A stretch of DNA of 64,000 nt, from NCBI RefSeq assembly GCF_030540825.1, contig NZ_JAUOEO010000001.1, forward strand, positions 4,787,001 through 4,851,000, written 5' to 3'. The position numbers and the translations under genes are program-made. Each line of letters starts with the position of its first letter. Within the stretch, counting starts at the first letter, position 1. The DNA comes from Flavivirga spongiicola. Its GTDB lineage: Bacteria; Bacteroidota; Bacteroidia; Flavobacteriales; Flavobacteriaceae. Of this stretch, positions 1 to 64,000 are shown in pieces. The notes beneath the pieces are model-generated. The model was not told where the DNA came from, ran no database searches, and saw only the letters and a program-made list of their open reading frames with translations.

Positions 1-1068
1 ATTAATTTTTTTAAAAGGAATTGGTTCGAGACCAATTCTGTTTTCAAAAACGGATTGTCCGTAGTAAAACTGATCTGTGATATGTGGAATTATTAATTGA
101 GGAACTCCAGACAAAGCAGCTGTATGGGTTGTCCCAGCGCCACCATGATGTACTATTCCTGATAGGTGAGGAAATAATTGGAAGTGACAAACTTTATCAA
201 TTGCAAATACATTTTCGGGAAGTTCAATACCGCCTAAATTTGCCCATCCTTTATTTATAATAGCTCTGACCCCCGAATTCTTAACGGCAGACAAAATAGT
301 TTGAGTCGTTTTTATAGGGTCGTTATTACCCATACTACCAAACCCAAAATATATTGGTGCTTCTCCATTATTTATAAACTTTAATAAATCCAACGGTAGC
401 TCTTCTTGTGTCTTAAGAAATGGATACCCTGCATACTTAATATTTTCAGGCCAATCTTTTGATGGTGGAGCTAATCTCTTATCTAAACAAAGTATGGTCG
501 GGTTGGCAATAGTGTATTTATAATAATTAGCAATTGGCTTTAAATCGAGAATTTTTCTTGATTTGTTTAATTGCGGCTTTAACAAAAATTCCCAAGATAA
601 GATGCCTATTTTCCAAACCCATTTATTCATTTTTTTTGATAACGACTGCATAGGAATTGTTGTAGGTCTTGAATCTCCTGCAAACATGGGAGTTAAAGCC
701 GTTCGTACAAAAGGAATATTGCAATATTCGGCTACTGAAGGAGCTGCTGAATCTAAGCTGTTTCCTACTAGAATATCTGCATCATTACAAAAAGCTGGCA
801 ATTCCTCCACTTGTGTTATCATATGCTGTTTTATATTCTTTAAAACTATAGAGGTTGATTTATTATCACCTCCTAATCTTCCAAATTGCTCTTGAGCAGT
901 TTTACCACTATATAGCTTATAAGGAATACTATATTTAATTAAAAGCGATTCCATCCCTTTACTTACAACCATTAATACATTATGATTTTTCTTAATTGCC
1001 TGAAGAGCCAGAGCAATCATAGGTTGTACATCGCCACGTGTACCAAAAGCTGATATTACTATATTCAT
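1..1068 (-). CDS. UGT-type glycosyltransferase (GT-B fold, GT1-like), C-terminus cut by window edge
   Basis: Transfers a sugar from a nucleotide-sugar donor to a small acceptor, by family; the acceptor is unknown. I translated it from ATG at 1066-1068, and the frame stays open to base 1, so about 356 residues are visible of a usual 400-430. The N-terminus MNIVISAFGTRGDVQPMIAL is the typical first strand and glycine loop of YjiC/UGT enzymes. Near the far end HHGGAGTTHTAALSGVPQL followed by a DQ pair is the donor-binding signature of the second Rossmann domain. No signal peptide is seen, so it is probably cytoplasmic. It is the last gene visible in a minus-strand run, 55 bp after the hydrolase at 1124-1978. 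Such enzymes glycosylate macrolides, sterols or carotenoids, and nothing here tells which. Confidence 0.85.
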   Translation of the reverse strand, partial: MNIVISAFGTRGDVQPMIALALQAIKKNHNVLMVVSKGMESLLIKYSIPYKLYSGKTAQEQFGRLGGDNKSTSIVLKNIKQHMITQVEELPAFCNDADILVGNSLDSAAPSVAEYCNIPFVRTALTPMFAGDSRPTTIPMQSLSKKMNKWVWKIGILSWEFLLKPQLNKSRKILDLKPIANYYKYTIANPTILCLDKRLAPPSKDWPENIKYAGYPFLKTQEELPLDLLKFINNGEAPIYFGFGSMGNNDPIKTTQTILSAVKNSGVRAIINKGWANLGGIELPENVFAIDKVCHFQLFPHLSGIVHHGGAGTTHTAALSGVPQLIIPHITDQFYYGQSVFENRIGLEPIPFKKIN

Positions 1069-1123
1069 AGTACTCTTTTTAATTCATCAACATTTAATTA
1101 TTAATTATTTTACTACGGTAGTT

Positions 1124-1978
1124 TTATTTAGAAAGCAATATCTTAATGTGTTCTATAACCAAATTTGGTTCTTCCCTCATAACATAATGTCCAGAACTTT
1201 CAACACCTACATGCGTAAAATCAGCAATCCCTTCCCCTAATTCTCCTTGAGCCGCAAATGCTATTGCTCTACTTGCATTATTAATCTCGTCATTATCAGC
1301 ATTGGCCTCTACATTCATACTGGTTAAAACAGTAACAGGGATATTCGGTAAATCCGGAAGCGTATACGCATACGCTATGTCTTCTATTAATTCTCTGTAC
1401 TCCATTGGAGCTCCATGGTTCTCTCCATAGGCATTAGCAAATAAATCGTACCCCCAGTCTTCTATTTCCTGAGTTGGGTTATTATAAGATTCATGTGATG
1501 GGTCGATGAATAGTATCGAGGCCATTTTGTCAGGATTCTTTATAGCAAAATCTCTGGCAATTAATCCGCCTATAGAATGGCAGACCAGTATTACTTTTCG
1601 ACCATTTGAAAATAGGTTAACTACTGTTTCCAATTCACTCGATAATCTTTCAATGTCTCTAGGGCCAGGACCAACTTCAGAATTCTCATAACCAGCTCTA
1701 TCGTATAATAATACATCTGATAAGTCTCCTATTTCTTCTAAGATATTTTTTTCAAACCAAACCGAATGACCATCTCCTAATCCAGATTCAAATACAACTA
1801 AGTATTCTGTATTATTTATTTGACTATAAGTCTCCAATTTGTGTGTTCCTAATTCCACTCGTATTTGTTGCGGATCTTTTAACAGGTTAGTTACAATATC
1901 ATCTTCGCCACATGATATAAAACCCAGTGGTATCAAAATTAGTGCGATTGCTACTTTAATTCTTTTAATTGTTTTCAT
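1124..1978 (-). CDS. Alpha/beta-hydrolase lipoprotein (copy A)
   Basis: Predicted serine hydrolase or esterase of unknown substrate, anchored as a lipoprotein. The frame is open to 1993, but the Met at 1978 begins a clean lipoprotein signal (MKTIKRIK, hydrophobic stretch, GFISCGEDD), so I chose it. The catalytic triad is visible: nucleophile elbow VCHSIGG, acid in LFIDPSHE, and histidine in SSGHYVM near the C-terminus. The oxyanion region resembles VVFESGLGDGHSVW. The first small residue of the nucleophile elbow is Cys instead of the usual Gly. It is clearly paralogous to the hydrolase at 4833-5636 (same ESGLGD, DRAGY/NRAGY, DPSHE and SGHY motifs). It lies 139 bp downstream of a TPR-AraC regulator, which may control it. 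Confidence 0.85.
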   Translation of the reverse strand: MKTIKRIKVAIALILIPLGFISCGEDDIVTNLLKDPQQIRVELGTHKLETYSQINNTEYLVVFESGLGDGHSVWFEKNILEEIGDLSDVLLYDRAGYENSEVGPGPRDIERLSSELETVVNLFSNGRKVILVCHSIGGLIARDFAIKNPDKMASILFIDPSHESYNNPTQEIEDWGYDLFANAYGENHGAPMEYRELIEDIAYAYTLPDLPNIPVTVLTSMNVEANADNDEINNASRAIAFAAQGELGEGIADFTHVGVESSGHYVMREEPNLVIEHIKILLSK

Positions 1979-2117
1979 TTTTTCACCTTTCAATTTATTC
2001 TATTTTTAAATTATTTGGCAAAAGTATATGCTACAGTTTGTTTAAGAGTTCCGAATTGTAAATGCGAACTCTTTTAGCAACTGATAACTATTAATTAAAA
2101 TGAATGGTGGTTAAATC

Positions 2118-3899
2118 TTAGTGTTTAATATATTGCATAGGCGTCATGCCTGTTTCTTTTTTGAAGAAGGTATTAAATACAGTTTTAGAATTAAATCCGC
2201 TTTCGTAAGCCAACCCTATCAAAGTAATGTGATCGTTTTTTGGGTCTTTTGAAATACGTTTAAAAGTTTCAACTCTATAATGATTGATGAATTCACTAAA
2301 GTTTTTATTGAATTCATAATTAATCAACCAGGACAATTGATTGGGGTGAATATCTAAACTAGCAGCAAGGCTTCTTAGTGTTAAATCAGGGTTTAAATAA
2401 GGAAGCTCTTTTTCTATATAATCCAATAGTTTTCTTGAATACGTATCCCGCATTTTTTTCGTTAAAAGCTCTTTTTTATTGCTATGTTTATCTTCAGTAT
2501 TAAAAGTTGCAGAGAATACATTTTTGATGATTTCCTTATATTCCTTATCTTCTTTAATCGTGTTCAATATAGGGTCTGAAAACATCAGTAGCATCAAAGT
2601 GGGCTTTGTATCAATAATTCCTTTTAACCAGTTTAACGCCTTTTGCTTTTGGTTAGATAGAACGTTTATTATGAATATGAAAAACTGAGCTCTTTCTGAT
2701 TGCTGTTTTTCTATTTTACTATTTAATAACTCTATGTACATTTCAGTACTTGGCGTATCTTTTAAAATCGCATAAGCAATTCCTAAAAGCCCATATTTTG
2801 TTGGATCATCTATAGTTGCCGGTAAATCAGATGTAAAATAATCGATTATAAGGTTTGTTTTATTTTGCATAGCCCAACTAAAAGCTTTCATCTCAATAGC
2901 CAACAAGTTAGCAGGGTTTAATTCCAAACTTATATTAAAATTCTCAATAGCAAGTTCATAATTTTCACTAGTATAGTATAGATAGCCTTTTGCAAAATAA
3001 ACTTCAGAAGACAAAGGGTCTAAACTAGCAGCAGTTTCAATACTTTCTAATGCTTTTTCATGTCTTCCTATGGCAATATAGAGAAACCCAAAATGCAGAT
3101 ATGCAGGTGAAAAATTGGGGTTTACTTTTAAAGCACTATTTAAATATTTGACTGTTTTTTTTAAATCCCATTGATGCCAAAATGTATATCCGGCTAATCC
3201 ATAATAAGCTTCGGGAAGCTGAGAGTTGGATTCCAATGCTTTTGCGGCATATTCTCCAGCACTTTTAAAAGCCTCATCTCTAGGCAAAAAACCAAGACCG
3301 GCCATCATGGCATAATATTGCATTAATCCAAAAAGAGACTGTGCATGATTAGGGTCTATTTCTAGAGCTTTGGTAAAGTATGTTTTTGATAGCTCAATAT
3401 CTTTCGGATTCCATTTTTGAAAATGGTAATTCCCTTTTAAATATAAACGATAGGCTTCAATATAATCCGTTTGCTTATTAACCAGCTTATCTTTGATATC
3501 AAAATGCCCAAAATTCTCTCTAATCTTATCGGCAATTAATAAGCTTATTTCGTCTTGGACAGCAAAAATATTTTCAAGGTTTCTATCCCAGGTTTCAGAC
3601 CAAAAATGAAAATCATTTTGAACTTCTATTAACTGTGCCGTAATTCTAATAGTATTTTTTGACAGTCTAACACTTCCTTCTAAAATGGTAGATACATTTA
3701 AATCTGCACCTATTTTTCTAATAGAAATATCTTTATTTTTAAAAAAAAATGAAGATGTACGCGATGTCACTTTTAAGGCATCTATCTTGGCTAAAGCATT
3801 TATAATTTCTTCAGTGAGTCCTTCACAAAAATAGTCATTCTCTTTACTAGAACTCATATTTTTAAACGGTAGAACTGCTATAGAAGGGTTACTTTTCAC
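2118..3899 (-). CDS. TPR-containing AraC-family transcriptional regulator with TolB-like N-terminal domain
   Basis: A one-protein sensor and regulator of 593 residues. Residues 1 to about 130 (IAVLPFKNMSSSKENDYFCEG onward) match the TolB/FlgO-like domain found at the front of many TPR regulators and adenylate cyclases. The middle, about 135-420, is a run of TPR-like helix pairs (for example AHYE-like repeats with LDPLSSEVYFAKGYLYY). The last 100 residues are an AraC/XylS helix-turn-helix pair ending in GLAYESGFNSKTVFNTFFKK and TGMTPMQY. No transmembrane segment is obvious, so it probably acts in the cytoplasm. The start codon is GTG at 3897-3899; the next Met would remove the first strand of the domain. 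It sits upstream of hydrolase copy A and probably regulates it. Confidence 0.85.
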   Translation of the reverse strand: MKSNPSIAVLPFKNMSSSKENDYFCEGLTEEIINALAKIDALKVTSRTSSFFFKNKDISIRKIGADLNVSTILEGSVRLSKNTIRITAQLIEVQNDFHFWSETWDRNLENIFAVQDEISLLIADKIRENFGHFDIKDKLVNKQTDYIEAYRLYLKGNYHFQKWNPKDIELSKTYFTKALEIDPNHAQSLFGLMQYYAMMAGLGFLPRDEAFKSAGEYAAKALESNSQLPEAYYGLAGYTFWHQWDLKKTVKYLNSALKVNPNFSPAYLHFGFLYIAIGRHEKALESIETAASLDPLSSEVYFAKGYLYYTSENYELAIENFNISLELNPANLLAIEMKAFSWAMQNKTNLIIDYFTSDLPATIDDPTKYGLLGIAYAILKDTPSTEMYIELLNSKIEKQQSERAQFFIFIINVLSNQKQKALNWLKGIIDTKPTLMLLMFSDPILNTIKEDKEYKEIIKNVFSATFNTEDKHSNKKELLTKKMRDTYSRKLLDYIEKELPYLNPDLTLRSLAASLDIHPNQLSWLINYEFNKNFSEFINHYRVETFKRISKDPKNDHITLIGLAYESGFNSKTVFNTFFKKETGMTPMQYIKH

Positions 3900-4032
3900 C
3901 GCGCAAAGATAAGACTATATGTGTAATTATTAATATTACTTATAAAAACTAATTCCTTTATTTAGACTCCCGTTTTATTCACTGTTTTTATTTTATAATA
4001 ATGAATCTTTCGATTTCACAAGAATGACAATC

Positions 4033-4052
4033 CCGCCTGCTGGCAGGCAGGT
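4033..4052. repeat. Short GC-rich palindromic repeat
   Basis: The stretch CCCGCCTGCTGGCAGGCAGG is a nested inverted repeat in an otherwise AT-rich gap, next to the phrase AAGAATGACAAT. Similar CTGCC/GGCAGG pieces occur at about 23125, 23212 and 55890. Dispersed elements of this style are common between genes in Flavobacteriaceae. No function can be read from it. Confidence 0.45.
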
Positions 4053-4057
4053 TCAAC

Positions 4058-4086
4058 AAAAACTCCGAGTTAGAGTCTCGGAGAAT
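4058..4086 (-). terminator. Rho-independent terminator after the M23 peptidase gene
   Basis: CTCCGAG (4063-4069) pairs with CTCGGAG (4077-4083) around a 7-nt loop. Read on the minus strand the hairpin is followed by a run of T. It lies 35-60 bp after the stop of the M23 gene, which fits a terminator for that transcript. Confidence 0.75.
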
Positions 4087-4120
4087 TCTTTTCGATTAAA
4101 TCATGTAATTATTTGAGATA

Positions 4121-4807
4121 CTAATTATCATTGACAATACTTTCATTTTGCATTGGTTCGCCCCTTTCCACAAAAATGTCATTTGCATAATAATTCTGAA
4201 ATTGAGCAGGCAAACCTTCTCCATTAAATGGATCTTCTGTTGTTTGTAAATGATAATGCAAATGTGGTTCACTTGAATTGCCACTATTACCGGTTTTCCC
4301 TAATTCTTGCCCTTTAAGGACCTTGTCTCCAACAGATACAACTATTGATCCTTCTTTAAAATGTGCTAAGAATGAAAACTCACCATTTTCATGGTCGATA
4401 ACAACAAGGTTTCCTGTTGGTATGCTAGCATTAAACTCTCCAGGAATATTATCATAAACATCATTAACTACAGTAATTATTTTTCCATCCCCCGGAGCAT
4501 TTAAACGTTTCCCAAAACAATAATAGTCTTCATTTTTAGAACCATTACCCATATGTGTGCTTCCATTGATTCTTTGTACAAGATCTAAAGCAAATCTTTG
4601 CTCTCTATGTGCAGCATGATAATTTTCTTTAACACCTCGTCCTCCCCAAAAAACCCACCATGTGTCTTCAAAAGGAAGCTCTAATGCTGTTTTTGTCTCG
4701 TAGTTTAAATAATCGCTGGCATAGGCATCTGGCAAATCATCATTTGAACAATTAAATACTGTAAATAGTATGAATGCAACGATTGTACTACTAACTAAAT
4801 TTTTCAT
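4121..4807 (-). CDS. M23-family metallopeptidase lipoprotein (LytM-like)
   Basis: Probable peptidoglycan endopeptidase or its inactive relative, 228 residues. The N-terminus (MKNLVSS, hydrophobic run, VFNCSNDD) is a lipoprotein signal with Cys at about 20. The LytM core shows LNAPGDGKIITV, GNLVVIDH, FLAHFKEGSIVVSVGDKV, GKTGNSGNSSEPHLHYHL. The HLHYHL pair is the M23 zinc/catalytic motif, and the upstream His/Asp pair appears as HREQRFALDL, spaced a little differently from the classical HxxxD. It lies 25 bp after hydrolase copy B, so the two are probably co-transcribed and share the AraC regulator upstream. A terminator follows. Confidence 0.85.
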   Translation of the reverse strand: MKNLVSSTIVAFILFTVFNCSNDDLPDAYASDYLNYETKTALELPFEDTWWVFWGGRGVKENYHAAHREQRFALDLVQRINGSTHMGNGSKNEDYYCFGKRLNAPGDGKIITVVNDVYDNIPGEFNASIPTGNLVVIDHENGEFSFLAHFKEGSIVVSVGDKVLKGQELGKTGNSGNSSEPHLHYHLQTTEDPFNGEGLPAQFQNYYANDIFVERGEPMQNESIVNDN

Positions 4808-4832
4808 CTTATTATTTTTAATTTTTTAATAC

Positions 4833-5636
4833 TTAATCTAACAAAGCTGTAATAGCATCTAACACTAATTGAGGTTCTTCAACCTGAATATAGTGCCCAC
4901 TGTTTTCAGTAGTAATATGAGTGAAATTTGTAACATTTTCTCCAAGTGTGGCATGTGCGTTTATCCATCGTGTTTCATTTTCGCCTTCACGATCTCGGAT
5001 GCTTGTAAGCACAATTATTGGTACATTTGGCAACGTAGATAGTGCATCCAGAGTTTGAAAGTTTTCGATAAATTGCTCTGCTTCATTTGCTATTTGTGTA
5101 AGACCTTCTCCTCTAAAATATTCTACCATGTTATCTTCTTGTCCTTGTGTCATTTCTTCAAAACCTTCATGGCTAGGATCAACAAATAATATGGCTTCAA
5201 CCATTTCTGGGTGTTGCACAGCATAATACCTAGTTATAGCACCTCCTAAAGAGTGACCAACTAATATTACTTTATTATTTTCTGATTTACTTAAAATAAC
5301 TTGATGCAGATCTTCTGCTAATTGAACAATGTTTCTGTCATTATTAGCCATTTCTGAAGGCTCATATCCTGCTCTATTGTAAGCAATCACCTGATGAGTT
5401 TCTGCAAGACCTAATAATTTGTACCAACTTTCGTAATTGTCTCCCAAACCAGATTCGAAAACAATGGTATGATTTCCATTTCCAGCTGTTTGAGTAAATA
5501 ATTTATAGTCTCCAGTATCGACCATATTTGATAGCGTTAAAACAGAATCATCATCATTGTTACAAGACATGGTAAATGCGCTTATTAAACACGTATAGAA
5601 TGCTAGTTTTTTCGATATACTTATTTTCCTTTTCAT
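4833..5636 (-). CDS. Alpha/beta-hydrolase lipoprotein (copy B)
   Basis: Predicted lipoprotein serine hydrolase of 267 residues, paralogue of the hydrolase at 1124-1978. The open frame extends to 5741 but that would overlap the upstream AraC gene. The Met at 5636 starts MKRKISISKK, a hydrophobic stretch and TMSCNNDDD, a good lipobox, so I use it. The triad is complete: VGHSLGG nucleophile elbow, LFVDPSHEG acid, ENSGHYIQ histidine. The oxyanion region VFESGLGDNYESW matches copy A. It follows an AraC-type regulator by 73 bp and precedes the M23 lipoprotein by 25 bp. Substrate unknown; the family includes lipases, esterases and haloperoxidase-like enzymes. Confidence 0.87.
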   Translation of the reverse strand: MKRKISISKKLAFYTCLISAFTMSCNNDDDSVLTLSNMVDTGDYKLFTQTAGNGNHTIVFESGLGDNYESWYKLLGLAETHQVIAYNRAGYEPSEMANNDRNIVQLAEDLHQVILSKSENNKVILVGHSLGGAITRYYAVQHPEMVEAILFVDPSHEGFEEMTQGQEDNMVEYFRGEGLTQIANEAEQFIENFQTLDALSTLPNVPIIVLTSIRDREGENETRWINAHATLGENVTNFTHITTENSGHYIQVEEPQLVLDAITALLD

Positions 5637-5709
5637 TTTTTTAAAATTTTCTGCAAATATACCCGCAGTAAAAAAAATGAAAGTCTTCAAATGTGAATAA
5701 GTGGAGAAA

Positions 5710-6810
5710 TTAAGACTTATTAATTTTAGTCTTATATGCATTTGGAGTCATTCCTGTATACTTTTTAAAAGCATTGTAAAATCCTGTTTTAGAAATAAAT
5801 CCAGACTCGTACCCAATAGCTAATAAACTGTATTTATCAAACTCTGGGTTTGCCATCATACTTTTTACTACGTCTACTCTATAGGCGTTTACATATCCTG
5901 AAAAATTATCATTTGTAATATCATTTATAATTTTTGACAAATAACCCGGGCTTATTCCTATTTGATTAGCCATATATTCTCGGCTTAAATCAGCATCTAA
6001 ATAAGCATGATTATCTAGCATCAATGTTTCCAGTTTTTGAAAATGAATATTAGAAATATCTTTTTTTGTTTCTTTTTTTTCTTTTGGTAAACTTGATTGG
6101 ATGATTTGAGTTATTTCATATCTATCATCTAATAATTTAAACCGAATGAGTCCCTTATAACTCATCCAATAAAAAAATGTGGTGACTCCTATCCAAAGAA
6201 CATATTCTGTATAAAGAGAATCCTTATCAGTAAGTATACTATATAGTTCCATGAATACCCACATTAAAATAAGAGCAAAATAAACAATGGTCAAATACTT
6301 AAGCCATTTTCTACTTTTTTCTTCTAAATGCTTAGCATTACTAATAAAAACTAAACAAAAAGCACCTCCAAAGATGGAATAAATTAGAATGAAATAATAT
6401 TCAATATCAAATAAAATATAAATAAAAGAGCGGATATTAGAATCATATATCAAACCAACTGCATCTAATGTAACAATCATAATATTTATAATTGAAAACA
6501 AATAGAACGGTATATACAAGAATACATGTTTTCCTTTAAGGCGTTTTATGCTAGTTTTTAAAGATACAAATGTGAGAAAGGTAGCAGGAAATAAAACTTC
6601 TAAAGGAATATTATCCAGTAATGCATAAAAAAACAGATTAGAATTATCAAAATAGTCTTCCACACCATTCATTAAGCCGATACTACTAACCGTTAAGATC
6701 GTGTAGGCTAAATATTTATTAATATCACTTCGGTAAAATTTTGAAAACAATACAATTAAGCCAAAAATTGCTCCTTGAAGAAAACTAATAATAAAGATAA
6801 ATACAATCAC
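5710..6810 (-). CDS. AraC-family regulator with membrane-embedded N-terminal domain
   Basis: Transcription factor of 366 residues whose first 230 are largely hydrophobic: about six or seven membrane spans, starting FIFIISFLQGAIFGLIVLF and ending near the YWMSYKGLIRF segment. The C-terminal ~100 residues carry the AraC double helix-turn-helix (DADLSREYMANQIGISPGYL, then LAIGYESGFISKTGFYNAFKK, then TGMTPNAYK). Such membrane-bound AraC regulators are common in Flavobacteriia and are thought to sense envelope or membrane signals. The start is GTG at 6808-6810; no ATG is available nearby. It is immediately upstream of hydrolase copy B and the M23 lipoprotein, its likely targets. Confidence 0.85.
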   Translation of the reverse strand: MIVFIFIISFLQGAIFGLIVLFSKFYRSDINKYLAYTILTVSSIGLMNGVEDYFDNSNLFFYALLDNIPLEVLFPATFLTFVSLKTSIKRLKGKHVFLYIPFYLFSIINIMIVTLDAVGLIYDSNIRSFIYILFDIEYYFILIYSIFGGAFCLVFISNAKHLEEKSRKWLKYLTIVYFALILMWVFMELYSILTDKDSLYTEYVLWIGVTTFFYWMSYKGLIRFKLLDDRYEITQIIQSSLPKEKKETKKDISNIHFQKLETLMLDNHAYLDADLSREYMANQIGISPGYLSKIINDITNDNFSGYVNAYRVDVVKSMMANPEFDKYSLLAIGYESGFISKTGFYNAFKKYTGMTPNAYKTKINKS

Positions 6811-6950
6811 TTAAATAATCTTATTTTAACTATCACAATAACATTGCCTAAATTAAGCCCAAATACTTATTGACCAAATAATTGTAAACTATATTATTGG
6901 AAATTATTTTTCTCAAATCTAGTTATTTTTGGGTAAATAAAAACTAAAAA

Positions 6951-7008
6951 CCATCTAAGTAAATTAGCATAAAACTATAGAGAAAGTTTGAACAATTTAC
7001 TTAGATGG
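6951..7008 (-). terminator. Long hairpin terminator after the acyltransferase gene
   Basis: A perfect 15-bp inverted repeat, CCATCTAAGTAAATT (6951-6965) and its complement at 6994-7008, encloses a 28-nt loop. Read on the minus strand it is followed by a T-rich run (GGTTTTTAGTTTTTATTT), as expected of an intrinsic terminator 34 bp beyond the acyltransferase stop codon. Confidence 0.75.
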
Positions 7009-7041
7009 AGTTCTTTTAATTGGTTATTTTCAATTATTATA

Positions 7042-8229
7042 TTATCTCAACTTATCTAATGCAAATTGTGTTTTTATTTTAAGTGACGTTTTCTTTGGTT
7101 TTGTTTTCATACCAAACACAACTCTAAAAGCATTGAATGGCTTAATTAAAAACCAATAAGTACCAATTATTGAGATTAGAGAAAAGAGAATAATTAATAG
7201 CGCTTGAAGCCCAAATGAAATATGCCATTCTAAAACAAAATATCCAATAAAAATAAATGCAGGTTGATGCAATAAATAAAAAGGATAAATAGCTTCATTT
7301 AGTACTTTTCTGTATTTGTGCTCTTTATTAAAATATCTTTTAAAATAACCTATAGCAGCTAATCCACAAGATAATGAAATGACCATTTCGATAATACCAC
7401 GAGAATAATCCTGAACTATTGAAGGCTTTCCAAAAATGGAAGGCAACGAAAATAGCAACACTGTAAAAATAATTGTCTGATATAAATATAGTCTTCTATC
7501 TTTTGACAATCTACTGATTACTTTATGACTTGTGAATAACATAAAACCACTTAAAAAGAATAATAGATAATAAGTGAAATAAGCCCAATCATTATACAAA
7601 GCATGGGTACTCTTAGGAAAATATTGTCTTAAAATCATTTGGGATATTATAATAACTGGAAGTAACTTATTTAATCCCATGTGTTTAGAAGTAATGTCTA
7701 TTAATTTACCTCGTAACATGTTATAATGCGCACTTTTTGTATAATTTAAAAACGGGGCTATCAATAAAGAAATAATTAATAAATACAGAATAAACCATAG
7801 ATGGTGCCATGAAATATTACCTACAGGATAAGCCCCCCCATCAAACATATGTGGAATAAAATCTAAAAATGAGGCATATTTATCTATACGCTCAACATAC
7901 ACCATTAATGGTACTAATGTAAAAAAACCAAATGTAAATGGAATGTAAAGCCTTCTAAGACGTTCTTTTACATATTGCAAACTTGTTCTATGTCCAATCG
8001 CATAAAAAGTACCAATACCTGATACTAAAAATAATAATGGCATTCTCCATAAATGCAACCACCACATAATGGGATCTAAAAACTCGAATGATTCATTACT
8101 ATTAACATGCCATTGTTCTGGTCTAAAAATCATACCCACATGAAAAAAGAATACACTTATAATAAGTCCTATTCTTAACCAATCGATAAAATACTGTCTT
8201 TGTTTTGTTGCTTCTGGTTGCTCACTCAT
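7042..8229 (-). CDS. Membrane acyltransferase family 3 protein (OpgC/OafA-like)
   Basis: Integral membrane O-acyltransferase of 395 residues, about ten spans. The start of the domain is QRQYFIDWLRIGLIISVFFF, the typical RxxxxDxLR-like beginning of the acyltransferase-3 family; WLHLWRMPLLFLVSGIGTFY carries the usual loop with Arg and the conserved Ser-Gly. HPAFIFIGYF-type helices close it. I chose Met at 8229 (MSEQPEATKQRQYFIDW) over the upstream in-frame ATG at 8265 because the family usually begins close to the first span. It probably moves an acyl group (acetyl or succinyl) onto a cell-surface glycan or glucan; the exact target is unknown. It stands downstream of an AraC regulator by about 120 bp, and a strong terminator follows. 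Confidence 0.85.
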   Translation of the reverse strand: MSEQPEATKQRQYFIDWLRIGLIISVFFFHVGMIFRPEQWHVNSNESFEFLDPIMWWLHLWRMPLLFLVSGIGTFYAIGHRTSLQYVKERLRRLYIPFTFGFFTLVPLMVYVERIDKYASFLDFIPHMFDGGAYPVGNISWHHLWFILYLLIISLLIAPFLNYTKSAHYNMLRGKLIDITSKHMGLNKLLPVIIISQMILRQYFPKSTHALYNDWAYFTYYLLFFLSGFMLFTSHKVISRLSKDRRLYLYQTIIFTVLLFSLPSIFGKPSIVQDYSRGIIEMVISLSCGLAAIGYFKRYFNKEHKYRKVLNEAIYPFYLLHQPAFIFIGYFVLEWHISFGLQALLIILFSLISIIGTYWFLIKPFNAFRVVFGMKTKPKKTSLKIKTQFALDKLR

Positions 8230-8350
8230 AACTGTTCGTTTTTTGATTTGACCCAAAAGTACCAACAGCCGACTAGTTTTAATGAATTAGCCTATAAGCA
8301 AGGTGTACTGGCTTATAAGGACGCACAAATAAACACTAATAATGAGATAG

Positions 8351-9508
8351 TTACAAATCTCTAAATTGTGAAGGCGTTTGTGAAGTTATTTTTTTAAATG
8401 CTGAGTTAAATGCAGATTTAGAGTTGTACCCTACGCTTTCGGCTACTTCTTCAATAGTTAATTTTTTACCTAAATCTGTTTTCAAAATAGCTTTAGCTTC
8501 ATCTATTCTATAGGTTGCCAACAGTTCGAAAAAAGTTTGGTTTAACCTTTCATTTATAACCTGAGAGACATGATGTGAACTTTCTTTTATAGCTTTAGAT
8601 AAATCTGAAAGAGAAGCTGAACTACTAACATAAAACTTCTCATGTGTCATTTGGTTCATGACTCTTTTTAATATAACATCCTTTTGATCTTCTAACAATG
8701 ATGATTTTTTATATTTCAAAACTGGCCCTTCTAAAAATGAAGATACTTCTGTATAATATAGAGAGGTATTCATCATTTGAAACCCAGTCAAAAAAATCAT
8801 AAAACAGATATATAAAAAGATCAGGTAGTCTCCAACATCACTTTTAAAAGTGATTTTCACAAAAATTAAAATAAGTGTAATTATTAAAAAATGATAAAAT
8901 GAATTTCTAAGAGATTTCAATGTTTTATCTGTAGTCATAAAAATGGATTCTCCTCTTTTCTTTGCCGATTTAATTAAATGGTACATTACAACAGTAATAT
9001 AAATAAGAATGTGAATGATAGTGGCTAGATTAACATAGTTACGAATTCCCAAAGGATCTCCCGTATATACTTTTGCTGTTTCAATATATGGTATGTCTAA
9101 ATTCATAACACCAATACTGTCATTATATTTAAATACATCTTCTTGAAAAAAGAACAAAAGACAGTACCCAAACCATAACACAAAAGGAATAAAATGAAAC
9201 CCATCTTTTTTACTTCTTTTATTGCCTAATTGAGACATCTTGAACAAGTAAATAAGTGGAGCGATTACAAAATTTAAAGGCTCTGAAAAATTAGTGAGCC
9301 ACAATGTTTTAAAGATATAGCCCGTATAATTAAGCCAACCTTCGAACATGATAAGTGATAAAACCAAAATTAAAATCCCCATATACAAATTAGGAGATTT
9401 ATTATGTATTGATTTTCTAATTAAAAAATAAGATATAAAAAGACCAAAACAAATGCCTACAAAAATTAGTAAGCCTAAAATATTTATATGAATAGGAACG
9501 CTCTGCAT
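8351..9508 (-). CDS. AraC-family regulator with membrane-embedded N-terminal domain
   Basis: Transcription regulator of 385 residues, the third AraC-type protein in the first 10 kb. The first ~245 residues contain seven or so hydrophobic segments (LLIFVGICFGLFISYFL, MGILILVLSLIMFEGWLNY and others). The C-terminal region SSASLSDLSKAIKESSHHVS... and EEVAESVGYNSKSAFNSAFK, then TSQTPSQF, is the AraC DNA-binding domain. The start is ATG at 9508. It lies directly upstream of the acyltransferase on the same strand and is its most likely regulator. The terminator at 9529-9555 separates it from lpdA. Signal unknown. Confidence 0.85.
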   Translation of the reverse strand: MQSVPIHINILGLLIFVGICFGLFISYFLIRKSIHNKSPNLYMGILILVLSLIMFEGWLNYTGYIFKTLWLTNFSEPLNFVIAPLIYLFKMSQLGNKRSKKDGFHFIPFVLWFGYCLLFFFQEDVFKYNDSIGVMNLDIPYIETAKVYTGDPLGIRNYVNLATIIHILIYITVVMYHLIKSAKKRGESIFMTTDKTLKSLRNSFYHFLIITLILIFVKITFKSDVGDYLIFLYICFMIFLTGFQMMNTSLYYTEVSSFLEGPVLKYKKSSLLEDQKDVILKRVMNQMTHEKFYVSSSASLSDLSKAIKESSHHVSQVINERLNQTFFELLATYRIDEAKAILKTDLGKKLTIEEVAESVGYNSKSAFNSAFKKITSQTPSQFRDL

Positions 9509-9528
9509 ATTCCAAAAATAGCAATAAA

Positions 9529-9555
9529 AAAAGCGAACTCAATAAGTTCGCTTTT
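9529..9555 (-). terminator. Rho-independent terminator after lpdA
   Basis: AAAAGCGAACT (9529-9539) and AGTTCGCTTTT (9545-9555) form an 11-bp stem with a 5-nt loop. T-rich tails lie on both sides, so it could also work for the other strand. It is 28-54 bp past the lpdA stop codon. Confidence 0.8.
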
Positions 9556-9582
9556 CTTTTATTTTTAAAATATCTTAATGAA

Positions 9583-10983
9583 CTATATATGTAATGCTCT
9601 ATCATCAGTAGCCGCCAACGCCGCTTCTTTGATAGCCTCTGTAAATGTAGGGTGCGCATGAGACATACGTGATATATCTTCTGCAGATGCTCTATATTCC
9701 ATAGCTACGACAGCCTCTGCAATCATATCTGCAGCTCGAGCACCAACCATATGTACTCCCAAAATTTCATCAGTCGTTTTATCTGCAAGAATTTTTACAA
9801 ACCCATCTAAATCCATACTAGCTCTACTTCTACCCAAAGCACGCATTGGGAATTGTCCTGATTTATACGCTACACCAGCTTCTTTAAGTTGTTCTTCTGT
9901 TTTACCAACCGCAGCAACTTCTGGCCACGTATAAACAACACCTGGTATGAGATTATAATCTATATGCGGTTTTTGTCCTGCTAATGTTTCTGCAACAAAC
10001 ACACCTTCCTCTTCAGCTTTATGTGCTAACATAGCACCTTTAATCACATCTCCAATCGCATAAATATTAGAAGCACTCGTTTGTAAATGCTCATTGACTT
10101 CAACCTGCCCTCTATCATTTAATTTTACACCAGCAGCTTCAGCATTTAAGCCATCTGTATATGGACGACGGCCAACAGATACTAAGCAGTAATCTCCTTT
10201 AAATTCTACTTCTACTCCTTTTTTGTTATCTGCTTTTACAATAACTTCATCTCCTACACGTTCAACAGACTTAACTTTGTGAGAGGCATTCATTTTAAAT
10301 TTCTGTTTCTTTAAAACTTTATTGAGCTCTTTAGATAGACCTGCATCCATAGTTGGAATAATACGATCCATAAACTCAACTACAGAAACTTCGGCTCCTA
10401 ATCTTTTATAAACTTGTCCAAGTTCTAAACCGATAACGCCTCCACCAATGACGATTAAGTGTTTTGGTATTTCTTTAAGTTTTAAAGCTTCGGTAGATGT
10501 TATAACTCGCTCTTTATCAATATTTATAAACGGCAAACTTGAAGGTTTACTTCCAGTGGCAATAATGGTGTTTTTTGCTTCTATTTCAGTGGTTTCTTCT
10601 CCGGAAATAATGATATGAGTCCCATCTTTAAAACTTCCTAAACCTTGATAAACATCAATATTATTTTTCTTCATCAAGAAATCAATACCACCGGTAGTTT
10701 GATCAACAACTGCTTGTTTGCGGGCAATCATTTTTTCTAAATTCACCTTAACGTCTCCAGGTATTTCTATGCCATGTTCTTCAAAATGCTTCACTGCATC
10801 TTCATAATGATGAGAAGAATCTAAAAGGGCCTTACTTGGTATACAACCAACATTTAAACAAGTACCTCCTAGTGTAGAATACTTTTCTATAATGGCAGTT
10901 TTCATTCCTAATTGTGCACAACGTATTGCTGCTACATATCCTCCAGGGCCTGAACCTATTACGGCTACATCGTATGAATTCAT
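9583..10983 (-). CDS. lpdA: Dihydrolipoyl dehydrogenase (E3)
   Basis: FAD-dependent oxidation of dihydrolipoamide to lipoamide with NAD+, the E3 part of the pyruvate, 2-oxoglutarate and branched-chain dehydrogenase complexes and of the glycine cleavage system; cytoplasmic. The 466 residues are full length. Seen in order: FAD-binding VIGSGPGGYVAAIRCAQLG, the redox-active disulfide GGTCLNVGCIPSKALL, the NAD-binding IGGGVIGLELG, the second FAD motif YAIGDV, and the C-terminal catalytic HAHPTFTEAIKEAAL with the His-Glu pair. The gene stands alone, with a terminator behind it, and no E1 or E2 gene is adjacent. Confidence 0.96.
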   Translation of the reverse strand: MNSYDVAVIGSGPGGYVAAIRCAQLGMKTAIIEKYSTLGGTCLNVGCIPSKALLDSSHHYEDAVKHFEEHGIEIPGDVKVNLEKMIARKQAVVDQTTGGIDFLMKKNNIDVYQGLGSFKDGTHIIISGEETTEIEAKNTIIATGSKPSSLPFINIDKERVITSTEALKLKEIPKHLIVIGGGVIGLELGQVYKRLGAEVSVVEFMDRIIPTMDAGLSKELNKVLKKQKFKMNASHKVKSVERVGDEVIVKADNKKGVEVEFKGDYCLVSVGRRPYTDGLNAEAAGVKLNDRGQVEVNEHLQTSASNIYAIGDVIKGAMLAHKAEEEGVFVAETLAGQKPHIDYNLIPGVVYTWPEVAAVGKTEEQLKEAGVAYKSGQFPMRALGRSRASMDLDGFVKILADKTTDEILGVHMVGARAADMIAEAVVAMEYRASAEDISRMSHAHPTFTEAIKEAALAATDDRALHI

Positions 10984-11064
10984 AAAGTATTTTTGATGTT
11001 TTTATTTTAAAATCGAATCACAAAAATACGAATGTTTTACGGGAAGGCAATAAAAAATATAAGC

Positions 11065-11568
11065 TTAATATAAAGGGAATTGTGTTTCTTTTAAACCCAA
11101 AGAAAGTATATATTCTTTAGCTTCCAGAGCGTCATCTCCTCCTTTATTTACATGATGCAGCAATGTAAGACCATGAGGGCCTTTAGCATAAAGTAAACTT
11201 GGGGAAAATTCTATCATCGCTTTTAAAATATCTGTTTTACCAAACAAGGCCAAAGTGAAAATATTTCCCTGTGCCCCTTTACTAATTAAATATTTTACGA
11301 TCTCTTTATTTCCTACATGACTTGCAGCTCCTAAACCTGTTTCAAAATCACCAAATTTCCAATCATGAGCAGCATTTAATAGGTTTGGATGTTCATTTAA
11401 AAGCTCTTTGACCATGTCTAATTTTCCATGTGAGACTCGTACAAATTCCTCAACCAAAGCCTTGTTTAGTTTTGGGTCTTCCTGTGGTTTTGAAAAAGAG
11501 AATAGAGGTGTTAAAGGAACAACTAAAGAGGCTATTCCTGCCGATTTAATAAACTGATTGCGATTCAT
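11065..11568 (-). CDS. Exported ankyrin-repeat protein
   Basis: Protein of 167 residues from Met at 11568 (MNRNQFIKSAGIASL); an earlier in-frame ATG at 11586 adds six residues. The N-terminus looks like the exported-protein leader of Bacteroidota with NRNQFIKSAGI resembling a weak Tat motif with Asn-Arg instead of Arg-Arg, followed by a hydrophobic run and SFSKPQEDPK. The rest contains about three ankyrin-like repeats (LNEHPNLLNAAHDWKFGD, ETGLGAASHVGNKEIVKYLI, GLTLLHHVNKGGDDALE). Ankyrins bind partner proteins; none can be named. Located between lpdA and an S41 protease on the same strand without tight coupling. Confidence 0.7.
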   Translation of the reverse strand: MNRNQFIKSAGIASLVVPLTPLFSFSKPQEDPKLNKALVEEFVRVSHGKLDMVKELLNEHPNLLNAAHDWKFGDFETGLGAASHVGNKEIVKYLISKGAQGNIFTLALFGKTDILKAMIEFSPSLLYAKGPHGLTLLHHVNKGGDDALEAKEYILSLGLKETQFPLY

Positions 11569-11649
11569 GGTTTGGTTGATTTTCAATAAAACTAAAAAAG
11601 AATAGTCAACAAATCTAGAAGTTTAACACGGTATTGTGACAAGCCCCAA

Positions 11650-13230
11650 TTATCCTTTATTTTTAATATCCTTTAATACCCAATCTAACTCTGTATCTTT
11701 TTTTAGTTCCCTATCACTAATCGTAGGTAAAATTTCAACATCTGGTTTTACACCATAGCCATCTGGATTTTGTTTTTGAGGCGCTTCTACCTGCATCATT
11801 CCCATTCTTATTTTTAACTTGGTATTTGGCAGCTCATAGACTTTATAAATACCTGCAACCGTGCCATTATAGGCGCCTCCTGTTTCTTCCCCAACAAAAA
11901 GGGCTCTTTTGGTCGCTTTTAAATGCGTAGATATTAAAGAAGAAGCCGAAAATGAATTTCCATTAATCAACACATAAATCTTACCAGTAAAATGTAACGG
12001 TTTTGGTTCTTTAACCTTAGTTTGCCTAAACCTGTAATACAATTTACCATCTCGCTTTCTTGTTCTTATTAAATTCTGAACAACGATTATCGGTGACATC
12101 ATACCCGATAATACCTTTATACTATTCGGTGTTGTATTGCTCATTAAAAATTTTAAGAATGGTACACGGCTATTTACCTCACTATCTTCAATAAACTTAT
12201 ATGCCTTATTAGTTAAATACGAATACAGATAATCTATTTCGGCAATTCTTCCACCGCCATTATCCCTTAAGTCTAAAATTAAATGTTTCGTCTTTGCTGA
12301 ATCTAATTTTGTAAAACTCTGCTTATAGAATCTTTTATAATTACCATTAGTAAAACTTCTTAATTTCATATAAGCCACATCTTTTACTTCTTCCATAAAA
12401 CGAAAATTTCGAGTGTACGTTTTATATTTTTTTATAAAACCATGCTTTTTGTTAAACTTTCGTCTCTTTTTTGAAGCTAATCGATTTGCTTTTTTCTCCG
12501 CCGAAGTTAATTTTATACGTTTTGCTGTTTTGGTAGTATCTTGTTTTTTAGGCTTTTCTTTCTTTTGTAACCTTCTAAAAGTCTTGACAAATAAAGAATC
12601 CTTGTTTTTAAAAGTAACCCTTAAACTATCTACAACCCCTTTATCTTTATAATAAAAATTAGAAAAGTGTTGCCCCACATATCTGTTATGCAATGTGGTA
12701 TTATAACCATCTGAAGAAAAACGTGTTTTGTAGACATCAATTAAATCAGAAATAAAGTCGTCTTCAATTTTAACTATTTCACATCCTATAATTGTAGAAT
12801 CTTTACCTCTGGTATCTTTAATCCAGAGTTTATTTTCTAAATATTCAAAATCTAAAGCGTAAAATTCAAACTTATTCTTAAGCAATTGTTTACGAGCTTT
12901 CTTGGTATACCACTTATTTGCAGAGCTTAGAGAAATATGACCTTGTTTAACTTGAGACACCACTGGTGCTAATTTTTTGTAGAATTCCCGAGAATCAATA
13001 GGTGTTGTAATTATCTTTTTTAAACTATCAAACTTGAAATCTAAAACTTCTTTTGGTGTATATTGATATAATTTAGGATGATGTCTTTTTAATTGAACAT
13101 ATATCCTATCTATATCTTCATGTAAATGGGCTACATCATGCAATTTCGTTACTTGCTCATTATGGTTTTTAACACTTCTACATGACATTAAAACCACTAA
13201 AACTAAAATTAATAAAATTGCTTTTTGCAT
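11650..13230 (-). CDS. S41-family (C-terminal processing-like) peptidase lipoprotein
   Basis: Serine protease of 526 residues, probably periplasmic or outer-membrane anchored. The N-terminus MQKAILLILVLVVLMSCRSVK is a lipoprotein signal with Cys at 17. The tail-specific protease core is at about 310-500: LILDLRDNGGGRIAEID, VLINGNSFSASSLISTHL (Ser of the S41 active site) and FVGEETGGAYNG with Glu/Thr. A very lysine-rich insert (about residues 225-270, KKEKPKKQDTTKTAKRIK) is unusual and probably forms a flexible arm. I see no clear PDZ domain. Substrates unknown. It stands next to smpB, which is divergent; the 13231-13372 gap holds both promoters. Confidence 0.85.
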   Translation of the reverse strand: MQKAILLILVLVVLMSCRSVKNHNEQVTKLHDVAHLHEDIDRIYVQLKRHHPKLYQYTPKEVLDFKFDSLKKIITTPIDSREFYKKLAPVVSQVKQGHISLSSANKWYTKKARKQLLKNKFEFYALDFEYLENKLWIKDTRGKDSTIIGCEIVKIEDDFISDLIDVYKTRFSSDGYNTTLHNRYVGQHFSNFYYKDKGVVDSLRVTFKNKDSLFVKTFRRLQKKEKPKKQDTTKTAKRIKLTSAEKKANRLASKKRRKFNKKHGFIKKYKTYTRNFRFMEEVKDVAYMKLRSFTNGNYKRFYKQSFTKLDSAKTKHLILDLRDNGGGRIAEIDYLYSYLTNKAYKFIEDSEVNSRVPFLKFLMSNTTPNSIKVLSGMMSPIIVVQNLIRTRKRDGKLYYRFRQTKVKEPKPLHFTGKIYVLINGNSFSASSLISTHLKATKRALFVGEETGGAYNGTVAGIYKVYELPNTKLKIRMGMMQVEAPQKQNPDGYGVKPDVEILPTISDRELKKDTELDWVLKDIKNKG

Positions 13231-13358
13231 ATATCTAAATAAATTCTATCTGCTAAAGTAATTTTATTTACTTAAAAGTATAATCAATTAGTAATTCTTT
13301 AACTCCATTTATTTGATTTTTCAATAGAATCACCCGCCAATAACTTCATAAAATTATG

Positions 13359-13366
13359 TAGTTTTG
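13359..13366 (+). promoter_or_regulatory. TAnnTTTG-type -7 box before smpB
   Basis: TAGTTTTG fits the Bacteroidota sigma-A -7 consensus TAnnTTTG and ends 6 bp before the smpB ATG, implying a very short or no leader. No convincing -33 TTG was found at the usual distance, so confidence is low. Confidence 0.3.
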
Positions 13367-13372
13367 TGCTCC

Positions 13373-13831
13373 ATGCAAAAAAACATTAACATACAAAACA
13401 AAAAGGCGCGCTTTCTATATGAAATATTAGATAAGTATACGGCCGGCATTGTGCTAACTGGAACAGAAATTAAATCCATACGCAGTAGTAGAGCATCTAT
13501 AGCCGAAAGTTTTTGTGAGTTCAATGTACAAGGGGAACTTTTTGTTATTAATATGACTATTGAAGAATATGCCTTTGGCAATTATTATAATCATCGCCCT
13601 AAAGCAGAAAGGAAGCTTTTACTAAACAAAAAAGAACTAAAAAAACTACTAAAAGAGGTTCAGAATACAGGACTTACTATTATTCCCTTGCGATTATTCA
13701 TAAATGATAAAGGGTTTGCCAAAATGGACATTGCTTTAGCGAAAGGTAAAAAACTATATGATAAAAGAGAAACTATTAAGGATCGTGATAATAAACGTGA
13801 TTTAGATAGAATCAAAAAAAACTTCAGATAA
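13373..13831 (+). CDS. smpB: SsrA-binding protein SmpB
   Basis: Small RNA-binding protein that delivers tmRNA to stalled ribosomes for trans-translation; cytoplasmic. From ATG at 13373 it has 152 residues, the usual length. The open frame extends 9 bp upstream to a TTG, which I reject. Typical features are NKKARFLYEILDKYTAGIVL, TGTEIKSIRSSRASIAESF, the NYYNHRPKAERKLLLNKKEL segment, and the basic C-terminal tail (GKKLYDKRETIKDRDNKRD) that enters the ribosomal decoding centre. It is a stand-alone gene; the ssrA RNA itself is not in this window as far as I can see. Confidence 0.96.
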   Translation: MQKNINIQNKKARFLYEILDKYTAGIVLTGTEIKSIRSSRASIAESFCEFNVQGELFVINMTIEEYAFGNYYNHRPKAERKLLLNKKELKKLLKEVQNTGLTIIPLRLFINDKGFAKMDIALAKGKKLYDKRETIKDRDNKRDLDRIKKNFR

Positions 13832-14004
13832 TTCAAATTGTTTATCCATCATTTTGAAATTCAATTGATTTAGCTATATAACAGGTTTAGTAGCCCTTCG
13901 ATGCCTAGATCGATGAAATATTTTTAAATTTAAGAAAGCCTTAACGTTTCAAGACTAACAAAATCTTTACTTTGTTAATCTAAATAAATTTATCATATCT
14001 GAAG

Positions 14005-14529
14005 ATGAAAAAAACGATATCAGTTATGCTATTGTGTATTGTAACACTATCTGTGCAATCACAAGAAAAAGCGAAAGACTATTCAGAAAAAGTTCAAACA
14101 TTAGATAGCACAATTAAAACACTATACGCCGTTATTTCGGGAGAAAAAGGCGTTGAGAGAGATTGGGCCTTATTCAAATTTTTATTTAAACCTAATGCTA
14201 AACTAATTCCGTCTGGTAAAAATAAAGAAGGTGCATATAAAGTAAGATATATGTCTCCTGATGATTATGTTAAAGGTTCTGGAAAATGGCTGGTCGAAAA
14301 TGGTTTTTTTGAAAAAGAAATACATAGAAAAGTAGATACTTTTGGTAATATCACTCAGGTATTTAGTACGTATGAATCTTTTCATAGTGAATCTGATACA
14401 AAACCTTTTATGAGAGGTATCAACAGTATTCAACTTTTAAATGATGGTAAACGTTGGTGGGTAATCAATATTTACTGGGCTCAGGAAACTAAAGACAATA
14501 TGATCCCTGAAAACTATCTTCCAAATTAA
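14005..14529 (+). CDS. Secreted NTF2/SnoaL-like protein of unknown function
   Basis: Protein of 174 residues with an N-terminal signal peptide (MKKTISVMLLCIVTLSVQSQ). The mature part (YSEKVQTLDSTIKTLYAVIS, RDWALFKFLFKPNAKL, DPDDYV-like helix, EKEIHRKVDTFGNITQVFS, INSIQLLNDGKRWWVINIYW) follows the alpha+beta cone layout of the NTF2/SnoaL superfamily. Such domains bind small ligands or act as isomerases; no catalytic residue is certain. It lies 16 bp upstream of the S15 peptidase on the same strand and is probably co-transcribed. Confidence 0.7.
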   Translation: MKKTISVMLLCIVTLSVQSQEKAKDYSEKVQTLDSTIKTLYAVISGEKGVERDWALFKFLFKPNAKLIPSGKNKEGAYKVRYMSPDDYVKGSGKWLVENGFFEKEIHRKVDTFGNITQVFSTYESFHSESDTKPFMRGINSIQLLNDGKRWWVINIYWAQETKDNMIPENYLPN

Positions 14530-14545
14530 TAAATCAATTAAAAAC

Positions 14546-16399
14546 ATGAATAACTCTGCAAGACTAAGGTCAATAATATTGACAAGCACCTTACTTATTT
14601 CAGGTGTCTTTTTAAGTTTAGGACAACAACCCATAACAAAAGCGATACCCGTTTTTAAAGATGGCGAAGCACAAATAGTAGAAGCATTTAACACACCCGA
14701 AAAATGGATTCGGCATGACTTATTTGTTGAAACCACATTTGATACTGATGGCGATGGCAAATTAGATCGTATGCATGTTTCAGTAACAAGACCTCATCAA
14801 ACCGAAACAGAAGGTTTAAAACTTCCAATAATTTATGTTTCCAGTCCTTATTTTGCAGGTGTTGCACAGGGTGGAAAAGAATTATTCTGGAATGTAAAAC
14901 ATGAACTTGGAGAGCAAGTCGAAGGTCCTGTGCATCCAGAGGTTAAACGACTTGGTAAACGCCCTATTATATCCAATTCTCATATAAAAAAATGGATTCC
15001 AAGAGGTTATATTGTAGTACATTCATCATCACCTGGTACAGGTTTATCTCAAGGATCTCCAACCGTTGGTGGTGATAATGAATCATTAGCACCTAAGGCT
15101 GTAATAGATTGGTTGTGTGGAAGAGTAAAAGGTTATACAGAACCCTATGGAGATGAAACTGTTGAAGCTTTTTGGAGTACAGGAAAAGTGGGGATGACAG
15201 GTACATCATATAACGGAACCATTCCATTAGCAGCTGCGACTACTGGTGTCGAAGGTCTAGAAGCTATTATTCCTATCGCTCCTAACACATCATATTATCA
15301 CTATTACAGGTCTAACGGGTTAGTGCGTTCTCCTGGCGGTTATTTAGGTGAAGATATTGATGTTTTATATGATTTTATTCATAGTGGCGATGAATCAAAA
15401 AGGGCACATAATAATGCCAAAATAAGAGATACCGAAATGAAAAATGGTATGGATAGAATTACTGGAGACTATAATGATTTTTGGGCAGGTCGCGATTATT
15501 TAAATCATATGAAACCTATGAAAGCGGCGTTGCTCATGTCTCATGGTTTTAATGATTGGAATGTGATGCCGGAACACAGCTATAGAATTTACAAAAAAGC
15601 TCAAGAAATGGGCTTACCAACTCAAACATTTTATCATCAATTTGGGCATGGTGGTCCGCCACCAATCAAAATGATGAATCGTTGGTTTACACGTTATTTA
15701 CATGGTATAGATAATGGTGTTGAAAATGATGCGAAAGCTTGGATCGTTAGAGAATATGATAAAGTGAACGAACCAACACCTTATAAAGATTACCCAAACC
15801 CTGAAGCCTCTAATATAACATTACACCTAACAACTGGTGCTCATAAAGCAGGTGGACTGCGTACTTCTAAGATAAAGAAACAAGGCAAGGAAACTTTAGT
15901 TGACGACCACTCGTTTTCGGGTAAAGACCTGGCAAAGGCGGAAAGTTCTAAGCATCGTTTGCTTTACGTAACTTCTAAATTGACAAAGGATATTCATATT
16001 TCCGGAACGCCTAAAGTCACTGTAAAATTAGCAAGTAGTAAACCTGCTGCCAACTTATCGGTTTGGTTAGTATCACTTCCGTGGAATGAACAAGAGGGTA
16101 CAAGAATTACAGATAATATTATTACCCGTGGTTGGGCAGATCCTCAAAATCACAAATCTTTAACTAAGAGTACACCCTTAAAACCTGGAAAATTTTACGA
16201 GGTATCTTTTGATTTAATGCCTGATGATCAGATTATTAAAGCAGGACAGCAAATAGGGCTTATGATTTTTTCTAGTGATAAAGAATTCACATTACACCCA
16301 AAAGCAGGAACTGAGTTGACTGTTGATTTGGATGGAACAAGTCTAACGTTACCTATAGTTGGCGGGATTGATGCTTTTAATGTTGCTGTAAGAGAATAA
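14546..16399 (+). CDS. S15-family X-prolyl dipeptidyl aminopeptidase / CocE-NonD hydrolase
   Basis: Predicted exported serine peptidase of 617 residues that would remove dipeptides with proline in second position, or act as an acyl-ester hydrolase. After a signal-like start (SIILTSTLLISGVFLSLGQQ) comes the alpha/beta-hydrolase core: YVVHSSSPGTGLSQG-like oxyanion region, nucleophile in GKVGMTGTSYNGTIPLAAA, acid region SHGFNDWNVMPEHS and His in YHQFGHGGPPP. The C-terminal part (about 430-617) is the jelly-roll domain of the PepX C-terminal family, with HRLLYVTSKLTKDIHISGTP. It follows the NTF2-like gene by 16 bp. Periplasmic proline-peptide scavenging is the likely role. Confidence 0.88.
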   Translation: MNNSARLRSIILTSTLLISGVFLSLGQQPITKAIPVFKDGEAQIVEAFNTPEKWIRHDLFVETTFDTDGDGKLDRMHVSVTRPHQTETEGLKLPIIYVSSPYFAGVAQGGKELFWNVKHELGEQVEGPVHPEVKRLGKRPIISNSHIKKWIPRGYIVVHSSSPGTGLSQGSPTVGGDNESLAPKAVIDWLCGRVKGYTEPYGDETVEAFWSTGKVGMTGTSYNGTIPLAAATTGVEGLEAIIPIAPNTSYYHYYRSNGLVRSPGGYLGEDIDVLYDFIHSGDESKRAHNNAKIRDTEMKNGMDRITGDYNDFWAGRDYLNHMKPMKAALLMSHGFNDWNVMPEHSYRIYKKAQEMGLPTQTFYHQFGHGGPPPIKMMNRWFTRYLHGIDNGVENDAKAWIVREYDKVNEPTPYKDYPNPEASNITLHLTTGAHKAGGLRTSKIKKQGKETLVDDHSFSGKDLAKAESSKHRLLYVTSKLTKDIHISGTPKVTVKLASSKPAANLSVWLVSLPWNEQEGTRITDNIITRGWADPQNHKSLTKSTPLKPGKFYEVSFDLMPDDQIIKAGQQIGLMIFSSDKEFTLHPKAGTELTVDLDGTSLTLPIVGGIDAFNVAVRE

Positions 16400-16445
16400 A
16401 AGACATCTGTAATATTTTTAGCTAAACAAACCTTAAAAAAGAAAT

Positions 16446-17078
16446 ATGATACCAATTAATGATTTACTTTTATTTGCATTGGCATCATTGGTTATGGTGG
16501 TTTCACCCGGCCCCAATATGATTTATTTGATTTCCAGATCATTATCACAAGGAAAGAAAGCAGGAATTATATCTCTTTTCGGTGTCATGTGCGGATTCTT
16601 ATTCCATATCCTTATGGTTTCTTTCGGTTTATCAGCTATTTTCTTTGCTGTTCCTTATGCATATGTAACGGTTAAGTTTTTAGGTGTAGGATACTTACTT
16701 TACTTAGCTTATAGTACCATTACATCGAAAAACAGGGTATTCGATGCCGACAAAGGCCTCAAACCAGACAAACCTTTTAAACTTTTCAATATTGGATTAC
16801 TAACCAACGTTCTAAATCCAAAAATGGCTATTTTTTATCTTTCGTTTTTTCCACAATTTATAAGACCAGAATATGGTTCCATTCTAAACCAAAGTTTTCA
16901 ACTCGGAATTGTTCAAATAATGATTAGCTTTTCGATTAATTTTTTGATTGTTATATCTGCAGCGAAAATGGCAAGTTGGTTCTCAAAAAAACCAATTTGG
17001 TTAAGAATACAGAAATGGTTTATGGCTTCTGTATTGACTGGTCTTGCAGTAAAAATGGCACTAACTAAAGTAAAATAA
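16446..17078 (+). CDS. LysE-family amino-acid exporter
   Basis: Inner-membrane exporter of 210 residues with six hydrophobic segments. The N-terminal motif LVMVVSPGPNMIYLISRSL with GxxxG is the signature of LysE/RhtB translocators, and NVLNPKMAIFYLSFFPQFI is the second conserved region. It probably exports an amino acid or derivative; the substrate cannot be read. It starts 46 bp after the S15 peptidase stop codon, a neighbour that suggests relief of amino-acid excess from peptide uptake, which is inference. A Crp-like regulator follows 64 bp downstream on the same strand. Confidence 0.9.
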   Translation: MIPINDLLLFALASLVMVVSPGPNMIYLISRSLSQGKKAGIISLFGVMCGFLFHILMVSFGLSAIFFAVPYAYVTVKFLGVGYLLYLAYSTITSKNRVFDADKGLKPDKPFKLFNIGLLTNVLNPKMAIFYLSFFPQFIRPEYGSILNQSFQLGIVQIMISFSINFLIVISAAKMASWFSKKPIWLRIQKWFMASVLTGLAVKMALTKVK

Positions 17079-17142
17079 AGAACCTGCGAATAATTGTAAA
17101 ACTCAACAAAACTTAGCCTCCAAATTAAAATTTGTTCTTAAA

Positions 17143-17679
17143 ATGAACCCCATTTCAACCTTAATAGAAAAACTAAACAGCCAAAATTTATGGTATAAAA
17201 CATTAGAATTAAAAAGGAACGAATACTTAAAAGTAAAAGGAAGTATCGATACCAACTTATATCTGGTAGAAAAAGGGGCGCTAAGAATTTTTGTTTTAGA
17301 TGATTTTGAAGAACACACCATTAGGTTTGGTTACCAAAATAATTTAATTGCTGCACTCGACTCCTTTTTAAGTGAAAAACCCTCCGATTTATACATTCAG
17401 GCTTTAAAACATACTTCTCTAAAAGTTATGGACAAAAGTACCTACATGAATTTTGTGTCAGAATCCACCGAAAATACAAAAATGTGGCAGCTAATATTAG
17501 AAAACTTTGCACTCCAACAAATGGAAAGAGAAAGAGATATTCTAACAACGTCACCTATAGAAAGATATCATCGCGTTTTAAAACGTAGTCCTCAGCTTTT
17601 TCAGGAAATCCCTAATAAATATATTGCTTCATACCTAAGAATGACCCCTGAAACGCTTTCAAGAATAAAAAAATCTTAA
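17143..17679 (+). CDS. Crp/Fnr-family regulator, short form
   Basis: Cyclic-nucleotide-binding-fold transcription regulator of 178 residues. The N-terminal beta-barrel shows YLVEKGALRIFVLDD and TIRFGYQNNLIAALDSFLS. The C-terminal helix-turn-helix (YHRVLKRSPQLFQEIPNKYI, then ASYLRMTPETLSRIKKS) is cut short right after the recognition helix, as is usual for this Bacteroidota subgroup. No cysteine cluster for [4Fe-4S] and no obvious cAMP-binding RS motif are present, so it is not an oxygen-sensing FNR. It is next to LysE and a DinB protein. Its targets are unknown. Confidence 0.85.
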   Translation: MNPISTLIEKLNSQNLWYKTLELKRNEYLKVKGSIDTNLYLVEKGALRIFVLDDFEEHTIRFGYQNNLIAALDSFLSEKPSDLYIQALKHTSLKVMDKSTYMNFVSESTENTKMWQLILENFALQQMERERDILTTSPIERYHRVLKRSPQLFQEIPNKYIASYLRMTPETLSRIKKS

Positions 17680-17731
17680 TTTGAATCAATATTTATATTG
17701 GTTTTAATTAAAACCTTTGTAAAAAAATATC

Positions 17732-18283
17732 ATGAAGGTAACATCTGAAGCATTAATCGCAGCATTAATAGAAAAAACAAGACAGAATATTAATCAGGTT
17801 GAAGTATTAAACCAAAAACCAATTAACAAACTTAATTGGAAAGCCAACGAAGACATTTGGAGTGTTTTAGAATGTATTGAACATTTAAACTTATACGGAG
17901 ATTATTATCTACCAGAAATAGAACAAAGAATCACTAAAAGCACATCTAAAACAGAAACTCATTTCAAAGCTGGTATTTTAGGAGATTATTTTGCTAAAAT
18001 CTTGTCGCCTAAAGAAAAGCTAAACAAAATGAAAACTCTTAAGGATAAAAATCCTAATGGAAGTCATTTGGATAAAACCACTTTAGAGCGTTTTTTAATA
18101 CAACAAGAAAAAATGCTTGAGCTCTTAGACAGAGCTAGAAGCGTGAGTTTAAATAAAACAAAAACAGGCATTAGTATCTCAAAACTGATAAAACTTAAAC
18201 TCGGCGATACTTTTAGAGTTGTTATTTATCATAACGAAAGACATGTAGAACAAGCAAAAAAAGCGTTAGAAAATTATAAGTAG
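17732..18283 (+). CDS. DinB-superfamily protein
   Basis: Four-helix-bundle metal-binding protein of 183 residues. The pattern KLNWKANEDIWSVLECIEHL and the late VIYHNERHVEQAKK gives the three-His metal site expected in DinB/YfiT proteins (His in ECIEHLN, His in YHNERH and the next). Related enzymes are thiol transferases (bacillithiol or mycothiol-dependent), but most are uncharacterised. It starts 52 bp after the Crp-like gene and is probably in the same transcript. A second DinB protein is found at 23410-23880. Confidence 0.8.
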   Translation: MKVTSEALIAALIEKTRQNINQVEVLNQKPINKLNWKANEDIWSVLECIEHLNLYGDYYLPEIEQRITKSTSKTETHFKAGILGDYFAKILSPKEKLNKMKTLKDKNPNGSHLDKTTLERFLIQQEKMLELLDRARSVSLNKTKTGISISKLIKLKLGDTFRVVIYHNERHVEQAKKALENYK

Positions 18284-18359
18284 CACTAAGACAAGTTACG
18301 ACGAAAAAATAGAAATGACAATTTCAACAAAAGAAGCTATCTAAAAAAGTTGTTCTTTT

Positions 18360-18483
18360 TGTCATTCAGAGCATAGCGAAGAATCTCATTTAATATTTAA
18401 AACCTCAAGAGGTTCTTCATAACTTTGCTGCTACCTTAGAAACAAAATATATTTTGTTTCTCGGTAATATTCACAGAACGACA
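18360..18483. repeat. Miniature inverted-repeat-like element with central palindrome
   Basis: The 124-bp stretch begins TGTCATTCAGAG (18360-18371) and ends with CACAGAACGACA, whose complement TGTCGTTCTGTG agrees at 9 of 12 positions, so the ends are imperfect inverted repeats. In the middle, 18438-18461 is a perfect 24-bp palindrome (AGAAACAAAATA and its complement). The phrase CATTCAGAG...GAAGAATCTC is of a kind I know as a dispersed intergenic repeat in Flavobacteriaceae. It lies between two convergent genes. Confidence 0.5.
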
Positions 18484-18512
18484 CATTTTGGACTGCCTTG
18501 TCTTCAGTTCAA

Positions 18513-19175
18513 TTAATTCTTATCCTCTAACAAAGGCACAAAACGAAACTCGCCAAATTCTTCTTGCTCAAATTCTTTTTGCCCCTTTCTAGTAAACATG
18601 GTCATGATTTGCACATCATCACCTACAGGAATAACTAGCCTACCTCCTATTTTTAATTGACTCAACAAAGGTTTTGGTACAAAAGGCGCGCCTGCAGTAA
18701 CAATAATGCCCTCAAAAGGGGCTTCATCAACTAAGCCTTTATAACCATCACCAAAAATGAGTTTTTTAGCGCGATACCCTAATTTAGGTAAAAACTTACT
18801 CGTCTTCTTAAATAATTCTTGTTGACGCTCAATACTAAAAACTTTAGCACCCAATTCACACAAAACTGCCGTCTGGTAGCCGCTTCCTGTACCAATTTCT
18901 AAAATTTTATCGTCTTTTTTAACTTGTAATAATTCACTTTGAAATGCTACCGTATAAGGTTGTGAAATAGTTTGGTCTGCGCCAATAGGAAACGCTTTAT
19001 CTTGATAAGCATGGTCTAAAAAACCAGAATCCATAAATAAATGTCTGGGTATTTTAGCTATGGCATTTAAAACATTTACATCTGTTATTCCTTTGGCCTT
19101 TAAAATATTAACCAACTGTTGGCGTAATCCTTTATGTTTAAAAGTGTCTTTCAATATTAGGGAGGTTTTGGTCAT
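18513..19175 (-). CDS. pcm: Protein-L-isoaspartate O-methyltransferase
   Basis: SAM-dependent repair enzyme that methylates L-isoaspartyl residues in damaged proteins; cytoplasmic. From Met at 19175 (MTKTSLILKDTFKHKGL) it has 220 residues, the normal length. The longer open frame to 19238 adds an odd 21-residue leader that other family members lack. The Pcm motifs are present: IPRHLFMDSGFLDHAY, ADQTISQPYTVAFQSELL, the SAM-binding ILEIGTGSGYQTAVL, FSIERQQELF, IVTAGAPFVPKPLLSQL and GGRLVIPVGDD. It is monocistronic and divergent from the Gfo/Idh gene. Confidence 0.94.
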   Translation of the reverse strand: MTKTSLILKDTFKHKGLRQQLVNILKAKGITDVNVLNAIAKIPRHLFMDSGFLDHAYQDKAFPIGADQTISQPYTVAFQSELLQVKKDDKILEIGTGSGYQTAVLCELGAKVFSIERQQELFKKTSKFLPKLGYRAKKLIFGDGYKGLVDEAPFEGIIVTAGAPFVPKPLLSQLKIGGRLVIPVGDDVQIMTMFTRKGQKEFEQEEFGEFRFVPLLEDKN

Positions 19176-19287
19176 GCTAAAATTAGTTAAACATTTGTAA
19201 GATGAAAACAAATAAGCAAAATTTATTTTTGACATCAAATAAGCAAAAAATTAGCTGTAAATAATCAAATTCATGTTCTAAATATCT

Positions 19288-19295
19288 TATTTTTG
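19288..19295 (+). promoter_or_regulatory. TAnnTTTG-type -7 box before the Gfo/Idh gene
   Basis: TATTTTTG matches the Bacteroidota -7 consensus TAnnTTTG and lies 16 bp upstream of the ATG at 19312. A matching -33 TTG was not seen at the usual spacing. Confidence 0.3.
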
Positions 19296-19311
19296 TGGAA
19301 AATGTAAATAT

Positions 19312-20271
19312 ATGCTCAAAGTTGGTGTACTTGGTGCTGGTCACTTAGGAAAAATTCATTTAAGACTCCTTAATCAATCCGAAAAATATAACCTTGTAGG
19401 TTTTTATGACGCTGATGAAACTAATGGTAATAAAGTAGAAACAGAGTTTGGTTATAAATTTTTTAATTCTATTGAAGCGCTCATTGATGCTGTTGATGTC
19501 GTAGATATAGTCACACCGACACTTTCTCATTACGAGTGTGCAAAACAAGCCATTGCAAAAGGTAAGCACATATTCATTGAAAAGCCTATAACAAACACCG
19601 TAGAAGAGGCTGAACATATTAGAGAACTTCTGTCTGAACATAACCTTCGAGGACAAGTAGGACATGTAGAGCGTTTTAATCCTGCTTTTATTGCTGTAAA
19701 AGATGATATTAAATCTCCTATGTTTATTGAATCACACCGTTTAGCAGAATTTAATCCCAGAGGAACCGATGTCCCTGTGGTATTAGATTTGATGATTCAT
19801 GATATCGATATTATTCTAAGTCTTGTAGATTCGAAAGTTAAAAATGTCTCAGCAAGTGGTGTTTCGGTAATAAGTGATACGCCCGATATTGCAAATGCCC
19901 GAATTGAATTTGAAAACGGCTGTGTTGCCAATCTAACCGCAAGTAGAATATCGCTAAAGAAAATGCGTAAAGCTCGTTTCTTTCAAAAGGATGCCTATAT
20001 TTCTGTAGATTTCTTAGAAAAAAAATGTGAAGTAGTTAAAATGAAAGATGCACCGGAACAACCCGGAGATTTCGATATGATACTTCAAAATGCTGAAGGT
20101 ATAAAAAAACAGATTTACTTTGATAATCCAGATATATCAGAAAACAACGCGATTCTAGATGAATTAGAAACGTTTGCTGATGCTATTAATAATAACATCT
20201 CTCCTATCGTAACGCTTCACGACGGTACAGAGGCACTAAGAGTAGCAACTCAAATAATAAATTGTTTTTAA
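19312..20271 (+). CDS. Gfo/Idh/MocA-family NAD(P)-dependent oxidoreductase
   Basis: Cytoplasmic oxidoreductase of 319 residues, substrate unknown, probably a sugar or sugar-nucleotide derivative. The N-terminal Rossmann fold LKVGVLGAGHLGKIHLRLL, the TPTLSHYECAKQAIAKGKHIF region and the family signature EKPITNTVEEAE are clear. The second domain includes GHVERFNPAF (Glu/Arg in the usual place), RGTDVPVVLDLMIHDIDIIL with the conserved Asp-x-x-x-His-Asp, and a beta-sheet region. It is the first of a plus-strand series, separated from the next gene by a 255-bp gap with two hairpins. Confidence 0.88.
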   Translation: MLKVGVLGAGHLGKIHLRLLNQSEKYNLVGFYDADETNGNKVETEFGYKFFNSIEALIDAVDVVDIVTPTLSHYECAKQAIAKGKHIFIEKPITNTVEEAEHIRELLSEHNLRGQVGHVERFNPAFIAVKDDIKSPMFIESHRLAEFNPRGTDVPVVLDLMIHDIDIILSLVDSKVKNVSASGVSVISDTPDIANARIEFENGCVANLTASRISLKKMRKARFFQKDAYISVDFLEKKCEVVKMKDAPEQPGDFDMILQNAEGIKKQIYFDNPDISENNAILDELETFADAINNNISPIVTLHDGTEALRVATQIINCF

Positions 20272-20296
20272 CAAATATTTACATGAAACCGACATG

Positions 20297-20339
20297 ATTA
20301 AAATAATTATTAAACCCTCTAGGGAATGATTATTTTAAT
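20297..20339 (+). terminator. Stem-loop, probable terminator after the Gfo/Idh gene
   Basis: ATTAAAATAAT (20297-20307) pairs with ATTATTTTAAT (20329-20339). Inside, CCCT and AGGG can pair as well. The stem is AT-rich but long and lies 26 bp beyond the stop codon. A second imperfect AT-rich hairpin (about 20403-20441) follows and may belong to the same region. Confidence 0.45.
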
Positions 20340-20526
20340 TTATCAAAGGTCGCATGTGACCATTTAAAGTCAATAAATATAAACACATGAAACGAGCGTT
20401 AATAAATTTTAAAAATATATTCAAAAAAGAATATGTTTAAAATTTTTAATGAGAGAGCGAAGCGGTTGCATACGTTCTCAATTTTTTAATTAATTTATTA
20501 TCAAATAATTACAAGGATTTAAACGT

Positions 20527-21417
20527 ATGAAAAACATTGCAGTTATAGGAGCTGGTACTATGGGTAATGGTATCGCTCACACTTTTGCACAAAGTGGTTT
20601 TATAGTTCAGCTCATAGATATAAGCGAAACTTCACTAAAAAAAGGCATAGAAACCATCACTAGGAATTTAGACAGAATGGTGGTTAAAGAAAAAATTTCT
20701 GAAGCAGATAAAACCGAAACCTTATCAAACATTAGTACGTTCACGAGTATTTCAGAAGGTGTTAAATCTGTGGACTTAGTAGTTGAGGCTGCTACTGAAA
20801 ATGTAGATTTAAAACTAAATATTTTTAAGCGGTTAGATGAAACTTGTTCAAAAGAAACCATTTTAGCTACAAATACTTCCTCCATATCAATTACGCAAAT
20901 AGCTGCGGTAACATCCAGACCAGACAAGGTTATAGGCATGCATTTTATGAATCCGGTGCCTATAATGAAATTAGTCGAGATTATTCGTGGTTATAATACG
21001 AGTGACCAAGTTACTAAAGAGATCATGGATATGTCTAAAACTTTAGGGAAAGTCCCCGTTGAAGTTAATGACTATCCTGGCTTTGTAGCAAATCGTATTT
21101 TAATGCCTATGATTAACGAATCTATAGAAACGCTTTACAATGGTGTTGCTGGTGTTAATGAAATAGATACGGTTATGAAATTAGGTATGGCACACCCGAT
21201 GGGGCCCTTACAATTGGCCGATTTTATAGGGTTGGACGTTTGTTTATCTATTCTTAATGTGATGTATGATGGATTTAAAAACCCTAAATACGCGCCTTGT
21301 CCATTATTAGTAAATATGGTTAGAGCAGGCAAACTAGGTGTAAAATCTGGTGAAGGCTTTTACGATTACTCAGAAAGCAGAAAAGCTGAGAATGTATCAA
21401 AACAATTTTTATTATAA
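20527..21417 (+). CDS. 3-hydroxyacyl-CoA (3-hydroxybutyryl-CoA) dehydrogenase
   Basis: NAD(P)-dependent oxidation of 3-hydroxyacyl-CoA (usually 3-hydroxybutyryl-CoA) to the 3-keto form; cytoplasmic, beta-oxidation or butyrate-type metabolism. The 296 residues are of typical length for the single-domain enzyme. The NAD fold shows IAVIGAGTMGNGIAHTFAQ; the catalytic region has MHFMNPVPIMKLVEII with the conserved His and Glu; the helical domain has YPGFVANRILMPMINESI and LGMAHPMGPLQLADFIGLD. The stop overlaps the next ATG by one base (TAATG), so translation of the next gene is likely coupled. Confidence 0.92.
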   Translation: MKNIAVIGAGTMGNGIAHTFAQSGFIVQLIDISETSLKKGIETITRNLDRMVVKEKISEADKTETLSNISTFTSISEGVKSVDLVVEAATENVDLKLNIFKRLDETCSKETILATNTSSISITQIAAVTSRPDKVIGMHFMNPVPIMKLVEIIRGYNTSDQVTKEIMDMSKTLGKVPVEVNDYPGFVANRILMPMINESIETLYNGVAGVNEIDTVMKLGMAHPMGPLQLADFIGLDVCLSILNVMYDGFKNPKYAPCPLLVNMVRAGKLGVKSGEGFYDYSESRKAENVSKQFLL

Positions 21418-21875
21418 TGATTCAAACAAAAGATTATTCAATATCAAAAAAAGAGTATACAAAAATCGTATTGTACAAGAGGTTAAAAAAATCATGGTGG
21501 CTATACTTATTAATGTTTTCGCTAGGTATATTTTATTCTCAAAAATTCGGAGAGGATAGTTTTAGTACATTTTTTACAATTTTTGCTTTTAGCTACCCCT
21601 TTTTAATATTTATATCTATCTATTTTTGGACCAATTCCAAAGGACATAAACCCCTTTTTTCTGAAACTAATTTATCCTTTGACAATGAACACCTATACTT
21701 CAAAAGAAATGGTAATGAAACTAAATTGAATCCAAAAAGTATTCAAAAAGTAATTTCAAATACTGAATATTGGCTATTATATATTTCCAAAGGGCAATTT
21801 ATTTATATTCCAAAAAACATATTTAATTCAAAAGAGGATTATAGAACATTTTTAGCTTTAATTAAAACAGAGTGA
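21417..21875 (+). CDS. Membrane protein with YcxB-like C-terminal domain
   Basis: Protein of 152 residues with two adjacent membrane helices (about 25-45 KSWWLYLLMFSLGIFYSQ, and about 50-72 FFTIFAFSYPFLIFISIYF). The C-terminal soluble part (NLSFDNEHLYFKRNGNETKL, WLLYISKGQFIYIPKNIF and NSKEDYRTFLAL) follows the pattern of YcxB-like domains, in which a PH-like fold is suspected. Function unknown. Its start overlaps the stop of the dehydrogenase by one base and the DUF1015 gene starts 6 bp later, so these three genes form an operon. Identification of the family is from memory of the motif pattern and should be taken as tentative. Confidence 0.6.
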   Translation: MIQTKDYSISKKEYTKIVLYKRLKKSWWLYLLMFSLGIFYSQKFGEDSFSTFFTIFAFSYPFLIFISIYFWTNSKGHKPLFSETNLSFDNEHLYFKRNGNETKLNPKSIQKVISNTEYWLLYISKGQFIYIPKNIFNSKEDYRTFLALIKTE

Positions 21876-21881
21876 TGAATT

Positions 21882-23120
21882 ATGGCCAAAATAATTCCAT
21901 TTAAAGCAGTTAGACCAACACGAGACAAAGTAAGTCTGGTTGCAGCCCGTTCGTATCAAACATATACACAAGAAGAACGTGAATCCAGAATGGGTTACAA
22001 CCCTTTTTCATTTTTGCATATTATAAATCCAGGATATAGATATCAGAAAGATATTTCAGGAAAAGATAGATATACCTTAGTAAGAAACCGTTATTCAGAA
22101 TTTAAGGAAGATGCTATTTTTATTCAAGATAAAACACCAAGTTATTATGTATATAAAATTGTAAATAGAGAAGGTCATGCCTTTTCTGGAATTATTGCTG
22201 CTGCAAGTTCAGAAGATTACGAAAAAGATATTATCAAAAAGCATGAAGATACTATTGAATATAGAGAAAACGTGTTTAAAGATTATTTAAAAACAGTTGG
22301 TTTTAATGCCGAGCCAGTACTTTTAACCTATCCTAATAACACCGTAATTGCCAACATCATTTCTGATGTACAAAAGGACAGGGCAGAATTTGAGTTTACA
22401 ACCACATATAGAGATACACATTATTTATGGAAACTTGATGATTTAGAATTAATCAATACCATTGGTAATGAGTTTGAAAAAATTGGCACTTTATATATTG
22501 CAGATGGACACCATAGGTCTGCTTCTTCATATTTACTTTCTAAAGATTTACAATCTGAAAACGATACACATACGGGAAACGAACCTTATAATTTTTTTAT
22601 GAGTTATTTAATTCCTGAATCGGACTTAAGAATTCATGAATTTAATAGGCTCGTTAAAGATTTAAATGGATTAACCAAAGAAGCTTTTTTAATACAATTG
22701 GATACGATGTATCGCATTGAAAATAGAGGTAACGAATTATATAAACCAAGTGGCAAACATCATTTTAGTATGTATCTTGATGGTGAGTTCTATTCTTTAT
22801 ATTTAAGAAAAAGTAATCATAAATTTAGTAACGCTCTAGAAGCTTTAGATACCCATATTCTTTACAAAACTATTTTAGACCCTATCTTGGGAATCTCAGA
22901 TGTGCGTAACGATACACGTATTGATTACTCTTACGGTAAAAATGATCTAGTAGCGATAAAAAGTAAAGTAGATCATGGCGAATTTAAAGTAGGTTTTGGT
23001 TTAGTTCCCATTACTGTTGAAGAAATGAAAGCTATTGCCAATGCTGGTTTAACCATGCCTCCTAAAAGTACTTTTATCGAACCAAAATTACGAAGTGGTG
23101 TTACCATTTATGAATTCTAA
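21882..23120 (+). CDS. DUF1015 family protein
   Basis: Cytoplasmic protein of 412 residues, full length for the family and without signal peptide. Recognised from the start PFKAVRPTRDKVSLVAARSY, the YNPFSFLHIINP segment, the IADGHHRSASSYLL core (typical DUF1015 GHHRYE-like motif), and DTRIDYSYG near the C-terminus. The family has been linked to serine kinase-like (SerK-type) activity in archaea, but most members are uncharacterised. It is the last gene of the dehydrogenase operon. In many Bacteroidota this gene sits beside 3-phosphoglycerate dehydrogenase and serC; here those are absent. Confidence 0.85.
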   Translation: MAKIIPFKAVRPTRDKVSLVAARSYQTYTQEERESRMGYNPFSFLHIINPGYRYQKDISGKDRYTLVRNRYSEFKEDAIFIQDKTPSYYVYKIVNREGHAFSGIIAAASSEDYEKDIIKKHEDTIEYRENVFKDYLKTVGFNAEPVLLTYPNNTVIANIISDVQKDRAEFEFTTTYRDTHYLWKLDDLELINTIGNEFEKIGTLYIADGHHRSASSYLLSKDLQSENDTHTGNEPYNFFMSYLIPESDLRIHEFNRLVKDLNGLTKEAFLIQLDTMYRIENRGNELYKPSGKHHFSMYLDGEFYSLYLRKSNHKFSNALEALDTHILYKTILDPILGISDVRNDTRIDYSYGKNDLVAIKSKVDHGEFKVGFGLVPITVEEMKAIANAGLTMPPKSTFIEPKLRSGVTIYEF

Positions 23121-23409
23121 TTCCTGCGAAGGCAGGAATCTCATTAAAAGAAACTATAAAATAATGACGAACTCATCTTGACTTTTTTTATTTAAGCGAA
23201 AAGGCGTGCTTTCCTGCCGGATAGGTAGGTGTTTCCAGATGAAGACTTTTTATAATTGACTGAAAAATGCCCTTTCGCCCCCACATTTTGTCTTTTTATT
23301 ACTCCGTAGGGATGCTACACAGCTAAAAAAAACTTCATTTGCGAATAAAATCACTATTTTTCGCAGCAATCAAAAAAGTTCAAACCACTACATTATTAAA
23401 CCATTTTAA
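23121..23409. other. Intergenic region with fragments of dispersed palindromic repeats
   Basis: No gene is visible. At 23122-23141 ATTCCTGC...GCAGGAAT forms an 8-bp hairpin just after the DUF1015 stop and may serve as terminator. Further fragments of the CTGCC/GGCAGG type occur at about 23212-23231 (TTCCTGCCGGATAGGTAGG). The rest is low-complexity AT-rich sequence. Confidence 0.5.
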
Positions 23410-23880
23410 ATGAACGCAACTGAAATTATCCTTTTAAACTTCTCTGAGATTAGAAGGCGTAGTATAAAACTTTGGCAAGGCATTCCAAAAGAGCATTTAC
23501 ATTGGAAACCAGATAACCAAGCCTTTACAATAATAGAAATGATAAGGCATGTACTTGAGGGTGAACATTTATTTCACATGATCATTGAGAAAAGAGGCAA
23601 CTTAGGAACTTATAAATCACCTTGGAAAGATCTTCCATACGAAAGTATAGATGCTGAGCTTAAGTTTGCAGAAACTTACCGAGACGATTTTATTAGTATG
23701 ATTAGAAATTTTGATTCATTACATTTAGAGCAAATTAGAATTGAGCGTAGCGAAGTTGGGCAAAGCAAAACACTTGGTGACTACCTCAATCGCATAGCTT
23801 ATCACGAATCTGTACATACAGGACAAATGCTAAGCTACTTAAGGACTATTGATATTGAAAGACCCAAAATTTGGGATTGA
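23410..23880 (+). CDS. DinB-superfamily protein
   Basis: Four-helix-bundle protein of 156 residues. The metal-binding histidines are in EMIRHVLEGEHLFHM and IAYHESVHTGQMLSYL, the pattern of the DinB/YfiT group. HWKPDNQAFTIIEMIRH is the usual N-terminal segment. Function is unknown, possibly a thiol-dependent transferase or hydrolase. It stands 65 bp before yggS with a hairpin between, so it is likely a separate transcript. It is only distantly similar to the other DinB protein at 17732. Confidence 0.8.
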   Translation: MNATEIILLNFSEIRRRSIKLWQGIPKEHLHWKPDNQAFTIIEMIRHVLEGEHLFHMIIEKRGNLGTYKSPWKDLPYESIDAELKFAETYRDDFISMIRNFDSLHLEQIRIERSEVGQSKTLGDYLNRIAYHESVHTGQMLSYLRTIDIERPKIWD

Positions 23881-23881
23881 C

Positions 23882-23929
23882 ACCAATTAAATCTCAAAAT
23901 GACGCATATAATTTTGAAATTCAATTGGT
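23882..23929 (+). terminator. 19-bp imperfect hairpin after the DinB gene
   Basis: The arm at 23882-23900 and the arm at 23911-23929 pair with two mismatches around a 10-nt loop (GACGCATATA). TATAATTTTATTT follows. The right arm shares 17 identical bases (ATTTTGAAATTCAATTG) with 13851-13867 after smpB, so part of it is a repeated sequence. Confidence 0.5.
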
Positions 23930-23945
23930 ATAATTTTATTTAATA

Positions 23946-24614
23946 ATGAGTATAAAACAAAACCTTCAAAATATAAAAACATTATTACCAAAACATGTCG
24001 CACTTGTTGCTGTTTCAAAAACGAAGCCTGTTAACGATTTAATGGAGGCTTATAATGCTGGTCAACGTATCTTCGGAGAAAATAAGATTCAGGAAATGGT
24101 AAACAAGTATGATACCATGCCTAAAGATATTGAATGGCATATGATTGGTCACGTTCAAAGTAATAAGGTAAAATATATGGCATCATTTGTGCAGCTAATC
24201 CACGGTGTAGACAATTTAAAACTTTTAAAAGAAATAAATAAACAAGCTTTAAAGCACAGTAGAGTTATAGATTGTCTGTTTCAAATAAAGATAGCCTCAG
24301 AAGATTCTAAATTTGGAATGACATCAAAAGAAGCTTCAGAAATTGTAAAATCAGAAACGTTTTCTGAGTTAAAAAATATAAGGATTGTTGGGCTCATGGG
24401 AATGGCAACGTTTACTGATGACGAAAATCAGGTAAAAAAAGAATTCAATTATTTAAAAGATGCTTTTGAAAATTTAAAACTCATAAAAGCTGATAACTAT
24501 CAATTAAACACCATTAGTATGGGAATGAGTGGCGATTACCAATTAGCTATTAATTGTGGTAGTACGATGGTTAGAGTTGGAAGTAGTATATTTGGAGCAA
24601 GAAGTTATCATTAA
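23946..24614 (+). CDS. YggS-family PLP homeostasis protein
   Basis: Cytoplasmic pyridoxal-phosphate-binding protein of 222 residues, expected size. The PLP lysine is in LVAVSKTKPVNDLMEAY, followed by FGENKIQEMVNKYD, WHMIGHVQSNKVKYMA, GLMGMATFTDD and the phosphate-binding SMGMSGDYQLAINCGSTMVRVGSSIFG. The family (YggS/PROSC/YlmE) has no known catalytic activity and buffers PLP supply to other enzymes. It stands alone, followed by a 150-bp gap with repeat fragments. Confidence 0.93.
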   Translation: MSIKQNLQNIKTLLPKHVALVAVSKTKPVNDLMEAYNAGQRIFGENKIQEMVNKYDTMPKDIEWHMIGHVQSNKVKYMASFVQLIHGVDNLKLLKEINKQALKHSRVIDCLFQIKIASEDSKFGMTSKEASEIVKSETFSELKNIRIVGLMGMATFTDDENQVKKEFNYLKDAFENLKLIKADNYQLNTISMGMSGDYQLAINCGSTMVRVGSSIFGARSYH

Positions 24615-24669
24615 AGACATTGAAACAAGCCATCTTTTGATTAAAACTTAGAGCAAACAGATTACCATC

Positions 24670-24715
24670 CCTCGACTTTAGCCTGTCTTGAGCAAAGACG
24701 AAAGACTCGAGACTG
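24670..24715. repeat. Dispersed palindromic repeat fragment
   Basis: The stretch with TCGACTTTAGCC, TCTTGAGCAAAGACGAAAGA and CTCGAG contains TCGA/CTTGAG blocks similar to the element at 36691-36746. It lies between yggS and the exonuclease gene. No coding potential. Confidence 0.35.
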
Positions 24716-24764
24716 GCTTCTGCAATAACGTTTAATAAAAAACAAATAAACGCATAAACATTTT

Positions 24765-26129
24765 TTGTACGCAATATTAGACATAGAAACGACTGGAGGC
24801 AAGTATAATGAAGAAGGCATTACAGAAATTGCAATCTATAAATATGATGGCCATCAAATAGTTGATCAATTTATAAGTCTTGTTAACCCTGAACGTGAGA
24901 TACAACCCTTCGTAGTAAACTTAACTGGTATAAATAGCAACATGCTCCGGAATGCGCCTAAGTTTTATGAGGTTGCCAAACGTATTGTTGAGATTACAAA
25001 TGATTGTATTTTGGTGGCTCACAACGCCCAGTTTGATTATCGAATATTACAAACGGAGTTTAGTCGCTTAGGCTTTGATTTTGAAAGAAAATCACTTTGC
25101 ACTGTCGAGCTCTCAAAAAATTTAATTCCTGATCAAACTTCATATAGTCTAGGTAAATTGGTTAGATCTCTTGGTATTCCGGTTACAGATAGGCATCGTG
25201 CTTCTGGTGATGCTTTAGCGACAATAAAACTGTTTAAAATACTTTTAGATAAGGACAGCTCTAAAAGTATTATTCAACAATCTGTGCGGTTAAATCCGAA
25301 GCACCAATTAGAACCAAAACATGTTGATATTATAAAAGAATTACCCGCAATTACTGGTGTTTATTACATTCATAAAGCTAATGGAGATATTATTTATATT
25401 GGAAAAAGTAACAATATAAAAAAACGTATCAATCAGCATTTTACAAACACGAATCAAAAATCAAAAAAAATACAAGCTTTGGTTACCGCGGTAACTTACG
25501 AGGCTACTGGCAGTGAATTAGTAGCACTTTTAAAAGAAAGCGAAGAAATAAAACGTGTTAGACCTATATTTAATAGAGCATTGCGTAGAACGAGTTTTAC
25601 ACATGCTTTATATAGTTTTAGAGATGAAAACGATTATATTAATTTAAAAATTGATATTGCTGACGGACGCAAAAAACCGGTGACTACTTTTAGTAATAAA
25701 CAAAGTGGTAAAAGTTTTATAATTAAAGCTATTGAAGAATACAGTTTATGTCAAAAGTTAACAGGCATCTATAAAACAAATACAAACTGTTTTAATTACG
25801 ATATAAAAACCTGTGAAGGTGCTTGCATTCAAAAAGAAACCACCGAATCTTATAACCAAAGAGTAGAGTTACTATTGTCTAAAAACAGTTATTATAACAA
25901 AAACATGGTTATTATTGACAAGGGACGAGATGTTGATGAACGCAGTGCCATCCTCATTGAAAATGGTGTATTTAAAGGCTTAGGGTTCTTCAATCTTAAC
26001 TATCATATAAATAATATTGAAGTTTTAGAATCTATTATCACCCCAATGAATAATAATCGAGATACGCAGCATATTATTCAAAGTTATCTCCGTAAAAATA
26101 AAAAACTAAAACAAATTATATTTGATTAA
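24765..26129 (+). CDS. DnaQ-like 3'-5' exonuclease fused to GIY-YIG (UvrC-type) nuclease
   Basis: Nuclease of 454 residues, likely in DNA repair. The first ~165 residues are a DEDDh exonuclease: ILDIETTG (Asp, Glu), ILVAHNAQFDYRIL (Asp) and HRASGDALATIKL (His, Asp). Residues ~195-275 are a GIY-YIG domain: GVYYIHKANGDIIYIGKSN with Arg in KKRINQHF and the catalytic Glu region LLKESEEIKRVRP. The remainder resembles UvrC/Cho-like proteins with Cys residues (CFNYDIKTCEGACI). The only usable start is TTG at 24765, because DIETTG must lie at the N-terminus and an in-frame stop is at 24747. The DUF3857 gene starts 3 bp after it. Confidence 0.88.
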   Translation: MYAILDIETTGGKYNEEGITEIAIYKYDGHQIVDQFISLVNPEREIQPFVVNLTGINSNMLRNAPKFYEVAKRIVEITNDCILVAHNAQFDYRILQTEFSRLGFDFERKSLCTVELSKNLIPDQTSYSLGKLVRSLGIPVTDRHRASGDALATIKLFKILLDKDSSKSIIQQSVRLNPKHQLEPKHVDIIKELPAITGVYYIHKANGDIIYIGKSNNIKKRINQHFTNTNQKSKKIQALVTAVTYEATGSELVALLKESEEIKRVRPIFNRALRRTSFTHALYSFRDENDYINLKIDIADGRKKPVTTFSNKQSGKSFIIKAIEEYSLCQKLTGIYKTNTNCFNYDIKTCEGACIQKETTESYNQRVELLLSKNSYYNKNMVIIDKGRDVDERSAILIENGVFKGLGFFNLNYHINNIEVLESIITPMNNNRDTQHIIQSYLRKNKKLKQIIFD

Positions 26130-26131
26130 GC

Positions 26132-28093
26132 ATGAAGCAAATTGTCTTGTGTTATTTATTGCTCTCAAACTTAACTCTTTTTTCACAATCAAATTTTCAT
26201 TCTGAATCATACAGAGTCACTCTAGGAGATCTGGAAACAAATACTTTTGAAAAAGACTCAACTGCCAACGCTCTAATGGTATATAAATTTGGAAATAGTT
26301 TTGTAGATAAAGATGATTATAAGTTAAGAACCGAGATAAAACAAAAAATAAAAATATTAAACAAGGAAGGCTTTAATAAAGCCAACATTTCTATTCATTT
26401 ATATAACAAAGGTGATAGTAAACAAAAAGTAAAAAAAATTGTTGCCACCACTTATAATCTAGAAGATGGAAACGTTATTAAAACTCAATTACTTGAAAAG
26501 GATATTTTTAGAGAAAAATACGATGAAAACCACACCCTTGTTAAATTTACCCTGCCAAATATTAAAGAAGGTTCAGTAATAACCTATAGCTATACACGTA
26601 TTTCCCCTTTTATGTTTAACTATAAAGGATGGAATTTCCAAAGCGATATACCAACTTTATACAACGAATACAGAACAAGTATTCCTGGAAACTGGTATTA
26701 CAATATTAAATTAGTAGGTGGTAAAAAACTAATAACAAATACATCAGAGATAAAAAAGAATTGTCTGGAAAATTCAAGAGGTGCCAGTGCAGATTGTGGT
26801 AATAGTGTTTATGCTATGAGAGATATGCCCGCTTTTATAGAAGAAGACTACATGACTTCCAAATACAATTATTTGGCAAGAGTAGAGTATGAATTACAAA
26901 CATTCAAAGGTTTTGACGGTAGAGTAAATAATTATACCAAAACATGGAAAACCGTTGATAGAGAATTTAGAACAGATAAAGATATTGGAAGACAGTTAAC
27001 AAAATCTATAGATTTAGAAAATTTATTGAATCTTGAAATTATTAATGAAAAGGATTTATTAAAAAAGGCAAATACTATTTATAGATATGTTCAAGAAAAC
27101 TATACATGGAATGGGGACTATAAAATATTTGAAGACGTTTCTATTAAAAATTTGATTAAAAATAAATCTGGAAATGTCTCGGCTATAAATATTTTGCTCC
27201 ATAATTTATTAAAAGAATCGGGTATAAATGTGAAACCCGTATTATTATCGACTAGAAATAATGGGTTTGCCACAAAAGTTTATCCTGTTATTTCAGATTT
27301 TAACTACTTAATTGTTCAGGCAAACATAAATGATAAAATCTACTATTTAGATGCTACAGACAATTACTTATGCTTTGGTGATATTCCTTTTAGATGTCTA
27401 AATAGTTATGGTAGGCTTATGGATTTTAAAAATGGTAGCAAATGGGTTGATTTAAAACCAAGCAAGGCTTCAAACGTTTATTATAATGCAGAAGTGAATA
27501 TTAACGAAAAAGAAACTATTTCTGGAAACATAATCTCAAAACGGACTGGGTATCATGCCTTAAATTATAAAAAATCATACTATCAAAACAGTGAATCTTA
27601 TGTTCAAACGTTAGAAAACAAGTTTCCTTATTTAGATATTTCAGATTTTGAAGTAACAAGTAATGGTAAAACAAGTGAAGATTTTAAAGAATCTTATCAC
27701 ATAGACTATAATTATGAAGATACTGGAGATAACATTTATTTAAATCCATTTTTTGTTAAATTTTTTAATGAAAATCCGTTTAAACTTCAAGAAAGAACAT
27801 ACCCTATAGATTTTGGTTATAAAGACACCTACCATTATTCATTTAAACTTAGTTTCGATGATAATAAATATACCATTATTGAACTCCCAGAAGAAAAAAA
27901 CATAGCTTTACCAAATAATTCAGGGAGAGTCCTTTTCTCTACTAGGGCCCTTGGTAATACTATTTTTATTATGCTAAAGATAACCTTCAACAAAGCCATT
28001 TATGAGCCAGAATATTACCCGTATCTAAAAGCGTTTATGAGTGAAATTGTTAATATTCAAACGAATTCGCTTATCCTTTTAAAGAAAAAGTAA
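26132..28093 (+). CDS. DUF3857 / transglutaminase-like exported protein, apparently lacking the catalytic cysteine
   Basis: Exported protein of 653 residues with signal peptide MKQIVLCYLLLSNLTLFSQ. Residues ~30-200 are a DUF3857 beta-domain (LMVYKFGNSFVDKDDYKL, TEIKQKIKILNKEGFNKANI). Residues ~300-415 have a transglutaminase-like layout (IYRYVQENYTWNGDY, INILLHNLLKESGINVKPVL, IYYLDATDNYL). Where active family members have GxC before the helix, this one reads SGNVSAIN, so the Cys appears to be replaced by Val or Ser; it may be a binding or structural protein. DUF3858-like tail follows. The gene is coupled to the exonuclease gene (3-bp gap), a common but unexplained neighbour. Confidence 0.82.
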   Translation: MKQIVLCYLLLSNLTLFSQSNFHSESYRVTLGDLETNTFEKDSTANALMVYKFGNSFVDKDDYKLRTEIKQKIKILNKEGFNKANISIHLYNKGDSKQKVKKIVATTYNLEDGNVIKTQLLEKDIFREKYDENHTLVKFTLPNIKEGSVITYSYTRISPFMFNYKGWNFQSDIPTLYNEYRTSIPGNWYYNIKLVGGKKLITNTSEIKKNCLENSRGASADCGNSVYAMRDMPAFIEEDYMTSKYNYLARVEYELQTFKGFDGRVNNYTKTWKTVDREFRTDKDIGRQLTKSIDLENLLNLEIINEKDLLKKANTIYRYVQENYTWNGDYKIFEDVSIKNLIKNKSGNVSAINILLHNLLKESGINVKPVLLSTRNNGFATKVYPVISDFNYLIVQANINDKIYYLDATDNYLCFGDIPFRCLNSYGRLMDFKNGSKWVDLKPSKASNVYYNAEVNINEKETISGNIISKRTGYHALNYKKSYYQNSESYVQTLENKFPYLDISDFEVTSNGKTSEDFKESYHIDYNYEDTGDNIYLNPFFVKFFNENPFKLQERTYPIDFGYKDTYHYSFKLSFDDNKYTIIELPEEKNIALPNNSGRVLFSTRALGNTIFIMLKITFNKAIYEPEYYPYLKAFMSEIVNIQTNSLILLKKK

Positions 28094-28104
28094 TCTATCT
28101 TTCT

Positions 28105-28112
28105 TATTTTTG
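28105..28112 (+). promoter_or_regulatory. TAnnTTTG-type -7 box before the ion channel gene
   Basis: TATTTTTG matches the Bacteroidota -7 consensus and ends 5 bp before the ATG at 28118. It lies between the DUF3857 stop (28093) and the channel. No -33 element at the normal distance was recognised. Confidence 0.3.
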
Positions 28113-28117
28113 AATAC

Positions 28118-28963
28118 ATGGACAAACCAAAAAAAAGGTATTGGAAAGCAAGACTTCATGAAATTATTTATGAAGCAGATACGCCTGTCGGGAAATTATT
28201 TGATATTATTTTACTTGTCACAATTATAGCAAGTATTATCTTAGTAATGCTAGAGAGTGTTAAAACTTTCGATACTAAATATCACGATTTCCTTAATATC
28301 TCAGAATGGGTAATTACCATACTATTTACCTTAGAATATATAGCTAGACTGATTACCGTAAAAAAACCTTATAAATATGTTACTAGTTTTTATGGTATTA
28401 TTGATTTATTATCGACCATTCCAAAATATATTTCTTTAGTTTTTGGAGGTATTCATGCCCTTGCAGCTTTACGTGCTTTAAGGTTACTTAGAATCTTCAG
28501 AATATTAAAATTAGTACGTTATTTAGGCGCGTCAAACACCTTACTAAAAGCATTAAAAGCGAGTCGTGTAAAAATATCTGTATTTCTATTTACCGTTATT
28601 ATTATCGCCATTATTTTAGGTACTATTATGTATCTTATTGAAGGGGATGAAGCTGGTTTCACAAGCATTCCTGCAAGTGTATATTGGTGTATTGTTACTT
28701 TAACCACTGTTGGTTATGGTGACATTTCTCCTGCAACTCCATTTGGGCAATTCATAGCCTCTATTGTTATGATTTTAGGTTATGGTATCATAGCTGTGCC
28801 TACTGGTATTGTATCTGCAGAATATGCTACTCAAACTAGAGCAAGTAAAGGCAAAGATGAAAATGTACAATTAAATTCCCAATCTTGTTCTAACTGCTTA
28901 TCCGAAAAACATAGAGATGGTGCTGAATTTTGTTATAATTGTGGAGAAAAACTTCATCCATAA
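28118..28963 (+). CDS. Voltage-gated-type potassium channel with C-terminal zinc ribbon
   Basis: Inner-membrane channel of 281 residues with six transmembrane segments. S1 is FDIILLVTIIASIILVMLE. The S4 voltage sensor is arginine-rich: ALRALRLLRIFRILKLVRYL. The selectivity filter is TLTTVGYGDISP, so it conducts K+. Beyond S6 (IVMILGYGIIAVPTGIVSAEY) a short cytoplasmic tail ends in SCSNCLSEKHRDGAEFCYNCGEKL, two CxxC pairs that form a zinc ribbon. Channels of this size are common in Bacteroidota. The gene follows DUF3857 by 24 bp on the same strand but has its own possible promoter. Confidence 0.9.
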   Translation: MDKPKKRYWKARLHEIIYEADTPVGKLFDIILLVTIIASIILVMLESVKTFDTKYHDFLNISEWVITILFTLEYIARLITVKKPYKYVTSFYGIIDLLSTIPKYISLVFGGIHALAALRALRLLRIFRILKLVRYLGASNTLLKALKASRVKISVFLFTVIIIAIILGTIMYLIEGDEAGFTSIPASVYWCIVTLTTVGYGDISPATPFGQFIASIVMILGYGIIAVPTGIVSAEYATQTRASKGKDENVQLNSQSCSNCLSEKHRDGAEFCYNCGEKLHP

Positions 28964-29049
28964 ACATCATTATGGTGTAGTTAAATTGAGGAATAGTTAG
29001 GCTATACACTATATCCTCAACGCACAACAATATTCTTGTATTTTCTCAT

Positions 29050-29057
29050 TAAATTTG
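29050..29057 (+). promoter_or_regulatory. TAnnTTTG-type -7 box upstream of miaA
   Basis: TAAATTTG matches TAnnTTTG. A start site about 5-8 bp further down would leave an approximately 20-nt leader before the ATC codon at 29083, which is the most plausible beginning of the miaA protein. This is relevant because it excludes starts further upstream. Confidence 0.35.
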
Positions 29058-29082
29058 TTCTAACAAACAAACACTTAAACGT

Positions 29083-29997
29083 ATCAACTCAAAAAACAAA
29101 TATCTTATTTCCTTAATTGGTCCTACTGCCATAGGCAAAACAGCCTTAAGCATAAAATTAGCGAATCATTTCGATACAGAAATACTATCGGCAGATTCGC
29201 GGCAGTTTTTTAAAGAAATGCAAATTGGTACAGCTGCTCCAACACCTGAAGAATTAGCGGCAGCTAAACATCATTTTATTCATCATAAATCTATAAAAGA
29301 TAATTATAATGTTGGCGCCTTTGAAAAAGATGCTATAAATACTTTAAATACGCTTTTTAAAACTCACGACACTGTCATAATGGTTGGTGGTTCCGGATTA
29401 TATGTTGATGCCGTTAATAAAGGCTTAGATGATTTTCCAGAAGTTGAAAGCAGTATTCGTGAAGCGCTTAATAATGATCTAGAAACAAAAGGGTTGTCTC
29501 ATTTACAAAAACAATTAGAGCAGCTCGACTCTGTTGCTTACAACACGATTGCTATTGATAATCCACACCGTGTTATTCGTGCTTTAGAAATTTGTATTGG
29601 CACAGGCAAACCCTATTCATCATTTTTAAATAAGGAAAAAATAAAACGCCATTTTAAAACGATCGCCATTGGACTAACTGCCGAAAGAGAGGCCATATAC
29701 AACCGAATTAATAAACGGGTTGATATTATGATGCAAGAAGGCTTATTGGAGGAAGTTAAAAGTTTAGTTTCTTTTAAAAATTTAAATGCTTTAAATACTG
29801 TTGGTTATAAAGAATTATTTAATTATTTAGATGGTGAATGGACACTCGATTTTGCTATTTCTGAAATTAAAAAGAATACGCGGCGTTTTGCAAAACGTCA
29901 ACTTACCTGGTTTAAAAAGAACGAGGAAACTTTGTGGTTTGATTTTACAACACCAATGGAAGATATTATTAATCATATAAATCAAAATATTTCTTAA
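29083..29997 (+). CDS. miaA: tRNA dimethylallyltransferase MiaA, start codon non-canonical or mutated
   Basis: Transfers a dimethylallyl group to A37 of tRNAs that read UNN codons. The frame contains the P-loop LIGPTAIGKTAL, the ILSADSRQFFKEMQIGTAAP segment, GGSGLYVDAV, NPHRVIRALE and TRRFAKRQLTWF, so it is a real MiaA. In this frame there is a stop at 29050-29052 and then no ATG, GTG, TTG or CTG until ATG at 29218, which lies beyond the P-loop. ATC at 29083 begins INSKNKYLISLIGPTAIGKT and would give about 304 residues, the family's usual length. Either translation starts at an ATC codon, or the ATG has been mutated or misread. The GNAT gene starts 2 bp after the stop. Confidence 0.85.
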   Translation: MNSKNKYLISLIGPTAIGKTALSIKLANHFDTEILSADSRQFFKEMQIGTAAPTPEELAAAKHHFIHHKSIKDNYNVGAFEKDAINTLNTLFKTHDTVIMVGGSGLYVDAVNKGLDDFPEVESSIREALNNDLETKGLSHLQKQLEQLDSVAYNTIAIDNPHRVIRALEICIGTGKPYSSFLNKEKIKRHFKTIAIGLTAEREAIYNRINKRVDIMMQEGLLEEVKSLVSFKNLNALNTVGYKELFNYLDGEWTLDFAISEIKKNTRRFAKRQLTWFKKNEETLWFDFTTPMEDIINHINQNIS

Positions 29998-29999
29998 TA

Positions 30000-30686
30000 A
30001 TGGCAATACCTGAAAATGCTTTGGACAATCCTGTTTGGTTCTCTTTAACCGATTGCCATTTTAATCAGGCAATAGATTATGGGAATGTAAAATTTTTTCA
30101 TCCGGATTATGGTCCTTTTGGAGCTTTTATAAATAATGAGGACACGAGTCTTGCTATAGAAAAATATGCCAAATTAATTACAGATTTTTTTATTGTTGGC
30201 AATAAACCTAAAATGCCATTGCATTTTAAAGAACCTATTGAATATATAGGTTTACAAATGATTATATATAATAAAATAAATTACCCTGTAACGGAAAACA
30301 TTATAGAATTAACAAAATCAAATTATGATGATTTAATCGATTTAGTTAAACTAGTTTATCCAGAGTATTTTAAATCGAAAACAAATGAGTTAGGACAGTA
30401 TTATGGCATCTATAAAGATAAAAAACTTGTTGCTGTAACAGGAGAACGTATGCAAACTAATGATTTTATTGAAATTAGCGCTGTAATAACGCATCCGGAT
30501 CATACTGGTAATGGTTATGCAAAACAACTTATTTCACACACTGTAGAGAGTATTTTAAAAAAAGGAAAAATTCCTTTTTTACATGTAGATCAAACGAACC
30601 TTGGTCCTATACAATTATATAAAAAGCTAGGGTTTACCACACGAAGAAAATTTAGTTTTTGGAAGATCAGTAGTAAAAAACAATGA
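30000..30686 (+). CDS. GNAT-family N-acetyltransferase
   Basis: Acetyl-CoA-dependent N-acyltransferase of 228 residues, substrate unknown. The GNAT core is in the second half: EISAVITHPDHTGNGYAKQL is the acetyl-CoA pyrophosphate loop with the GxGxA-type motif, and HVDQTNLGPIQLYKKLGFTT is the usual closing motif B of the FR47 subgroup. The N-terminal ~100 residues (NPVWFSLTDCHFNQAIDYGN) are a second, more degenerate domain. It begins two bases after the miaA stop codon, so both genes are translated from one transcript. No link to tRNA modification is implied by the sequence itself. Confidence 0.85.
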   Translation: MAIPENALDNPVWFSLTDCHFNQAIDYGNVKFFHPDYGPFGAFINNEDTSLAIEKYAKLITDFFIVGNKPKMPLHFKEPIEYIGLQMIIYNKINYPVTENIIELTKSNYDDLIDLVKLVYPEYFKSKTNELGQYYGIYKDKKLVAVTGERMQTNDFIEISAVITHPDHTGNGYAKQLISHTVESILKKGKIPFLHVDQTNLGPIQLYKKLGFTTRRKFSFWKISSKKQ

Positions 30687-30957
30687 AGAATATGAGGTTG
30701 TATTCTAAGTTAAAATCCAAAGAATTCACCTAAAAACAAAAGGCCTTTCTGTTAAAAATCAAGTTTAACGAAAAGCTCTTGTCTTTTGATAACGGCAAAA
30801 CACCTGGCAATCAATTTAGCTATGCCCGTATTAAACTCATGTTAAATTAATTCTTTATTATTCCCTTTTGCAAACATAGGATGACAAAATATACTACTTA
30901 TTATACAGTCTCTTTTCCGCTTTTTGATTAAACTTTGGCCGATTTACTAATAAATGT

Positions 30958-31566
30958 TTAAAACTGATTTCTATAAAGATTTTCATAATCTTCTTTATGA
31001 TCTAAATCGATGTTTTCTAATTTAGGCTTAAAAGCTTTTACCAAAGAAGCATATTTTTTCAGAAGTACTTTAGCTCCTTTATCATCACTTAATTTTGACA
31101 GTTCTGATAAGTACACCTTATCAAAAATTACCGGAACACCAGAAATGCCTTTTTTATAAGAAGTTGCTATAATTTGATCTGTATTTGGGGTGAAGTTATG
31201 AATTAAAGTATTTAAAAAATCAGAATCTATAAATGGTTGATCTGCCAGGCAAATAAGCACCCCATCAACCTTTGGTTTTAAATTCAGAAAATGGTCAGCA
31301 GCACAAGCTATGGATTTACCCAAACCTGATTTCCAATCTTTATTCCTAATAATAGTAACTGGAAACTTGATTGTTTTATTTTTTATTACAGCGTAATTTG
31401 CTCCTAAAACCACATAGACATCATCTGTAGTTTTTAATGTTGTTTCAATAGTATGCCCTAAAAGCGTATTGTTCCCCCAAGCTAGCAACTGCTTTGCAGT
31501 TCCCATGCGTTCTGAAGCACCTGCAGCTAAAATAACAATAGGAATATGTAAAGAATGCTTAGACAC
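30958..31566 (-). CDS. MocA-like molybdenum cofactor nucleotidyltransferase
   Basis: Cytidylyl- or guanylyltransferase of 202 residues that adds a nucleotide to molybdopterin. The signature IPIVILAAGASERMGTAKQL (LAAGxSxRMG..K) is clear; DGVLICLADQPFI carries the metal-binding Asp and GISGVPVIF the later motif. The GTG at 31564-31566 is the first start; 11 bp separate it from XdhC. Being the last gene of the molybdenum hydroxylase operon suggests that it makes the cytosine-dinucleotide form of the cofactor (MocA) for the enzyme encoded upstream, rather than acting as MobA for the nitrate reductase; this is inference from position. Confidence 0.85.
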   Translation of the reverse strand: MSKHSLHIPIVILAAGASERMGTAKQLLAWGNNTLLGHTIETTLKTTDDVYVVLGANYAVIKNKTIKFPVTIIRNKDWKSGLGKSIACAADHFLNLKPKVDGVLICLADQPFIDSDFLNTLIHNFTPNTDQIIATSYKKGISGVPVIFDKVYLSELSKLSDDKGAKVLLKKYASLVKAFKPKLENIDLDHKEDYENLYRNQF

Positions 31567-31577
31567 TATTGAGAATA

Positions 31578-32591
31578 TTATGAATGAATCTTCCCCGTTT
31601 TTTTATTTAACGATATAGGGTCTCGTTTTCTGGACACTGCTAATATTTCAGATACAATTGAAACTGCAATTTCTTGAGGGGTTTCAGAACCAATATTAAT
31701 GCCAGCAGGGCCATGAATACCATCTAAAAAGGCATCATCTGCATCTGGACAATATTCTATAAATTGAGACAATAAATCATCCCTTCGTTTTGAGGGGCCT
31801 AACAGTCCAATATAAACAGGATTGGTTTCTTTTAATTGAACTAAATACCTTAAATCATTGGCGAAATTATGGGTCATCAATACAATAGCTGTTTGATTAT
31901 CAATAGATGACGTTTCCATATTTTCTGCCGATACAGCCTGAAAACTAATGGCACCCGGAAAATTCATAATTGATTTAGACTCTGATGAGCCAGAAATAAT
32001 AACAACCTCCCAGCCTGTTAAAACTGCATATTTGCATAATTGTACGGCATCATGTTCTGCTCCTATAATAACAAGTTTAAAGCATGGTGGCATACTTTGT
32101 TTAAAAATTGATAAAGAGTCATCCACTTTTTGCTTGTTACTTTGTAATGAAAAAAGAGAATCTTTAACTTTTACCCAAGTGCCTGTTCCACAAATGGTGC
32201 CTTCTTTCTTATCGAAATATGACCAAATTTCGAATGAATTTCTTTCTTCCAGAGTACGAGAAAAAGCCTCTTTAAAAGCAAGATTTGGTTCAAACAATTC
32301 TATTAAAATATATAAAACACCTTCACAGCCCAATCTATATCTGCCATCATACGTCATTATTTTAGATTCCCCTGTCTTAAAAACAGATTCAGATTGTAAC
32401 AAGATCTCTTTTTCTACGCACCCCCCACTCACAGCACCAATCATTTTACCATCTTCCAAAATAAGCATTCTCACACCTGGTTTTCTATAGGAAGAACCAT
32501 CAAGTGCTACGACAGATGCCAAAACCGATTTAATTCCTTTTCTAGCAGCTATTTCAGCTTGATTAACTATGTCTTTAAATTCATGTGTCAT
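31578..32591 (-). CDS. xdhC: XdhC/CoxI-family molybdenum hydroxylase maturation factor
   Basis: Binds molybdenum cofactor, promotes its sulfuration and inserts it into xanthine dehydrogenase-type enzymes. The 337 residues comprise the N-terminal XdhC/CoxI domain (SVLASVVALDGSSYRKPGVRM, GGCVEKEILLQ) and the C-terminal Rossmann domain (KLVIIGAEHDAVQLCKYAVL, AIVLMTHNFANDLRYL, YIGLLGPSKRRDDLL, HGPAGINIGSETPQEIAVSI). I use Met at 32591 (MTHEFKDIVNQ); a start at 32609 would overlap the upstream gene. It lies 10 bp after the Mo subunit gene and 11 bp before the MocA-like gene, one operon. Confidence 0.9.
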   Translation of the reverse strand: MTHEFKDIVNQAEIAARKGIKSVLASVVALDGSSYRKPGVRMLILEDGKMIGAVSGGCVEKEILLQSESVFKTGESKIMTYDGRYRLGCEGVLYILIELFEPNLAFKEAFSRTLEERNSFEIWSYFDKKEGTICGTGTWVKVKDSLFSLQSNKQKVDDSLSIFKQSMPPCFKLVIIGAEHDAVQLCKYAVLTGWEVVIISGSSESKSIMNFPGAISFQAVSAENMETSSIDNQTAIVLMTHNFANDLRYLVQLKETNPVYIGLLGPSKRRDDLLSQFIEYCPDADDAFLDGIHGPAGINIGSETPQEIAVSIVSEILAVSRKRDPISLNKKTGKIHS

Positions 32592-32601
32592 AAACGAAGA
32601 T

Positions 32602-34755
32602 TTACCCAACCACCTTTTCTAAATCCAAATTATTAATATATGGTTGTTTGGTTAATCTTTTTCCTGTGGCTTTATATATAGCATTTGCTACTGCAGCACC
32701 TACAGGAGGTAACGTTGGCTCACCTAAACCAGTTGGAGCTATGTTATTTTCAATAAAATGAACATCTACTTGGGGTGTCTGTCCCATTCTTATTAGTTGA
32801 TAACTATTGAAATTATTAGATTGAGGAGCTCCATCTTTAAATGCTAACTCACTATACAGGGCATGACCTATGCCATCTATAACGCCTCCTTTTATTTGGT
32901 TTATAGCTCCTAATGGATTTACAACAATACCACAATCTACGGCACAGGTTACCTTTTTAACTATAGGATTTCCTTTTTCCATAACAATATCTGCTATTTC
33001 AGCAACATGGGTATTATGGCAATAATACACCGAAAACCCTTGATAAACGCCCGCTTCTGTTTTTCCCCAATTGGATTTATCAACCACCATTTTTATAACA
33101 CCTTGTAAACGCTCAGGACTATATTCTATATTGGGTTCAGGATTATTTTTTACGTTTTCTAATAAATCTAAATGTAACTGAACACGATCAACTTCTAAAA
33201 CCTCTGCTAGTTCATCAAAAAAGCTTTGTTCCGCACTTGCTAAAAAGTTAGTATATGGGGCTCTCCAAGCACCTGTCGTTATATTACTTTTATAATTAGC
33301 AGTGTCTACTTGATAATTTTCTAATGCTGCTGCTGGAAAGAAATTTGGAATCAGTCCATACATATTACCATTAATAGCTGCTTCTTTTAAATAATAACCC
33401 GTTAATTTCCCATCTTTAATTGATGCTGCTATTTTATATTTTGTTGCTGGTCTATACGTTCCTGCACACATATCATCTTCTCGGGAGAAAACTACTTTTA
33501 CAGGTTTTTTTGCCAAATTTGAAACTTCTGCAGCTTCTAAAGCAAAGTCGCCATATAATCGTCTACCAAAGCCACCACCCATTCTGGTCATTTTTAAAGA
33601 CACTTCACTAACCTCTCGTTCCAAAAGTTTTGCTACCCTATCTGCAGTCCATTTTGGAGTTTGGATAGGCCCAACCAGATTTATTTTCTCCTCAGTAACA
33701 TGAGCAAAGAAATTCATGGGTTCCATACAGTTATGAGGTAAAAATGGTGACTCGTAAATGCGTTCTAAAACCTTATCAGCCTCTGCAAAGGCCTTTTTTA
33801 CATCACCATCTTTTCTACGCGTATCAAACTTATTCCCATTTAATATCTTAAGCAATTCTGCATTATGAAATTCTGTACTTTCAGCTTTAGAATCTTGTTT
33901 CCATTTTGCTTTCAAAGCTTTCTTCCCTTTCATAGCTGTCCATGTATTGATTGCTAAAACCGCTATTTTATCTCCAAACTTAATAACATCAACAACACCA
34001 CTAACATGTCTTGCATCTGTATCATCAAAAGACTCTAAAACTTGTCCAAAAGCTGGAGGTCTTAAAACCGATGCATATACCATACCTTCTTCTTTATAAT
34101 CTAGACCAAACAATGGTTTTCCTGTAATAATTTCATCAATATCAACATTGCTTTTACCCTTACCAATAACGGTAAAATCTTTAGATTCTTTTAACTTAAC
34201 ATCTTCTGGAACTTCCAACAAAGCGGCTTCTTTTACAACATCTCCATAACCTAATTTCTCACCATTTGCATTTGTAATAATACCTTGTGATGCCTTGCAA
34301 TCTGATGCTGAAACACCCCACTTTGCGGCGGCGGCATTTACTAACATTTGTTTTGCTGTAGCTCCTGTTTGCCTTAAAGGTTCCCAACTACTTCTTATTG
34401 ATTGACTACCACCGGCTACTTGGCGTGTATAGTTTTCTGTATCAAGCTCTCCCTGCTTTACATACACATCATCCCAAGGCACATCTAATTCTTCTGCAAT
34501 AAGCATCGGCATCGATGTTTTTACGCCTTGGCCAATTTCTGGGTTAGGTGAAAATATCGTGACTTTGCCTTCATTCGAAATTTTTATAAAGGCATTAAAG
34601 TCATTAAAATTTAACTGACTAATATCGATTGGTGGCTTTACATCCGATTTACAAGCCGTAAACAAGTTAAAGCTAATAAGCATGCCTCCACTTGCTAACG
34701 CTGAAGTTTTTAAGAATGATCTTCTACTAAATGTTTGTTGTCTTGAAAGATTCAT
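32602..34755 (-). CDS. Molybdopterin-binding subunit of an exported aldehyde oxidase/isoquinoline 1-oxidoreductase-like enzyme
   Basis: Catalytic subunit of a molybdenum hydroxylase, 717 residues, that oxidises an aldehyde or N-heterocycle with water as oxygen donor. The N-terminus QTFSRRSFLKTSALASGG is a Tat signal; SPNPEIGQGVKTSMPMLIAE is typical of the IorB type; GGSQSIRSSWEPLRQTGATA, RMGGGFGRRLYGDFALEA (Q/FGRR-type motif) and GLGEPTLPPVGAAVANA with the catalytic Glu are present. The missing FAD subunit is normal for this subgroup, in which electrons pass through the 2Fe-2S subunit to a cytochrome. It lies 22 bp after the [2Fe-2S] gene. Confidence 0.9.
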   Translation of the reverse strand: MNLSRQQTFSRRSFLKTSALASGGMLISFNLFTACKSDVKPPIDISQLNFNDFNAFIKISNEGKVTIFSPNPEIGQGVKTSMPMLIAEELDVPWDDVYVKQGELDTENYTRQVAGGSQSIRSSWEPLRQTGATAKQMLVNAAAAKWGVSASDCKASQGIITNANGEKLGYGDVVKEAALLEVPEDVKLKESKDFTVIGKGKSNVDIDEIITGKPLFGLDYKEEGMVYASVLRPPAFGQVLESFDDTDARHVSGVVDVIKFGDKIAVLAINTWTAMKGKKALKAKWKQDSKAESTEFHNAELLKILNGNKFDTRRKDGDVKKAFAEADKVLERIYESPFLPHNCMEPMNFFAHVTEEKINLVGPIQTPKWTADRVAKLLEREVSEVSLKMTRMGGGFGRRLYGDFALEAAEVSNLAKKPVKVVFSREDDMCAGTYRPATKYKIAASIKDGKLTGYYLKEAAINGNMYGLIPNFFPAAALENYQVDTANYKSNITTGAWRAPYTNFLASAEQSFFDELAEVLEVDRVQLHLDLLENVKNNPEPNIEYSPERLQGVIKMVVDKSNWGKTEAGVYQGFSVYYCHNTHVAEIADIVMEKGNPIVKKVTCAVDCGIVVNPLGAINQIKGGVIDGIGHALYSELAFKDGAPQSNNFNSYQLIRMGQTPQVDVHFIENNIAPTGLGEPTLPPVGAAVANAIYKATGKRLTKQPYINNLDLEKVVG

Positions 34756-34777
34756 TTTGTTTCTTATTTATTGAGGT

Positions 34778-35239
34778 TTAACTTATTTTTTCTGCAGCTA
34801 CTTTTACTGCTTTTTCTATACTATTATATGACGCACAGCGACATATATTTCCATGCATAGCACTTCTTATTTCTGAATTACTTGGATTTGAATTTTGATT
34901 CAGAAATGCTGAAGCCGTCATTATTTGTCCAGATTGACAATAACCACATTGTGGTACATCAATGGCTTTCCAGGCTTGCTGTACAGGATGACTTCCGTCT
35001 TCTGAAAGCCCTTCAATAGTTGTAATACTCATACCTTCTGCCTGTGAAATTGGAAGTAAACAACTCCTCATAGCGTTGCCATCAACATGTACTGTACAGG
35101 CACCACATTGACCAATGCCACAACCATATTTAGTTCCTACTAAATCTATTTGATCTCTTAAAACCCAAAGTAAAGGCGTGTCTGCATCTGCCTCTACAGT
35201 ATGCTTTTTATTATTAATTTTTAAATTGAAGGTTGACAT
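34778..35239 (-). CDS. (2Fe-2S)-binding subunit of the molybdenum hydroxylase
   Basis: Electron-transfer subunit of 153 residues with two [2Fe-2S] clusters. The plant-type ferredoxin cluster is bound by [15 protein letters not shown] and the following RSC; the second by CGYCQSGQ and CRCASYNSI, both standard for xanthine oxidase-type small subunits. No signal peptide; it is probably exported with its Tat-bearing partner. It is the first gene of the minus-strand operon that continues with the Mo subunit, XdhC and MocA-like. No cytochrome c gene, the usual third subunit, is seen nearby. Confidence 0.93.
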
Positions 35240-35426
35240 ATATTAAGTATTAAATTAGATGTATTCGTTTAAATGTAAAAAAAATAAAAGTCACTTTGAG
35301 CTATTACATCTGTTTTAACATTGTTTTAATAAATTACAGACTTTAGATTTTGAAAATTTAAAATGAGTTATAGTAGTCTATTTTCTTCTTTTAAATTTTT
35401 AGATTTGCCAAATACAAATACTACTT

Positions 35427-36569
35427 ATGGCTATTATTTCTTCCTTGGGACTTATATTAATTACTTGTATCATAATTTGGAGAGCTTGCGATGGTTTTGA
35501 AATGGCTTCGAACTATTTAGGAAGGAATATGAAAGAAGGGATTAAAGGTGCTACTATCAATGCTATTGGAAGTAGTTTACCTGAATTATTTACCACGCTT
35601 TTTTTCTTATTTATATTAAAAGATAAAGATGGTTTTTCTGGTGGTATTGGTACCACAGCTGGAAGTGCCGTTTTTAATGCTATGATTATTCCTGCTGTTG
35701 TTATTTTAGTGGTTATAGGAAAGGGCATTTCTTCTAAAATTGAAATTTCCAGAAAGGTCATCATGCGTGATGGTATTTCATTAATCATTGCTGAACTGGC
35801 ATTGATTTTTGTAATTACCGGCACTTCTTTAAACTGGATTCACGGACTTATTTTAATGGTACTATATTTTATTTATGTCGCTTATATGTTAATGAGTCAA
35901 GGAGTTGGTGATATAGAAAATGATTATGAAGACACAGCAGATGGCGGTAATAAAACCATTGCATTATTTAAAGGTGATTTGTCTACTGTGGTTTTGGGTG
36001 ACTCCAAAATCAATAAAACGAAAGCGATTTTATTATTAGTGCTTTCTGTTTTTTTTATAGCCATTGCTTGCTTTTGGCTCGTTGAGGCTTGTGAACAATT
36101 TGGAACTGCTATTGGGATGCCTATTTACTTTGTTTCTGTAGTACTAGCCTCAGCTGCCACGAGTGTACCTGATACTATTATTTCATACAAAGACGCTATG
36201 AAGGGTAACTATGATGATGCGGTTGCTAATGCTCTGGGAAGTAACATATTTGACGTTTGTTTCGCACTCGGTTTTCCTTTATTTCTGTTTACACTTATTT
36301 ATGGCCCTATAGAAATGAGCAGCAACACTATCGAAAATGTTGGACAATTACGTGTGCTACTTTTAATTTCAACCATAATAGTTTTTCTGATATTTGTTTT
36401 TTCGAAAAATGGCATCAAAAAACTTCATGCCAGATTATTACTACTACTATATGTTCTGTTTGTCGCTTATTCTGTTGGCAAAGGGGTGAGTTATGATATT
36501 CCAGTTATTAATGAAATATCCTATCTACTCTCTATGATATCGCATTGGTTTAGTTCTATTATAATCTAA
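35427..36569 (+). CDS. CaCA-family sodium/calcium-type antiporter
   Basis: Inner-membrane cation exchanger of 380 residues with about ten spans. Its two alpha repeats are visible: NAIGSSLPELFTTLFFLFI with GGIGTTAGSAVFNAMII, and SAATSVPDTIISYKDAMKGN with ANALGSNIFDVCFALGFPL; the acidic Glu/Asp in each repeat bind the cation. The loop in the middle (GVGDIENDYEDTADGGNKT) is short and acidic. It may export Ca2+ or another cation in exchange for Na+ or H+. It is divergent from the molybdenum hydroxylase operon and stands alone. Confidence 0.88.
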   Translation: MAIISSLGLILITCIIIWRACDGFEMASNYLGRNMKEGIKGATINAIGSSLPELFTTLFFLFILKDKDGFSGGIGTTAGSAVFNAMIIPAVVILVVIGKGISSKIEISRKVIMRDGISLIIAELALIFVITGTSLNWIHGLILMVLYFIYVAYMLMSQGVGDIENDYEDTADGGNKTIALFKGDLSTVVLGDSKINKTKAILLLVLSVFFIAIACFWLVEACEQFGTAIGMPIYFVSVVLASAATSVPDTIISYKDAMKGNYDDAVANALGSNIFDVCFALGFPLFLFTLIYGPIEMSSNTIENVGQLRVLLLISTIIVFLIFVFSKNGIKKLHARLLLLLYVLFVAYSVGKGVSYDIPVINEISYLLSMISHWFSSIII

Positions 36570-37337
36570 TGATATACTGGAGCTAGATTATGCTTAACTA
36601 CTAGACGTAGCAATTTATTTGATTAAAAACTATAAATTATATTATATAATAAAACAACTATTTGGATTAACATCAATAGCTATGAAATTTCTCAAGTTTA
36701 TCTTGAGTCTTCCGACTGCGCTCAGTGCAGAAATTCAGGGTGACAAGCACTTCATGACCAATTGCGAATAATCAATAATTTTTTCTCTTCATACATTTAA
36801 AAATTGATAAGATCTTCATTTTGGGTACCGTATCTTCATCAAAACCGAATCCTTTCAAATAAATAATTACTCTCATATCAAATAAACAATATCTCTCAGA
36901 TAAAGTAAATAATCCCTCTCAGATAAGTTTTTATCCTTTAGAAGTAAGTTTTATTCTTTACGTTTGCGTCAAATGGTGATAAACCTTGGGGTAAACATAT
37001 TCAAATAGACGAGCTGACCATACAGAATTGTACTACCATCAAAACCATAATCTCCATTGGTGTTTAATAATATCAAAATCGCGTTATTTAACTTTTGTGC
37101 CGACCTATAAGAAAAAATCAGTATAGTTCGAGCACTCTAGGTAAATTTACATACATGGTTTATTGGTATCAATTAAGTAGGAATTGTTTTAAAAATCATT
37201 ATTAGCTTCAAAAGTATCCTTGGATTAGACTCACGAATAACAATTCGAGATAATAATTTACTGTACAGTCAGGAGTGAGACCGAAAACCTGAAAAAAAGA
37301 GTAGGTCAATAATTTTTAATTTTTAAATATCTATATT
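36570..37337. other. 768-bp intergenic region without genes
   Basis: No convincing open frame or RNA gene is visible. It holds a dispersed repeat (36691-36746) and a tandem-like phrase ATCTCTCAGATAA/CCTCTCAGATAAG at about 36889-36925. The last 60 bp (with GTACAGTCAGGAGTGAGACC) probably contain the promoter and leader of the DUF6520-like gene. Base composition is AT-rich as in the flanks. Confidence 0.5.
36691..36746. repeat. Dispersed palindromic intergenic repeat
   Basis: CTCAAG-TTTAT-CTTGAG forms a small hairpin and is followed by TCTTCCGACTGCGCTCAGTG and CAGGGTGACAA. In reverse this reads TTGTCACCCTG...CGCAGTCGG, a phrase that I recognise as widespread between genes of Flavobacteriaceae. 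The same style of sequence occurs at 18360 and 24670 in this window. Confidence 0.5.
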
Positions 37338-37622
37338 ATGAAACGTCATTTTTTAAAAACAGTTTTGCCTGCTTTTGTCTTTATGCTGGCCATTGTAGCC
37401 TCTTTTTCCTTTAAACCTGCTCCAAATGAAGCAGTAAACGATGTATATATCCAGATGTTTCCTCCAGCATATTGTACCCTCTTATCGGGCCCACCGCCCA
37501 CTGATTGTTCGATCAACAACTGGGGAGCGGAATGCACTACTCAGATTAACTTCATTAATTATGATTTATATTCCAGAGCCTGGGGACTTCTATGTCAGGA
37601 TGTATACAGATTACCTTTGTAA
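37338..37622 (+). CDS. Small secreted four-cysteine protein, DUF6520-like
   Basis: Protein of 94 residues. The leader MKRHFLKTVLPAFVFMLAIV ending ASFSFKPAP is the conserved signal peptide of DUF6520 proteins in Flavobacteriia. The mature part of about 70 residues has four Cys (46, 57, 66, 86), enough for two disulfides, plus a proline-rich stretch FPPAYCTLLSGPPPTDC. Function unknown. It has its own terminator and is followed 285 bp later by a MauE-like membrane protein and an anchored protein of unknown function. The layout resembles NVEALA small-protein loci of Bacteroides, in which small Cys proteins sit beside redox and propeller proteins; that comparison is inference. It could be a secreted peptide, a surface structural protein or a precursor. 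Confidence 0.7.
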   Translation: MKRHFLKTVLPAFVFMLAIVASFSFKPAPNEAVNDVYIQMFPPAYCTLLSGPPPTDCSINNWGAECTTQINFINYDLYSRAWGLLCQDVYRLPL

Positions 37623-37633
37623 AGTTTAATCAT

Positions 37634-37667
37634 AAGAGGTTGTTGAAAAAGCAACCTCTTTTATTTG
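37634..37667 (+). terminator. Rho-independent terminator after the DUF6520-like gene
   Basis: AAGAGGTTG (37634-37642) and CAACCTCTT (37652-37660) form a 9-bp stem with a 9-nt loop, followed by TTATTTG. It is 12 bp past the stop codon, so the small protein is probably made from its own abundant transcript. Confidence 0.8.
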
Positions 37668-37784
37668 TATTATATACGTATCTACTATTAGACATGGTCT
37701 GAATATATGATACCTGTATGTAATAGTACATCATGATATCCTAAAAAGATTGACTAAGTTTGCTGGTAAAATTACCAAGAACTA

Positions 37785-37823
37785 TTAAACCACCACCCTC
37801 TTAAACCACCACCCTCTTAAACC
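37785..37823. repeat. 16-bp tandem repeat, 2.4 copies
   Basis: TTAAACCACCACCCTC occurs at 37785-37800 and again at 37801-37816, and the first seven bases of a third copy follow. It lies about 85 bp upstream of the MauE-like gene, so it could be a binding site or a slippage-prone spacer. No longer array is present. Confidence 0.7.
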
Positions 37824-37907
37824 TTTACTATATAACCATTTACCCCTTAAAAACAAATTTCAACCCGTATATCATGTCGTTAATAAGTTATTTTCATTAC
37901 AAATCTT

Positions 37908-38366
37908 ATGAAAATCTACAATAAGCATAAAAATATTTTGTTGGAAATTATTTGTATGCTGTTTATACTGTTGTTTGTATATGCAGCTGTTAGCAAATTT
38001 TTAATTTTTGACGAATTTAAGATTCAAATAGGGCAATCCCCCGTTCTTACTGCTTACACAACTTGGGTCGCCTGGGGAGTACCTTTTATAGAGATCCTAA
38101 TTTCATTGATGTTGGTCGTTCCAAGATTTAGGTTACCTGCCTTATATGCTGCCTTTACACTTATGGTCATGTTTACTACCTATATTTTTATCATTTTGAA
38201 TTTTAGTGATTTTATTCCCTGTGCCTGTGGGGGTGTTTTGGAAAAATTGAGTTGGACCGAGCATTTAATATTTAATATCATCTTTGTTATTCTTGCCTTT
38301 ATTGGGGTTATGATATTGAGCCCACAAAAGAATGACGATACTTCAAAATATGCATATGACACATAA
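37908..38366 (+). CDS. MauE/DoxX-like membrane protein
   Basis: Four-span inner-membrane protein of 152 residues. The spans are about 9-32 (ILLEIICMLFILLFVYAAVS), 50-70, 75-100 and 118-140. Between the last two lies FIPCACGGVLEKLSWTEHLI, the CxCGG motif typical of the Bacteroidota MauE group. MauE-type proteins help disulfide formation or electron transfer to periplasmic proteins, which would suit the Cys-rich small protein upstream. Its end overlaps the next gene by 11-17 bp, so the two are translated together. Function here is inferred from the motif only. Confidence 0.8.
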   Translation: MKIYNKHKNILLEIICMLFILLFVYAAVSKFLIFDEFKIQIGQSPVLTAYTTWVAWGVPFIEILISLMLVVPRFRLPALYAAFTLMVMFTTYIFIILNFSDFIPCACGGVLEKLSWTEHLIFNIIFVILAFIGVMILSPQKNDDTSKYAYDT

Positions 38367-39480
38367 AAAAACATATACCATCCTCTTTACTTGCATGATA
38401 TGTGGTATAGGAGTGGTATCTTTATTATTTTTGCTTTCTGAGCATAAACTCCACCGAGACAATAGTTTTACACGCCGGTTTGCCGGCCATCCCGCAATAA
38501 AAGCTAAACAATTGGATCTGGCCTACAATTCGTATTATATTGCCGGCGCCGATCAAGGAAAGATCTATTTGGGGAATAGTATCTCGCCATTTCATTTGAT
38601 AATTTTAGATACGGTACTTCAAAACAAAGAGACCATTCGTTTGACCTTAGACCAGGACAGTCTTCCTTATAAATCTATACAGCTTCGGGTCATCCCACCC
38701 TATTTCTTTCTTACGGATGGGGTTATGCCTTATATTTTTAGGGGCAATACGACCGATTGGAAAGCCCGGTCCGTCATGGATAAACCTGCCTATTTTTCAC
38801 AAGTTGAACCCATAGATTCTGTTAGTTTGGTTATTAGAGGCTTAAGTGGCAAGACCAGAGAAAATGTCTTGGGCAAAATAAGCCTTTCAGAAATTACTAA
38901 GGTAGACCTCTCGCACGAACTGTTACAAAAACAGATCGATGGTATTTTTGATACCGATGGAGTGCTCCAATACAACCGACAATTACAAAAGTTAGTATAT
39001 ACCTATCGGTATCGGAACCAATTTATTGTTGCCGATACCAATCTCCAATTAAGTCATCTTGGAAAAACCATAGACACCATAAGCCGTGCTCAAATAGAAG
39101 TGGGAACCATAGCATCCAAAAATCAATTAAAAATGGCTGCGCCTCCCCTAACGGTAAATAAAAACAGTACAACCTATGGTGACTATCTTTTCGTAAACTC
39201 CAAACTGATAGGGAAATACGAACCTATACATATATGGGAACGGGCTTCTATTATTGATGTCTATAACCTTGTGGAAAACACTTACGAATTTAGCTTTTAC
39301 ATTTATGGTATCAAAAAGGACAAACTAAGATCATTTCGTGTGCTCCATGATAAATTTATCGGGCTCATTGGCAATCATATAGTGACATATCAACTCGACA
39401 CGAATCTATTTAAGAATCTATTACCCCATTCAAAAGAGGACGTAGATTCCAAAATAATAGCACTTACAGATGGTTTTTAA
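38356..39480 (+). CDS. Membrane-anchored protein of unknown function, possibly beta-propeller-like
   Basis: Protein of about 374 residues with one N-terminal membrane anchor (TYTILFTCMICGIGVVSLLFLL) and a long extracytoplasmic part without cysteines. Repeating short beta-strand patterns such as YYIAGADQGKIYLGN, LQYNRQLQKLVYTYRYRNQF, YGDYLFVNSKLIGKYEPIHI and YEFSFYIYGIKKDKLRSFRV suggest a six-bladed propeller like the TolB-like proteins found beside NVEALA peptides. I cannot assign a family. ATG codons at 38350 and 38356 both overlap the MauE stop (38366). Composition is slightly richer in GC than the genes before 37 kb and poorer than the following Sus block. Confidence 0.6.
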   Translation: MTHKKTYTILFTCMICGIGVVSLLFLLSEHKLHRDNSFTRRFAGHPAIKAKQLDLAYNSYYIAGADQGKIYLGNSISPFHLIILDTVLQNKETIRLTLDQDSLPYKSIQLRVIPPYFFLTDGVMPYIFRGNTTDWKARSVMDKPAYFSQVEPIDSVSLVIRGLSGKTRENVLGKISLSEITKVDLSHELLQKQIDGIFDTDGVLQYNRQLQKLVYTYRYRNQFIVADTNLQLSHLGKTIDTISRAQIEVGTIASKNQLKMAAPPLTVNKNSTTYGDYLFVNSKLIGKYEPIHIWERASIIDVYNLVENTYEFSFYIYGIKKDKLRSFRVLHDKFIGLIGNHIVTYQLDTNLFKNLLPHSKEDVDSKIIALTDGF

Positions 39481-39552
39481 TAAAGAATTCATGAATCTTA
39501 CGAATTAACGAAAACCTCAAGACAGAATCTTATACCTAATATGATCCCTTCT

Positions 39553-39580
39553 TTTATTTACTTTCATCCATTTAAAAATT
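39553..39580 (+). repeat. Left copy of the direct repeat bordering the GC-rich island
   Basis: The sequence has TTTATTTACTT, three variable bases and TCCATTTAAAAATT. It recurs at 47439-47466 with 25 of 28 identical bases. The GC content rises immediately after this copy. It may mark an integration site. Confidence 0.6.
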
Positions 39581-39636
39581 GCGCTTGCAAGCTGTTGCCA
39601 GGGTTCTTTTGATGGGAGCCCTGCCCTTACCGGGGC

Positions 39637-41070
39637 CTAGTAGCCGTCGTTCTGCGGCAGCAGGTTCGGATTGAGCGCCAGCTCCGTGCCCGGGATAGGC
39701 AGCAGTACATGGGCGTCCTTCCAGTTGGGCTTGACGGGCCCCAGTACCCCGGCCGCTCTTCCCGTGCGCTTCAGGTCGAACCAGCGGTGCCCCTGTTCGG
39801 TGAACAGTTCGACGCGGCGCTCCTGCAGAACGGCGCCCAGCAGTCCATCCGGGGTAACGGCGGCCGTGCCCCCCAGGCCTGCCCGGTTCCTGACCGCGTT
39901 TATATCGGACCGTGCCCCGGGGAGGTCGCCCAGGCGTGCCCGCGACTCGGCACGGATCAAGTACTGTTCCGCCAGGCGCAGCTGCACCGAATACTCTACG
40001 GAACCATCGGTACGGCCCTGTTCCCTATATTTAAAGGCATGGTGCCAGGTTTCCGTACCTGTAGCATTCCCGACCGCTTTCACCCAGGTGGAACGCCGCT
40101 GGTCGCCGGGCTCGAATGCCTCGAACAGGAGATCGCTCATAGCTATGTTCACCGGAGGTGCAACGGTGAATATAAACTGGCCCCCCTCGCTGGTATTATC
40201 GCCTTCGCCGTTCGGTTTTAATTGCCAGATCGTTCCGGGGGCATCTTTCAGGAAGACCTTGCCCAGGTCAGGTTCCAGGGCCCCGAATTTAGCAATGACC
40301 CTATCGGCCATCGCTTCCGCCATGGTCCATTCCCCGGTATATAAGTAGGCACGCGCGAGCACCGCTTCTGCCACGGCGGCATAGGGGCGCACACGTTCCC
40401 CGCTGGCATCCTCACCGGGCAGCAGCTCCACGGCCGAGCCCAGGTCTGTTGTTATCTGATCGTAGACCAATGCCTTGGGCATGCGCCCCACGGCTTTGTT
40501 GGCCACATAGCTTGTGCCCGTAATATAGGGTATGTCCCCGAAAAGCTCTGCGAGCAACAGGTGCAGGTAGGATCTTACGAACAGGGCCTCTCCCCTGAAC
40601 CGGTCCTTGTCCTCAGGGGCCAGGCTTGCCGAGCCCCCAACGCCCTCCATAATCGCATTGACCGTATAGATCTGGGTATAGGCACTGTTCCAAAAGTCCG
40701 CTACAATGGGGTCGTTAGGCCCCAGGGTATGGTTTTGGTAATTTTCCAGTGCTTTTCCCTGGCCGAGCCGGTAATAGTCCAGCTCGTCGGCATACAGCCC
40801 CATAGAGGTATTCAAGCCGTCACCGGATACCAGGCCGCTGGTGCGCATTTGGTAATAGACACCGCGGACCGCGGATGCCGTCATGGATGCATCCTCGAAA
40901 ATCGATTCTGCCGGCAATTGGCTTTTTGGCAGATCTACCTCCACAAAATCCGTACAGGCTGCCAAGCACCCCGTTAAGATACTCAGGAGCAATAGGCGCC
41001 GTCCCCGGAAAGTTGACCTAAGGGGCCCTTGATATGGTATCGTTCTTCTGTATGTAAATTTCATAAGCAT
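39637..41070 (-). CDS. SusD/RagB-family nutrient-binding outer membrane lipoprotein
   Basis: Surface lipoprotein of 477 residues that captures a ligand (oligosaccharide or peptide) for the SusC channel encoded upstream. The leader RRLLLLSILTGCLAACTDF has a good lipobox. The N-terminal SusD-like domain shows SIFEDASMTASAVRGVYY and ALFVRSYLHLLLAELFGDIPY, the C-terminal RagB domain RLAEQYLIRAESRARLGDLP, INAVRNRAGL and ERRVELFTEQGHRWFDLKR. GC content is about 60%, unlike its surroundings. It starts 12 bp after the SusC stop. The ligand cannot be predicted; no polysaccharide lyase or glycosidase is nearby. Confidence 0.93.
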   Translation of the reverse strand: MLMKFTYRRTIPYQGPLRSTFRGRRLLLLSILTGCLAACTDFVEVDLPKSQLPAESIFEDASMTASAVRGVYYQMRTSGLVSGDGLNTSMGLYADELDYYRLGQGKALENYQNHTLGPNDPIVADFWNSAYTQIYTVNAIMEGVGGSASLAPEDKDRFRGEALFVRSYLHLLLAELFGDIPYITGTSYVANKAVGRMPKALVYDQITTDLGSAVELLPGEDASGERVRPYAAVAEAVLARAYLYTGEWTMAEAMADRVIAKFGALEPDLGKVFLKDAPGTIWQLKPNGEGDNTSEGGQFIFTVAPPVNIAMSDLLFEAFEPGDQRRSTWVKAVGNATGTETWHHAFKYREQGRTDGSVEYSVQLRLAEQYLIRAESRARLGDLPGARSDINAVRNRAGLGGTAAVTPDGLLGAVLQERRVELFTEQGHRWFDLKRTGRAAGVLGPVKPNWKDAHVLLPIPGTELALNPNLLPQNDGY

Positions 41071-41082
41071 CTGTTTTTAACG

Positions 41083-44000
41083 TTAAAAGCCCAGTTCCAG
41101 TCCCAGGGTAAAGCGCCGCAATATGGGGAGCTCCGTCGCGCTAAAATGTTCCGGGTCTGCACTCAGGGACCTTGTAATGGTCAAGAGGTTCTGTCCTTGC
41201 AGATAGATCCTGGCATCCAGTCCGGAAATAGACCCTTTTGGGATGCTGTAGATCAAAGACACATTTCTCAACCGGATAAAGGAGGTATCGGTATACCGTG
41301 CACTACTATTGAGGTAATTGGGGAAAACAGTGATTGCCTCGGCGCCCTGGGCACTAAGACCTGTGGTATAGCGCTGTACCGGAACCTCGTCCCCTGCTTG
41401 CTGCCAACGGTCCAATACGGACGCGTGCTGGTTGGAAAGATCGCCGGGATAATTTGAATCATGGGATATATTGGGCCCTCTTTGTTTCTTGAACTGGAAA
41501 AAGACCTTCAGGCTCAGTGCTTTGTAATTAAAATTATTGCCCAGCCCCCCATGGAACCTTGGGGCCGTATCCTCGATCCATTGACGGTCTTCCGAGGAAG
41601 CGCCCGGATCGATCGCACCGTCTTTGTTATAGTCCTCAAACCGGTATACGCCCGTGTCCGGATCGACACCGGTCATATGGTACAGCTTTCGGATGCTCAG
41701 GGGCTGCCCTACCACGTACTGGTCTGCAAAGGTCGAGTGTTCCAGGCCATCAAATTTTACCAGCTTATTTTTGGGCACCGAGATATTGAAGGTCGTAGTC
41801 CATTTAAAATGGGCGCTTTTAAGGTTTACGGACCGAAAGTCTATTTCTAGGCCCGTATTTTCCACCGTAGCGTCAAAATTGGCATTTACGGAATTGAAAC
41901 CCGTGGTGCCGGGCAAAGGGACCCCCAACAATTGGTTTGTGGAACGGTTCTTATACCATGCCGTTGTAAGCTGTACGCGATCGCCCAAAAGACCCAGTTC
42001 CAGGCCTACTTCGAACTTTTTGGTCTCTTCCCAGCCAAAGGCCGGATTGAACAGCCTGGAAGGCAGGAGTACCGATCCGTTATAGTTTCCGGTACTCGAA
42101 ATCCCATAGGAATTATAAAAGCCGTAATCTCCTATATTATCACTGCCCGTAACTCCATAACTGGTACGGAGCTTCCCATAGCTCAAAAGCTCCTGGTCCT
42201 CCAAGAAAGCTTCCCTTGAAAAGATCCAGGCTGCTCCAACTGCTCCGAAATCGCCAAATTGCTTGCCCGGTCCAAACCGGCTGGAGCCATCCTGTCGTCC
42301 CGTGAGGTTCACAATATATTTCCCGGCCCATTTAAGGTTCAGTCTTCCAAATACGGCCTGGTAATTATATTTGGATTCCCGGTCTGTCCCTCCCGTGATT
42401 CTATTGGCTGCGGATATATCCAAAATCTGGTTGTTGTTCTCGAAGCCTTCTCCCAATATACTGACCTGCTTTGTTAGGCGTTGCTGGAACGTGGTCCCGA
42501 CCAGGATATTAAGATCTGCATTGCCCCACTTCTTTTGCCACTCGACCTGTGGTTCCATATTCCAGGATTGGCGCGAGGCCCTATTGGTAAAGAGTGAAGA
42601 CCCGGTAGCACTTGTATATTTAAAAACCGGGTTAAACATTGTATGTCGGGATGCCTTGTACTCGTCCTTGTGGTAATCCGTATAGCCCAGATTGGCCGTA
42701 AGTTCCAGACCCGGTACGGGACGGTAAGAGATCGCCGTACTCAACAGAAAGTTTTTGCTCTTTGCCCGGTACTCTCCCTCCAACAGCCTTAATGGATTAT
42801 CTACTATACCCCAACCGTTCCAGTTCAGACCGCCGCGGCCATTGTAGAGTGCCGGGGCATTTGGTGCCAGCCTATAGGCTTCTTGCGTAAGCCGGCCAAG
42901 TGGGAGGCGGTTATCGTCAACGACATAGTTTGTCAGGACATTTACCCGAAAGCGCCCATCCTGCGATCGGTGGTTGATATTGCTCTGTACCGAGGCCTTT
43001 CCGTATTTTGAGTTTCCCGGAAATACCGTAGTCTCGTTCAGATAGCTGCCACTGAATAAAAACTGGGTCTGTTCGTTGCCTCCCGAAAAAGACAGCTGTC
43101 CCGTGTTTCGGTAAGCTGTGCCTCCTATAAGCTCCTTCTGCCAATCCGTATAGCGGCTTGGGTCCCATCCGAACAGGTCCGGCATGGCAAGTTGCAGGCT
43201 GGGGGGCGTTGTTCCAGGTGTGAACCCGCCATTGGTAAGCGCCTCCAATCGCATTTCTAAATATTGATCCGTATTCAACAGGTCTACAAAACGGGACACG
43301 CTTGCCAGCCCCGTGGTGGTATTGACCTTGATCTGGGTTTTCCCCGCCCGCCCCCTTTTGGTCGTGATAAGGACCACGCCATTGGCTCCGCGTGAACCAT
43401 AGATAGCCGTGGCATCCGCATCCTTGAGGACCTCTATGCCCTCAACATCGGCAGGGTTGATCAAGCTCAGCGGGTTCTCTTCTGGCAGGACTGGGTTGAC
43501 AAGGGGAAATGACAGTGATTCGGAACTATAGGGTACGCCGTCCAGGACATATAGAGGCTCTGTACCTGCATCTATAAAGTTCTTGCCCCGTATCTCTATT
43601 TTAAAACCGCCACCGGAAAGCCCGGTGCTTTGGACAATATTGACCCCGGGAATATAGCCGTTCATGGCTGCCAAAGGATTGGTTACCGGTTGTCTTTCTA
43701 TGGTTTTGGCATCCAGCCTGTAAACGCTCCCCGGGTTCTCCTCTTGGGATCTTTTGTAGTAGTGCCCCACGATCTCTACGGCTTTCAATTCCTCAACGGC
43801 TTCTTTTAGCGATACATGGATGCTGCCCTGGTTGCCTATGGTGGTTTCCTGCGTTTCAAACCCTAGTGACGAGAATACCAGAACGTCCTCCGGATGGGCC
43901 GCAGCGATGGTAAACCGACCGTTCGAATCGGTGGGGGTCCCCTTGTTCGAGCCTTTTATTAAAACGGTGGCGCCGGATAAGGGCAGGCCTTCATGGTCCA

Positions 44001-44349
44001 GGACGGTACCGGTGAGGCTTCGCCCTTGGTTTTCGGGACCGCTCTCTTTGCCGCTGATACTGATGGTGTTCTTTGTTACGGTGATATTCAGGTCTTCGGT
44101 CGGAAGGATCAACTTTAGTAGCTTTTTAACGCGGAAAACCCCTTTTTCAAGGACTACCTTGGGATGGTCCTTGAACAGGTCTTGATGATAAATGAACGAG
44201 TAACCGGTCTGTGTATTGATTATATCGAATACCCTATCTACGGTTACCTCCATGGTCGAACCTATGTCGACCCTGGCATTTTGAGAGCTTGTGTGCTTTG
44301 GTATGAAACTGAACAATGTGGTACAGAACAACAGTATAAATGGACGCAT
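41083..44349 (-). CDS. SusC/RagA-family TonB-dependent receptor with STN domain
   Basis: Outer-membrane TonB-dependent transporter of 1088 residues. After the signal (FILLFCTTLFSFIPKHTSSQ) comes an STN signalling domain at about 30-100 (VFDIINTQTGYSFIYHQDLF), then a carboxypeptidase-regulatory-like domain (GTVLDHEGLPLSGATVLIKG), the plug (LYVLDGVPYSSE, GSRGANGVVLITTKRG) and the barrel, ending in LPILRRFTLGLELGF. The STN domain marks receptors that signal to a FecR anti-sigma factor; the FecR/ECF pair 1-3 kb further upstream fits. Codon usage is GC-rich. SusD follows 12 bp downstream. Confidence 0.95.
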   Translation of the reverse strand: MRPFILLFCTTLFSFIPKHTSSQNARVDIGSTMEVTVDRVFDIINTQTGYSFIYHQDLFKDHPKVVLEKGVFRVKKLLKLILPTEDLNITVTKNTISISGKESGPENQGRSLTGTVLDHEGLPLSGATVLIKGSNKGTPTDSNGRFTIAAAHPEDVLVFSSLGFETQETTIGNQGSIHVSLKEAVEELKAVEIVGHYYKRSQEENPGSVYRLDAKTIERQPVTNPLAAMNGYIPGVNIVQSTGLSGGGFKIEIRGKNFIDAGTEPLYVLDGVPYSSESLSFPLVNPVLPEENPLSLINPADVEGIEVLKDADATAIYGSRGANGVVLITTKRGRAGKTQIKVNTTTGLASVSRFVDLLNTDQYLEMRLEALTNGGFTPGTTPPSLQLAMPDLFGWDPSRYTDWQKELIGGTAYRNTGQLSFSGGNEQTQFLFSGSYLNETTVFPGNSKYGKASVQSNINHRSQDGRFRVNVLTNYVVDDNRLPLGRLTQEAYRLAPNAPALYNGRGGLNWNGWGIVDNPLRLLEGEYRAKSKNFLLSTAISYRPVPGLELTANLGYTDYHKDEYKASRHTMFNPVFKYTSATGSSLFTNRASRQSWNMEPQVEWQKKWGNADLNILVGTTFQQRLTKQVSILGEGFENNNQILDISAANRITGGTDRESKYNYQAVFGRLNLKWAGKYIVNLTGRQDGSSRFGPGKQFGDFGAVGAAWIFSREAFLEDQELLSYGKLRTSYGVTGSDNIGDYGFYNSYGISSTGNYNGSVLLPSRLFNPAFGWEETKKFEVGLELGLLGDRVQLTTAWYKNRSTNQLLGVPLPGTTGFNSVNANFDATVENTGLEIDFRSVNLKSAHFKWTTTFNISVPKNKLVKFDGLEHSTFADQYVVGQPLSIRKLYHMTGVDPDTGVYRFEDYNKDGAIDPGASSEDRQWIEDTAPRFHGGLGNNFNYKALSLKVFFQFKKQRGPNISHDSNYPGDLSNQHASVLDRWQQAGDEVPVQRYTTGLSAQGAEAITVFPNYLNSSARYTDTSFIRLRNVSLIYSIPKGSISGLDARIYLQGQNLLTITRSLSADPEHFSATELPILRRFTLGLELGF

Positions 44350-44740
44350 AATAAATTTTGAGAGTGTTTTTTCTTAATAGTTAGTTTAATTTCCATAAAT
44401 TTGGTTGTTTGTTGCCTGGTTGAAACTCTCAATCGGGTAACTAATATTAAAAAAAGAGGGATGTAGTCTTGTACCGTTCAAGTGTAAACCACGTTCCTCT
44501 TTTGCTTTTTTGGATCTGCCTTATTTTATTTCATCTAGAAATTCCATTGGTATAATCAAAAGGGAAAAGATGGTTCGGATTCCTTAATCTCTCTAACTTA
44601 ATAAATCTAAAAACATTCTTGTTCCCTTTTTGAAATGACTTCTATATTTTATTTGCTTTTTAATGTGCCCTCTCGCGTTGGCCGGCCGGTTCGCCATAAT
44701 GGCCCGCCCAATTATTTTTATGCGTTCCTGTTCTGCTGCT
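44350..44740. other. 391-bp gap upstream of the SusC gene
   Basis: No gene is recognised. This should contain the promoter of the susC-susD operon, which I would expect to be read by the ECF sigma factor at 46638; I could not identify its boxes. The part near 44680 (GGCCGGCCGG) is GC-rich, the rest AT-rich. Confidence 0.4.
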
Positions 44741-45223
44741 TCATATCTTTTTTAGTTTCCGGGGCCTGCTCACCCGTAGGTACTTGAAAAAATACAGGCC
44801 TTTTGTTAGATGGGCTGCTTCTTCGCTTTTATTTTTACCCTGTAAGATCTTTTCTCCTGAATTATTGTATATCCTTATGAGCTTTGATCCTGGAACGTCC
44901 TTGATGTGCACCATATACTCTACTTCATCTGGACATGCCGAGGCTTTTTGGGACCTGCCGCCTTCATTGGGCAGTCTTTGAAAAGAATCCAATGGCCGGT
45001 CACCGGGTCCGGTCGCCGGTGCCCTTACCGTAAAGGAAATGGCATCGGTGCGGTCTGGGCCAGCGGAGGCTAGATTTGGGGCTTTTCCTCCTACTGGGCC
45101 CGGGGACGGTTCGAGCCCGGAGCCTCCTGACAAGGTTACGGTCATGCCATCGATCGCTTCTGCGGTACCGTGGCCGTTATCGGTCGTACTCGTATCGAAT
45201 TCAAATAGTGCTTGGCTGCTCAT
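44741..45223 (-). pseudogene. Remnant-like protein with degenerate type IX sorting-domain end
   Basis: A 160-residue open frame without signal peptide. The start ALFEFDTSTTDNGHGTAEAI resembles the first strand of secreted Bacteroidota surface proteins (DFETGTTDNGT-like), and the end KLIRIYNNSGEKILQGKNKS with LTKGLYFFKYL resembles the C-terminal sorting domain of type IX secretion substrates. The middle is low-complexity, rich in Pro and Gly (LEPSPGPVGGKAPNLASAGP). I read it as the fused ends of a larger secreted protein whose middle was lost, or as a small intact gene of unknown role. It lies between SusC and FecR on the same strand. Confidence 0.4.
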
Positions 45224-45385
45224 TTAGTTTAAAAACGGGGTTTATAGTGTAAATGGGATTATATCTGCTTTCATGGTCGGGGCTGATCTATTGCTGGCCC
45301 ATGGTCTTGTTCTTTTTTGTTTGATTATTATGCAAGCCGTCGGCACGTCCTTTGAGTGCCCCGGGCCATCCTTGCCCTCTGTCCG

Positions 45386-46558
45386 CTACTTGATGGTCAA
45401 TGTCTTTTCCTTTATGTGGTAGCCATTGATGATATTGGTGTTTTTAATTGATGTCATAACGTCCTCTATCGATAGGCCCTTGTTGAACGACCCCATGAAC
45501 ATTTCGTTTTCTATCACCTTGTTTTCGAATACCACTTCCATATCGTACCAACGGGAAAGGGTCTTCATGATATCCTTTAAGCTTTTGTTCCGGAAGCTGA
45601 ACACGCCTTCTTTCCAGGAGACTTCTTTGTCCGTATCGACTCTTGCCATGGTCATTTTTTTATCTTGGGTATTCAGGTTTAATTGTTCGTTGGGTGCAAG
45701 AAGTTGTTTTTTATCCTGCTGGTTGACGGATACTTTGCCCTCCACCAGGGTGGTATAGATGTTTCCCTCCTCCTTATAGGCCTTGATATTGAACTCGGTC
45801 CCCAGGACTTCGACGTCCTGGAACTCATGGACCACCTTGAACTTCGCGCCGCCGTGCAATCTACTTGGCGACACATCGAAATAGGCCTCGCCATGGACAA
45901 GCTCTACCTGCCTCGTTTCTCCTTCGCCAAACGCCACGGGGTACTTCAGCCGGGTCTCGGAGTTCAGCCATATCCTGGTGCCGTCCGATAACCTTATCTG
46001 GAATTCGGCCCCTCGGGGGACGCTCAGCGTATTGTAGGCGGTCTCTCTTGGCGGCGTCGATCTTCCGCCTGCACGGTATTCTATCTCTTCGCCGTTGCTC
46101 GAGGCATTGCCCGATCGGTAGGTCCGCCCTTTTTCCAGGCTCACCCGGGAACCGTCGCCCAAGGTCAGGATCGCCCTGTCCGTGCCCGCTTCTATATGGT
46201 TGGCCGAAATGGCCGGCGTACCCTTCTGCGGTCCGCCGTTCTCGTCCAAAAGGAGCGCCATGACCAGAAACAGGGCCACGGATGCTGCCATCGCTCCGTA
46301 CAGGTAGGCCTTTTTCCGTTTGGCATATCTTTGCCTTTCGCGGCCCAGGATAATATTTCGGGCTTTCTGCTTATCCAGTCTGTTTATAAGTCCTACGCGT
46401 TCTTCCCTCTTGTCCCTATCGGTAATATTAAAGAGTATGCGCTTTTTCTCCTCTTCGGTAAGCCCGTCGAGTCCTTCCAGGTCAACGGGGGCCTCGCCCA
46501 TTAGCAACGAAGCGGCTATCTTCTCCGAAAGTGATCTGGTCTTACCTGGGCTCTCCAT
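45386..46558 (-). CDS. FecR-family anti-sigma factor
   Basis: Inner-membrane regulator of 390 residues that transmits the signal from the SusC STN domain to the sigma factor. The cytoplasmic N-terminal part (~1-80, EKIAASLLMGEAPV, LTEEEKKRIL) binds sigma; one span follows (KKAYLYGAMAASVALFLVMA); the periplasmic FecR domain shows YNTLSVPRGAEFQIRLSDGT, RIWLNSETRLKYPVAF and VHGEAYFDV; DUF4974 closes it (SWKEGVFSFRNKSLKDIMKT, LSRWYDMEVVFE). It starts 79 bp after the ECF gene stop. GC-rich like its neighbours. Confidence 0.94.
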   Translation of the reverse strand: MESPGKTRSLSEKIAASLLMGEAPVDLEGLDGLTEEEKKRILFNITDRDKREERVGLINRLDKQKARNIILGRERQRYAKRKKAYLYGAMAASVALFLVMALLLDENGGPQKGTPAISANHIEAGTDRAILTLGDGSRVSLEKGRTYRSGNASSNGEEIEYRAGGRSTPPRETAYNTLSVPRGAEFQIRLSDGTRIWLNSETRLKYPVAFGEGETRQVELVHGEAYFDVSPSRLHGGAKFKVVHEFQDVEVLGTEFNIKAYKEEGNIYTTLVEGKVSVNQQDKKQLLAPNEQLNLNTQDKKMTMARVDTDKEVSWKEGVFSFRNKSLKDIMKTLSRWYDMEVVFENKVIENEMFMGSFNKGLSIEDVMTSIKNTNIINGYHIKEKTLTIK

Positions 46559-46637
46559 AAATCAAGGAATAATAAGGGTTCTATATTACTATAACGTAGA
46601 GGAGGGGAAATGGGGGGGGTGAAAGATCAAAAAAGTT

Positions 46638-47168
46638 TTATTTAATTTTTAAGTGGACTAAGATTTTCCGGAGCTTCCCATAGGCGATCTTCTTGTATTC
46701 CTTGACCGTATGCACGGATATGCCCATCTCCCCGGCTATTTCCCTGTTCGTGAGGCCTCCCATGCCAGACCTTATGACCTCCGCGCACTTATCGGGCAGC
46801 GACCCGATCGCTCTTTCCACGATCTCCGATGTGTTGGTCATGATCGTTTCCGATATAAAGTCGCTCTCCCCCTGCAGGGCCTCCAGGTCCTCCAACGGAT
46901 AGGCCCTAACGTCCCTGGCACGCTTGCTCCGCAGGTGGTCGAGGGACCTGTTCCTTACAGCGGTATAGAACAGGCCGTCCGTCATCTCTTTGCCACGGAA
47001 GGAGGACCTCTCCTCCCATACCTTCAGAAAGACGCCCTGGACGATGTCCTCGCAAAGGCCCAGGTCGCGGACGTAACCATGGGCATAGAGGCACAGCGGA
47101 TGGTACAGGCGCTCGAAGATCCCGTCAAATTCGTAGAGCGCCAGCTCGGGGGGCTTGTTTTTTCGCAT
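46638..47168 (-). CDS. ECF-subfamily RNA polymerase sigma factor
   Basis: Alternative sigma factor of 176 residues from ATG at 47168; the open frame extends to a TTG at 47216, which is less likely. Region 2 is recognisable in FDGIFERLYHPLCLYAHGYV, LCEDIVQGVFLKVWEERSSF and FYTAVRNRSLDHLRSKRARD. Region 4 is SLPDKCAEVIRSGMGGLTNR followed by EIAGEMGISVHTVKEYKKIA, the helix-turn-helix. It is in the same orientation as FecR and the Sus pair, and most likely drives the susC-susD operon when FecR releases it. GC-rich codon usage. Confidence 0.94.
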   Translation of the reverse strand: MRKNKPPELALYEFDGIFERLYHPLCLYAHGYVRDLGLCEDIVQGVFLKVWEERSSFRGKEMTDGLFYTAVRNRSLDHLRSKRARDVRAYPLEDLEALQGESDFISETIMTNTSEIVERAIGSLPDKCAEVIRSGMGGLTNREIAGEMGISVHTVKEYKKIAYGKLRKILVHLKIK

Positions 47169-47396
47169 CGGTTCGTTTAAAGAATAGGTTCTAAAGGACG
47201 GGGCCTTTCTAAACAAGGGACGCCTCCATAACTTCGGGGAGGTCTAAAGGACCCGTACCCGAACATGGATTGCCGGCACGCGACAGAGCACGCCGGCAGT
47301 CCATATTATCCTACAATTTTAAACAAATTTGAACAGGTAAAAAAATTTTATCTTTCAATAATGATTTATTTATTATTAAAATTATCTTAAACAAAA

Positions 47397-47421
47397 AAGA
47401 ACCCTCTAAAAGAGGGTTCTT
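47397..47421 (-). terminator. Rho-independent terminator after the porin gene
   Basis: AAGAACCCTCT (47397-47407) pairs with AGAGGGTTCTT (47411-47421) over an 11-bp stem with a 3-nt loop. On the minus strand a T run (TTTTTTG) follows. It is 23 bp beyond the stop of the porin gene. Confidence 0.85.
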
Positions 47422-47438
47422 AAAAAGTAGTTAATCTC

Positions 47439-47466
47439 TTTATTTACTTAGTTCCATTTAAAAATT
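47439..47466 (+). repeat. Right copy of the direct repeat bordering the GC-rich island
   Basis: TTTATTTACTT, three differing bases, TCCATTTAAAAATT, matching 39553-39580 at 25 of 28 positions. This copy overlaps the last codons and stop of the porin gene (ending KFLNGTK), the usual kind of target of site-specific integration. No recombinase is found between the copies. Confidence 0.6.
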
Positions 47467-48724
47467 TAGGTTTTAGCACTAACATGACCCATCCCCAATT
47501 TTGTGTATCTGATGCTACACCTTCAGCAATACCTTTTAACTCATACATCCCATCAGATGGAAATAAGTGTGAATATCCAGCAACTAAAGCATAGCCTTTA
47601 AATTTCTTTTTGAATACTAAATCGATCTCTGTTCCTAACGACTTTTCTCCACTAGCTAACTCTTGCTCGCCACTAAAGTTTAGAGCTTTTACCATAAGAC
47701 TAGAAGTGTCATTTAATTTAAAGTTTGCACTCACGTGAACATCAAATAAACCGATTGAATTTGCGTGATTCCCCACATAGAAGTAGTCCATAAATCCATT
47801 AAATTTATGATTGGTACCATATAATGGGAAAAACGCTCCTGTTTCTCCAGGGTCACCATCATTTCCGCTAATTATTTCAACACCTGCTCCCAAACCAACT
47901 TTATCAGAAGCTTTATATGATACATCTAAACCTAAAAGATACGCTCCTTTTACATCTACATCTCCTTGTCTTTTGCCTGTTTGTACAAATGCATTAGCTG
48001 CTATACCAAAGCTTCCTTCTTTATAGTCTAAATGAGTTCCTAAAGTTTGGAGGTTACTTACGCCATCAGGGTCATTACTGGTATCAAAATCCTGGAAACC
48101 GTTGTTCATTAATAATAAGCTACCTGTAAAGTTTTCCCAAGCTTGTTTTAAGTATAAGTATTGCATGGTTTTATATGAAAAGAACCCCGTTGTATTATAT
48201 CCAGTTCCTGTTGATACGAAACCTGTTGGGTGCGAATAATCTTGATTGAATGCCAATCCAAAATCCAAAATAAACTTTTCTTTTTTGTATTTCAACAATG
48301 CAGCATCATGATTACGTCCTTGTTGTGCCCAATCTAATCCTCCCATAATTCTTTGGTCATCATAAGAGAGTACTTGACGTCCTAATTTAGTTGAAAACCC
48401 TTCTCCTAAATTAATTTCTGCCCAAGCTTGAAAAACTGCAAATGAATTATTCTGATCATAAGGTAAGATCTGTCTGTTTTCTCCCCAAACCATAATATCT
48501 TGCAAGCTCACAAACACTTTGTAAGTATCTGTTTTATATCCTGCATTTAAACGGACTCTCGTTGATATACCAAAACCTGCATCTGCATCATCAGCTATTA
48601 AGCTTCCAAATCCATTACGGTATTCTGTACGTGGCCTAAATTCGCCATCCAATGTAAACTGTGCTTGAATAAATTGTAAGCAACCTACCAACAATAATCC
48701 TAATATTACATACTGTTTTCTCAT
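47444..48724 (-). CDS. Outer-membrane porin-like beta-barrel (alginate-export-like)
   Basis: Outer-membrane channel of 426 residues with a signal peptide (MRKQYVILGLLLVGCLQFIQ, then AQFTLDGEF). Its barrel strands alternate polar and aromatic residues (FTLDGEFRPRTEYRNGFGSL, RVRLNAGYKTDTYKVFVSLQ, DKVGLGAGVEIISGNDG, GYALVAGYSHLF), and the layout resembles the AlgE/alginate-export-type porins. AT-rich composition shows it belongs to the nitrate/nitrite locus, not the GC-rich island. It is the last gene of that series, following the ResB/CcsA gene by 255 bp, with the palindromic operator at 48815 in between. It may let nitrate or nitrite through the outer membrane; this is inference. Confidence 0.75.
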   Translation of the reverse strand: MRKQYVILGLLLVGCLQFIQAQFTLDGEFRPRTEYRNGFGSLIADDADAGFGISTRVRLNAGYKTDTYKVFVSLQDIMVWGENRQILPYDQNNSFAVFQAWAEINLGEGFSTKLGRQVLSYDDQRIMGGLDWAQQGRNHDAALLKYKKEKFILDFGLAFNQDYSHPTGFVSTGTGYNTTGFFSYKTMQYLYLKQAWENFTGSLLLMNNGFQDFDTSNDPDGVSNLQTLGTHLDYKEGSFGIAANAFVQTGKRQGDVDVKGAYLLGLDVSYKASDKVGLGAGVEIISGNDGDPGETGAFFPLYGTNHKFNGFMDYFYVGNHANSIGLFDVHVSANFKLNDTSSLMVKALNFSGEQELASGEKSLGTEIDLVFKKKFKGYALVAGYSHLFPSDGMYELKGIAEGVASDTQNWGWVMLVLKPKFLNGTK

Positions 48725-48814
48725 CTTTTATTATTTTTATATTTGATTGTTTTGAGTTTAATTTTATTGTTAAATTATACTTGTCAAATTTAAAAAGACA
48801 AAAACATCTTATTT

Positions 48815-48829
48815 ATGATAAATCTCATG
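48815..48829. promoter_or_regulatory. Palindromic operator ATGATAAATCTCATG before the porin gene
   Basis: ATGA and TCAT arms are separated by six bases. It is one of six similar sites in this window and lies 91 bp upstream of the porin ATG (minus strand). Probably the target of a Crp/Fnr-type regulator of the nitrate/nitrite genes. Confidence 0.5.
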
Positions 48830-48978
48830 TTTTCGAGTCATTTCGTTGATTAATATTCTAAAAAAAGCCATTAAATGTTTTCTGTATTTATAGTTATAAA
48901 ACTGCCTTACGAGTTTACAATTTGTTACAAAATCATCTCATTCTGTGACGTGCAGGCAATTTTATTCCCGTATTTTAT

Positions 48979-51900
48979 CTAAACAGTTTGCCAACCTTTA
49001 TTTCTAATAGCAGCTATAACTGCTACAACTATCATAAATATAGCTAGTACATAGACAAACGTTGGAATAGGTAGGGGATCTCCTGCTGCATAACTATGCA
49101 AACCGGACAGATAATAATTAACCCCAAAAGAAGTCATTATAATGGACCAAAAAGCAAACATACTGGCTACGTTAAGTACATATCTGTTATTTAATTTTGG
49201 AATAAAACGTAAATGTAAAACAATGGCATACACAATAATACTAATGAGCGCCCAAGTCTCTTTAGGATCCCACGCCCAATAACGACCCCAGGATTCGTTT
49301 GCCCAAACACCACCTAAAAAAGTACCCACAGCTAAAACAAACAAACCAATAGTCATGGCTATTTCATTAATATATGTAAGCTCTTTAATTTTAATTTCTA
49401 TGATGTCCTTTGTCTTAAGCGTTTTAAAAATTGACAATAACAAAGCCATAAGTCCTAGAATAGCCGATAAGGCTAAAGGCGCATAACTACTTACGATGGT
49501 AGCTACATGAATTTTTAACCAATACGATTTTAATACAGGCATTAAATTGGTGATTTCCGGGCTTAGCCAATCTAAATAACTTACAAATAATAAAGCACCA
49601 GAAAACAAGGTGGATAAAGGAAGTGAAAAATCTGATTTTCTAAATGTAATCAACCCACACAACACTAATACCCAAGCTACAAAAATCAGCATTTCATAAC
49701 CATTACTCCATGGTGCGTGTTGTGCAACATACCAACGTAAAAGAATATTTCCTGTAAAACATAAAAAGGAAATTAATGCCAAAATAATGAATGTATTATT
49801 TAAAATTTCTATCCATTTTTTCTTTGAAAACATTTTAACAATAGCCAAAATTAACAAGACAAAACCAAGTGTAAAAAACACCTGAAACAACCAAAAATTA
49901 ATATTAGCCTTATTATACCATAATTCTGCCTCAATACGCTCTGGTGTTGGAATAACTTCGGCTCCAAGAACTTCCTGATACTTTTTTATATACAAGAGTT
50001 TTTCATGTGCCCTTCCATAGTTTTTTGTAGTTATATCTTTAAAATATGTTGAAACAATTGTTTTTGCAAATTGCGCATCTTCATCTGGAAAATCTCTAAA
50101 ATGATGCGTATAACTAAACCATGTGTTATTTGAGTCATTTTTATTTGGGAAAATTTTCAGGTAATTACCTATAAAAACATTGTAAAGGATATTAAAACGT
50201 TCATCTATTTTTAAAACCTCTTTATCAAACTCATTACGTTCTGAAGGCTTTTTTTTATTAGCTTCTTCCACTTGATTGGTTAAAAGATAATCTCCTTTCT
50301 TATCTAACAAATTAGTGAATGCTATTAAATTATTTTTTCCTTTGGGAACACTTTCTAACAAAGTTCCTGTTTTTGTAAAATCTGCTTTTATAATTGGGAC
50401 ACGTTGCCATATTTGGGGCAACATATGCATCGCTAAAAAAGTTTGATTGGCATCAAACACTATTTTTTTATGAGCTAGAGGATATGTGAATTTAGATTTT
50501 CTGGAAATTTTTCTAAGAAACTCCGATGCTAATGTATTTATAGGCTTTATACGTCCGTCTAAATCCTGAACTAAGAGTCTTCCAAAAAAAGCTGCATGAT
50601 CTTTATCTATTTCCTGATTTTCAATAGCTCTTTCAACGACTGTAGTTAATGAATCTGTTGGTGTTTGCGCTATTATACTGGTCAAACCAAAAAGGAGGAA
50701 ACATGCAGTTATAACAGTTTTTTTCTTTAGCTGTTTTAGTTTTTTATTGATGAATTTAAAACGTGATGTTTTTCCGAAAAGCGTAAAAAACATACCTAAC
50801 ATCATTAACAAATAGCCTAAATAAGTAATGAAAGTCCCTAATCTGTCGTGGTTTACAGAAAGTACTGTTCCTTTTTCATCAGTATCATAACTAGCCTGAA
50901 AAAAACGATATCCTTTATAATCCAGTACGTTGTTCATAAAAATTCTAAATGGTGTTTTTGTATCGTTATCTATAATAGTGACTTCACTGGCATAGGCTGA
51001 AGGACTTGATGACCCCGGATATCTTTCTAATTGAAAATCATTTAATTGGATAGAAAAAGGGGTTTGAATGGCACCTGCTCCATAGGATAGAATAACTCTC
51101 GTGTCATTGATTTCTATATCATGATGTGTTGGTAAAAAGCCTTCTCTGTATAAAATATTTACAGGTTGTTCTTCTCCGTTAACAGATACATTTACAATTA
51201 AAGCGTCATCTTTAGCTTTATCATTGTCTTTAAGTTTCTCTGAAACACTTTTTAGTTGAAATTTTCCTTTTTTATGATAAACTAATGGTACAAAAGAAAT
51301 ATCGCCATCTCTATACAATGTTCTTAAAGTAATAGCTTGTAAACTGTCTTTAACAACTTTTCCTGCTTGTTGTGACGACATAATAAAAAAATCCAGATCG
51401 TGTGGTGTTTTAATACTAAATACACCATCTTTTTCTAAAATATTAATAATATCTTTTTTATTGGAGTTAAACCCAATTTCATGTTGGTGTTCTCCAATTT
51501 TTTCAATTTCTCCTTTTTTAAGATATACAGTATTTCTACCATTACCAACTGTTACAACCATTTCTAAAAGCGGTTCACCTAAAGTTTCATCATGAACAAC
51601 CTCCGGAACAGCATCTGCAATAAAATTATTGTATGAAACAATAATTGGTTTATCGTTAAAGTTTGTTTTTAAAGTAAAATCATTATCGTGTATGGGTGAA
51701 AATGATAGCTTTTCTTTTATCGTTTTAGTATTTGTACCATCAGTTATTGTTGTGGTTAAAAAATTAGTATCTGAGATAATAATATTAGAAGATGTACCTT
51801 CTCTAATTCTCATAATTCCTCCGTAAGAAGCATATCTTGTAATAGCCGCTCCTAATATTATGATAATAAATGCAACATGAAATAATAAGGTCGCCCACTT

Positions 51901-52122
51901 TTCCTTTTGGAATAGCTTATATTTAAAAATATTAGCAAAAAAAGAAATAGCTAATCCCAGCAAAACGACTTCAAACCACCAGGCATCGTAAATAACTACC
52001 CATGCGGTTGCTGTACCAAAATCGTTTTCCACAAAAGTGGCACTAGCCATAGCAATTGCAAAAATTAAAAGCAATAACAATGCTAAACTTGAGGATGAAA
52101 AGAATTTATATAATTTTTGCAT
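48979..52122 (-). CDS. Fused ResB/CcsA cytochrome c maturation protein
   Basis: Inner-membrane protein of 1047 residues that joins the two System II cytochrome c assembly factors and carries heme across the membrane and ligates it to CxxCH motifs. The N-terminal third is ResB-like (FFSSSSLALLLLLIFAIAMA, three spans and a large periplasmic region); the C-terminal third is CcsA-like with the heme-handling tryptophan motif WGRYWAWDPKETWALISII and conserved His (VATIVSSYAPLAL, LHLRF). Fusion is known in Bacteroidota and epsilonproteobacteria, where NrfI sits next to nrfHA. It is 95 bp behind nrfA with a hairpin between, fitting its role in maturing the multiheme cytochromes here. Confidence 0.93.
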   Translation of the reverse strand: MQKLYKFFSSSSLALLLLLIFAIAMASATFVENDFGTATAWVVIYDAWWFEVVLLGLAISFFANIFKYKLFQKEKWATLLFHVAFIIIILGAAITRYASYGGIMRIREGTSSNIIISDTNFLTTTITDGTNTKTIKEKLSFSPIHDNDFTLKTNFNDKPIIVSYNNFIADAVPEVVHDETLGEPLLEMVVTVGNGRNTVYLKKGEIEKIGEHQHEIGFNSNKKDIINILEKDGVFSIKTPHDLDFFIMSSQQAGKVVKDSLQAITLRTLYRDGDISFVPLVYHKKGKFQLKSVSEKLKDNDKAKDDALIVNVSVNGEEQPVNILYREGFLPTHHDIEINDTRVILSYGAGAIQTPFSIQLNDFQLERYPGSSSPSAYASEVTIIDNDTKTPFRIFMNNVLDYKGYRFFQASYDTDEKGTVLSVNHDRLGTFITYLGYLLMMLGMFFTLFGKTSRFKFINKKLKQLKKKTVITACFLLFGLTSIIAQTPTDSLTTVVERAIENQEIDKDHAAFFGRLLVQDLDGRIKPINTLASEFLRKISRKSKFTYPLAHKKIVFDANQTFLAMHMLPQIWQRVPIIKADFTKTGTLLESVPKGKNNLIAFTNLLDKKGDYLLTNQVEEANKKKPSERNEFDKEVLKIDERFNILYNVFIGNYLKIFPNKNDSNNTWFSYTHHFRDFPDEDAQFAKTIVSTYFKDITTKNYGRAHEKLLYIKKYQEVLGAEVIPTPERIEAELWYNKANINFWLFQVFFTLGFVLLILAIVKMFSKKKWIEILNNTFIILALISFLCFTGNILLRWYVAQHAPWSNGYEMLIFVAWVLVLCGLITFRKSDFSLPLSTLFSGALLFVSYLDWLSPEITNLMPVLKSYWLKIHVATIVSSYAPLALSAILGLMALLLSIFKTLKTKDIIEIKIKELTYINEIAMTIGLFVLAVGTFLGGVWANESWGRYWAWDPKETWALISIIVYAIVLHLRFIPKLNNRYVLNVASMFAFWSIIMTSFGVNYYLSGLHSYAAGDPLPIPTFVYVLAIFMIVVAVIAAIRNKGWQTV

Positions 52123-52141
52123 GAGGGTGTTTTAAAAGAAG

Positions 52142-52183
52142 AAAGATAACATTTGTGGTTTTAACCCTCAAATGTTATCTTTT
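52142..52183 (-). terminator. Hairpin between nrfA and the ResB/CcsA gene
   Basis: A 14-bp perfect inverted repeat (arms 52142-52155 and 52169-52182) with 13-nt loop contains AGATAACATTTG and its complement, and T-rich flanks lie on both sides. It can act as a partial terminator after nrfA or protect the upstream message, letting nrfHA be made in excess of the assembly protein. Confidence 0.75.
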
Positions 52184-52216
52184 TAATTAATTATAACAAC
52201 AAGGTTTTGTATAACC

Positions 52217-53713
52217 TTATTTATTCATTGATACTTTTTTAGTACCGTAGTTGGCTTCACGGGCTTTTGCTTCTTCCAACCATTTCGGAACTAAGTTTTG
52301 TTTAAACGCTTCTTTATCTTGTTTCATTTTTTCAACATTTAACCCTATATATTCTTGTGCTTTTTCTTTTGTAGAAATGTCTGGCATCTCAACTGGTTTG
52401 TTATGTCCTAAATCTGACAACAAACGAGCTAATTTTAAACGACCTTCTTGAATAACAGTAAATGCACTTCCCATAACTCTTGCAGTTTCAACTGGTGAGT
52501 GGAATGATGCTCCGTGAGCAGCAGCAGAATAGTCCCAACGCCATTGTGCATGACGAATGTCCATCAAAATGTCTTTCATTTGCTCCTCAGTCGCTCCTAA
52601 GTCCCATGCTTTTTTAGCTTCTATATGAGCCTTCACTATAAAATCTTCTAATTTTAGTCTGTTTTCTGTTGCTTTACGTTGACGCTCATAAACATTTTGT
52701 TTTAATTTATCTGCATCTTCTCTATGGCACACTTGACATGCATTAGCAACATTGTTTAAAGGTGATTGGATGTGATGGTCTGTGAATTTTTGACCACCCT
52801 CACTCTTATAAGGCATGTGACAATCTGCACAAGATACGCCTCTGTCTGCATGCACACCTGTTAAATAAGTTTCGTACCCCGGATGTTGTGCCTTAAGCAT
52901 AGGCGTACGACTTAATTTATGAGTCCAGTCTTTAAAATTAATATCATCATAATATTTCTCCATAGCTTCAACAGACATCCCATTTTTCCATGGGAATTTT
53001 AAATAAGGAACACCTTCGTTACCTGGGGTTTTCTTATCAAAATAGTATTCAACATGACATTGAGCACAAACTAAAGAACGCATTTCTTGATGGGTTGCCT
53101 GATTAATATCTTTTCCCATTTCTTGAAAAGCTTCAACTAATGCTGGTCTTGAAATAGTCAGTTTCATAGTTTTAGAATCGTGACAATCTGCACAACCTAT
53201 TGGGTTCACTACTTCTGCCCCTTTATCTGCCCATTTTCCTGAATAAAATTCAGCAATGCCATTTTCGTTCATTAAACGAGGCACATCAGGACTTTTACAG
53301 GTCCAACATGTAGCTGGCATAGGGCCGTCCCCTTTTCCTTTAGGCCCTCCAGTTCTTAGGGAGTTTGTTAAGTCTTCAATGGCATATTGATGACCTCTAC
53401 CCTGATTGTAATCTTTTGCAAATCCATATCCAGCAAAAAGAACTACTAAACGTGAATCTTCGTGCAATACATCTCTCATAGCAGACCCACCTTGTTGTGA
53501 TGCGAAATCTGTTTCTGCCGTTTGCAAAAACGATTGATATTCTGCTGGGAAATTTTTACCCCATTCTTCATTTCGTGGTTCGTTTTCGCTTATTTCAACT
53601 TTTGGAACATATTGATATTTGGCTTCTTTTTTTCTGTTAACAATACTAGATGCTAACAATCCTAGTAGAAATACTACTACTGCGGTAACAATAAATAATA
53701 CTTTATTTTTCAT
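52217..53713 (-). CDS. nrfA: Ammonia-forming cytochrome c nitrite reductase NrfA
   Basis: Six-electron reduction of nitrite to ammonium in the periplasm. From Met at 53713 (MKNKVLFIVTAVVVFLLGLL) it has 498 residues; the longer frame to 53755 would overlap nrfH. Five heme sites are seen: the catalytic CWTCK with Lys ligand at 136-140, and CADCH (174-178), CAQCH (216-220), CADCH (295-299) and CQVCH (326-330), with the GVHADRGVSC and QSPLN calcium/His region. The N-terminus is an uncleaved or cleaved anchor. It lies 11 bp after nrfH, which passes it electrons from menaquinol. Confidence 0.97.
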   Translation of the reverse strand: MKNKVLFIVTAVVVFLLGLLASSIVNRKKEAKYQYVPKVEISENEPRNEEWGKNFPAEYQSFLQTAETDFASQQGGSAMRDVLHEDSRLVVLFAGYGFAKDYNQGRGHQYAIEDLTNSLRTGGPKGKGDGPMPATCWTCKSPDVPRLMNENGIAEFYSGKWADKGAEVVNPIGCADCHDSKTMKLTISRPALVEAFQEMGKDINQATHQEMRSLVCAQCHVEYYFDKKTPGNEGVPYLKFPWKNGMSVEAMEKYYDDINFKDWTHKLSRTPMLKAQHPGYETYLTGVHADRGVSCADCHMPYKSEGGQKFTDHHIQSPLNNVANACQVCHREDADKLKQNVYERQRKATENRLKLEDFIVKAHIEAKKAWDLGATEEQMKDILMDIRHAQWRWDYSAAAHGASFHSPVETARVMGSAFTVIQEGRLKLARLLSDLGHNKPVEMPDISTKEKAQEYIGLNVEKMKQDKEAFKQNLVPKWLEEAKAREANYGTKKVSMNK

Positions 53714-53724
53714 TTTTGTTATAA

Positions 53725-54324
53725 TTATTTGTCTGCTATTTGTTTTTCTAACCAATCCGGAATAACGGTTTCTTCTGTGTCTGTTGGAATTGGCGCTATA
53801 TTATTTCTTATAGTCGATATTCCATGTACTGTCCCGTGAGGTACTTCTTGGTGACAACTCCAACATTTTCTATCTGTTCTGTTTTTAGCATGATCATCTA
53901 TCCAACCATCGTATTTGGTTTGAGTCACCTGCTGTACATGGCAACGAATACAATTGTTTTGTACAACTTCCTGCGATTCTTCACGCATAAACATCACTTC
54001 TGGTTCCGCTCTTAGAGTAAAAACAGAAGCATGGAATAAACCATCTTTCGCCTTAAAATAATACTTATTAAATACATTATTATGAGGCACATGACAATCG
54101 TTACAGTTTGCCCATTCCCTATGCGAGCTATGCATCCAACTATTATAAACTGGTGTCATAACATGACAGTTTACACAAGCTAGTGGATTGTCTGACATAT
54201 AAGAAACCACCTCAGCTTCCTTTGCCATAAAAAGACCTAGTCCGGTAATGACTGCAATTAAAAAAATCGCGGTGGGTCTCCATCTCGATTTTTTGTCCGG
54301 TAATATGTTTTTTTTAAGATTCAC
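53725..54324 (-). CDS. nrfH: Tetraheme quinol dehydrogenase NrfH
   Basis: Membrane-anchored NapC/NirT-type cytochrome of 199 residues that oxidises menaquinol and feeds NrfA. One N-terminal span (TAIFLIAVITGLGLFMAK) is followed by four heme sites: CVNCH, CNDCH, CIRCH and CWSCH. NrfH-type length and the partner gene nrfA just downstream (11 bp) secure the assignment. The start is GTG at 54322-54324. A palindromic operator lies 142-156 bp upstream (54466-54480). Confidence 0.95.
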   Translation of the reverse strand: MNLKKNILPDKKSRWRPTAIFLIAVITGLGLFMAKEAEVVSYMSDNPLACVNCHVMTPVYNSWMHSSHREWANCNDCHVPHNNVFNKYYFKAKDGLFHASVFTLRAEPEVMFMREESQEVVQNNCIRCHVQQVTQTKYDGWIDDHAKNRTDRKCWSCHQEVPHGTVHGISTIRNNIAPIPTDTEETVIPDWLEKQIADK

Positions 54325-54465
54325 TATATTAAATTTCTATCTTGATTAAAGTTCCTGTAAAAATCGTTTTTAGAACATTGTGATAATATCTTAAGTCATT
54401 TTTTGAAACATAAAAAGTACATCTAAACTTAGGTATAAATTTCTCATATTTTAAGAATAAATAAC

Positions 54466-54480
54466 CTGATATATATCATA
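54466..54480. promoter_or_regulatory. Palindromic operator variant before nrfH
   Basis: CTGATATATATCATA contains the perfect 12-bp palindrome TGATATATATCA (54467-54478) and matches the pattern of the other sites (CTGATAAATACCATG). It lies in the 198-bp gap between the NrfD-like gene and nrfH, so nrfHA may have its own regulated promoter. Confidence 0.45.
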
Positions 54481-54522
54481 TTTAACGATATTTTAAATTT
54501 AAATTTACAGAAGCATAACCTA

Positions 54523-55752
54523 CTAATTTACGTTTTTCTTTTTATATCTTAATTTCCCTAATTCTATACCAATAGCAGTTTTTGCAAGTATTGTAAATAC
54601 AAAGGCTCCAAGTGCCCAGATCCCCAGTGTAACACCTATTTCAATACCGGTAGGTGTATATTCTGCTATTTTTCCATAAGGTCCTGGAATAAAACCGGGA
54701 ACAATAAGTCCGAAACCTTTTTCTATCCAAATGGCAGCAAACAAAAGGATACAGACAAAAAATAATATTTTGAAGTTATTACGTAATTTATGGAATGTTA
54801 GAATAACGGTGGCTACCACATTCATAGAAATAGAAGTCCAAATCCATGGTAAAAGTGCTGTTTTACCTTCCAGTCCAAAAAACAAGTAATAAGCGCTTTC
54901 ACTATGGTGGGTAGGCGCATAAAACTCTTTAAATAATTCTGAAATTAGCATGATTAAATTTATCTGAGCTGCCACAGTAACCACCATAGCTATTTTCTTT
55001 ATGGTTTTATCTTCAATTTTAAACGCGGTAAACGTTCTTATAATAGCTAATACCAATATAATTAATGCAGGGCCTGCTGCAAACGCAGAAGCTAAAAAAC
55101 GAGGTCCTAACAAAGCATTATTCCAAAATGGTCTGGCTTGTAAGCCTTGATATAAAAATGCTGTAACTAAATGGATCCCTACTGCCCAAAAAACAGATAA
55201 TAAAGCTCCGGGAATATATACTTTTGGATTAGGTGTTTTACCTTGATAACGTCTAAATAGAATATAAAACGGAATACTAATATTTAAAAATAGATATCCA
55301 TTTAAAACCAAAACATCCCACGTTAACATGGAGTTTGGAAAATTAAATACTCCAATCCCAGGTATCATATGCCATAAAACCGAAGGGCCTCCCATATCTG
55401 CAATTACAAAAGCTAAACACATAATAAGTGCCGCTACGGCTAATCCTTCACCAATAAGCACGGCTTGTTTAAAATCTATATCCTTTAAAACATAAGTTGG
55501 CATCACAAGCATCACAGCAGCAGCGGCAACTCCAACTAAAAAAGTAAAATTAGAAATATACAAACCCCAACTTACTCTATCCGTCATACCGGTGACACTA
55601 AGTCCTTGTTCTAATTGAATAGAATAACAATACATTCCAACCAACATGACAAAGGTTAAAAGTGCCATCCATAAATGATATTTTTTAGAACCATGCGTTA
55701 TAGTATCTAAACTGTCCTTAACTAAACTTCCAAAAACTTTTAATCGTTTCAT
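54523..55752 (-). CDS. nrfD: NrfD/PsrC-family membrane quinol dehydrogenase subunit
   Basis: Inner-membrane protein of 409 residues with about ten spans, the type that binds quinol and passes electrons to a periplasmic iron-sulfur partner. Spans include YHLWMALLTFVMLVGMYCYS, VSWGLYISNFTFLVGVAAAA, GEGLAVAALIMCLAFVIADM, FWAVGIHLVTAFLYQGLQA, and LGIWALGAFVFTILAKT. It has no heme motifs. It follows the NrfC-like gene by 161 bp and precedes nrfH by 198 bp. In this cluster it probably replaces NapC/NapH as the entry point of electrons to NapAB, or forms a menaquinol-linked module for both enzymes; inference from context. Confidence 0.88.
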   Translation of the reverse strand: MKRLKVFGSLVKDSLDTITHGSKKYHLWMALLTFVMLVGMYCYSIQLEQGLSVTGMTDRVSWGLYISNFTFLVGVAAAAVMLVMPTYVLKDIDFKQAVLIGEGLAVAALIMCLAFVIADMGGPSVLWHMIPGIGVFNFPNSMLTWDVLVLNGYLFLNISIPFYILFRRYQGKTPNPKVYIPGALLSVFWAVGIHLVTAFLYQGLQARPFWNNALLGPRFLASAFAAGPALIILVLAIIRTFTAFKIEDKTIKKIAMVVTVAAQINLIMLISELFKEFYAPTHHSESAYYLFFGLEGKTALLPWIWTSISMNVVATVILTFHKLRNNFKILFFVCILLFAAIWIEKGFGLIVPGFIPGPYGKIAEYTPTGIEIGVTLGIWALGAFVFTILAKTAIGIELGKLRYKKKNVN

Positions 55753-55913
55753 CTGTTTCTTTTTATTTTATTTTTTGGTCAGATGTAATTCGCTCATAGA
55801 CATATCGTTTGGTACAAAATATTTGTCGTAGCTCATTTCATATAAACTTTATATTATAACTCTTAGTTTTTATATTTTGGGCGCTTGCTTGCCAACGGCA
55901 GGTCTAACACAGG

Positions 55914-57041
55914 CTAATCCATAAAATACCAGAACTTAGGTTCTGTTCCTAAATCTTCTTTTAATCTAAATACTTTCTTATTTTCTAAAACCCATCTAAT
56001 GGTACTATTTGGGTCTAATAAGTTTCCAAAAATTCTGGCACCTGTAGGGCAAGCTTCAACACAAGCTGGATTTTTACCAGCTCTGGATCGTTGCACACAG
56101 AATGTACATTTCTCCATAACACCTTTCTTACGCATACGGTTTCCTAAATAATGCTGATTCTTGTTAATCTCAGCCTCCGGAACTTCGGGCTTACTCCAAT
56201 TAAAGCGTCTACCATCGTAAGGACAAGCTGCCATACAATATCTACAACCTACACACCAATCGTAATCTACAACCACCAAGCCATCATCTTCTCTCCAGGT
56301 TGCTTGCACTGGACATACCTCTACACATGGTGGATTATCACAATGAAAACACTGTGTTCCCATGTAAAAATGACCTTCTGCAGGCACTTCATGATAATAA
56401 TTATCATCAGCTTCATTAAAATTGAAACCTTTACCATCCTTCATTTCATGAATTCTTATGTATTGCATCTGTGAGTTTCGGTCTTGATTATTTTCCTCTA
56501 CACAAGCATTTACACAATCCATATATCCCTGGCACTTTGAAATATTGAAAGCGTATCCAAACAACACATCTTCTTCAGCATTTTTGGAAGACATGCTTAT
56601 ATTTTTACCGGTTCTTAATTGGTATGATCTTACCAACCTATCGACAGTTGCTCCTTTTTCTTCATCGGTCATCAATTTATAGTTTCCTTTAAATTGCTCC
56701 TCCCAATCTATTTGTGATTTTTCTTTAGTTTCATCGCCACTAATTACGCTACAGGATGTGCTCACCGCACCTGCTCCAATTAACAAACTTGCTGTTAACT
56801 TCTTAAAAGCAGTTCGTCTATCCATTTTTACATCAAAGACTTGCTCAAATCCATCTTTGGTTCTTTCTTCTCCAATAGAAGCATTTATTGCAGCTGTAGC
56901 AAATGCTTCATCAGTCATCTGATGAGAATCAGATGAGGAACCACAACCTCCAGAGGTTTTTCCACAACCACAAGAACCGGAAGATTCTTTCTCCTTCCTA
57001 CCAAGATTTAATGAAAACCATTTTTTGTTATTATTACTCAT
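55914..57041 (-). CDS. NrfC-like 4Fe-4S dicluster protein with atypical N-terminus
   Basis: Iron-sulfur protein of 375 residues, partner of the NrfD-like subunit. Four ferredoxin-type cysteine sets are present: CQGYMDCVNACVE, CFHCDNPPCVEVCP, CVGCRYCMAACP and CTFCVQRSRAGKNPACVEACP. The N-terminus is unusual: a Gly/Cys-rich segment (SCGCGKTSGGC, Cys at about 24, 26, 33) and then, at about 74-100, DRRTAFKKLTASLLIGAGAV, a Tat-like motif placed internally. Similar internal Tat motifs are known from ActB-like proteins of Bacteroidota. It follows the tetraheme lipoprotein gene by 34 bp. Confidence 0.9.
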   Translation of the reverse strand: MSNNNKKWFSLNLGRKEKESSGSCGCGKTSGGCGSSSDSHQMTDEAFATAAINASIGEERTKDGFEQVFDVKMDRRTAFKKLTASLLIGAGAVSTSCSVISGDETKEKSQIDWEEQFKGNYKLMTDEEKGATVDRLVRSYQLRTGKNISMSSKNAEEDVLFGYAFNISKCQGYMDCVNACVEENNQDRNSQMQYIRIHEMKDGKGFNFNEADDNYYHEVPAEGHFYMGTQCFHCDNPPCVEVCPVQATWREDDGLVVVDYDWCVGCRYCMAACPYDGRRFNWSKPEVPEAEINKNQHYLGNRMRKKGVMEKCTFCVQRSRAGKNPACVEACPTGARIFGNLLDPNSTIRWVLENKKVFRLKEDLGTEPKFWYFMD

Positions 57042-57075
57042 ACCTAAATATTATTAATTCCATAAATGGTGTTAG

Positions 57076-57684
57076 TTATTCTCTTTCTTTTACTTTTTGG
57101 GTATTAAAACGTGCTGGCCATCTCGATTCAAAATGAGGTTTGTGTGGGTCATGACAGTTTACACAAGTCATAGACGCTCTTGGTGGTGCCCAACCTCCAA
57201 TACGTTTACCATGCGCACCACCTTTCCAATCTTCAAATTGTTTGGTATGGCATTGATTACACAGATTGTAACTGTTATTAAAATCAATAGTATTTCCTGT
57301 CAGACTTCTTAAATTATCCATATTATCTGGGTTATGACAGGTCACACAATTCATGGTGTTCGCATTGGCATGATCTATTTTAATATCCCAGTGGGCTTTT
57401 TTAAGGTCCTTACTCTTCATCTGTGCCAAAGGTTTCGAGTGACACTCCGTACAAGCGTAAGACTTAATTTGACTTTTTCGTTCCGGAATTAAAAAGGTAT
57501 GTTCTCCCTCAGTAATCTCAATTGTTTCTATATCACCTATATGTTCTTCAGAAGATATTGAAGTCCCATGATAGTTTTTGCTTTCAGCTTCAATCTTATC
57601 AGTAATACTATGATATTCATCTTCATGATGTTTACAAGAAAAAAATGCAAGTAAGAAAAAAGAAAAACAAACTATTTTACTCAT
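57076..57684 (-). CDS. Tetraheme cytochrome c lipoprotein
   Basis: Periplasmic, lipid-anchored cytochrome of 202 residues. The chosen start at 57684 gives a lipoprotein signal (MSKIVCFSFFLLAFFSCKHH); an upstream ATG at 57705 would overlap the NapB-like gene. Heme sites are CTECH, CVTCH, CNQCH and CVNCH, with extra His residues (AHWDIKIDHANA, GAHGKRIGGW) that can be distal ligands. It lies between the NapB-like protein and the NrfC-like protein, the position of an electron carrier from the NrfCD-like quinol dehydrogenase to NapB. The family is not securely recognised. Confidence 0.85.
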   Translation of the reverse strand: MSKIVCFSFFLLAFFSCKHHEDEYHSITDKIEAESKNYHGTSISSEEHIGDIETIEITEGEHTFLIPERKSQIKSYACTECHSKPLAQMKSKDLKKAHWDIKIDHANANTMNCVTCHNPDNMDNLRSLTGNTIDFNNSYNLCNQCHTKQFEDWKGGAHGKRIGGWAPPRASMTCVNCHDPHKPHFESRWPARFNTQKVKERE

Positions 57685-57694
57685 AATATTTATA

Positions 57695-58387
57695 TTACTC
57701 TCCATTACCAGCTCTTTTAAATGTTCCTACCTCAGTCATCTCTTTATTATTAGGCACGTGGCATTGTCTACAATTAACACGCTCGGGATGTGAAACTCTT
57801 ATTTCCTTAGGTGCACTAGGCCCTGCATGACAGGATAAACAGTTCTCTCGCAATTGAATTTGATGTGGAATCATTGGAGGGCTTCCAAGCAACGCATTAT
57901 TAACTCCAGCTTTTGGAGCAATGACACTTGCATAATTTCCGCCTTTAAACAAAGTTTGGGTGTTTTGTTCTACATGACATTGCTTACAATTTACCAATTC
58001 CGGGTGTGGTGTTACAGGTGCATACGCTTGAAATTTCTCAGTAAATCCACCATTTTCATGGCATTTTAAGCAACTTTTCCCGCCCATATTTTGCTGTTCA
58101 TTTACAGGATGTGGAATACTGGGAGGCGCACCGTGGTAGGCCCTATTTTTATAATATGTTGTGAGTGACCTTTGATGATTCTTATCTATAGGCATATTTT
58201 TATAATCTAAAGCATGTTTAGATCGTTTAAAAACACCTGATTCGGAAGGAATTGCAGAGATATACTTGCTATCTTCAATTGGGATATAGGCTTCCTCCAA
58301 TCCTATTTGATAACTGTAATTCCAAATAGTAATAAATGCTATAAAAAGAATTACAAATAACGATATGATACCTAGTCTTTTTTTCAT
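57695..58387 (-). CDS. napB: NapB-like cytochrome with duplicated diheme unit (four hemes)
   Basis: Electron-transfer subunit of the periplasmic nitrate reductase, 230 residues instead of about 150 for NapB. After one N-terminal anchor (LGIISLFVILFIAFITIW) the sequence contains two copies of the NapB half-pattern: GAPPSIPH (86-93), CLKCH (106-110), TPHPELVNCKQCH (hemes 134-138) and then GSPPMIPH (168-175), CLSCH (183-187), SHPERVNCRQCH (206-210). Each copy is like the NapB heme pair. It starts two bases after the napA stop, strongly suggesting translational coupling with napA. The duplication may extend reach between NapA and the quinol dehydrogenase. Confidence 0.85.
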   Translation of the reverse strand: MKKRLGIISLFVILFIAFITIWNYSYQIGLEEAYIPIEDSKYISAIPSESGVFKRSKHALDYKNMPIDKNHQRSLTTYYKNRAYHGAPPSIPHPVNEQQNMGGKSCLKCHENGGFTEKFQAYAPVTPHPELVNCKQCHVEQNTQTLFKGGNYASVIAPKAGVNNALLGSPPMIPHQIQLRENCLSCHAGPSAPKEIRVSHPERVNCRQCHVPNNKEMTEVGTFKRAGNGE

Positions 58388-58389
58388 TG

Positions 58390-60717
58390 CTATGCTTTTT
58401 CAACTTTAACAGCGCATTTTTTATAGTCGGGCTCTTTAGAAATAGGACAAAAAGCATCTAATGTTACATCATTAATCAACATGTTTTCGTCAAAGAAAGG
58501 CACAAAAACCTGTCCTTTAGTAGGTAAGCCCCTTTCATTTATTGAAGCTGGCAATATACATGAGCCTCTTCTTGAACTTATTTTTATCTTCTCACCATTC
58601 CTAATCCCCAGATTTTTAGCGTCATCCGGATGAAACTCTACATAAGCCGATGGCATCGCTTTGTGTAATACCGGAATTCTACGAGTCATAGAACCTGTAT
58701 GCCAATGCTCTATAACACGTCCTGTATTTAACCAAAAAGGGTATTCCGCATCGGGAACCTCTGGTGCTGGTTCATAAGGGCGTTGCCAAATAACAGCTTT
58801 ACCGTCTGGTTTTCCATAAAAATGAAAGTCTTTATCATTACTACATGCAGGATCATATTTTGCATTAAAACGCCATTGTGTAGATTTTCCGTCTACATAA
58901 GGCCAAATAGCCCCAGATTCTTTTTTAAGAACTTCTAAAGGTGCCATGCCGTGTTTTGCCCCTTCATGAAACTGTCTGTATTCGTTATATATTTCTTCTA
59001 CGTGATTTTCTTCACTATATGGGAACAAATCACCATACCCCATTCGTTTTGCAATTTCAATAGTCATCCATGCATCGGGAGTTGTTTCTCCTGGTCCTTC
59101 CACCATTTTATCCCAATGCTGTGTTCTACGCTCTGAGTTTCCGTACAAGCCACTTTTTTCTATATGCCAGGACGCAGGTAAAATAACATCAGCAACATCA
59201 GATGTTGGTGTTGGAAACACATCAGAAACCACAACAAAGCAAGATTCTTTTTCCATGCCTGGACGGTAACGACTTGTTTTTGGTAATGACACTAAAGGGT
59301 TAGTAACTTGTGTCCAGATAAATTTAATATCACCACGATCTACTGCCCTAAACATTTCTGTGGCATGGTAGGTAGGCTTTGCTGGAATCCTTTCATAAGG
59401 CACTTTCCATATTTTAGCTGCCAAACGTCTGTGTTTTTCATTCATTACCACACCTTTTGGTAATTTATGTGTAAACGTACCTACCTCTCTGGCTGTACCG
59501 CAAGCAGAAGGCTGACCTGTTAATGAAAATGGACCATTTCCAGGCTGTGAAATTTTACCAGTTAATAAGTGAATGTTATACACTAAGTTGTTAATCCAGG
59601 TTCCTCTTGTATGCTGGTTCATTCCCATACACCAATAAGAAACTACTTTTTTATTAGGATCTCCATAAATAGCAGCTAAATATTTAATATCTTTTACAGA
59701 TACTTTAGAGTATTTTGCTACTTTTTCTGGAGTATAATCTTCTAAGAATTTTTTATAAGCTTCAAAATCAATTTTGGTTGGCTTATCTTTAAACTTATAA
59801 TTATCTTCTAAACCATAACCCATATTTGTTAAGCCTTTATTGAAATTCACATGGTTTTCTACAAATGCTTTATTTACCCAACCATTATTAATAATTTCAT
59901 AACAAATGGCATTGGCAACAGCTAAATCTGTTTGGGGCTCGAATAAAATTGATTTATTAGATGCTGTACTGGAACGTGTTGTTCTCGTAGCAAAATCTAT
60001 AATTTTTGCGCCTCTCCTATTTTTTTGTTCCAACATTCTTGAGAATAATACGGGATGCATTTCTGCCATATTATTTCCCCAGGTAATAAAATAATCTGCA
60101 TGGTCAATATCTTCATAACACCCCATCGGTTCATCAGCACCAAAAGTGGTTAAAAATCCTGCCACTGCACTTGCCATACATAAACGGGCATTACAATCTA
60201 AATTATTAGTTCCAATGGCACCCTTCATTAATTTTGAAGCTACATAACCCTCAGGAATTGTAGATTGTCCTGACGTATACATCGCGACTGAATCTTTACC
60301 ATGTTTTTCAATGGTCTCTTTCATTTTATTAGCAACAATGTCTAAGGCCTCATTAATAGGTGTTTGAACGTATCTTCCATTTTTCTTAACCAAAGCATGT
60401 GTTAGTCTATCTTTAGCTTGCGTACACATGATTTGGTGATAGCCTTTTACACAAAGTAATCCTTTGTTGACTGAGGAATTCGGATCTCCTTTTACGGCTA
60501 CTGCTTTTCCTTGGTCAACTCCTACCAAGATGCCACATCCTACGCCACAAAAACGACAAGGTCCTTTTTTCCAATCCAAATTAGCTCCTTTTGGTAGATT
60601 GGCATTTTGTTCTGAAGCAAATATAATTCCTGGGAACATTGATGCTGCAGCTGTCATTGCCGCAGCTGCAGCCATTTTTTTTATAAAATTTCTTCTGGTT
60701 GTTAAAGAGTTTTGCAT
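58390..60717 (-). CDS. napA: Periplasmic nitrate reductase catalytic subunit NapA
   Basis: Reduces nitrate to nitrite in the periplasm with Mo-bis-MGD and one [4Fe-4S] cluster. The 775 residues begin with a Tat signal (TTRRNFIKKMAAAAAMTA). The cluster is bound by CRFCGVGC (54, 57, 61) and GLLCVKGY (89). The Mo ligand is the Cys in NNLDCNARLCMASAVAGF (about 180), as in NapA and not NarG. SYWCMGMNQHTRGTWINNLV and the C-terminal CILPASINERGLPTKGQVFV follow the MopB fold. It is somewhat shorter than the E. coli protein (about 830). It lies two bases before the NapB-like gene and two bases after napD. Confidence 0.96.
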   Translation of the reverse strand: MQNSLTTRRNFIKKMAAAAAMTAAASMFPGIIFASEQNANLPKGANLDWKKGPCRFCGVGCGILVGVDQGKAVAVKGDPNSSVNKGLLCVKGYHQIMCTQAKDRLTHALVKKNGRYVQTPINEALDIVANKMKETIEKHGKDSVAMYTSGQSTIPEGYVASKLMKGAIGTNNLDCNARLCMASAVAGFLTTFGADEPMGCYEDIDHADYFITWGNNMAEMHPVLFSRMLEQKNRRGAKIIDFATRTTRSSTASNKSILFEPQTDLAVANAICYEIINNGWVNKAFVENHVNFNKGLTNMGYGLEDNYKFKDKPTKIDFEAYKKFLEDYTPEKVAKYSKVSVKDIKYLAAIYGDPNKKVVSYWCMGMNQHTRGTWINNLVYNIHLLTGKISQPGNGPFSLTGQPSACGTAREVGTFTHKLPKGVVMNEKHRRLAAKIWKVPYERIPAKPTYHATEMFRAVDRGDIKFIWTQVTNPLVSLPKTSRYRPGMEKESCFVVVSDVFPTPTSDVADVILPASWHIEKSGLYGNSERRTQHWDKMVEGPGETTPDAWMTIEIAKRMGYGDLFPYSEENHVEEIYNEYRQFHEGAKHGMAPLEVLKKESGAIWPYVDGKSTQWRFNAKYDPACSNDKDFHFYGKPDGKAVIWQRPYEPAPEVPDAEYPFWLNTGRVIEHWHTGSMTRRIPVLHKAMPSAYVEFHPDDAKNLGIRNGEKIKISSRRGSCILPASINERGLPTKGQVFVPFFDENMLINDVTLDAFCPISKEPDYKKCAVKVEKA

Positions 60718-60719
60718 AT

Positions 60720-60959
60720 TTAATTGTTTTTGGGTGTATTAAAGCCAGAAACCATTGCTAGCAATTTTAAACTCTTAATAGCTTCAATAGATTCTTTTAT
60801 TTTTTCGTCGTCAATTTTACTTTCTGTATCAGTTACCACAATAAGTAAGTCTTTGTTTTCAGCAGGAATCACTTCGCAATGATCTATCTTAGATAAGGCT
60901 TCAATAAGCGCTTCTTTCTTACCTTCTTGAGGGTGAGCTAAATAACTTTTTATAGGCAT
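60720..60959 (-). CDS. napD: NapD chaperone for NapA
   Basis: Small cytoplasmic protein of 79 residues that binds the Tat signal peptide of NapA and delays export until the cofactor is inserted. The ferredoxin-like fold is suggested by SYLAHPQEGKKEALIEALSK, IDHCEVIPAENKDLLIVVTD and IESIEAIKSLKLLAMVSGF-like strands, matching NapD in length and position. It is the first gene of the nap series and ends two bases before the napA start. Three copies of the palindromic operator lie within 200 bp upstream. Confidence 0.9.
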   Translation of the reverse strand: MPIKSYLAHPQEGKKEALIEALSKIDHCEVIPAENKDLLIVVTDTESKIDDEKIKESIEAIKSLKLLAMVSGFNTPKNN

Positions 60960-61018
60960 AAGAACTCCATATTTGATTTTTAAAAGGATAAAATTATCTT
61001 AATTAAAATGTACAAAAA

Positions 61019-61033
61019 CTGACAAATATCATA
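61019..61033. promoter_or_regulatory. Palindromic operator variant, nearest to napD
   Basis: CTGACAAATATCATA, similar to ATGATAAATATCATG with two or three changes. It is 60 bp before the napD start, where a promoter-proximal regulator would be expected. Confidence 0.4.
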
Positions 61034-61098
61034 TGAGCGTAACCTTGATCTAATTTAAATTTAATCTAAATAATCTTGCTCTTAATAATTATATAAAA

Positions 61099-61113
61099 AT
61101 GATAAATGCCATG
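61099..61113. promoter_or_regulatory. Palindromic operator ATGATAAATGCCATG upstream of napD
   Basis: ATGATAAATGCCATG differs from the consensus ATGATAAATATCATG at two positions. It is about 140 bp before the napD ATG. Confidence 0.5.
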
Positions 61114-61146
61114 TTATTAAATCGTCTTAAATATAAGATAAATAAA

Positions 61147-61161
61147 CTGATAAATACCATG
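61147..61161. promoter_or_regulatory. Palindromic operator CTGATAAATACCATG upstream of napD
   Basis: CTGATAAATACCATG is nearly identical to the site 48 bp away and shares the GATAAAT core. Spacing of 48 bp between the two (between four and five helical turns) allows cooperative binding on nearly the same face; this is inference. Confidence 0.5.
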
Positions 61162-61324
61162 TTAAAATGAAAACCAAAATTGTTATAATTAATGATATAG
61201 GTAAAAGCAAGCGGAGATAATACAAAATAAGCGATGGAAATAACCTCTGCTTGAAGAGCTCAATATCAACCCATAAAGCAAGCGAAATTTAATATAAAAA
61301 AGAAATAATTGCTTCTTTTTTTAC

Positions 61325-63220
61325 TTAATAATCATTTGGTAAAATACAATCGTTACTTATATTTTTTAGCACCGCATTTAATCCAAATTCTAAAGATTGA
61401 CTCATCACTTTAGAATTATCTTTGTGGCACTGCAAACAAGCTCCTACCAAAAGGAGTCTTTTTTGCTCCTTTAGGGTGAAAGGCCTAAAATCTGATCTAG
61501 TAGAGTTCACAACATTTTTATTAACGTCTTTCAAAAAAGGAATCCAGGCATCTTCTGGTAGGTTATCATGATTATTCAATGCATATTCAGGAGTAAAAAC
61601 CCATGTTCCTATATTATTTTTAATATCATAAACTAAATCACCGCTTCCATAGCCTAAAGATACAGCACTAGAATGACAGGATTTACAATCTCGCACATTT
61701 TTTGTAGTTGTATGCGGAGAATTTGGAGCATACAGCCTATGGAAAGACACATCTTCACCAATTTTTTTATTTGAGTAACTTCCCTCATCAATGGTTAAAA
61801 TCATCCCAGGTATTGCTGGCTCAACAGTTCTTCCATCGTCATTCTCACGCACCCCCATTGCTGGTTGTGATGATGAAAATTCAGCAACATATTCTTTCCA
61901 TTGGCCTTTCACATCCATTTTATCCAATAAATCAAAACCTTTAGGCTCATCTTTATCAAACTGGTTATGGCAACCAATACATTTTGAGGTCCAAGATGAA
62001 TGACAACTAGCACAACTCACATTTTTATGAGCATGATCTCTTGAACACACTACAGATTGTTTTCTTAAAGTGTGTCTTGTTCCATCTTTTTTACCTATTA
62101 AAAATGCTTTTCCCAAAGAATCAACATAAGTATTTACTAAAGGATGATTATCTTTCTTAGCTACTAAAATTTGTTTATCAGTATGCTTATAATCACGATG
62201 TAAAAACACCAATCGACTTTCAGTGTCTAAAGAGTCGTAAGGAATGGTATTCGGAGTTTCTTTATAATGACAATCTACACACTGTATTTTTACCGCTTGT
62301 TCAGCATGCTGATATTGTTTTCCATCCCCCATAACTTCATGAGACGAATGACAATCTATACAAAGCAACCCTTTTGTATGATGTACATCTTCTTCAAGAT
62401 ATTTATAAACTCTTTTATCTTCTAAAACTATATGATTGCTTTTATCTTTGATTTCATCCTCATTTAACAAGGTTTCTTGCAATCCCATATAATTTGTTGA
62501 AATTCTACTTGAACGACTGTGACAACCAAAGCAATGTGTATCATTAACAAAAATATCGGTAGATGGATGAAAACTTGGCAGTATTTTTTTATTTGAAGCT
62601 AAATATTTATTTAACTCCTCTTTTGCTTCTTGTGAATAATTTAAATGACATGCATTACAGCCTCCTCCTCTACTTAATTGATTAATTTCTCCATAGGTAG
62701 TCTTTTTAGCTCCTAAATGACAGTTTGCACATAAATCTCTTAAGTGTTTATCTGCAGCCGAATTTTTTATATCCTTTATATGGTAATGATAATTTTGATG
62801 ATTTGCCTCACCAAAAATAAACTTATCTACAGCTACTATACCACTATTAGTAGTCATCAAAGAGGTATTAATCTTATCTAATTCATTGGGATGACATTTA
62901 CCACAAGTTTCTTTCGCATCAGATAAATTACCAGGAATTAAAATCATGCCTCTATGTGCTTCGTCTTTATTAAATGATAATATATTTCCTAAATGACAAC
63001 TTGCACAACCTATAAGCTCTGGATTATGGTAATTAGAATACCCTTTGGTATTTTGATGGCATTGAAGACATGACTCTGAGTTTGAAACGTTAATGTTAGT
63101 TGACCCATTTTCATAACTAATATTTGCATTAAAAGAATGTTTATTTCTAACATAGAATAATACTGCAAATAGTATTAAAACTAATGCTAAAATTCCATTC
63201 AAATATTTTTTATTTTCCAT
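61325..63220 (-). CDS. Twelve-heme (dodecaheme) cytochrome c, membrane-anchored
   Basis: Multiheme electron carrier or reductase of 631 residues. One N-terminal anchor (LNGILALVLILFAVLFYV) precedes a long periplasmic part with twelve CxxCH sites: CLQCH, CASCH, CGKCH, CANCH, CNACH, CFGCH, CIDCH, CVDCH, CASCH, CIGCH, CKSCH and CLQCH. A further CSRDH lacks the second Cys. No known enzyme signature was recognised, so it may be a reductase for an inorganic sulfur compound or a partner of the molybdoenzyme that diverges from it. The shared 172-bp intergenic region has two perfect palindromes. Composition is AT-rich. It is on the nap strand, ending 365 bp before napD. Confidence 0.9.
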   Translation of the reverse strand: MENKKYLNGILALVLILFAVLFYVRNKHSFNANISYENGSTNINVSNSESCLQCHQNTKGYSNYHNPELIGCASCHLGNILSFNKDEAHRGMILIPGNLSDAKETCGKCHPNELDKINTSLMTTNSGIVAVDKFIFGEANHQNYHYHIKDIKNSAADKHLRDLCANCHLGAKKTTYGEINQLSRGGGCNACHLNYSQEAKEELNKYLASNKKILPSFHPSTDIFVNDTHCFGCHSRSSRISTNYMGLQETLLNEDEIKDKSNHIVLEDKRVYKYLEEDVHHTKGLLCIDCHSSHEVMGDGKQYQHAEQAVKIQCVDCHYKETPNTIPYDSLDTESRLVFLHRDYKHTDKQILVAKKDNHPLVNTYVDSLGKAFLIGKKDGTRHTLRKQSVVCSRDHAHKNVSCASCHSSWTSKCIGCHNQFDKDEPKGFDLLDKMDVKGQWKEYVAEFSSSQPAMGVRENDDGRTVEPAIPGMILTIDEGSYSNKKIGEDVSFHRLYAPNSPHTTTKNVRDCKSCHSSAVSLGYGSGDLVYDIKNNIGTWVFTPEYALNNHDNLPEDAWIPFLKDVNKNVVNSTRSDFRPFTLKEQKRLLLVGACLQCHKDNSKVMSQSLEFGLNAVLKNISNDCILPNDY

Positions 63221-63293
63221 CGGTAGAACTGTTAATCAAATTTACTACAATTTAAAAATCATCCCCTTATCATAATCAATTAATTAAAGTTTA

Positions 63294-63309
63294 TGTAACA
63301 TTTGTTACA
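63294..63309. promoter_or_regulatory. Perfect palindrome TGTAACA-TT-TGTTACA
   Basis: The two 7-bp arms are exact complements around TT. It lies 74-89 bp upstream of the 12-heme cytochrome start and 84-99 bp before the molybdoenzyme start. A half copy (ATTTGTTACA) is found before the porin gene at about 48917-48926. Likely a regulator-binding site, protein unknown. Confidence 0.5.
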
Positions 63310-63325
63310 CATAAATCGCTGATTA

Positions 63326-63341
63326 CATGATATTTATCATG
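63326..63341. promoter_or_regulatory. Perfect palindromic operator CATGATA-TT-TATCATG
   Basis: This is the best copy of the recurrent operator: 7-bp arms, exact complements. On the opposite strand it reads CATGATAAATATCATG. It is 52 bp before the molybdoenzyme ATG and 106 bp from the 12-heme cytochrome start, so one site could serve both directions. Confidence 0.6.
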
Positions 63342-63392
63342 ATTTAAAATTTTAATTATAAATAATTTTATCCCAGATAAACAATTAGATTC

Positions 63393-64000
63393 ATGGCTAC
63401 TTCAAGAAGAAAATTTATAAAAATTTCAGCCTTAGGTTTTGGAGGTTTGGCAACCGCTTCAAGTGCATTTCAACTGTTTGGTTCTAATTCATATTTAGAT
63501 GCTGCATTTAAACAAAATATTTCGAATAAGTTTAAAAAATCTGCAACCTATTGTGAAGTCTGTTTTTGGAAATGTGCTGCCTGGGCTTTTAGTAATGAAG
63601 AAGGAAAAATCAAAAAGATTATTGGTAATAATGAAGATCCACATTGTTATGGCAGACTTTGCCCAAGGGGTACTGGAGGCGTAGGCATGTACTCTGATGA
63701 AGATAGATTAAAAACACCGTTAATCAGAACTACTATTAATGGTGAAGAAACTTTTAGAGAAGCCAGTTGGGAAGAAGCACTAGACTTAATTGCATCAAAA
63801 TTTAAGCATATAAAAGATACATATGGCGCAGAATCTTTTGCTTTACTTAAGCATGGTTCCCCTGGTAGTCATTTAGAACATTTATTCAAAGCTTACGGAT
63901 CTGATACTATTGCAGAACCTGCTTACGCTCAATGTCGTGGCCCAAGAGAAGCTGGGTTCAGTTTAACATTCGGTTCTTGGGTTGGTTCACCTGAACCTAC
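63393..64000 (+). CDS. PsrA/PhsA-like molybdopterin oxidoreductase, cut by window edge
   Basis: Start of a Tat-exported Mo/W-bis-PGD enzyme; 202 residues are visible. The Tat signal is MATSRRKFIKISALGFGGLA. The [4Fe-4S] ligands are CEVCFWKC (54, 57, 61) and CPRG (90), the pattern of the polysulfide/thiosulfate/tetrathionate reductase branch rather than NapA. YAQCRGPREAGF holds a Cys in the position of the Mo ligand. Substrate unknown. Divergent from the 12-heme cytochrome; its iron-sulfur and membrane subunits would lie beyond the window. Confidence 0.85.
   Translation, partial: MATSRRKFIKISALGFGGLATASSAFQLFGSNSYLDAAFKQNISNKFKKSATYCEVCFWKCAAWAFSNEEGKIKKIIGNNEDPHCYGRLCPRGTGGVGMYSDEDRLKTPLIRTTINGEETFREASWEEALDLIASKFKHIKDTYGAESFALLKHGSPGSHLEHLFKAYGSDTIAEPAYAQCRGPREAGFSLTFGSWVGSPEP

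Follow-up and report, generated by a model that had tools for sequence, protein, structure and literature searches.

Marine flavobacteria encode, together with the periplasmic nitrate reductase NapA, a membrane electron-supply module that appears to replace both of the known ones. In Flavivirga spongiicola, six genes--napD, napA, a tetraheme napB, and genes for a tetraheme lipoprotein, an NrfC-like protein and an NrfD-like protein--very probably work together as a single respiratory unit: a Nap of Bacteroidota type that is fed from menaquinol by the NrfCD-like module. If so, electrons from quinol would have one more way to Nap in addition to NapC/CymA and NapGH, and this would explain how genomes in which neither NapC nor NapGH is scored can respire nitrate. 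A passage of a 2025 review (PMC12285233) calls the replacement of NapC in NrfH-containing nitrate respirers "less understood" and gives, as the current hypothesis, that another protein of the nap operon oxidizes quinol; for a large marine group, the cassette would be a concrete answer. Among the papers listed by searches of an open-access library, no published description of it was recognized.

Layout and conservation of the cassette

The six genes are tightly packed at 54523-60959 on the minus strand of the window--that is, of the whole stretch of 64,000 nucleotides that was analysed--which comes from the F. spongiicola genome (5.90 Mb; 4 contigs; 100% complete). These coordinates match those of an earlier, sequence-only reading of the same DNA, and every gene that it had named, from napD to nrfA, was found on this strand, as are all features of the window located below. 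The gene order that it had proposed is upheld, with one correction for the trailing nrfH-nrfA, which is an inconstant neighbor (near the cassette in 15 of 83 related loci and in 5 of 68 NapA neighborhoods); likewise, a quinol-oxidizing chain placed between two reductases describes the window and is not the rule. The neighbors in question are nrfH (53725..54324; TIGR03153, 156.5 bits over 134.2), for the quinol dehydrogenase of nitrite reductase, and nrfA (52217..53755; NF008339, 664 over 595), for an ammonia-forming nitrite reductase with four CXXCH motifs, as in NrfH, and in addition a CWTCK. A fused CcsBA/ResBC cytochrome c synthase (48979..52122; Pfam ResB and Cytochrom_C_asm) follows nrfHA in all 15 of the 83 loci that hold the pair and thus travels with it.

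Whole-genome searches spanned the window's phylum and family (i.e., Bacteroidota); because the phylum-wide sample was poor in NapA (4 of 395), a sample of 397 genomes from the window's family was used instead. NapA occurs in 68 of these, and the neighborhoods, picked by NapA alone, contain the six-gene cassette in 67 cases, the contig stopping after napA in the 68th. The order NapA-NapB-lipoprotein-NrfC-NrfD is kept in 83 of 83 related loci; these counts are not independent, since the two sets share genomes and their members are relatives of one another. The comparison of gene order among relatives that had been called for supports the sequence-only reading, and the order of the cassette, being kept in all 83 loci and in 67 of 68 neighborhoods, is not due to chance. 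A Flammeovirga plasmid carries the six cassette genes alone, and 272 contig stretches of the GTDB species set encode a NapB relative.

Upstream of napD lies a candidate Crp/Fnr-type operator, TGATATTTGTCA (61020..61031), with further copies of the pattern at 61100-61111 and 61148-61159. Of 80 loci examined, 52 have the pattern, TGRYA-N2-TRYCA, ahead of napD (random windows: mean 2.2, maximum 8, per 80 loci), and 43 of 60 sites fall at -80 to -61.

NapD, NapA and the two tetraheme cytochromes

The first cassette gene (60720..60959) encodes a NapD-like chaperone of 79 residues, for which Pfam NapD gives an E-value of 1.7e-5 and 25.2 bits, under the cut-off of 28, and for which no NCBIfam model gives a match; it was recognized also through its position and through alignment with E. 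coli NapD. The napA gene (58390..60717) encodes a catalytic subunit of 775 residues with a Tat-like signal, which passes NCBIfam NF010055 (955.1 bits; cut-off 904) and stays under the cut-off of TIGR01706 (907.2 versus 930.55). It is identical to E. coli NapA at 380 of 766 aligned residues (49.6%); the Fe-S and Mo-Cys regions align, and a 43-residue loop of the E. coli protein is missing. With NapA over one curated model, and with NapD and NapB encoded alongside, the cassette classifies as a Nap, the activity of which is predicted.

The sequence-only reading had described a four-heme NapB, and four CXXCH motifs are indeed counted in the product of 57695..58387. This protein is, to judge from its sequence, two NapB-like diheme modules in tandem behind a probable N-terminal membrane anchor: it scores 41.6 with Pfam NapB as a whole and 27.5 and 25.8 as separately scanned halves (cut-off 25.1), and its repeat, PPxIPH..CxxCH..H..CxxCH, aligns with E. 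coli NapB. Eight histidines are kept across 68 sequences, apart from one N at H210. Against solved structures, a single-sequence search gave no match; a profile search gave weak matches to 1ogy_B (E 0.00095) and 3ml1_B (E 0.0081), NapB of R. sphaeroides and of C. necator, respectively.

The following gene (57076..57705) encodes another c-type cytochrome with four CXXCH motifs and a lipoprotein-like signal (..FFSC) of which Cys24 is conserved; its location could be the outer membrane. Four further invariant histidines (105, 112, 165 and 188) are candidate axial ligands. An AlphaFold model built from 53 sequences (pLDDT 71.5; pTM 0.57) found no usable fold match, the best having an E-value of 2.3. 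The lipoprotein scores weakly with PF03264, accounting for 4 of the 8 partial matches to that family among the NapA relatives.

The NrfC-like and NrfD-like pair

The NrfC-like iron-sulfur protein (55914..57041), whose Tat-like signal is preceded by a long N-terminal stretch, falls narrowly under the cut-off of the DsrO model NF045797 (196.9 versus 200). It has 15 cluster cysteines and, at the place of its relatives' 16th, Tyr173, which is present in 68 of 68 sequences; the corresponding residue is Cys in E. coli NrfC, in HybA, in Flavivirga's own PsrB and in haloarchaeal DsrO. Clusters are assigned by the names FS1 to FS4 of NarH.

The integral membrane subunit (54523..55752), a predicted quinol dehydrogenase subunit, had been labeled NrfD-like, a label that is apt for the superfamily (Pfam NrfD, PF03916: 118 bits over 25.8) and inapt for the E. 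coli type (TIGR03148: 19.0 versus 347.6); the protein instead passes the DsrP model NF045798 (420.6; cut-off 350). With its NrfC partner encoded adjacently, the pair can be assigned by sequence to the NrfD/PsrC superfamily with an Fe-S partner subunit, and because of this family it is read as a quinol-oxidizing module. A structure model (mean pLDDT 71) has ten membrane-length helices and finds ActC as its best solved fold, so that a ten-helix DsrP/ActC-type subunit is predicted, in which the quinol-site acids and several residues of the ActC half-channel are retained. The helix count is taken from this model and not from crude hydropathy, which was discarded as evidence: it yields 10 segments for the window's protein and 9 for that of Flammeovirga, but 8 for ActC and 7 for HybB. 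An NrfD tree of nine sequences serves for helix gain only, and not for ancestry. Annotation of this protein as "DsrP, sulfate reduction complex" is probably misleading.

Electron supply to NapA

In the proposed mechanism, NapD would mature NapA, which, judging from its signal, would be exported by Tat. The ten-helix subunit would oxidize menaquinol close to the periplasmic surface of the inner membrane and pass electrons to the NrfC-like subunit, which would lie in the periplasm and conduct them along its iron-sulfur clusters. They would exit via the tetraheme lipoprotein and/or the presumably anchored tetraheme NapB, and then reach the [4Fe-4S] cluster of NapA, which would reduce nitrate to nitrite. 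Gene order suggests the sequence NrfC to lipoprotein to NapB; the direction of flow and the formation of a physical complex are likewise proposed. NrfHA, where present, would provide a separate route, from nitrite to ammonium.

Another conceivable source of electrons is alternative complex III, for which an ActC-like gene exists in the genome (C1:2709065-2710237); cytochromes of the periplasm might conceivably be reduced by this complex, and the NrfCD pair would then be an accessory or would work towards quinone. Routes from Rieske/cytochrome b or alternative complex III to multiheme cytochromes have been proposed in Caldithrix (PMC5317091), and Qrc, as presented in PMC6303296, exemplifies a module of this sort able to run towards quinone. 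This arrangement leaves unexplained, however, why NrfCD is linked to NapA in all 67 uncut neighborhoods. Moreover, nitrate is a high-potential acceptor, and therefore quinol oxidation, rather than quinone reduction, is the downhill direction. A supply of Nap by alternative complex III is accordingly given little probability.

The supply of menaquinol electrons by the NrfCD-like module is favored further by what family models find elsewhere, which also bears on NrfH. In the Flavivirga genome, PF03264 matches the organism's own NrfH alone, and no protein reaches the NapH cut-off (four weak matches, the best with 42.8 bits against 213), with the proviso that a NapC or NapH of strongly diverged sequence could escape such models. 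NapH is over its cut-off in 0 of the 68 NapA-bearing relatives (also 0/50); among the control genomes that match the NapH model is E. coli, and one control lies over the cut-off. Hence the absence of NapC and NapGH, noted earlier for the window, holds genome-wide by these models: PF03264 and the NapH model were used to look outside the window for either system, whose presence would have spoken against the sequence-only reading, and neither was found. By its sequences, the cassette would thus count neither as a NapC-dependent nor as a NapGH-dependent Nap.

NrfH, as the sole NapC-family protein found in the Flavivirga genome, might nevertheless feed both reductases through the tetraheme lipoprotein, much as CymA supplies several reductases in Shewanella (PMC12285233), and leave another role to NrfCD. 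Only a slim chance is given to this arrangement, as 33 of the 68 NapA genomes encode no full-length NapC/NirT/NrfH protein and the cassette is nonetheless present in 67 neighborhoods. The same 33 genomes lack NrfA as well, and their neighborhoods retain NrfCD; in one genome, nrfH has decayed to a fragment while the adjacent cassette is intact. All 35 full-length PF03264 proteins among the 68 relatives adjoin NrfA, so that no full-length NapC-family protein was found outside an nrfHA pair in these genomes. Because 33 genomes have no such protein and the other 35 have it next to NrfA, NrfCD tracks NapA, not NrfA; and because NrfCD stays with Nap without NrfHA, the claim that an NrfCD-like module and a tetraheme lipoprotein stand in for NapC or NapGH gains support.

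These observations make it most improbable that NrfCD serves NrfA, with the nap genes adjacent by accident. In E. coli, NrfCD does feed NrfB and NrfA (PMC12285233), and nrfHA lies downstream in the window; however, NrfA has its own NrfH beside it wherever it is present (35/35), and the NrfD in question scores only 19 bits, against 347.6, as an E. coli-type protein. Hardly credible, finally, is that the pair is half of a DsrMKJOP complex of sulfur metabolism--as its DsrP score, a Flammeovirga gene annotated DsrP and a Psr/rhodanese sulfur cluster adjoining the cassette in the window might suggest--since DsrM, DsrK and DsrJ are absent from the cassette genes, PsrA is near the cassette in just 2 of 83 loci (2 of 68 neighborhoods, plus the window itself), and the linkage of the pair is to napA.

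A possible contribution to energy conservation

Periplasmic nitrate reduction is usually regarded as non-coupling. A DsrP/ActC-type subunit might, in contrast, couple menaquinol oxidation to proton translocation, a reading that is held tentatively and is judged rather unlikely; it is entertained because columns of the half-channel proposed for ActC are kept in the NrfD-like protein. With the half-channel residues of ActC as listed in part of PMC8076601, E102, H194, E272 and E344 fall on half-channel columns and Lys345 at the gate position. These columns are kept in 68 sequences, apart from single gaps and one E344D, and those of E102, H194, E272 and E344 hold other residues in E. coli NrfD and in Flavivirga's own PsrC. 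The column of ActC Asp253 is occupied by Leu200, so that, over the columns compared (E102, H194, E272, E344, Lys345 and Leu200), the apparent match is partial. If the reading is correct, nitrate reduction by Nap would yield proton motive force at the quinol step. Since proton movement has been argued for the class to which the membrane subunit belongs, how much energy Nap yields becomes directly testable, and the cassette's module may alter the cell's energy gain from nitrate.

Comparison with known systems

The cassette has NapA, NapD and a NapB-like cytochrome in common with NapC-dependent Nap, as encoded by E. coli napFDAGHBC and by Paracoccus NapEDABC. It differs in having no NapC, NapG, NapH or NapF, in its doubled (four-heme), apparently membrane-anchored NapB and in the predicted oxidation of quinol by an NrfCD-type module. 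Independence of NapC is shared with the NapGH-dependent Nap of Wolinella and with the Nap systems of Thermosulfurimonas and Caldithrix; where NapM accompanies NapGH, in Desulfovibrio, Thermosulfurimonas and Caldithrix, it is described as a tetraheme cytochrome donor (PMC12780646, PMC5317091, PMC5276818), to which the tetraheme lipoprotein, a putative donor, is comparable. The cassette, in contrast, has a NapB, its tetraheme cytochrome bears a lipoprotein signal, and NrfCD stands in place of NapGH.

Clusters of NrfD and ActD near nap or nar genes occur in MAGs of Planctomycetota and KSB1, and their authors propose a nitrite reductase or a part in respiratory electron transfer (PMC10732223); these clusters carry actD and other genes, and the six-gene order is not described in the accessible part of that account. 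Duarte 2018 (PMC6303296), first taken as evidence against Mo-bisPGD partners of ten-helix NrfD proteins, was dropped as a point of novelty: ArrC, with ten helices, has a Mo-bisPGD partner, as has SreC (PMC8076601).

The nearest curated models are those of DsrJOP in DsrMKJOP (DsrP over, DsrO just under its cut-off), and DsrP1, as reported in PMC8076601, shares the Lys on the gate column. The cassette has no DsrMK, however, its partner is NapA, and its cytochrome has four hemes and a lipoprotein signal, whereas DsrJ has three hemes. Alternative complex III (ActB/ActC) provides the best solved fold and shares the columns E102, H194, E272 and E344; the cassette, unlike it, has no ActA, ActB, ActD, ActE or ActF, and its terminal acceptor would be a nitrate reductase. 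The cassette would follow the same scheme as NrfBCD of E. coli, in which electrons from quinol pass through NrfD and NrfC to a multiheme cytochrome and on to a reductase; the reductase is here NapA instead of NrfA, NrfC has Tyr173, and NrfD is predicted to have ten helices, including additional ones at both termini, and to be of the DsrP/ActC class.

Organization of the locus

The span singled out by the sequence-only reading coincides exactly with a six-gene cassette, which runs on the minus strand from 60959 down to 54523 and consists of napD, napA, a four-heme napB, a gene for a four-heme lipoprotein, and nrfC-like and nrfD-like genes (their products are termed here NrfCD). The first four genes are joined by two-base gaps or overlaps between neighbors, followed by spacings of 34 bp before nrfC and 161 bp before nrfD. 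Downstream of the cassette are nrfH, nrfA and a fused CcsBA cytochrome c synthase (48979-52122), which follows nrfHA in all 15 nrfHA-bearing loci among 83 compared loci (the best 80 of 272 confirmed stretches with NapB relatives, plus three loci picked by NapA) and which probably serves specifically to attach the CXXCK heme of NrfA. An outer-membrane barrel of the Alginate_exp family (47444-48724), homologues of which occur near the cassette in 32 of these 83 loci (best 80 of 272 plus three) and in 21 of 68 loci chosen by NapA, is possibly a nitrate/nitrite porin.

Just upstream of napD is a twelve-heme cytochrome (61325-63220; ExtM-like, at 235 bits versus a cut-off of 800) that is found near the cassette only in loci with a PsrABC-like sulfur cluster. 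This divergent sulfur/polysulfide reductase cluster (63393-64000 onward in the window; 1393-5118 in locus L002) lies beside the cassette. After it come two sulfur-transport proteins, rhodanese proteins, a Porin_O_P protein, a Crp/Fnr regulator and molybdenum-cofactor genes. Only two of the 83 loci (best 80 of 272 plus three) have PsrA near the cassette, as do 2 of the 68 and the window itself.

A palindrome, TGRYA-N2-TRYCA, precedes napD in 52 of 80 loci; of its 60 sites, 43 fall at -80 to -61. Random windows from the same loci contained it in 2.2 of 80 on average and in 8 of 80 at most. The window has three copies. Its TGA-N6-TCA core marks it as a Crp/Fnr-like candidate operator; the perfect FNR form, TTGAT-N4-ATCAA, was found in none of the 80 loci. 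The palindrome's location supports the view that the cassette is one regulated unit starting at napD.

NrfCD is linked to NapA

A comparison of gene order in relatives, which the sequence-only reading had proposed as a check, found the order NapA-NapB-lipoprotein-NrfC-NrfD uninterrupted in 83/83 loci (the best 80 of 272 plus three). By a strict string test NapD precedes this order in 79 of the 83 (best 80 of 272 plus three); no NapD match was found in L054, L063 and L068, and L027 falls outside the strict count because its napA is in two pieces. NrfH is present in the same locus in only 15/83 (best 80 of 272 plus three): of the gene order initially read, the five-gene core is conserved, and NrfH is not a constant neighbor. 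Within 50 of the 80 genomes, hand-picked without a strict rule and mostly NZ_ strain records (L086 and L091, for example, were omitted), PF03264 (NapC/NirT/NrfH) exceeds its cut-off in 31, the same 31 that encode a full-length NrfA, and NapH is found in none at E<=1e-20.

In a second comparison, 397 genomes of the Flavobacteriaceae were searched for NapA, blind to NrfCD and NapB. NapA was found at E<=1e-100 in 68 genomes (67 of them over the model cut-off), and the neighborhoods of all 68 genes, mostly about 19.5 kb each, were compared: 65 have the complete order, two are complete with napA in pieces, and one contig stops after napA. (In L182 and L155, of genomes G700 and G525, napA is split or has in-frame stops and the remaining cassette is in place.) NrfHA lies near the cassette in five of the 68, and no gene in these neighborhoods has a best match above 40 bits to E. 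coli NapC, NapG, NapH or NapF. Genome-wide, PF03264 exceeds its cut-off in 36/68, of which 35 are full length and the 36th is a fragment in genome G594; each of the 35 full-length proteins has an NrfA no more than 1.5 kb away, and the genomes encoding them are exactly the 35 with NrfA at E<=1e-50. Four of the remaining, partial PF03264 matches are the cassette's lipoprotein, and the rest are short matches of other kinds. Neither NrfA nor a full-length PF03264 protein was found in 33/68 genomes, NrfA occurs in 31 of the 61 best genomes (>=90% complete, <=5% contaminated), and NapH was found in 0/68; these counts are not independent, because the two samples partly overlap and the genomes are related. 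In both samples NrfCD is linked to NapA with or without NrfA: it tracks NapA, independently of NrfA.

Genome G594 has an intact cassette; of nrfH, a 101-residue fragment bearing two heme motifs survives after it, together with what is left of CcsBA, and a genome-wide search gave no match to NrfA. Here NrfHA has decayed and NrfCD has been kept. On a plasmid of Flammeovirga kamogawensis (Cytophagales) the six genes stand alone, flanked by unrelated genes and with four CXXCH motifs in each of the two cytochromes; therefore the unit occurs beyond the window's family. Relatives of the Flammeovirga lipoprotein among the matches listed, as protein matches only, are from Aureispira anguillae and from MAGs named Salibacteraceae, Cyclobacteriaceae and Cytophagales.

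The Flavivirga genome itself (5.90 Mb, 4 contigs, 100% complete) was searched with family models for a NapC or NapGH elsewhere, and neither was found: the single PF03264 match genome-wide is the window's NrfH, and the NapH model gives four weak matches, the best at 42.8 bits, far under its cut-off of 213. As controls, E. coli exceeds the PF03264 cut-off, and 12 of 14 genomes, E. coli included, match NapH at E 1e-3, one of them over the cut-off. The absence noted in the window extends, by these family models, to the whole genome.

Proposed electron route

NrfD/NrfC-type pairs are quinone-interacting modules. The analysis shows the linkage and exclusivity of the cassette, its predicted fold class (ten-helix, DsrP/ActC) and its cofactor motifs; electron direction, cytochrome order and complex formation are proposed here: electrons would pass from menaquinol through NrfD and the NrfC clusters to the two tetraheme proteins, the lipoprotein and NapB, and from these to NapA, with export and anchoring predicted from sequence. 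If the lipoprotein is on the outer membrane, NrfC may reduce NapB directly, with the lipoprotein as a side branch.

NapA is identical to E. coli NapA at 380 of 766 positions and lacks one 43-residue loop. Scanned separately, the NapB halves score 27.5 and 25.8 bits, both over the Pfam NapB cut-off of 25.1, and each has PPxIPH, CxxCH, His and CxxCH in the same order as E. coli NapB. The four hemes initially read for NapB are borne out by four CXXCH motifs in 66/67 copies (three in one), and eight histidines are conserved across 68 sequences with one exception. In 15 aligned sequences W22, S25, Y26, G29, E31, E32 and Y34 are invariant across and beyond the N-terminal hydrophobic stretch, which argues that NapB retains a membrane anchor. 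The tetraheme lipoprotein has Cys24 conserved in 67/68, four conserved non-motif histidines, and four CXXCH motifs in 64/67 copies (five in two, three in one); the five-motif copies are at L143 and L181 (genomes G475 and G689).

Of the 16 cluster cysteines expected in NrfC (55914-57041), 15 are present, and apart from two masked residues they are invariant across 68 sequences. Within the first cluster motif all 68 have Tyr173, where E. coli NrfC, HybA, PsrB of the same genome and a haloarchaeal DsrO have Cys. The site, which may hold a [3Fe-4S] cluster, is FS1 by the NarH scheme, at the membrane-distal end from which electrons would pass on to heme. The N-terminal stretch ahead of the RR of the Tat-like signal is unusually long; within the first 75 residues it is Cys-rich (CGCGKTSGGCGS) in most, though not all, relatives, and could bind a metal or cluster on the cytoplasmic side before export.

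Comparison with known systems

A haloarchaeal molybdopterin oxidoreductase on a Halobiforma lacisalsi plasmid (L104) occurs with DsrO and an NrfD that has the D119, S141, D146 and H194 columns in common with the window's NrfD, and thus pairs a molybdopterin enzyme with the same membrane class.

Nap feeders described in the literature are NapC, NapGH and NapM variants with NapGH, one of which also has Rieske/cytochrome b genes (PMC12780646, PMC5276818, PMC4911364, PMC5317091). According to one of these papers, Thermosulfurimonas and Dissulfuribacter have an NrfD-type locus within an 11-gene cluster that also holds napMADGH, with a proposed role in nitrite reduction or sulfur metabolism (PMC5276818); a further paper notes that in two MAGs the nap genes are followed downstream by an NrfD-actD cluster, for which a different role was proposed (PMC10732223). 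"Nap" is absent from the main text of a 2021 survey of NrfD-like subunits (PMC8076601), and among the papers listed by searches of an open-access library, no description of this six-gene cassette was recognized.
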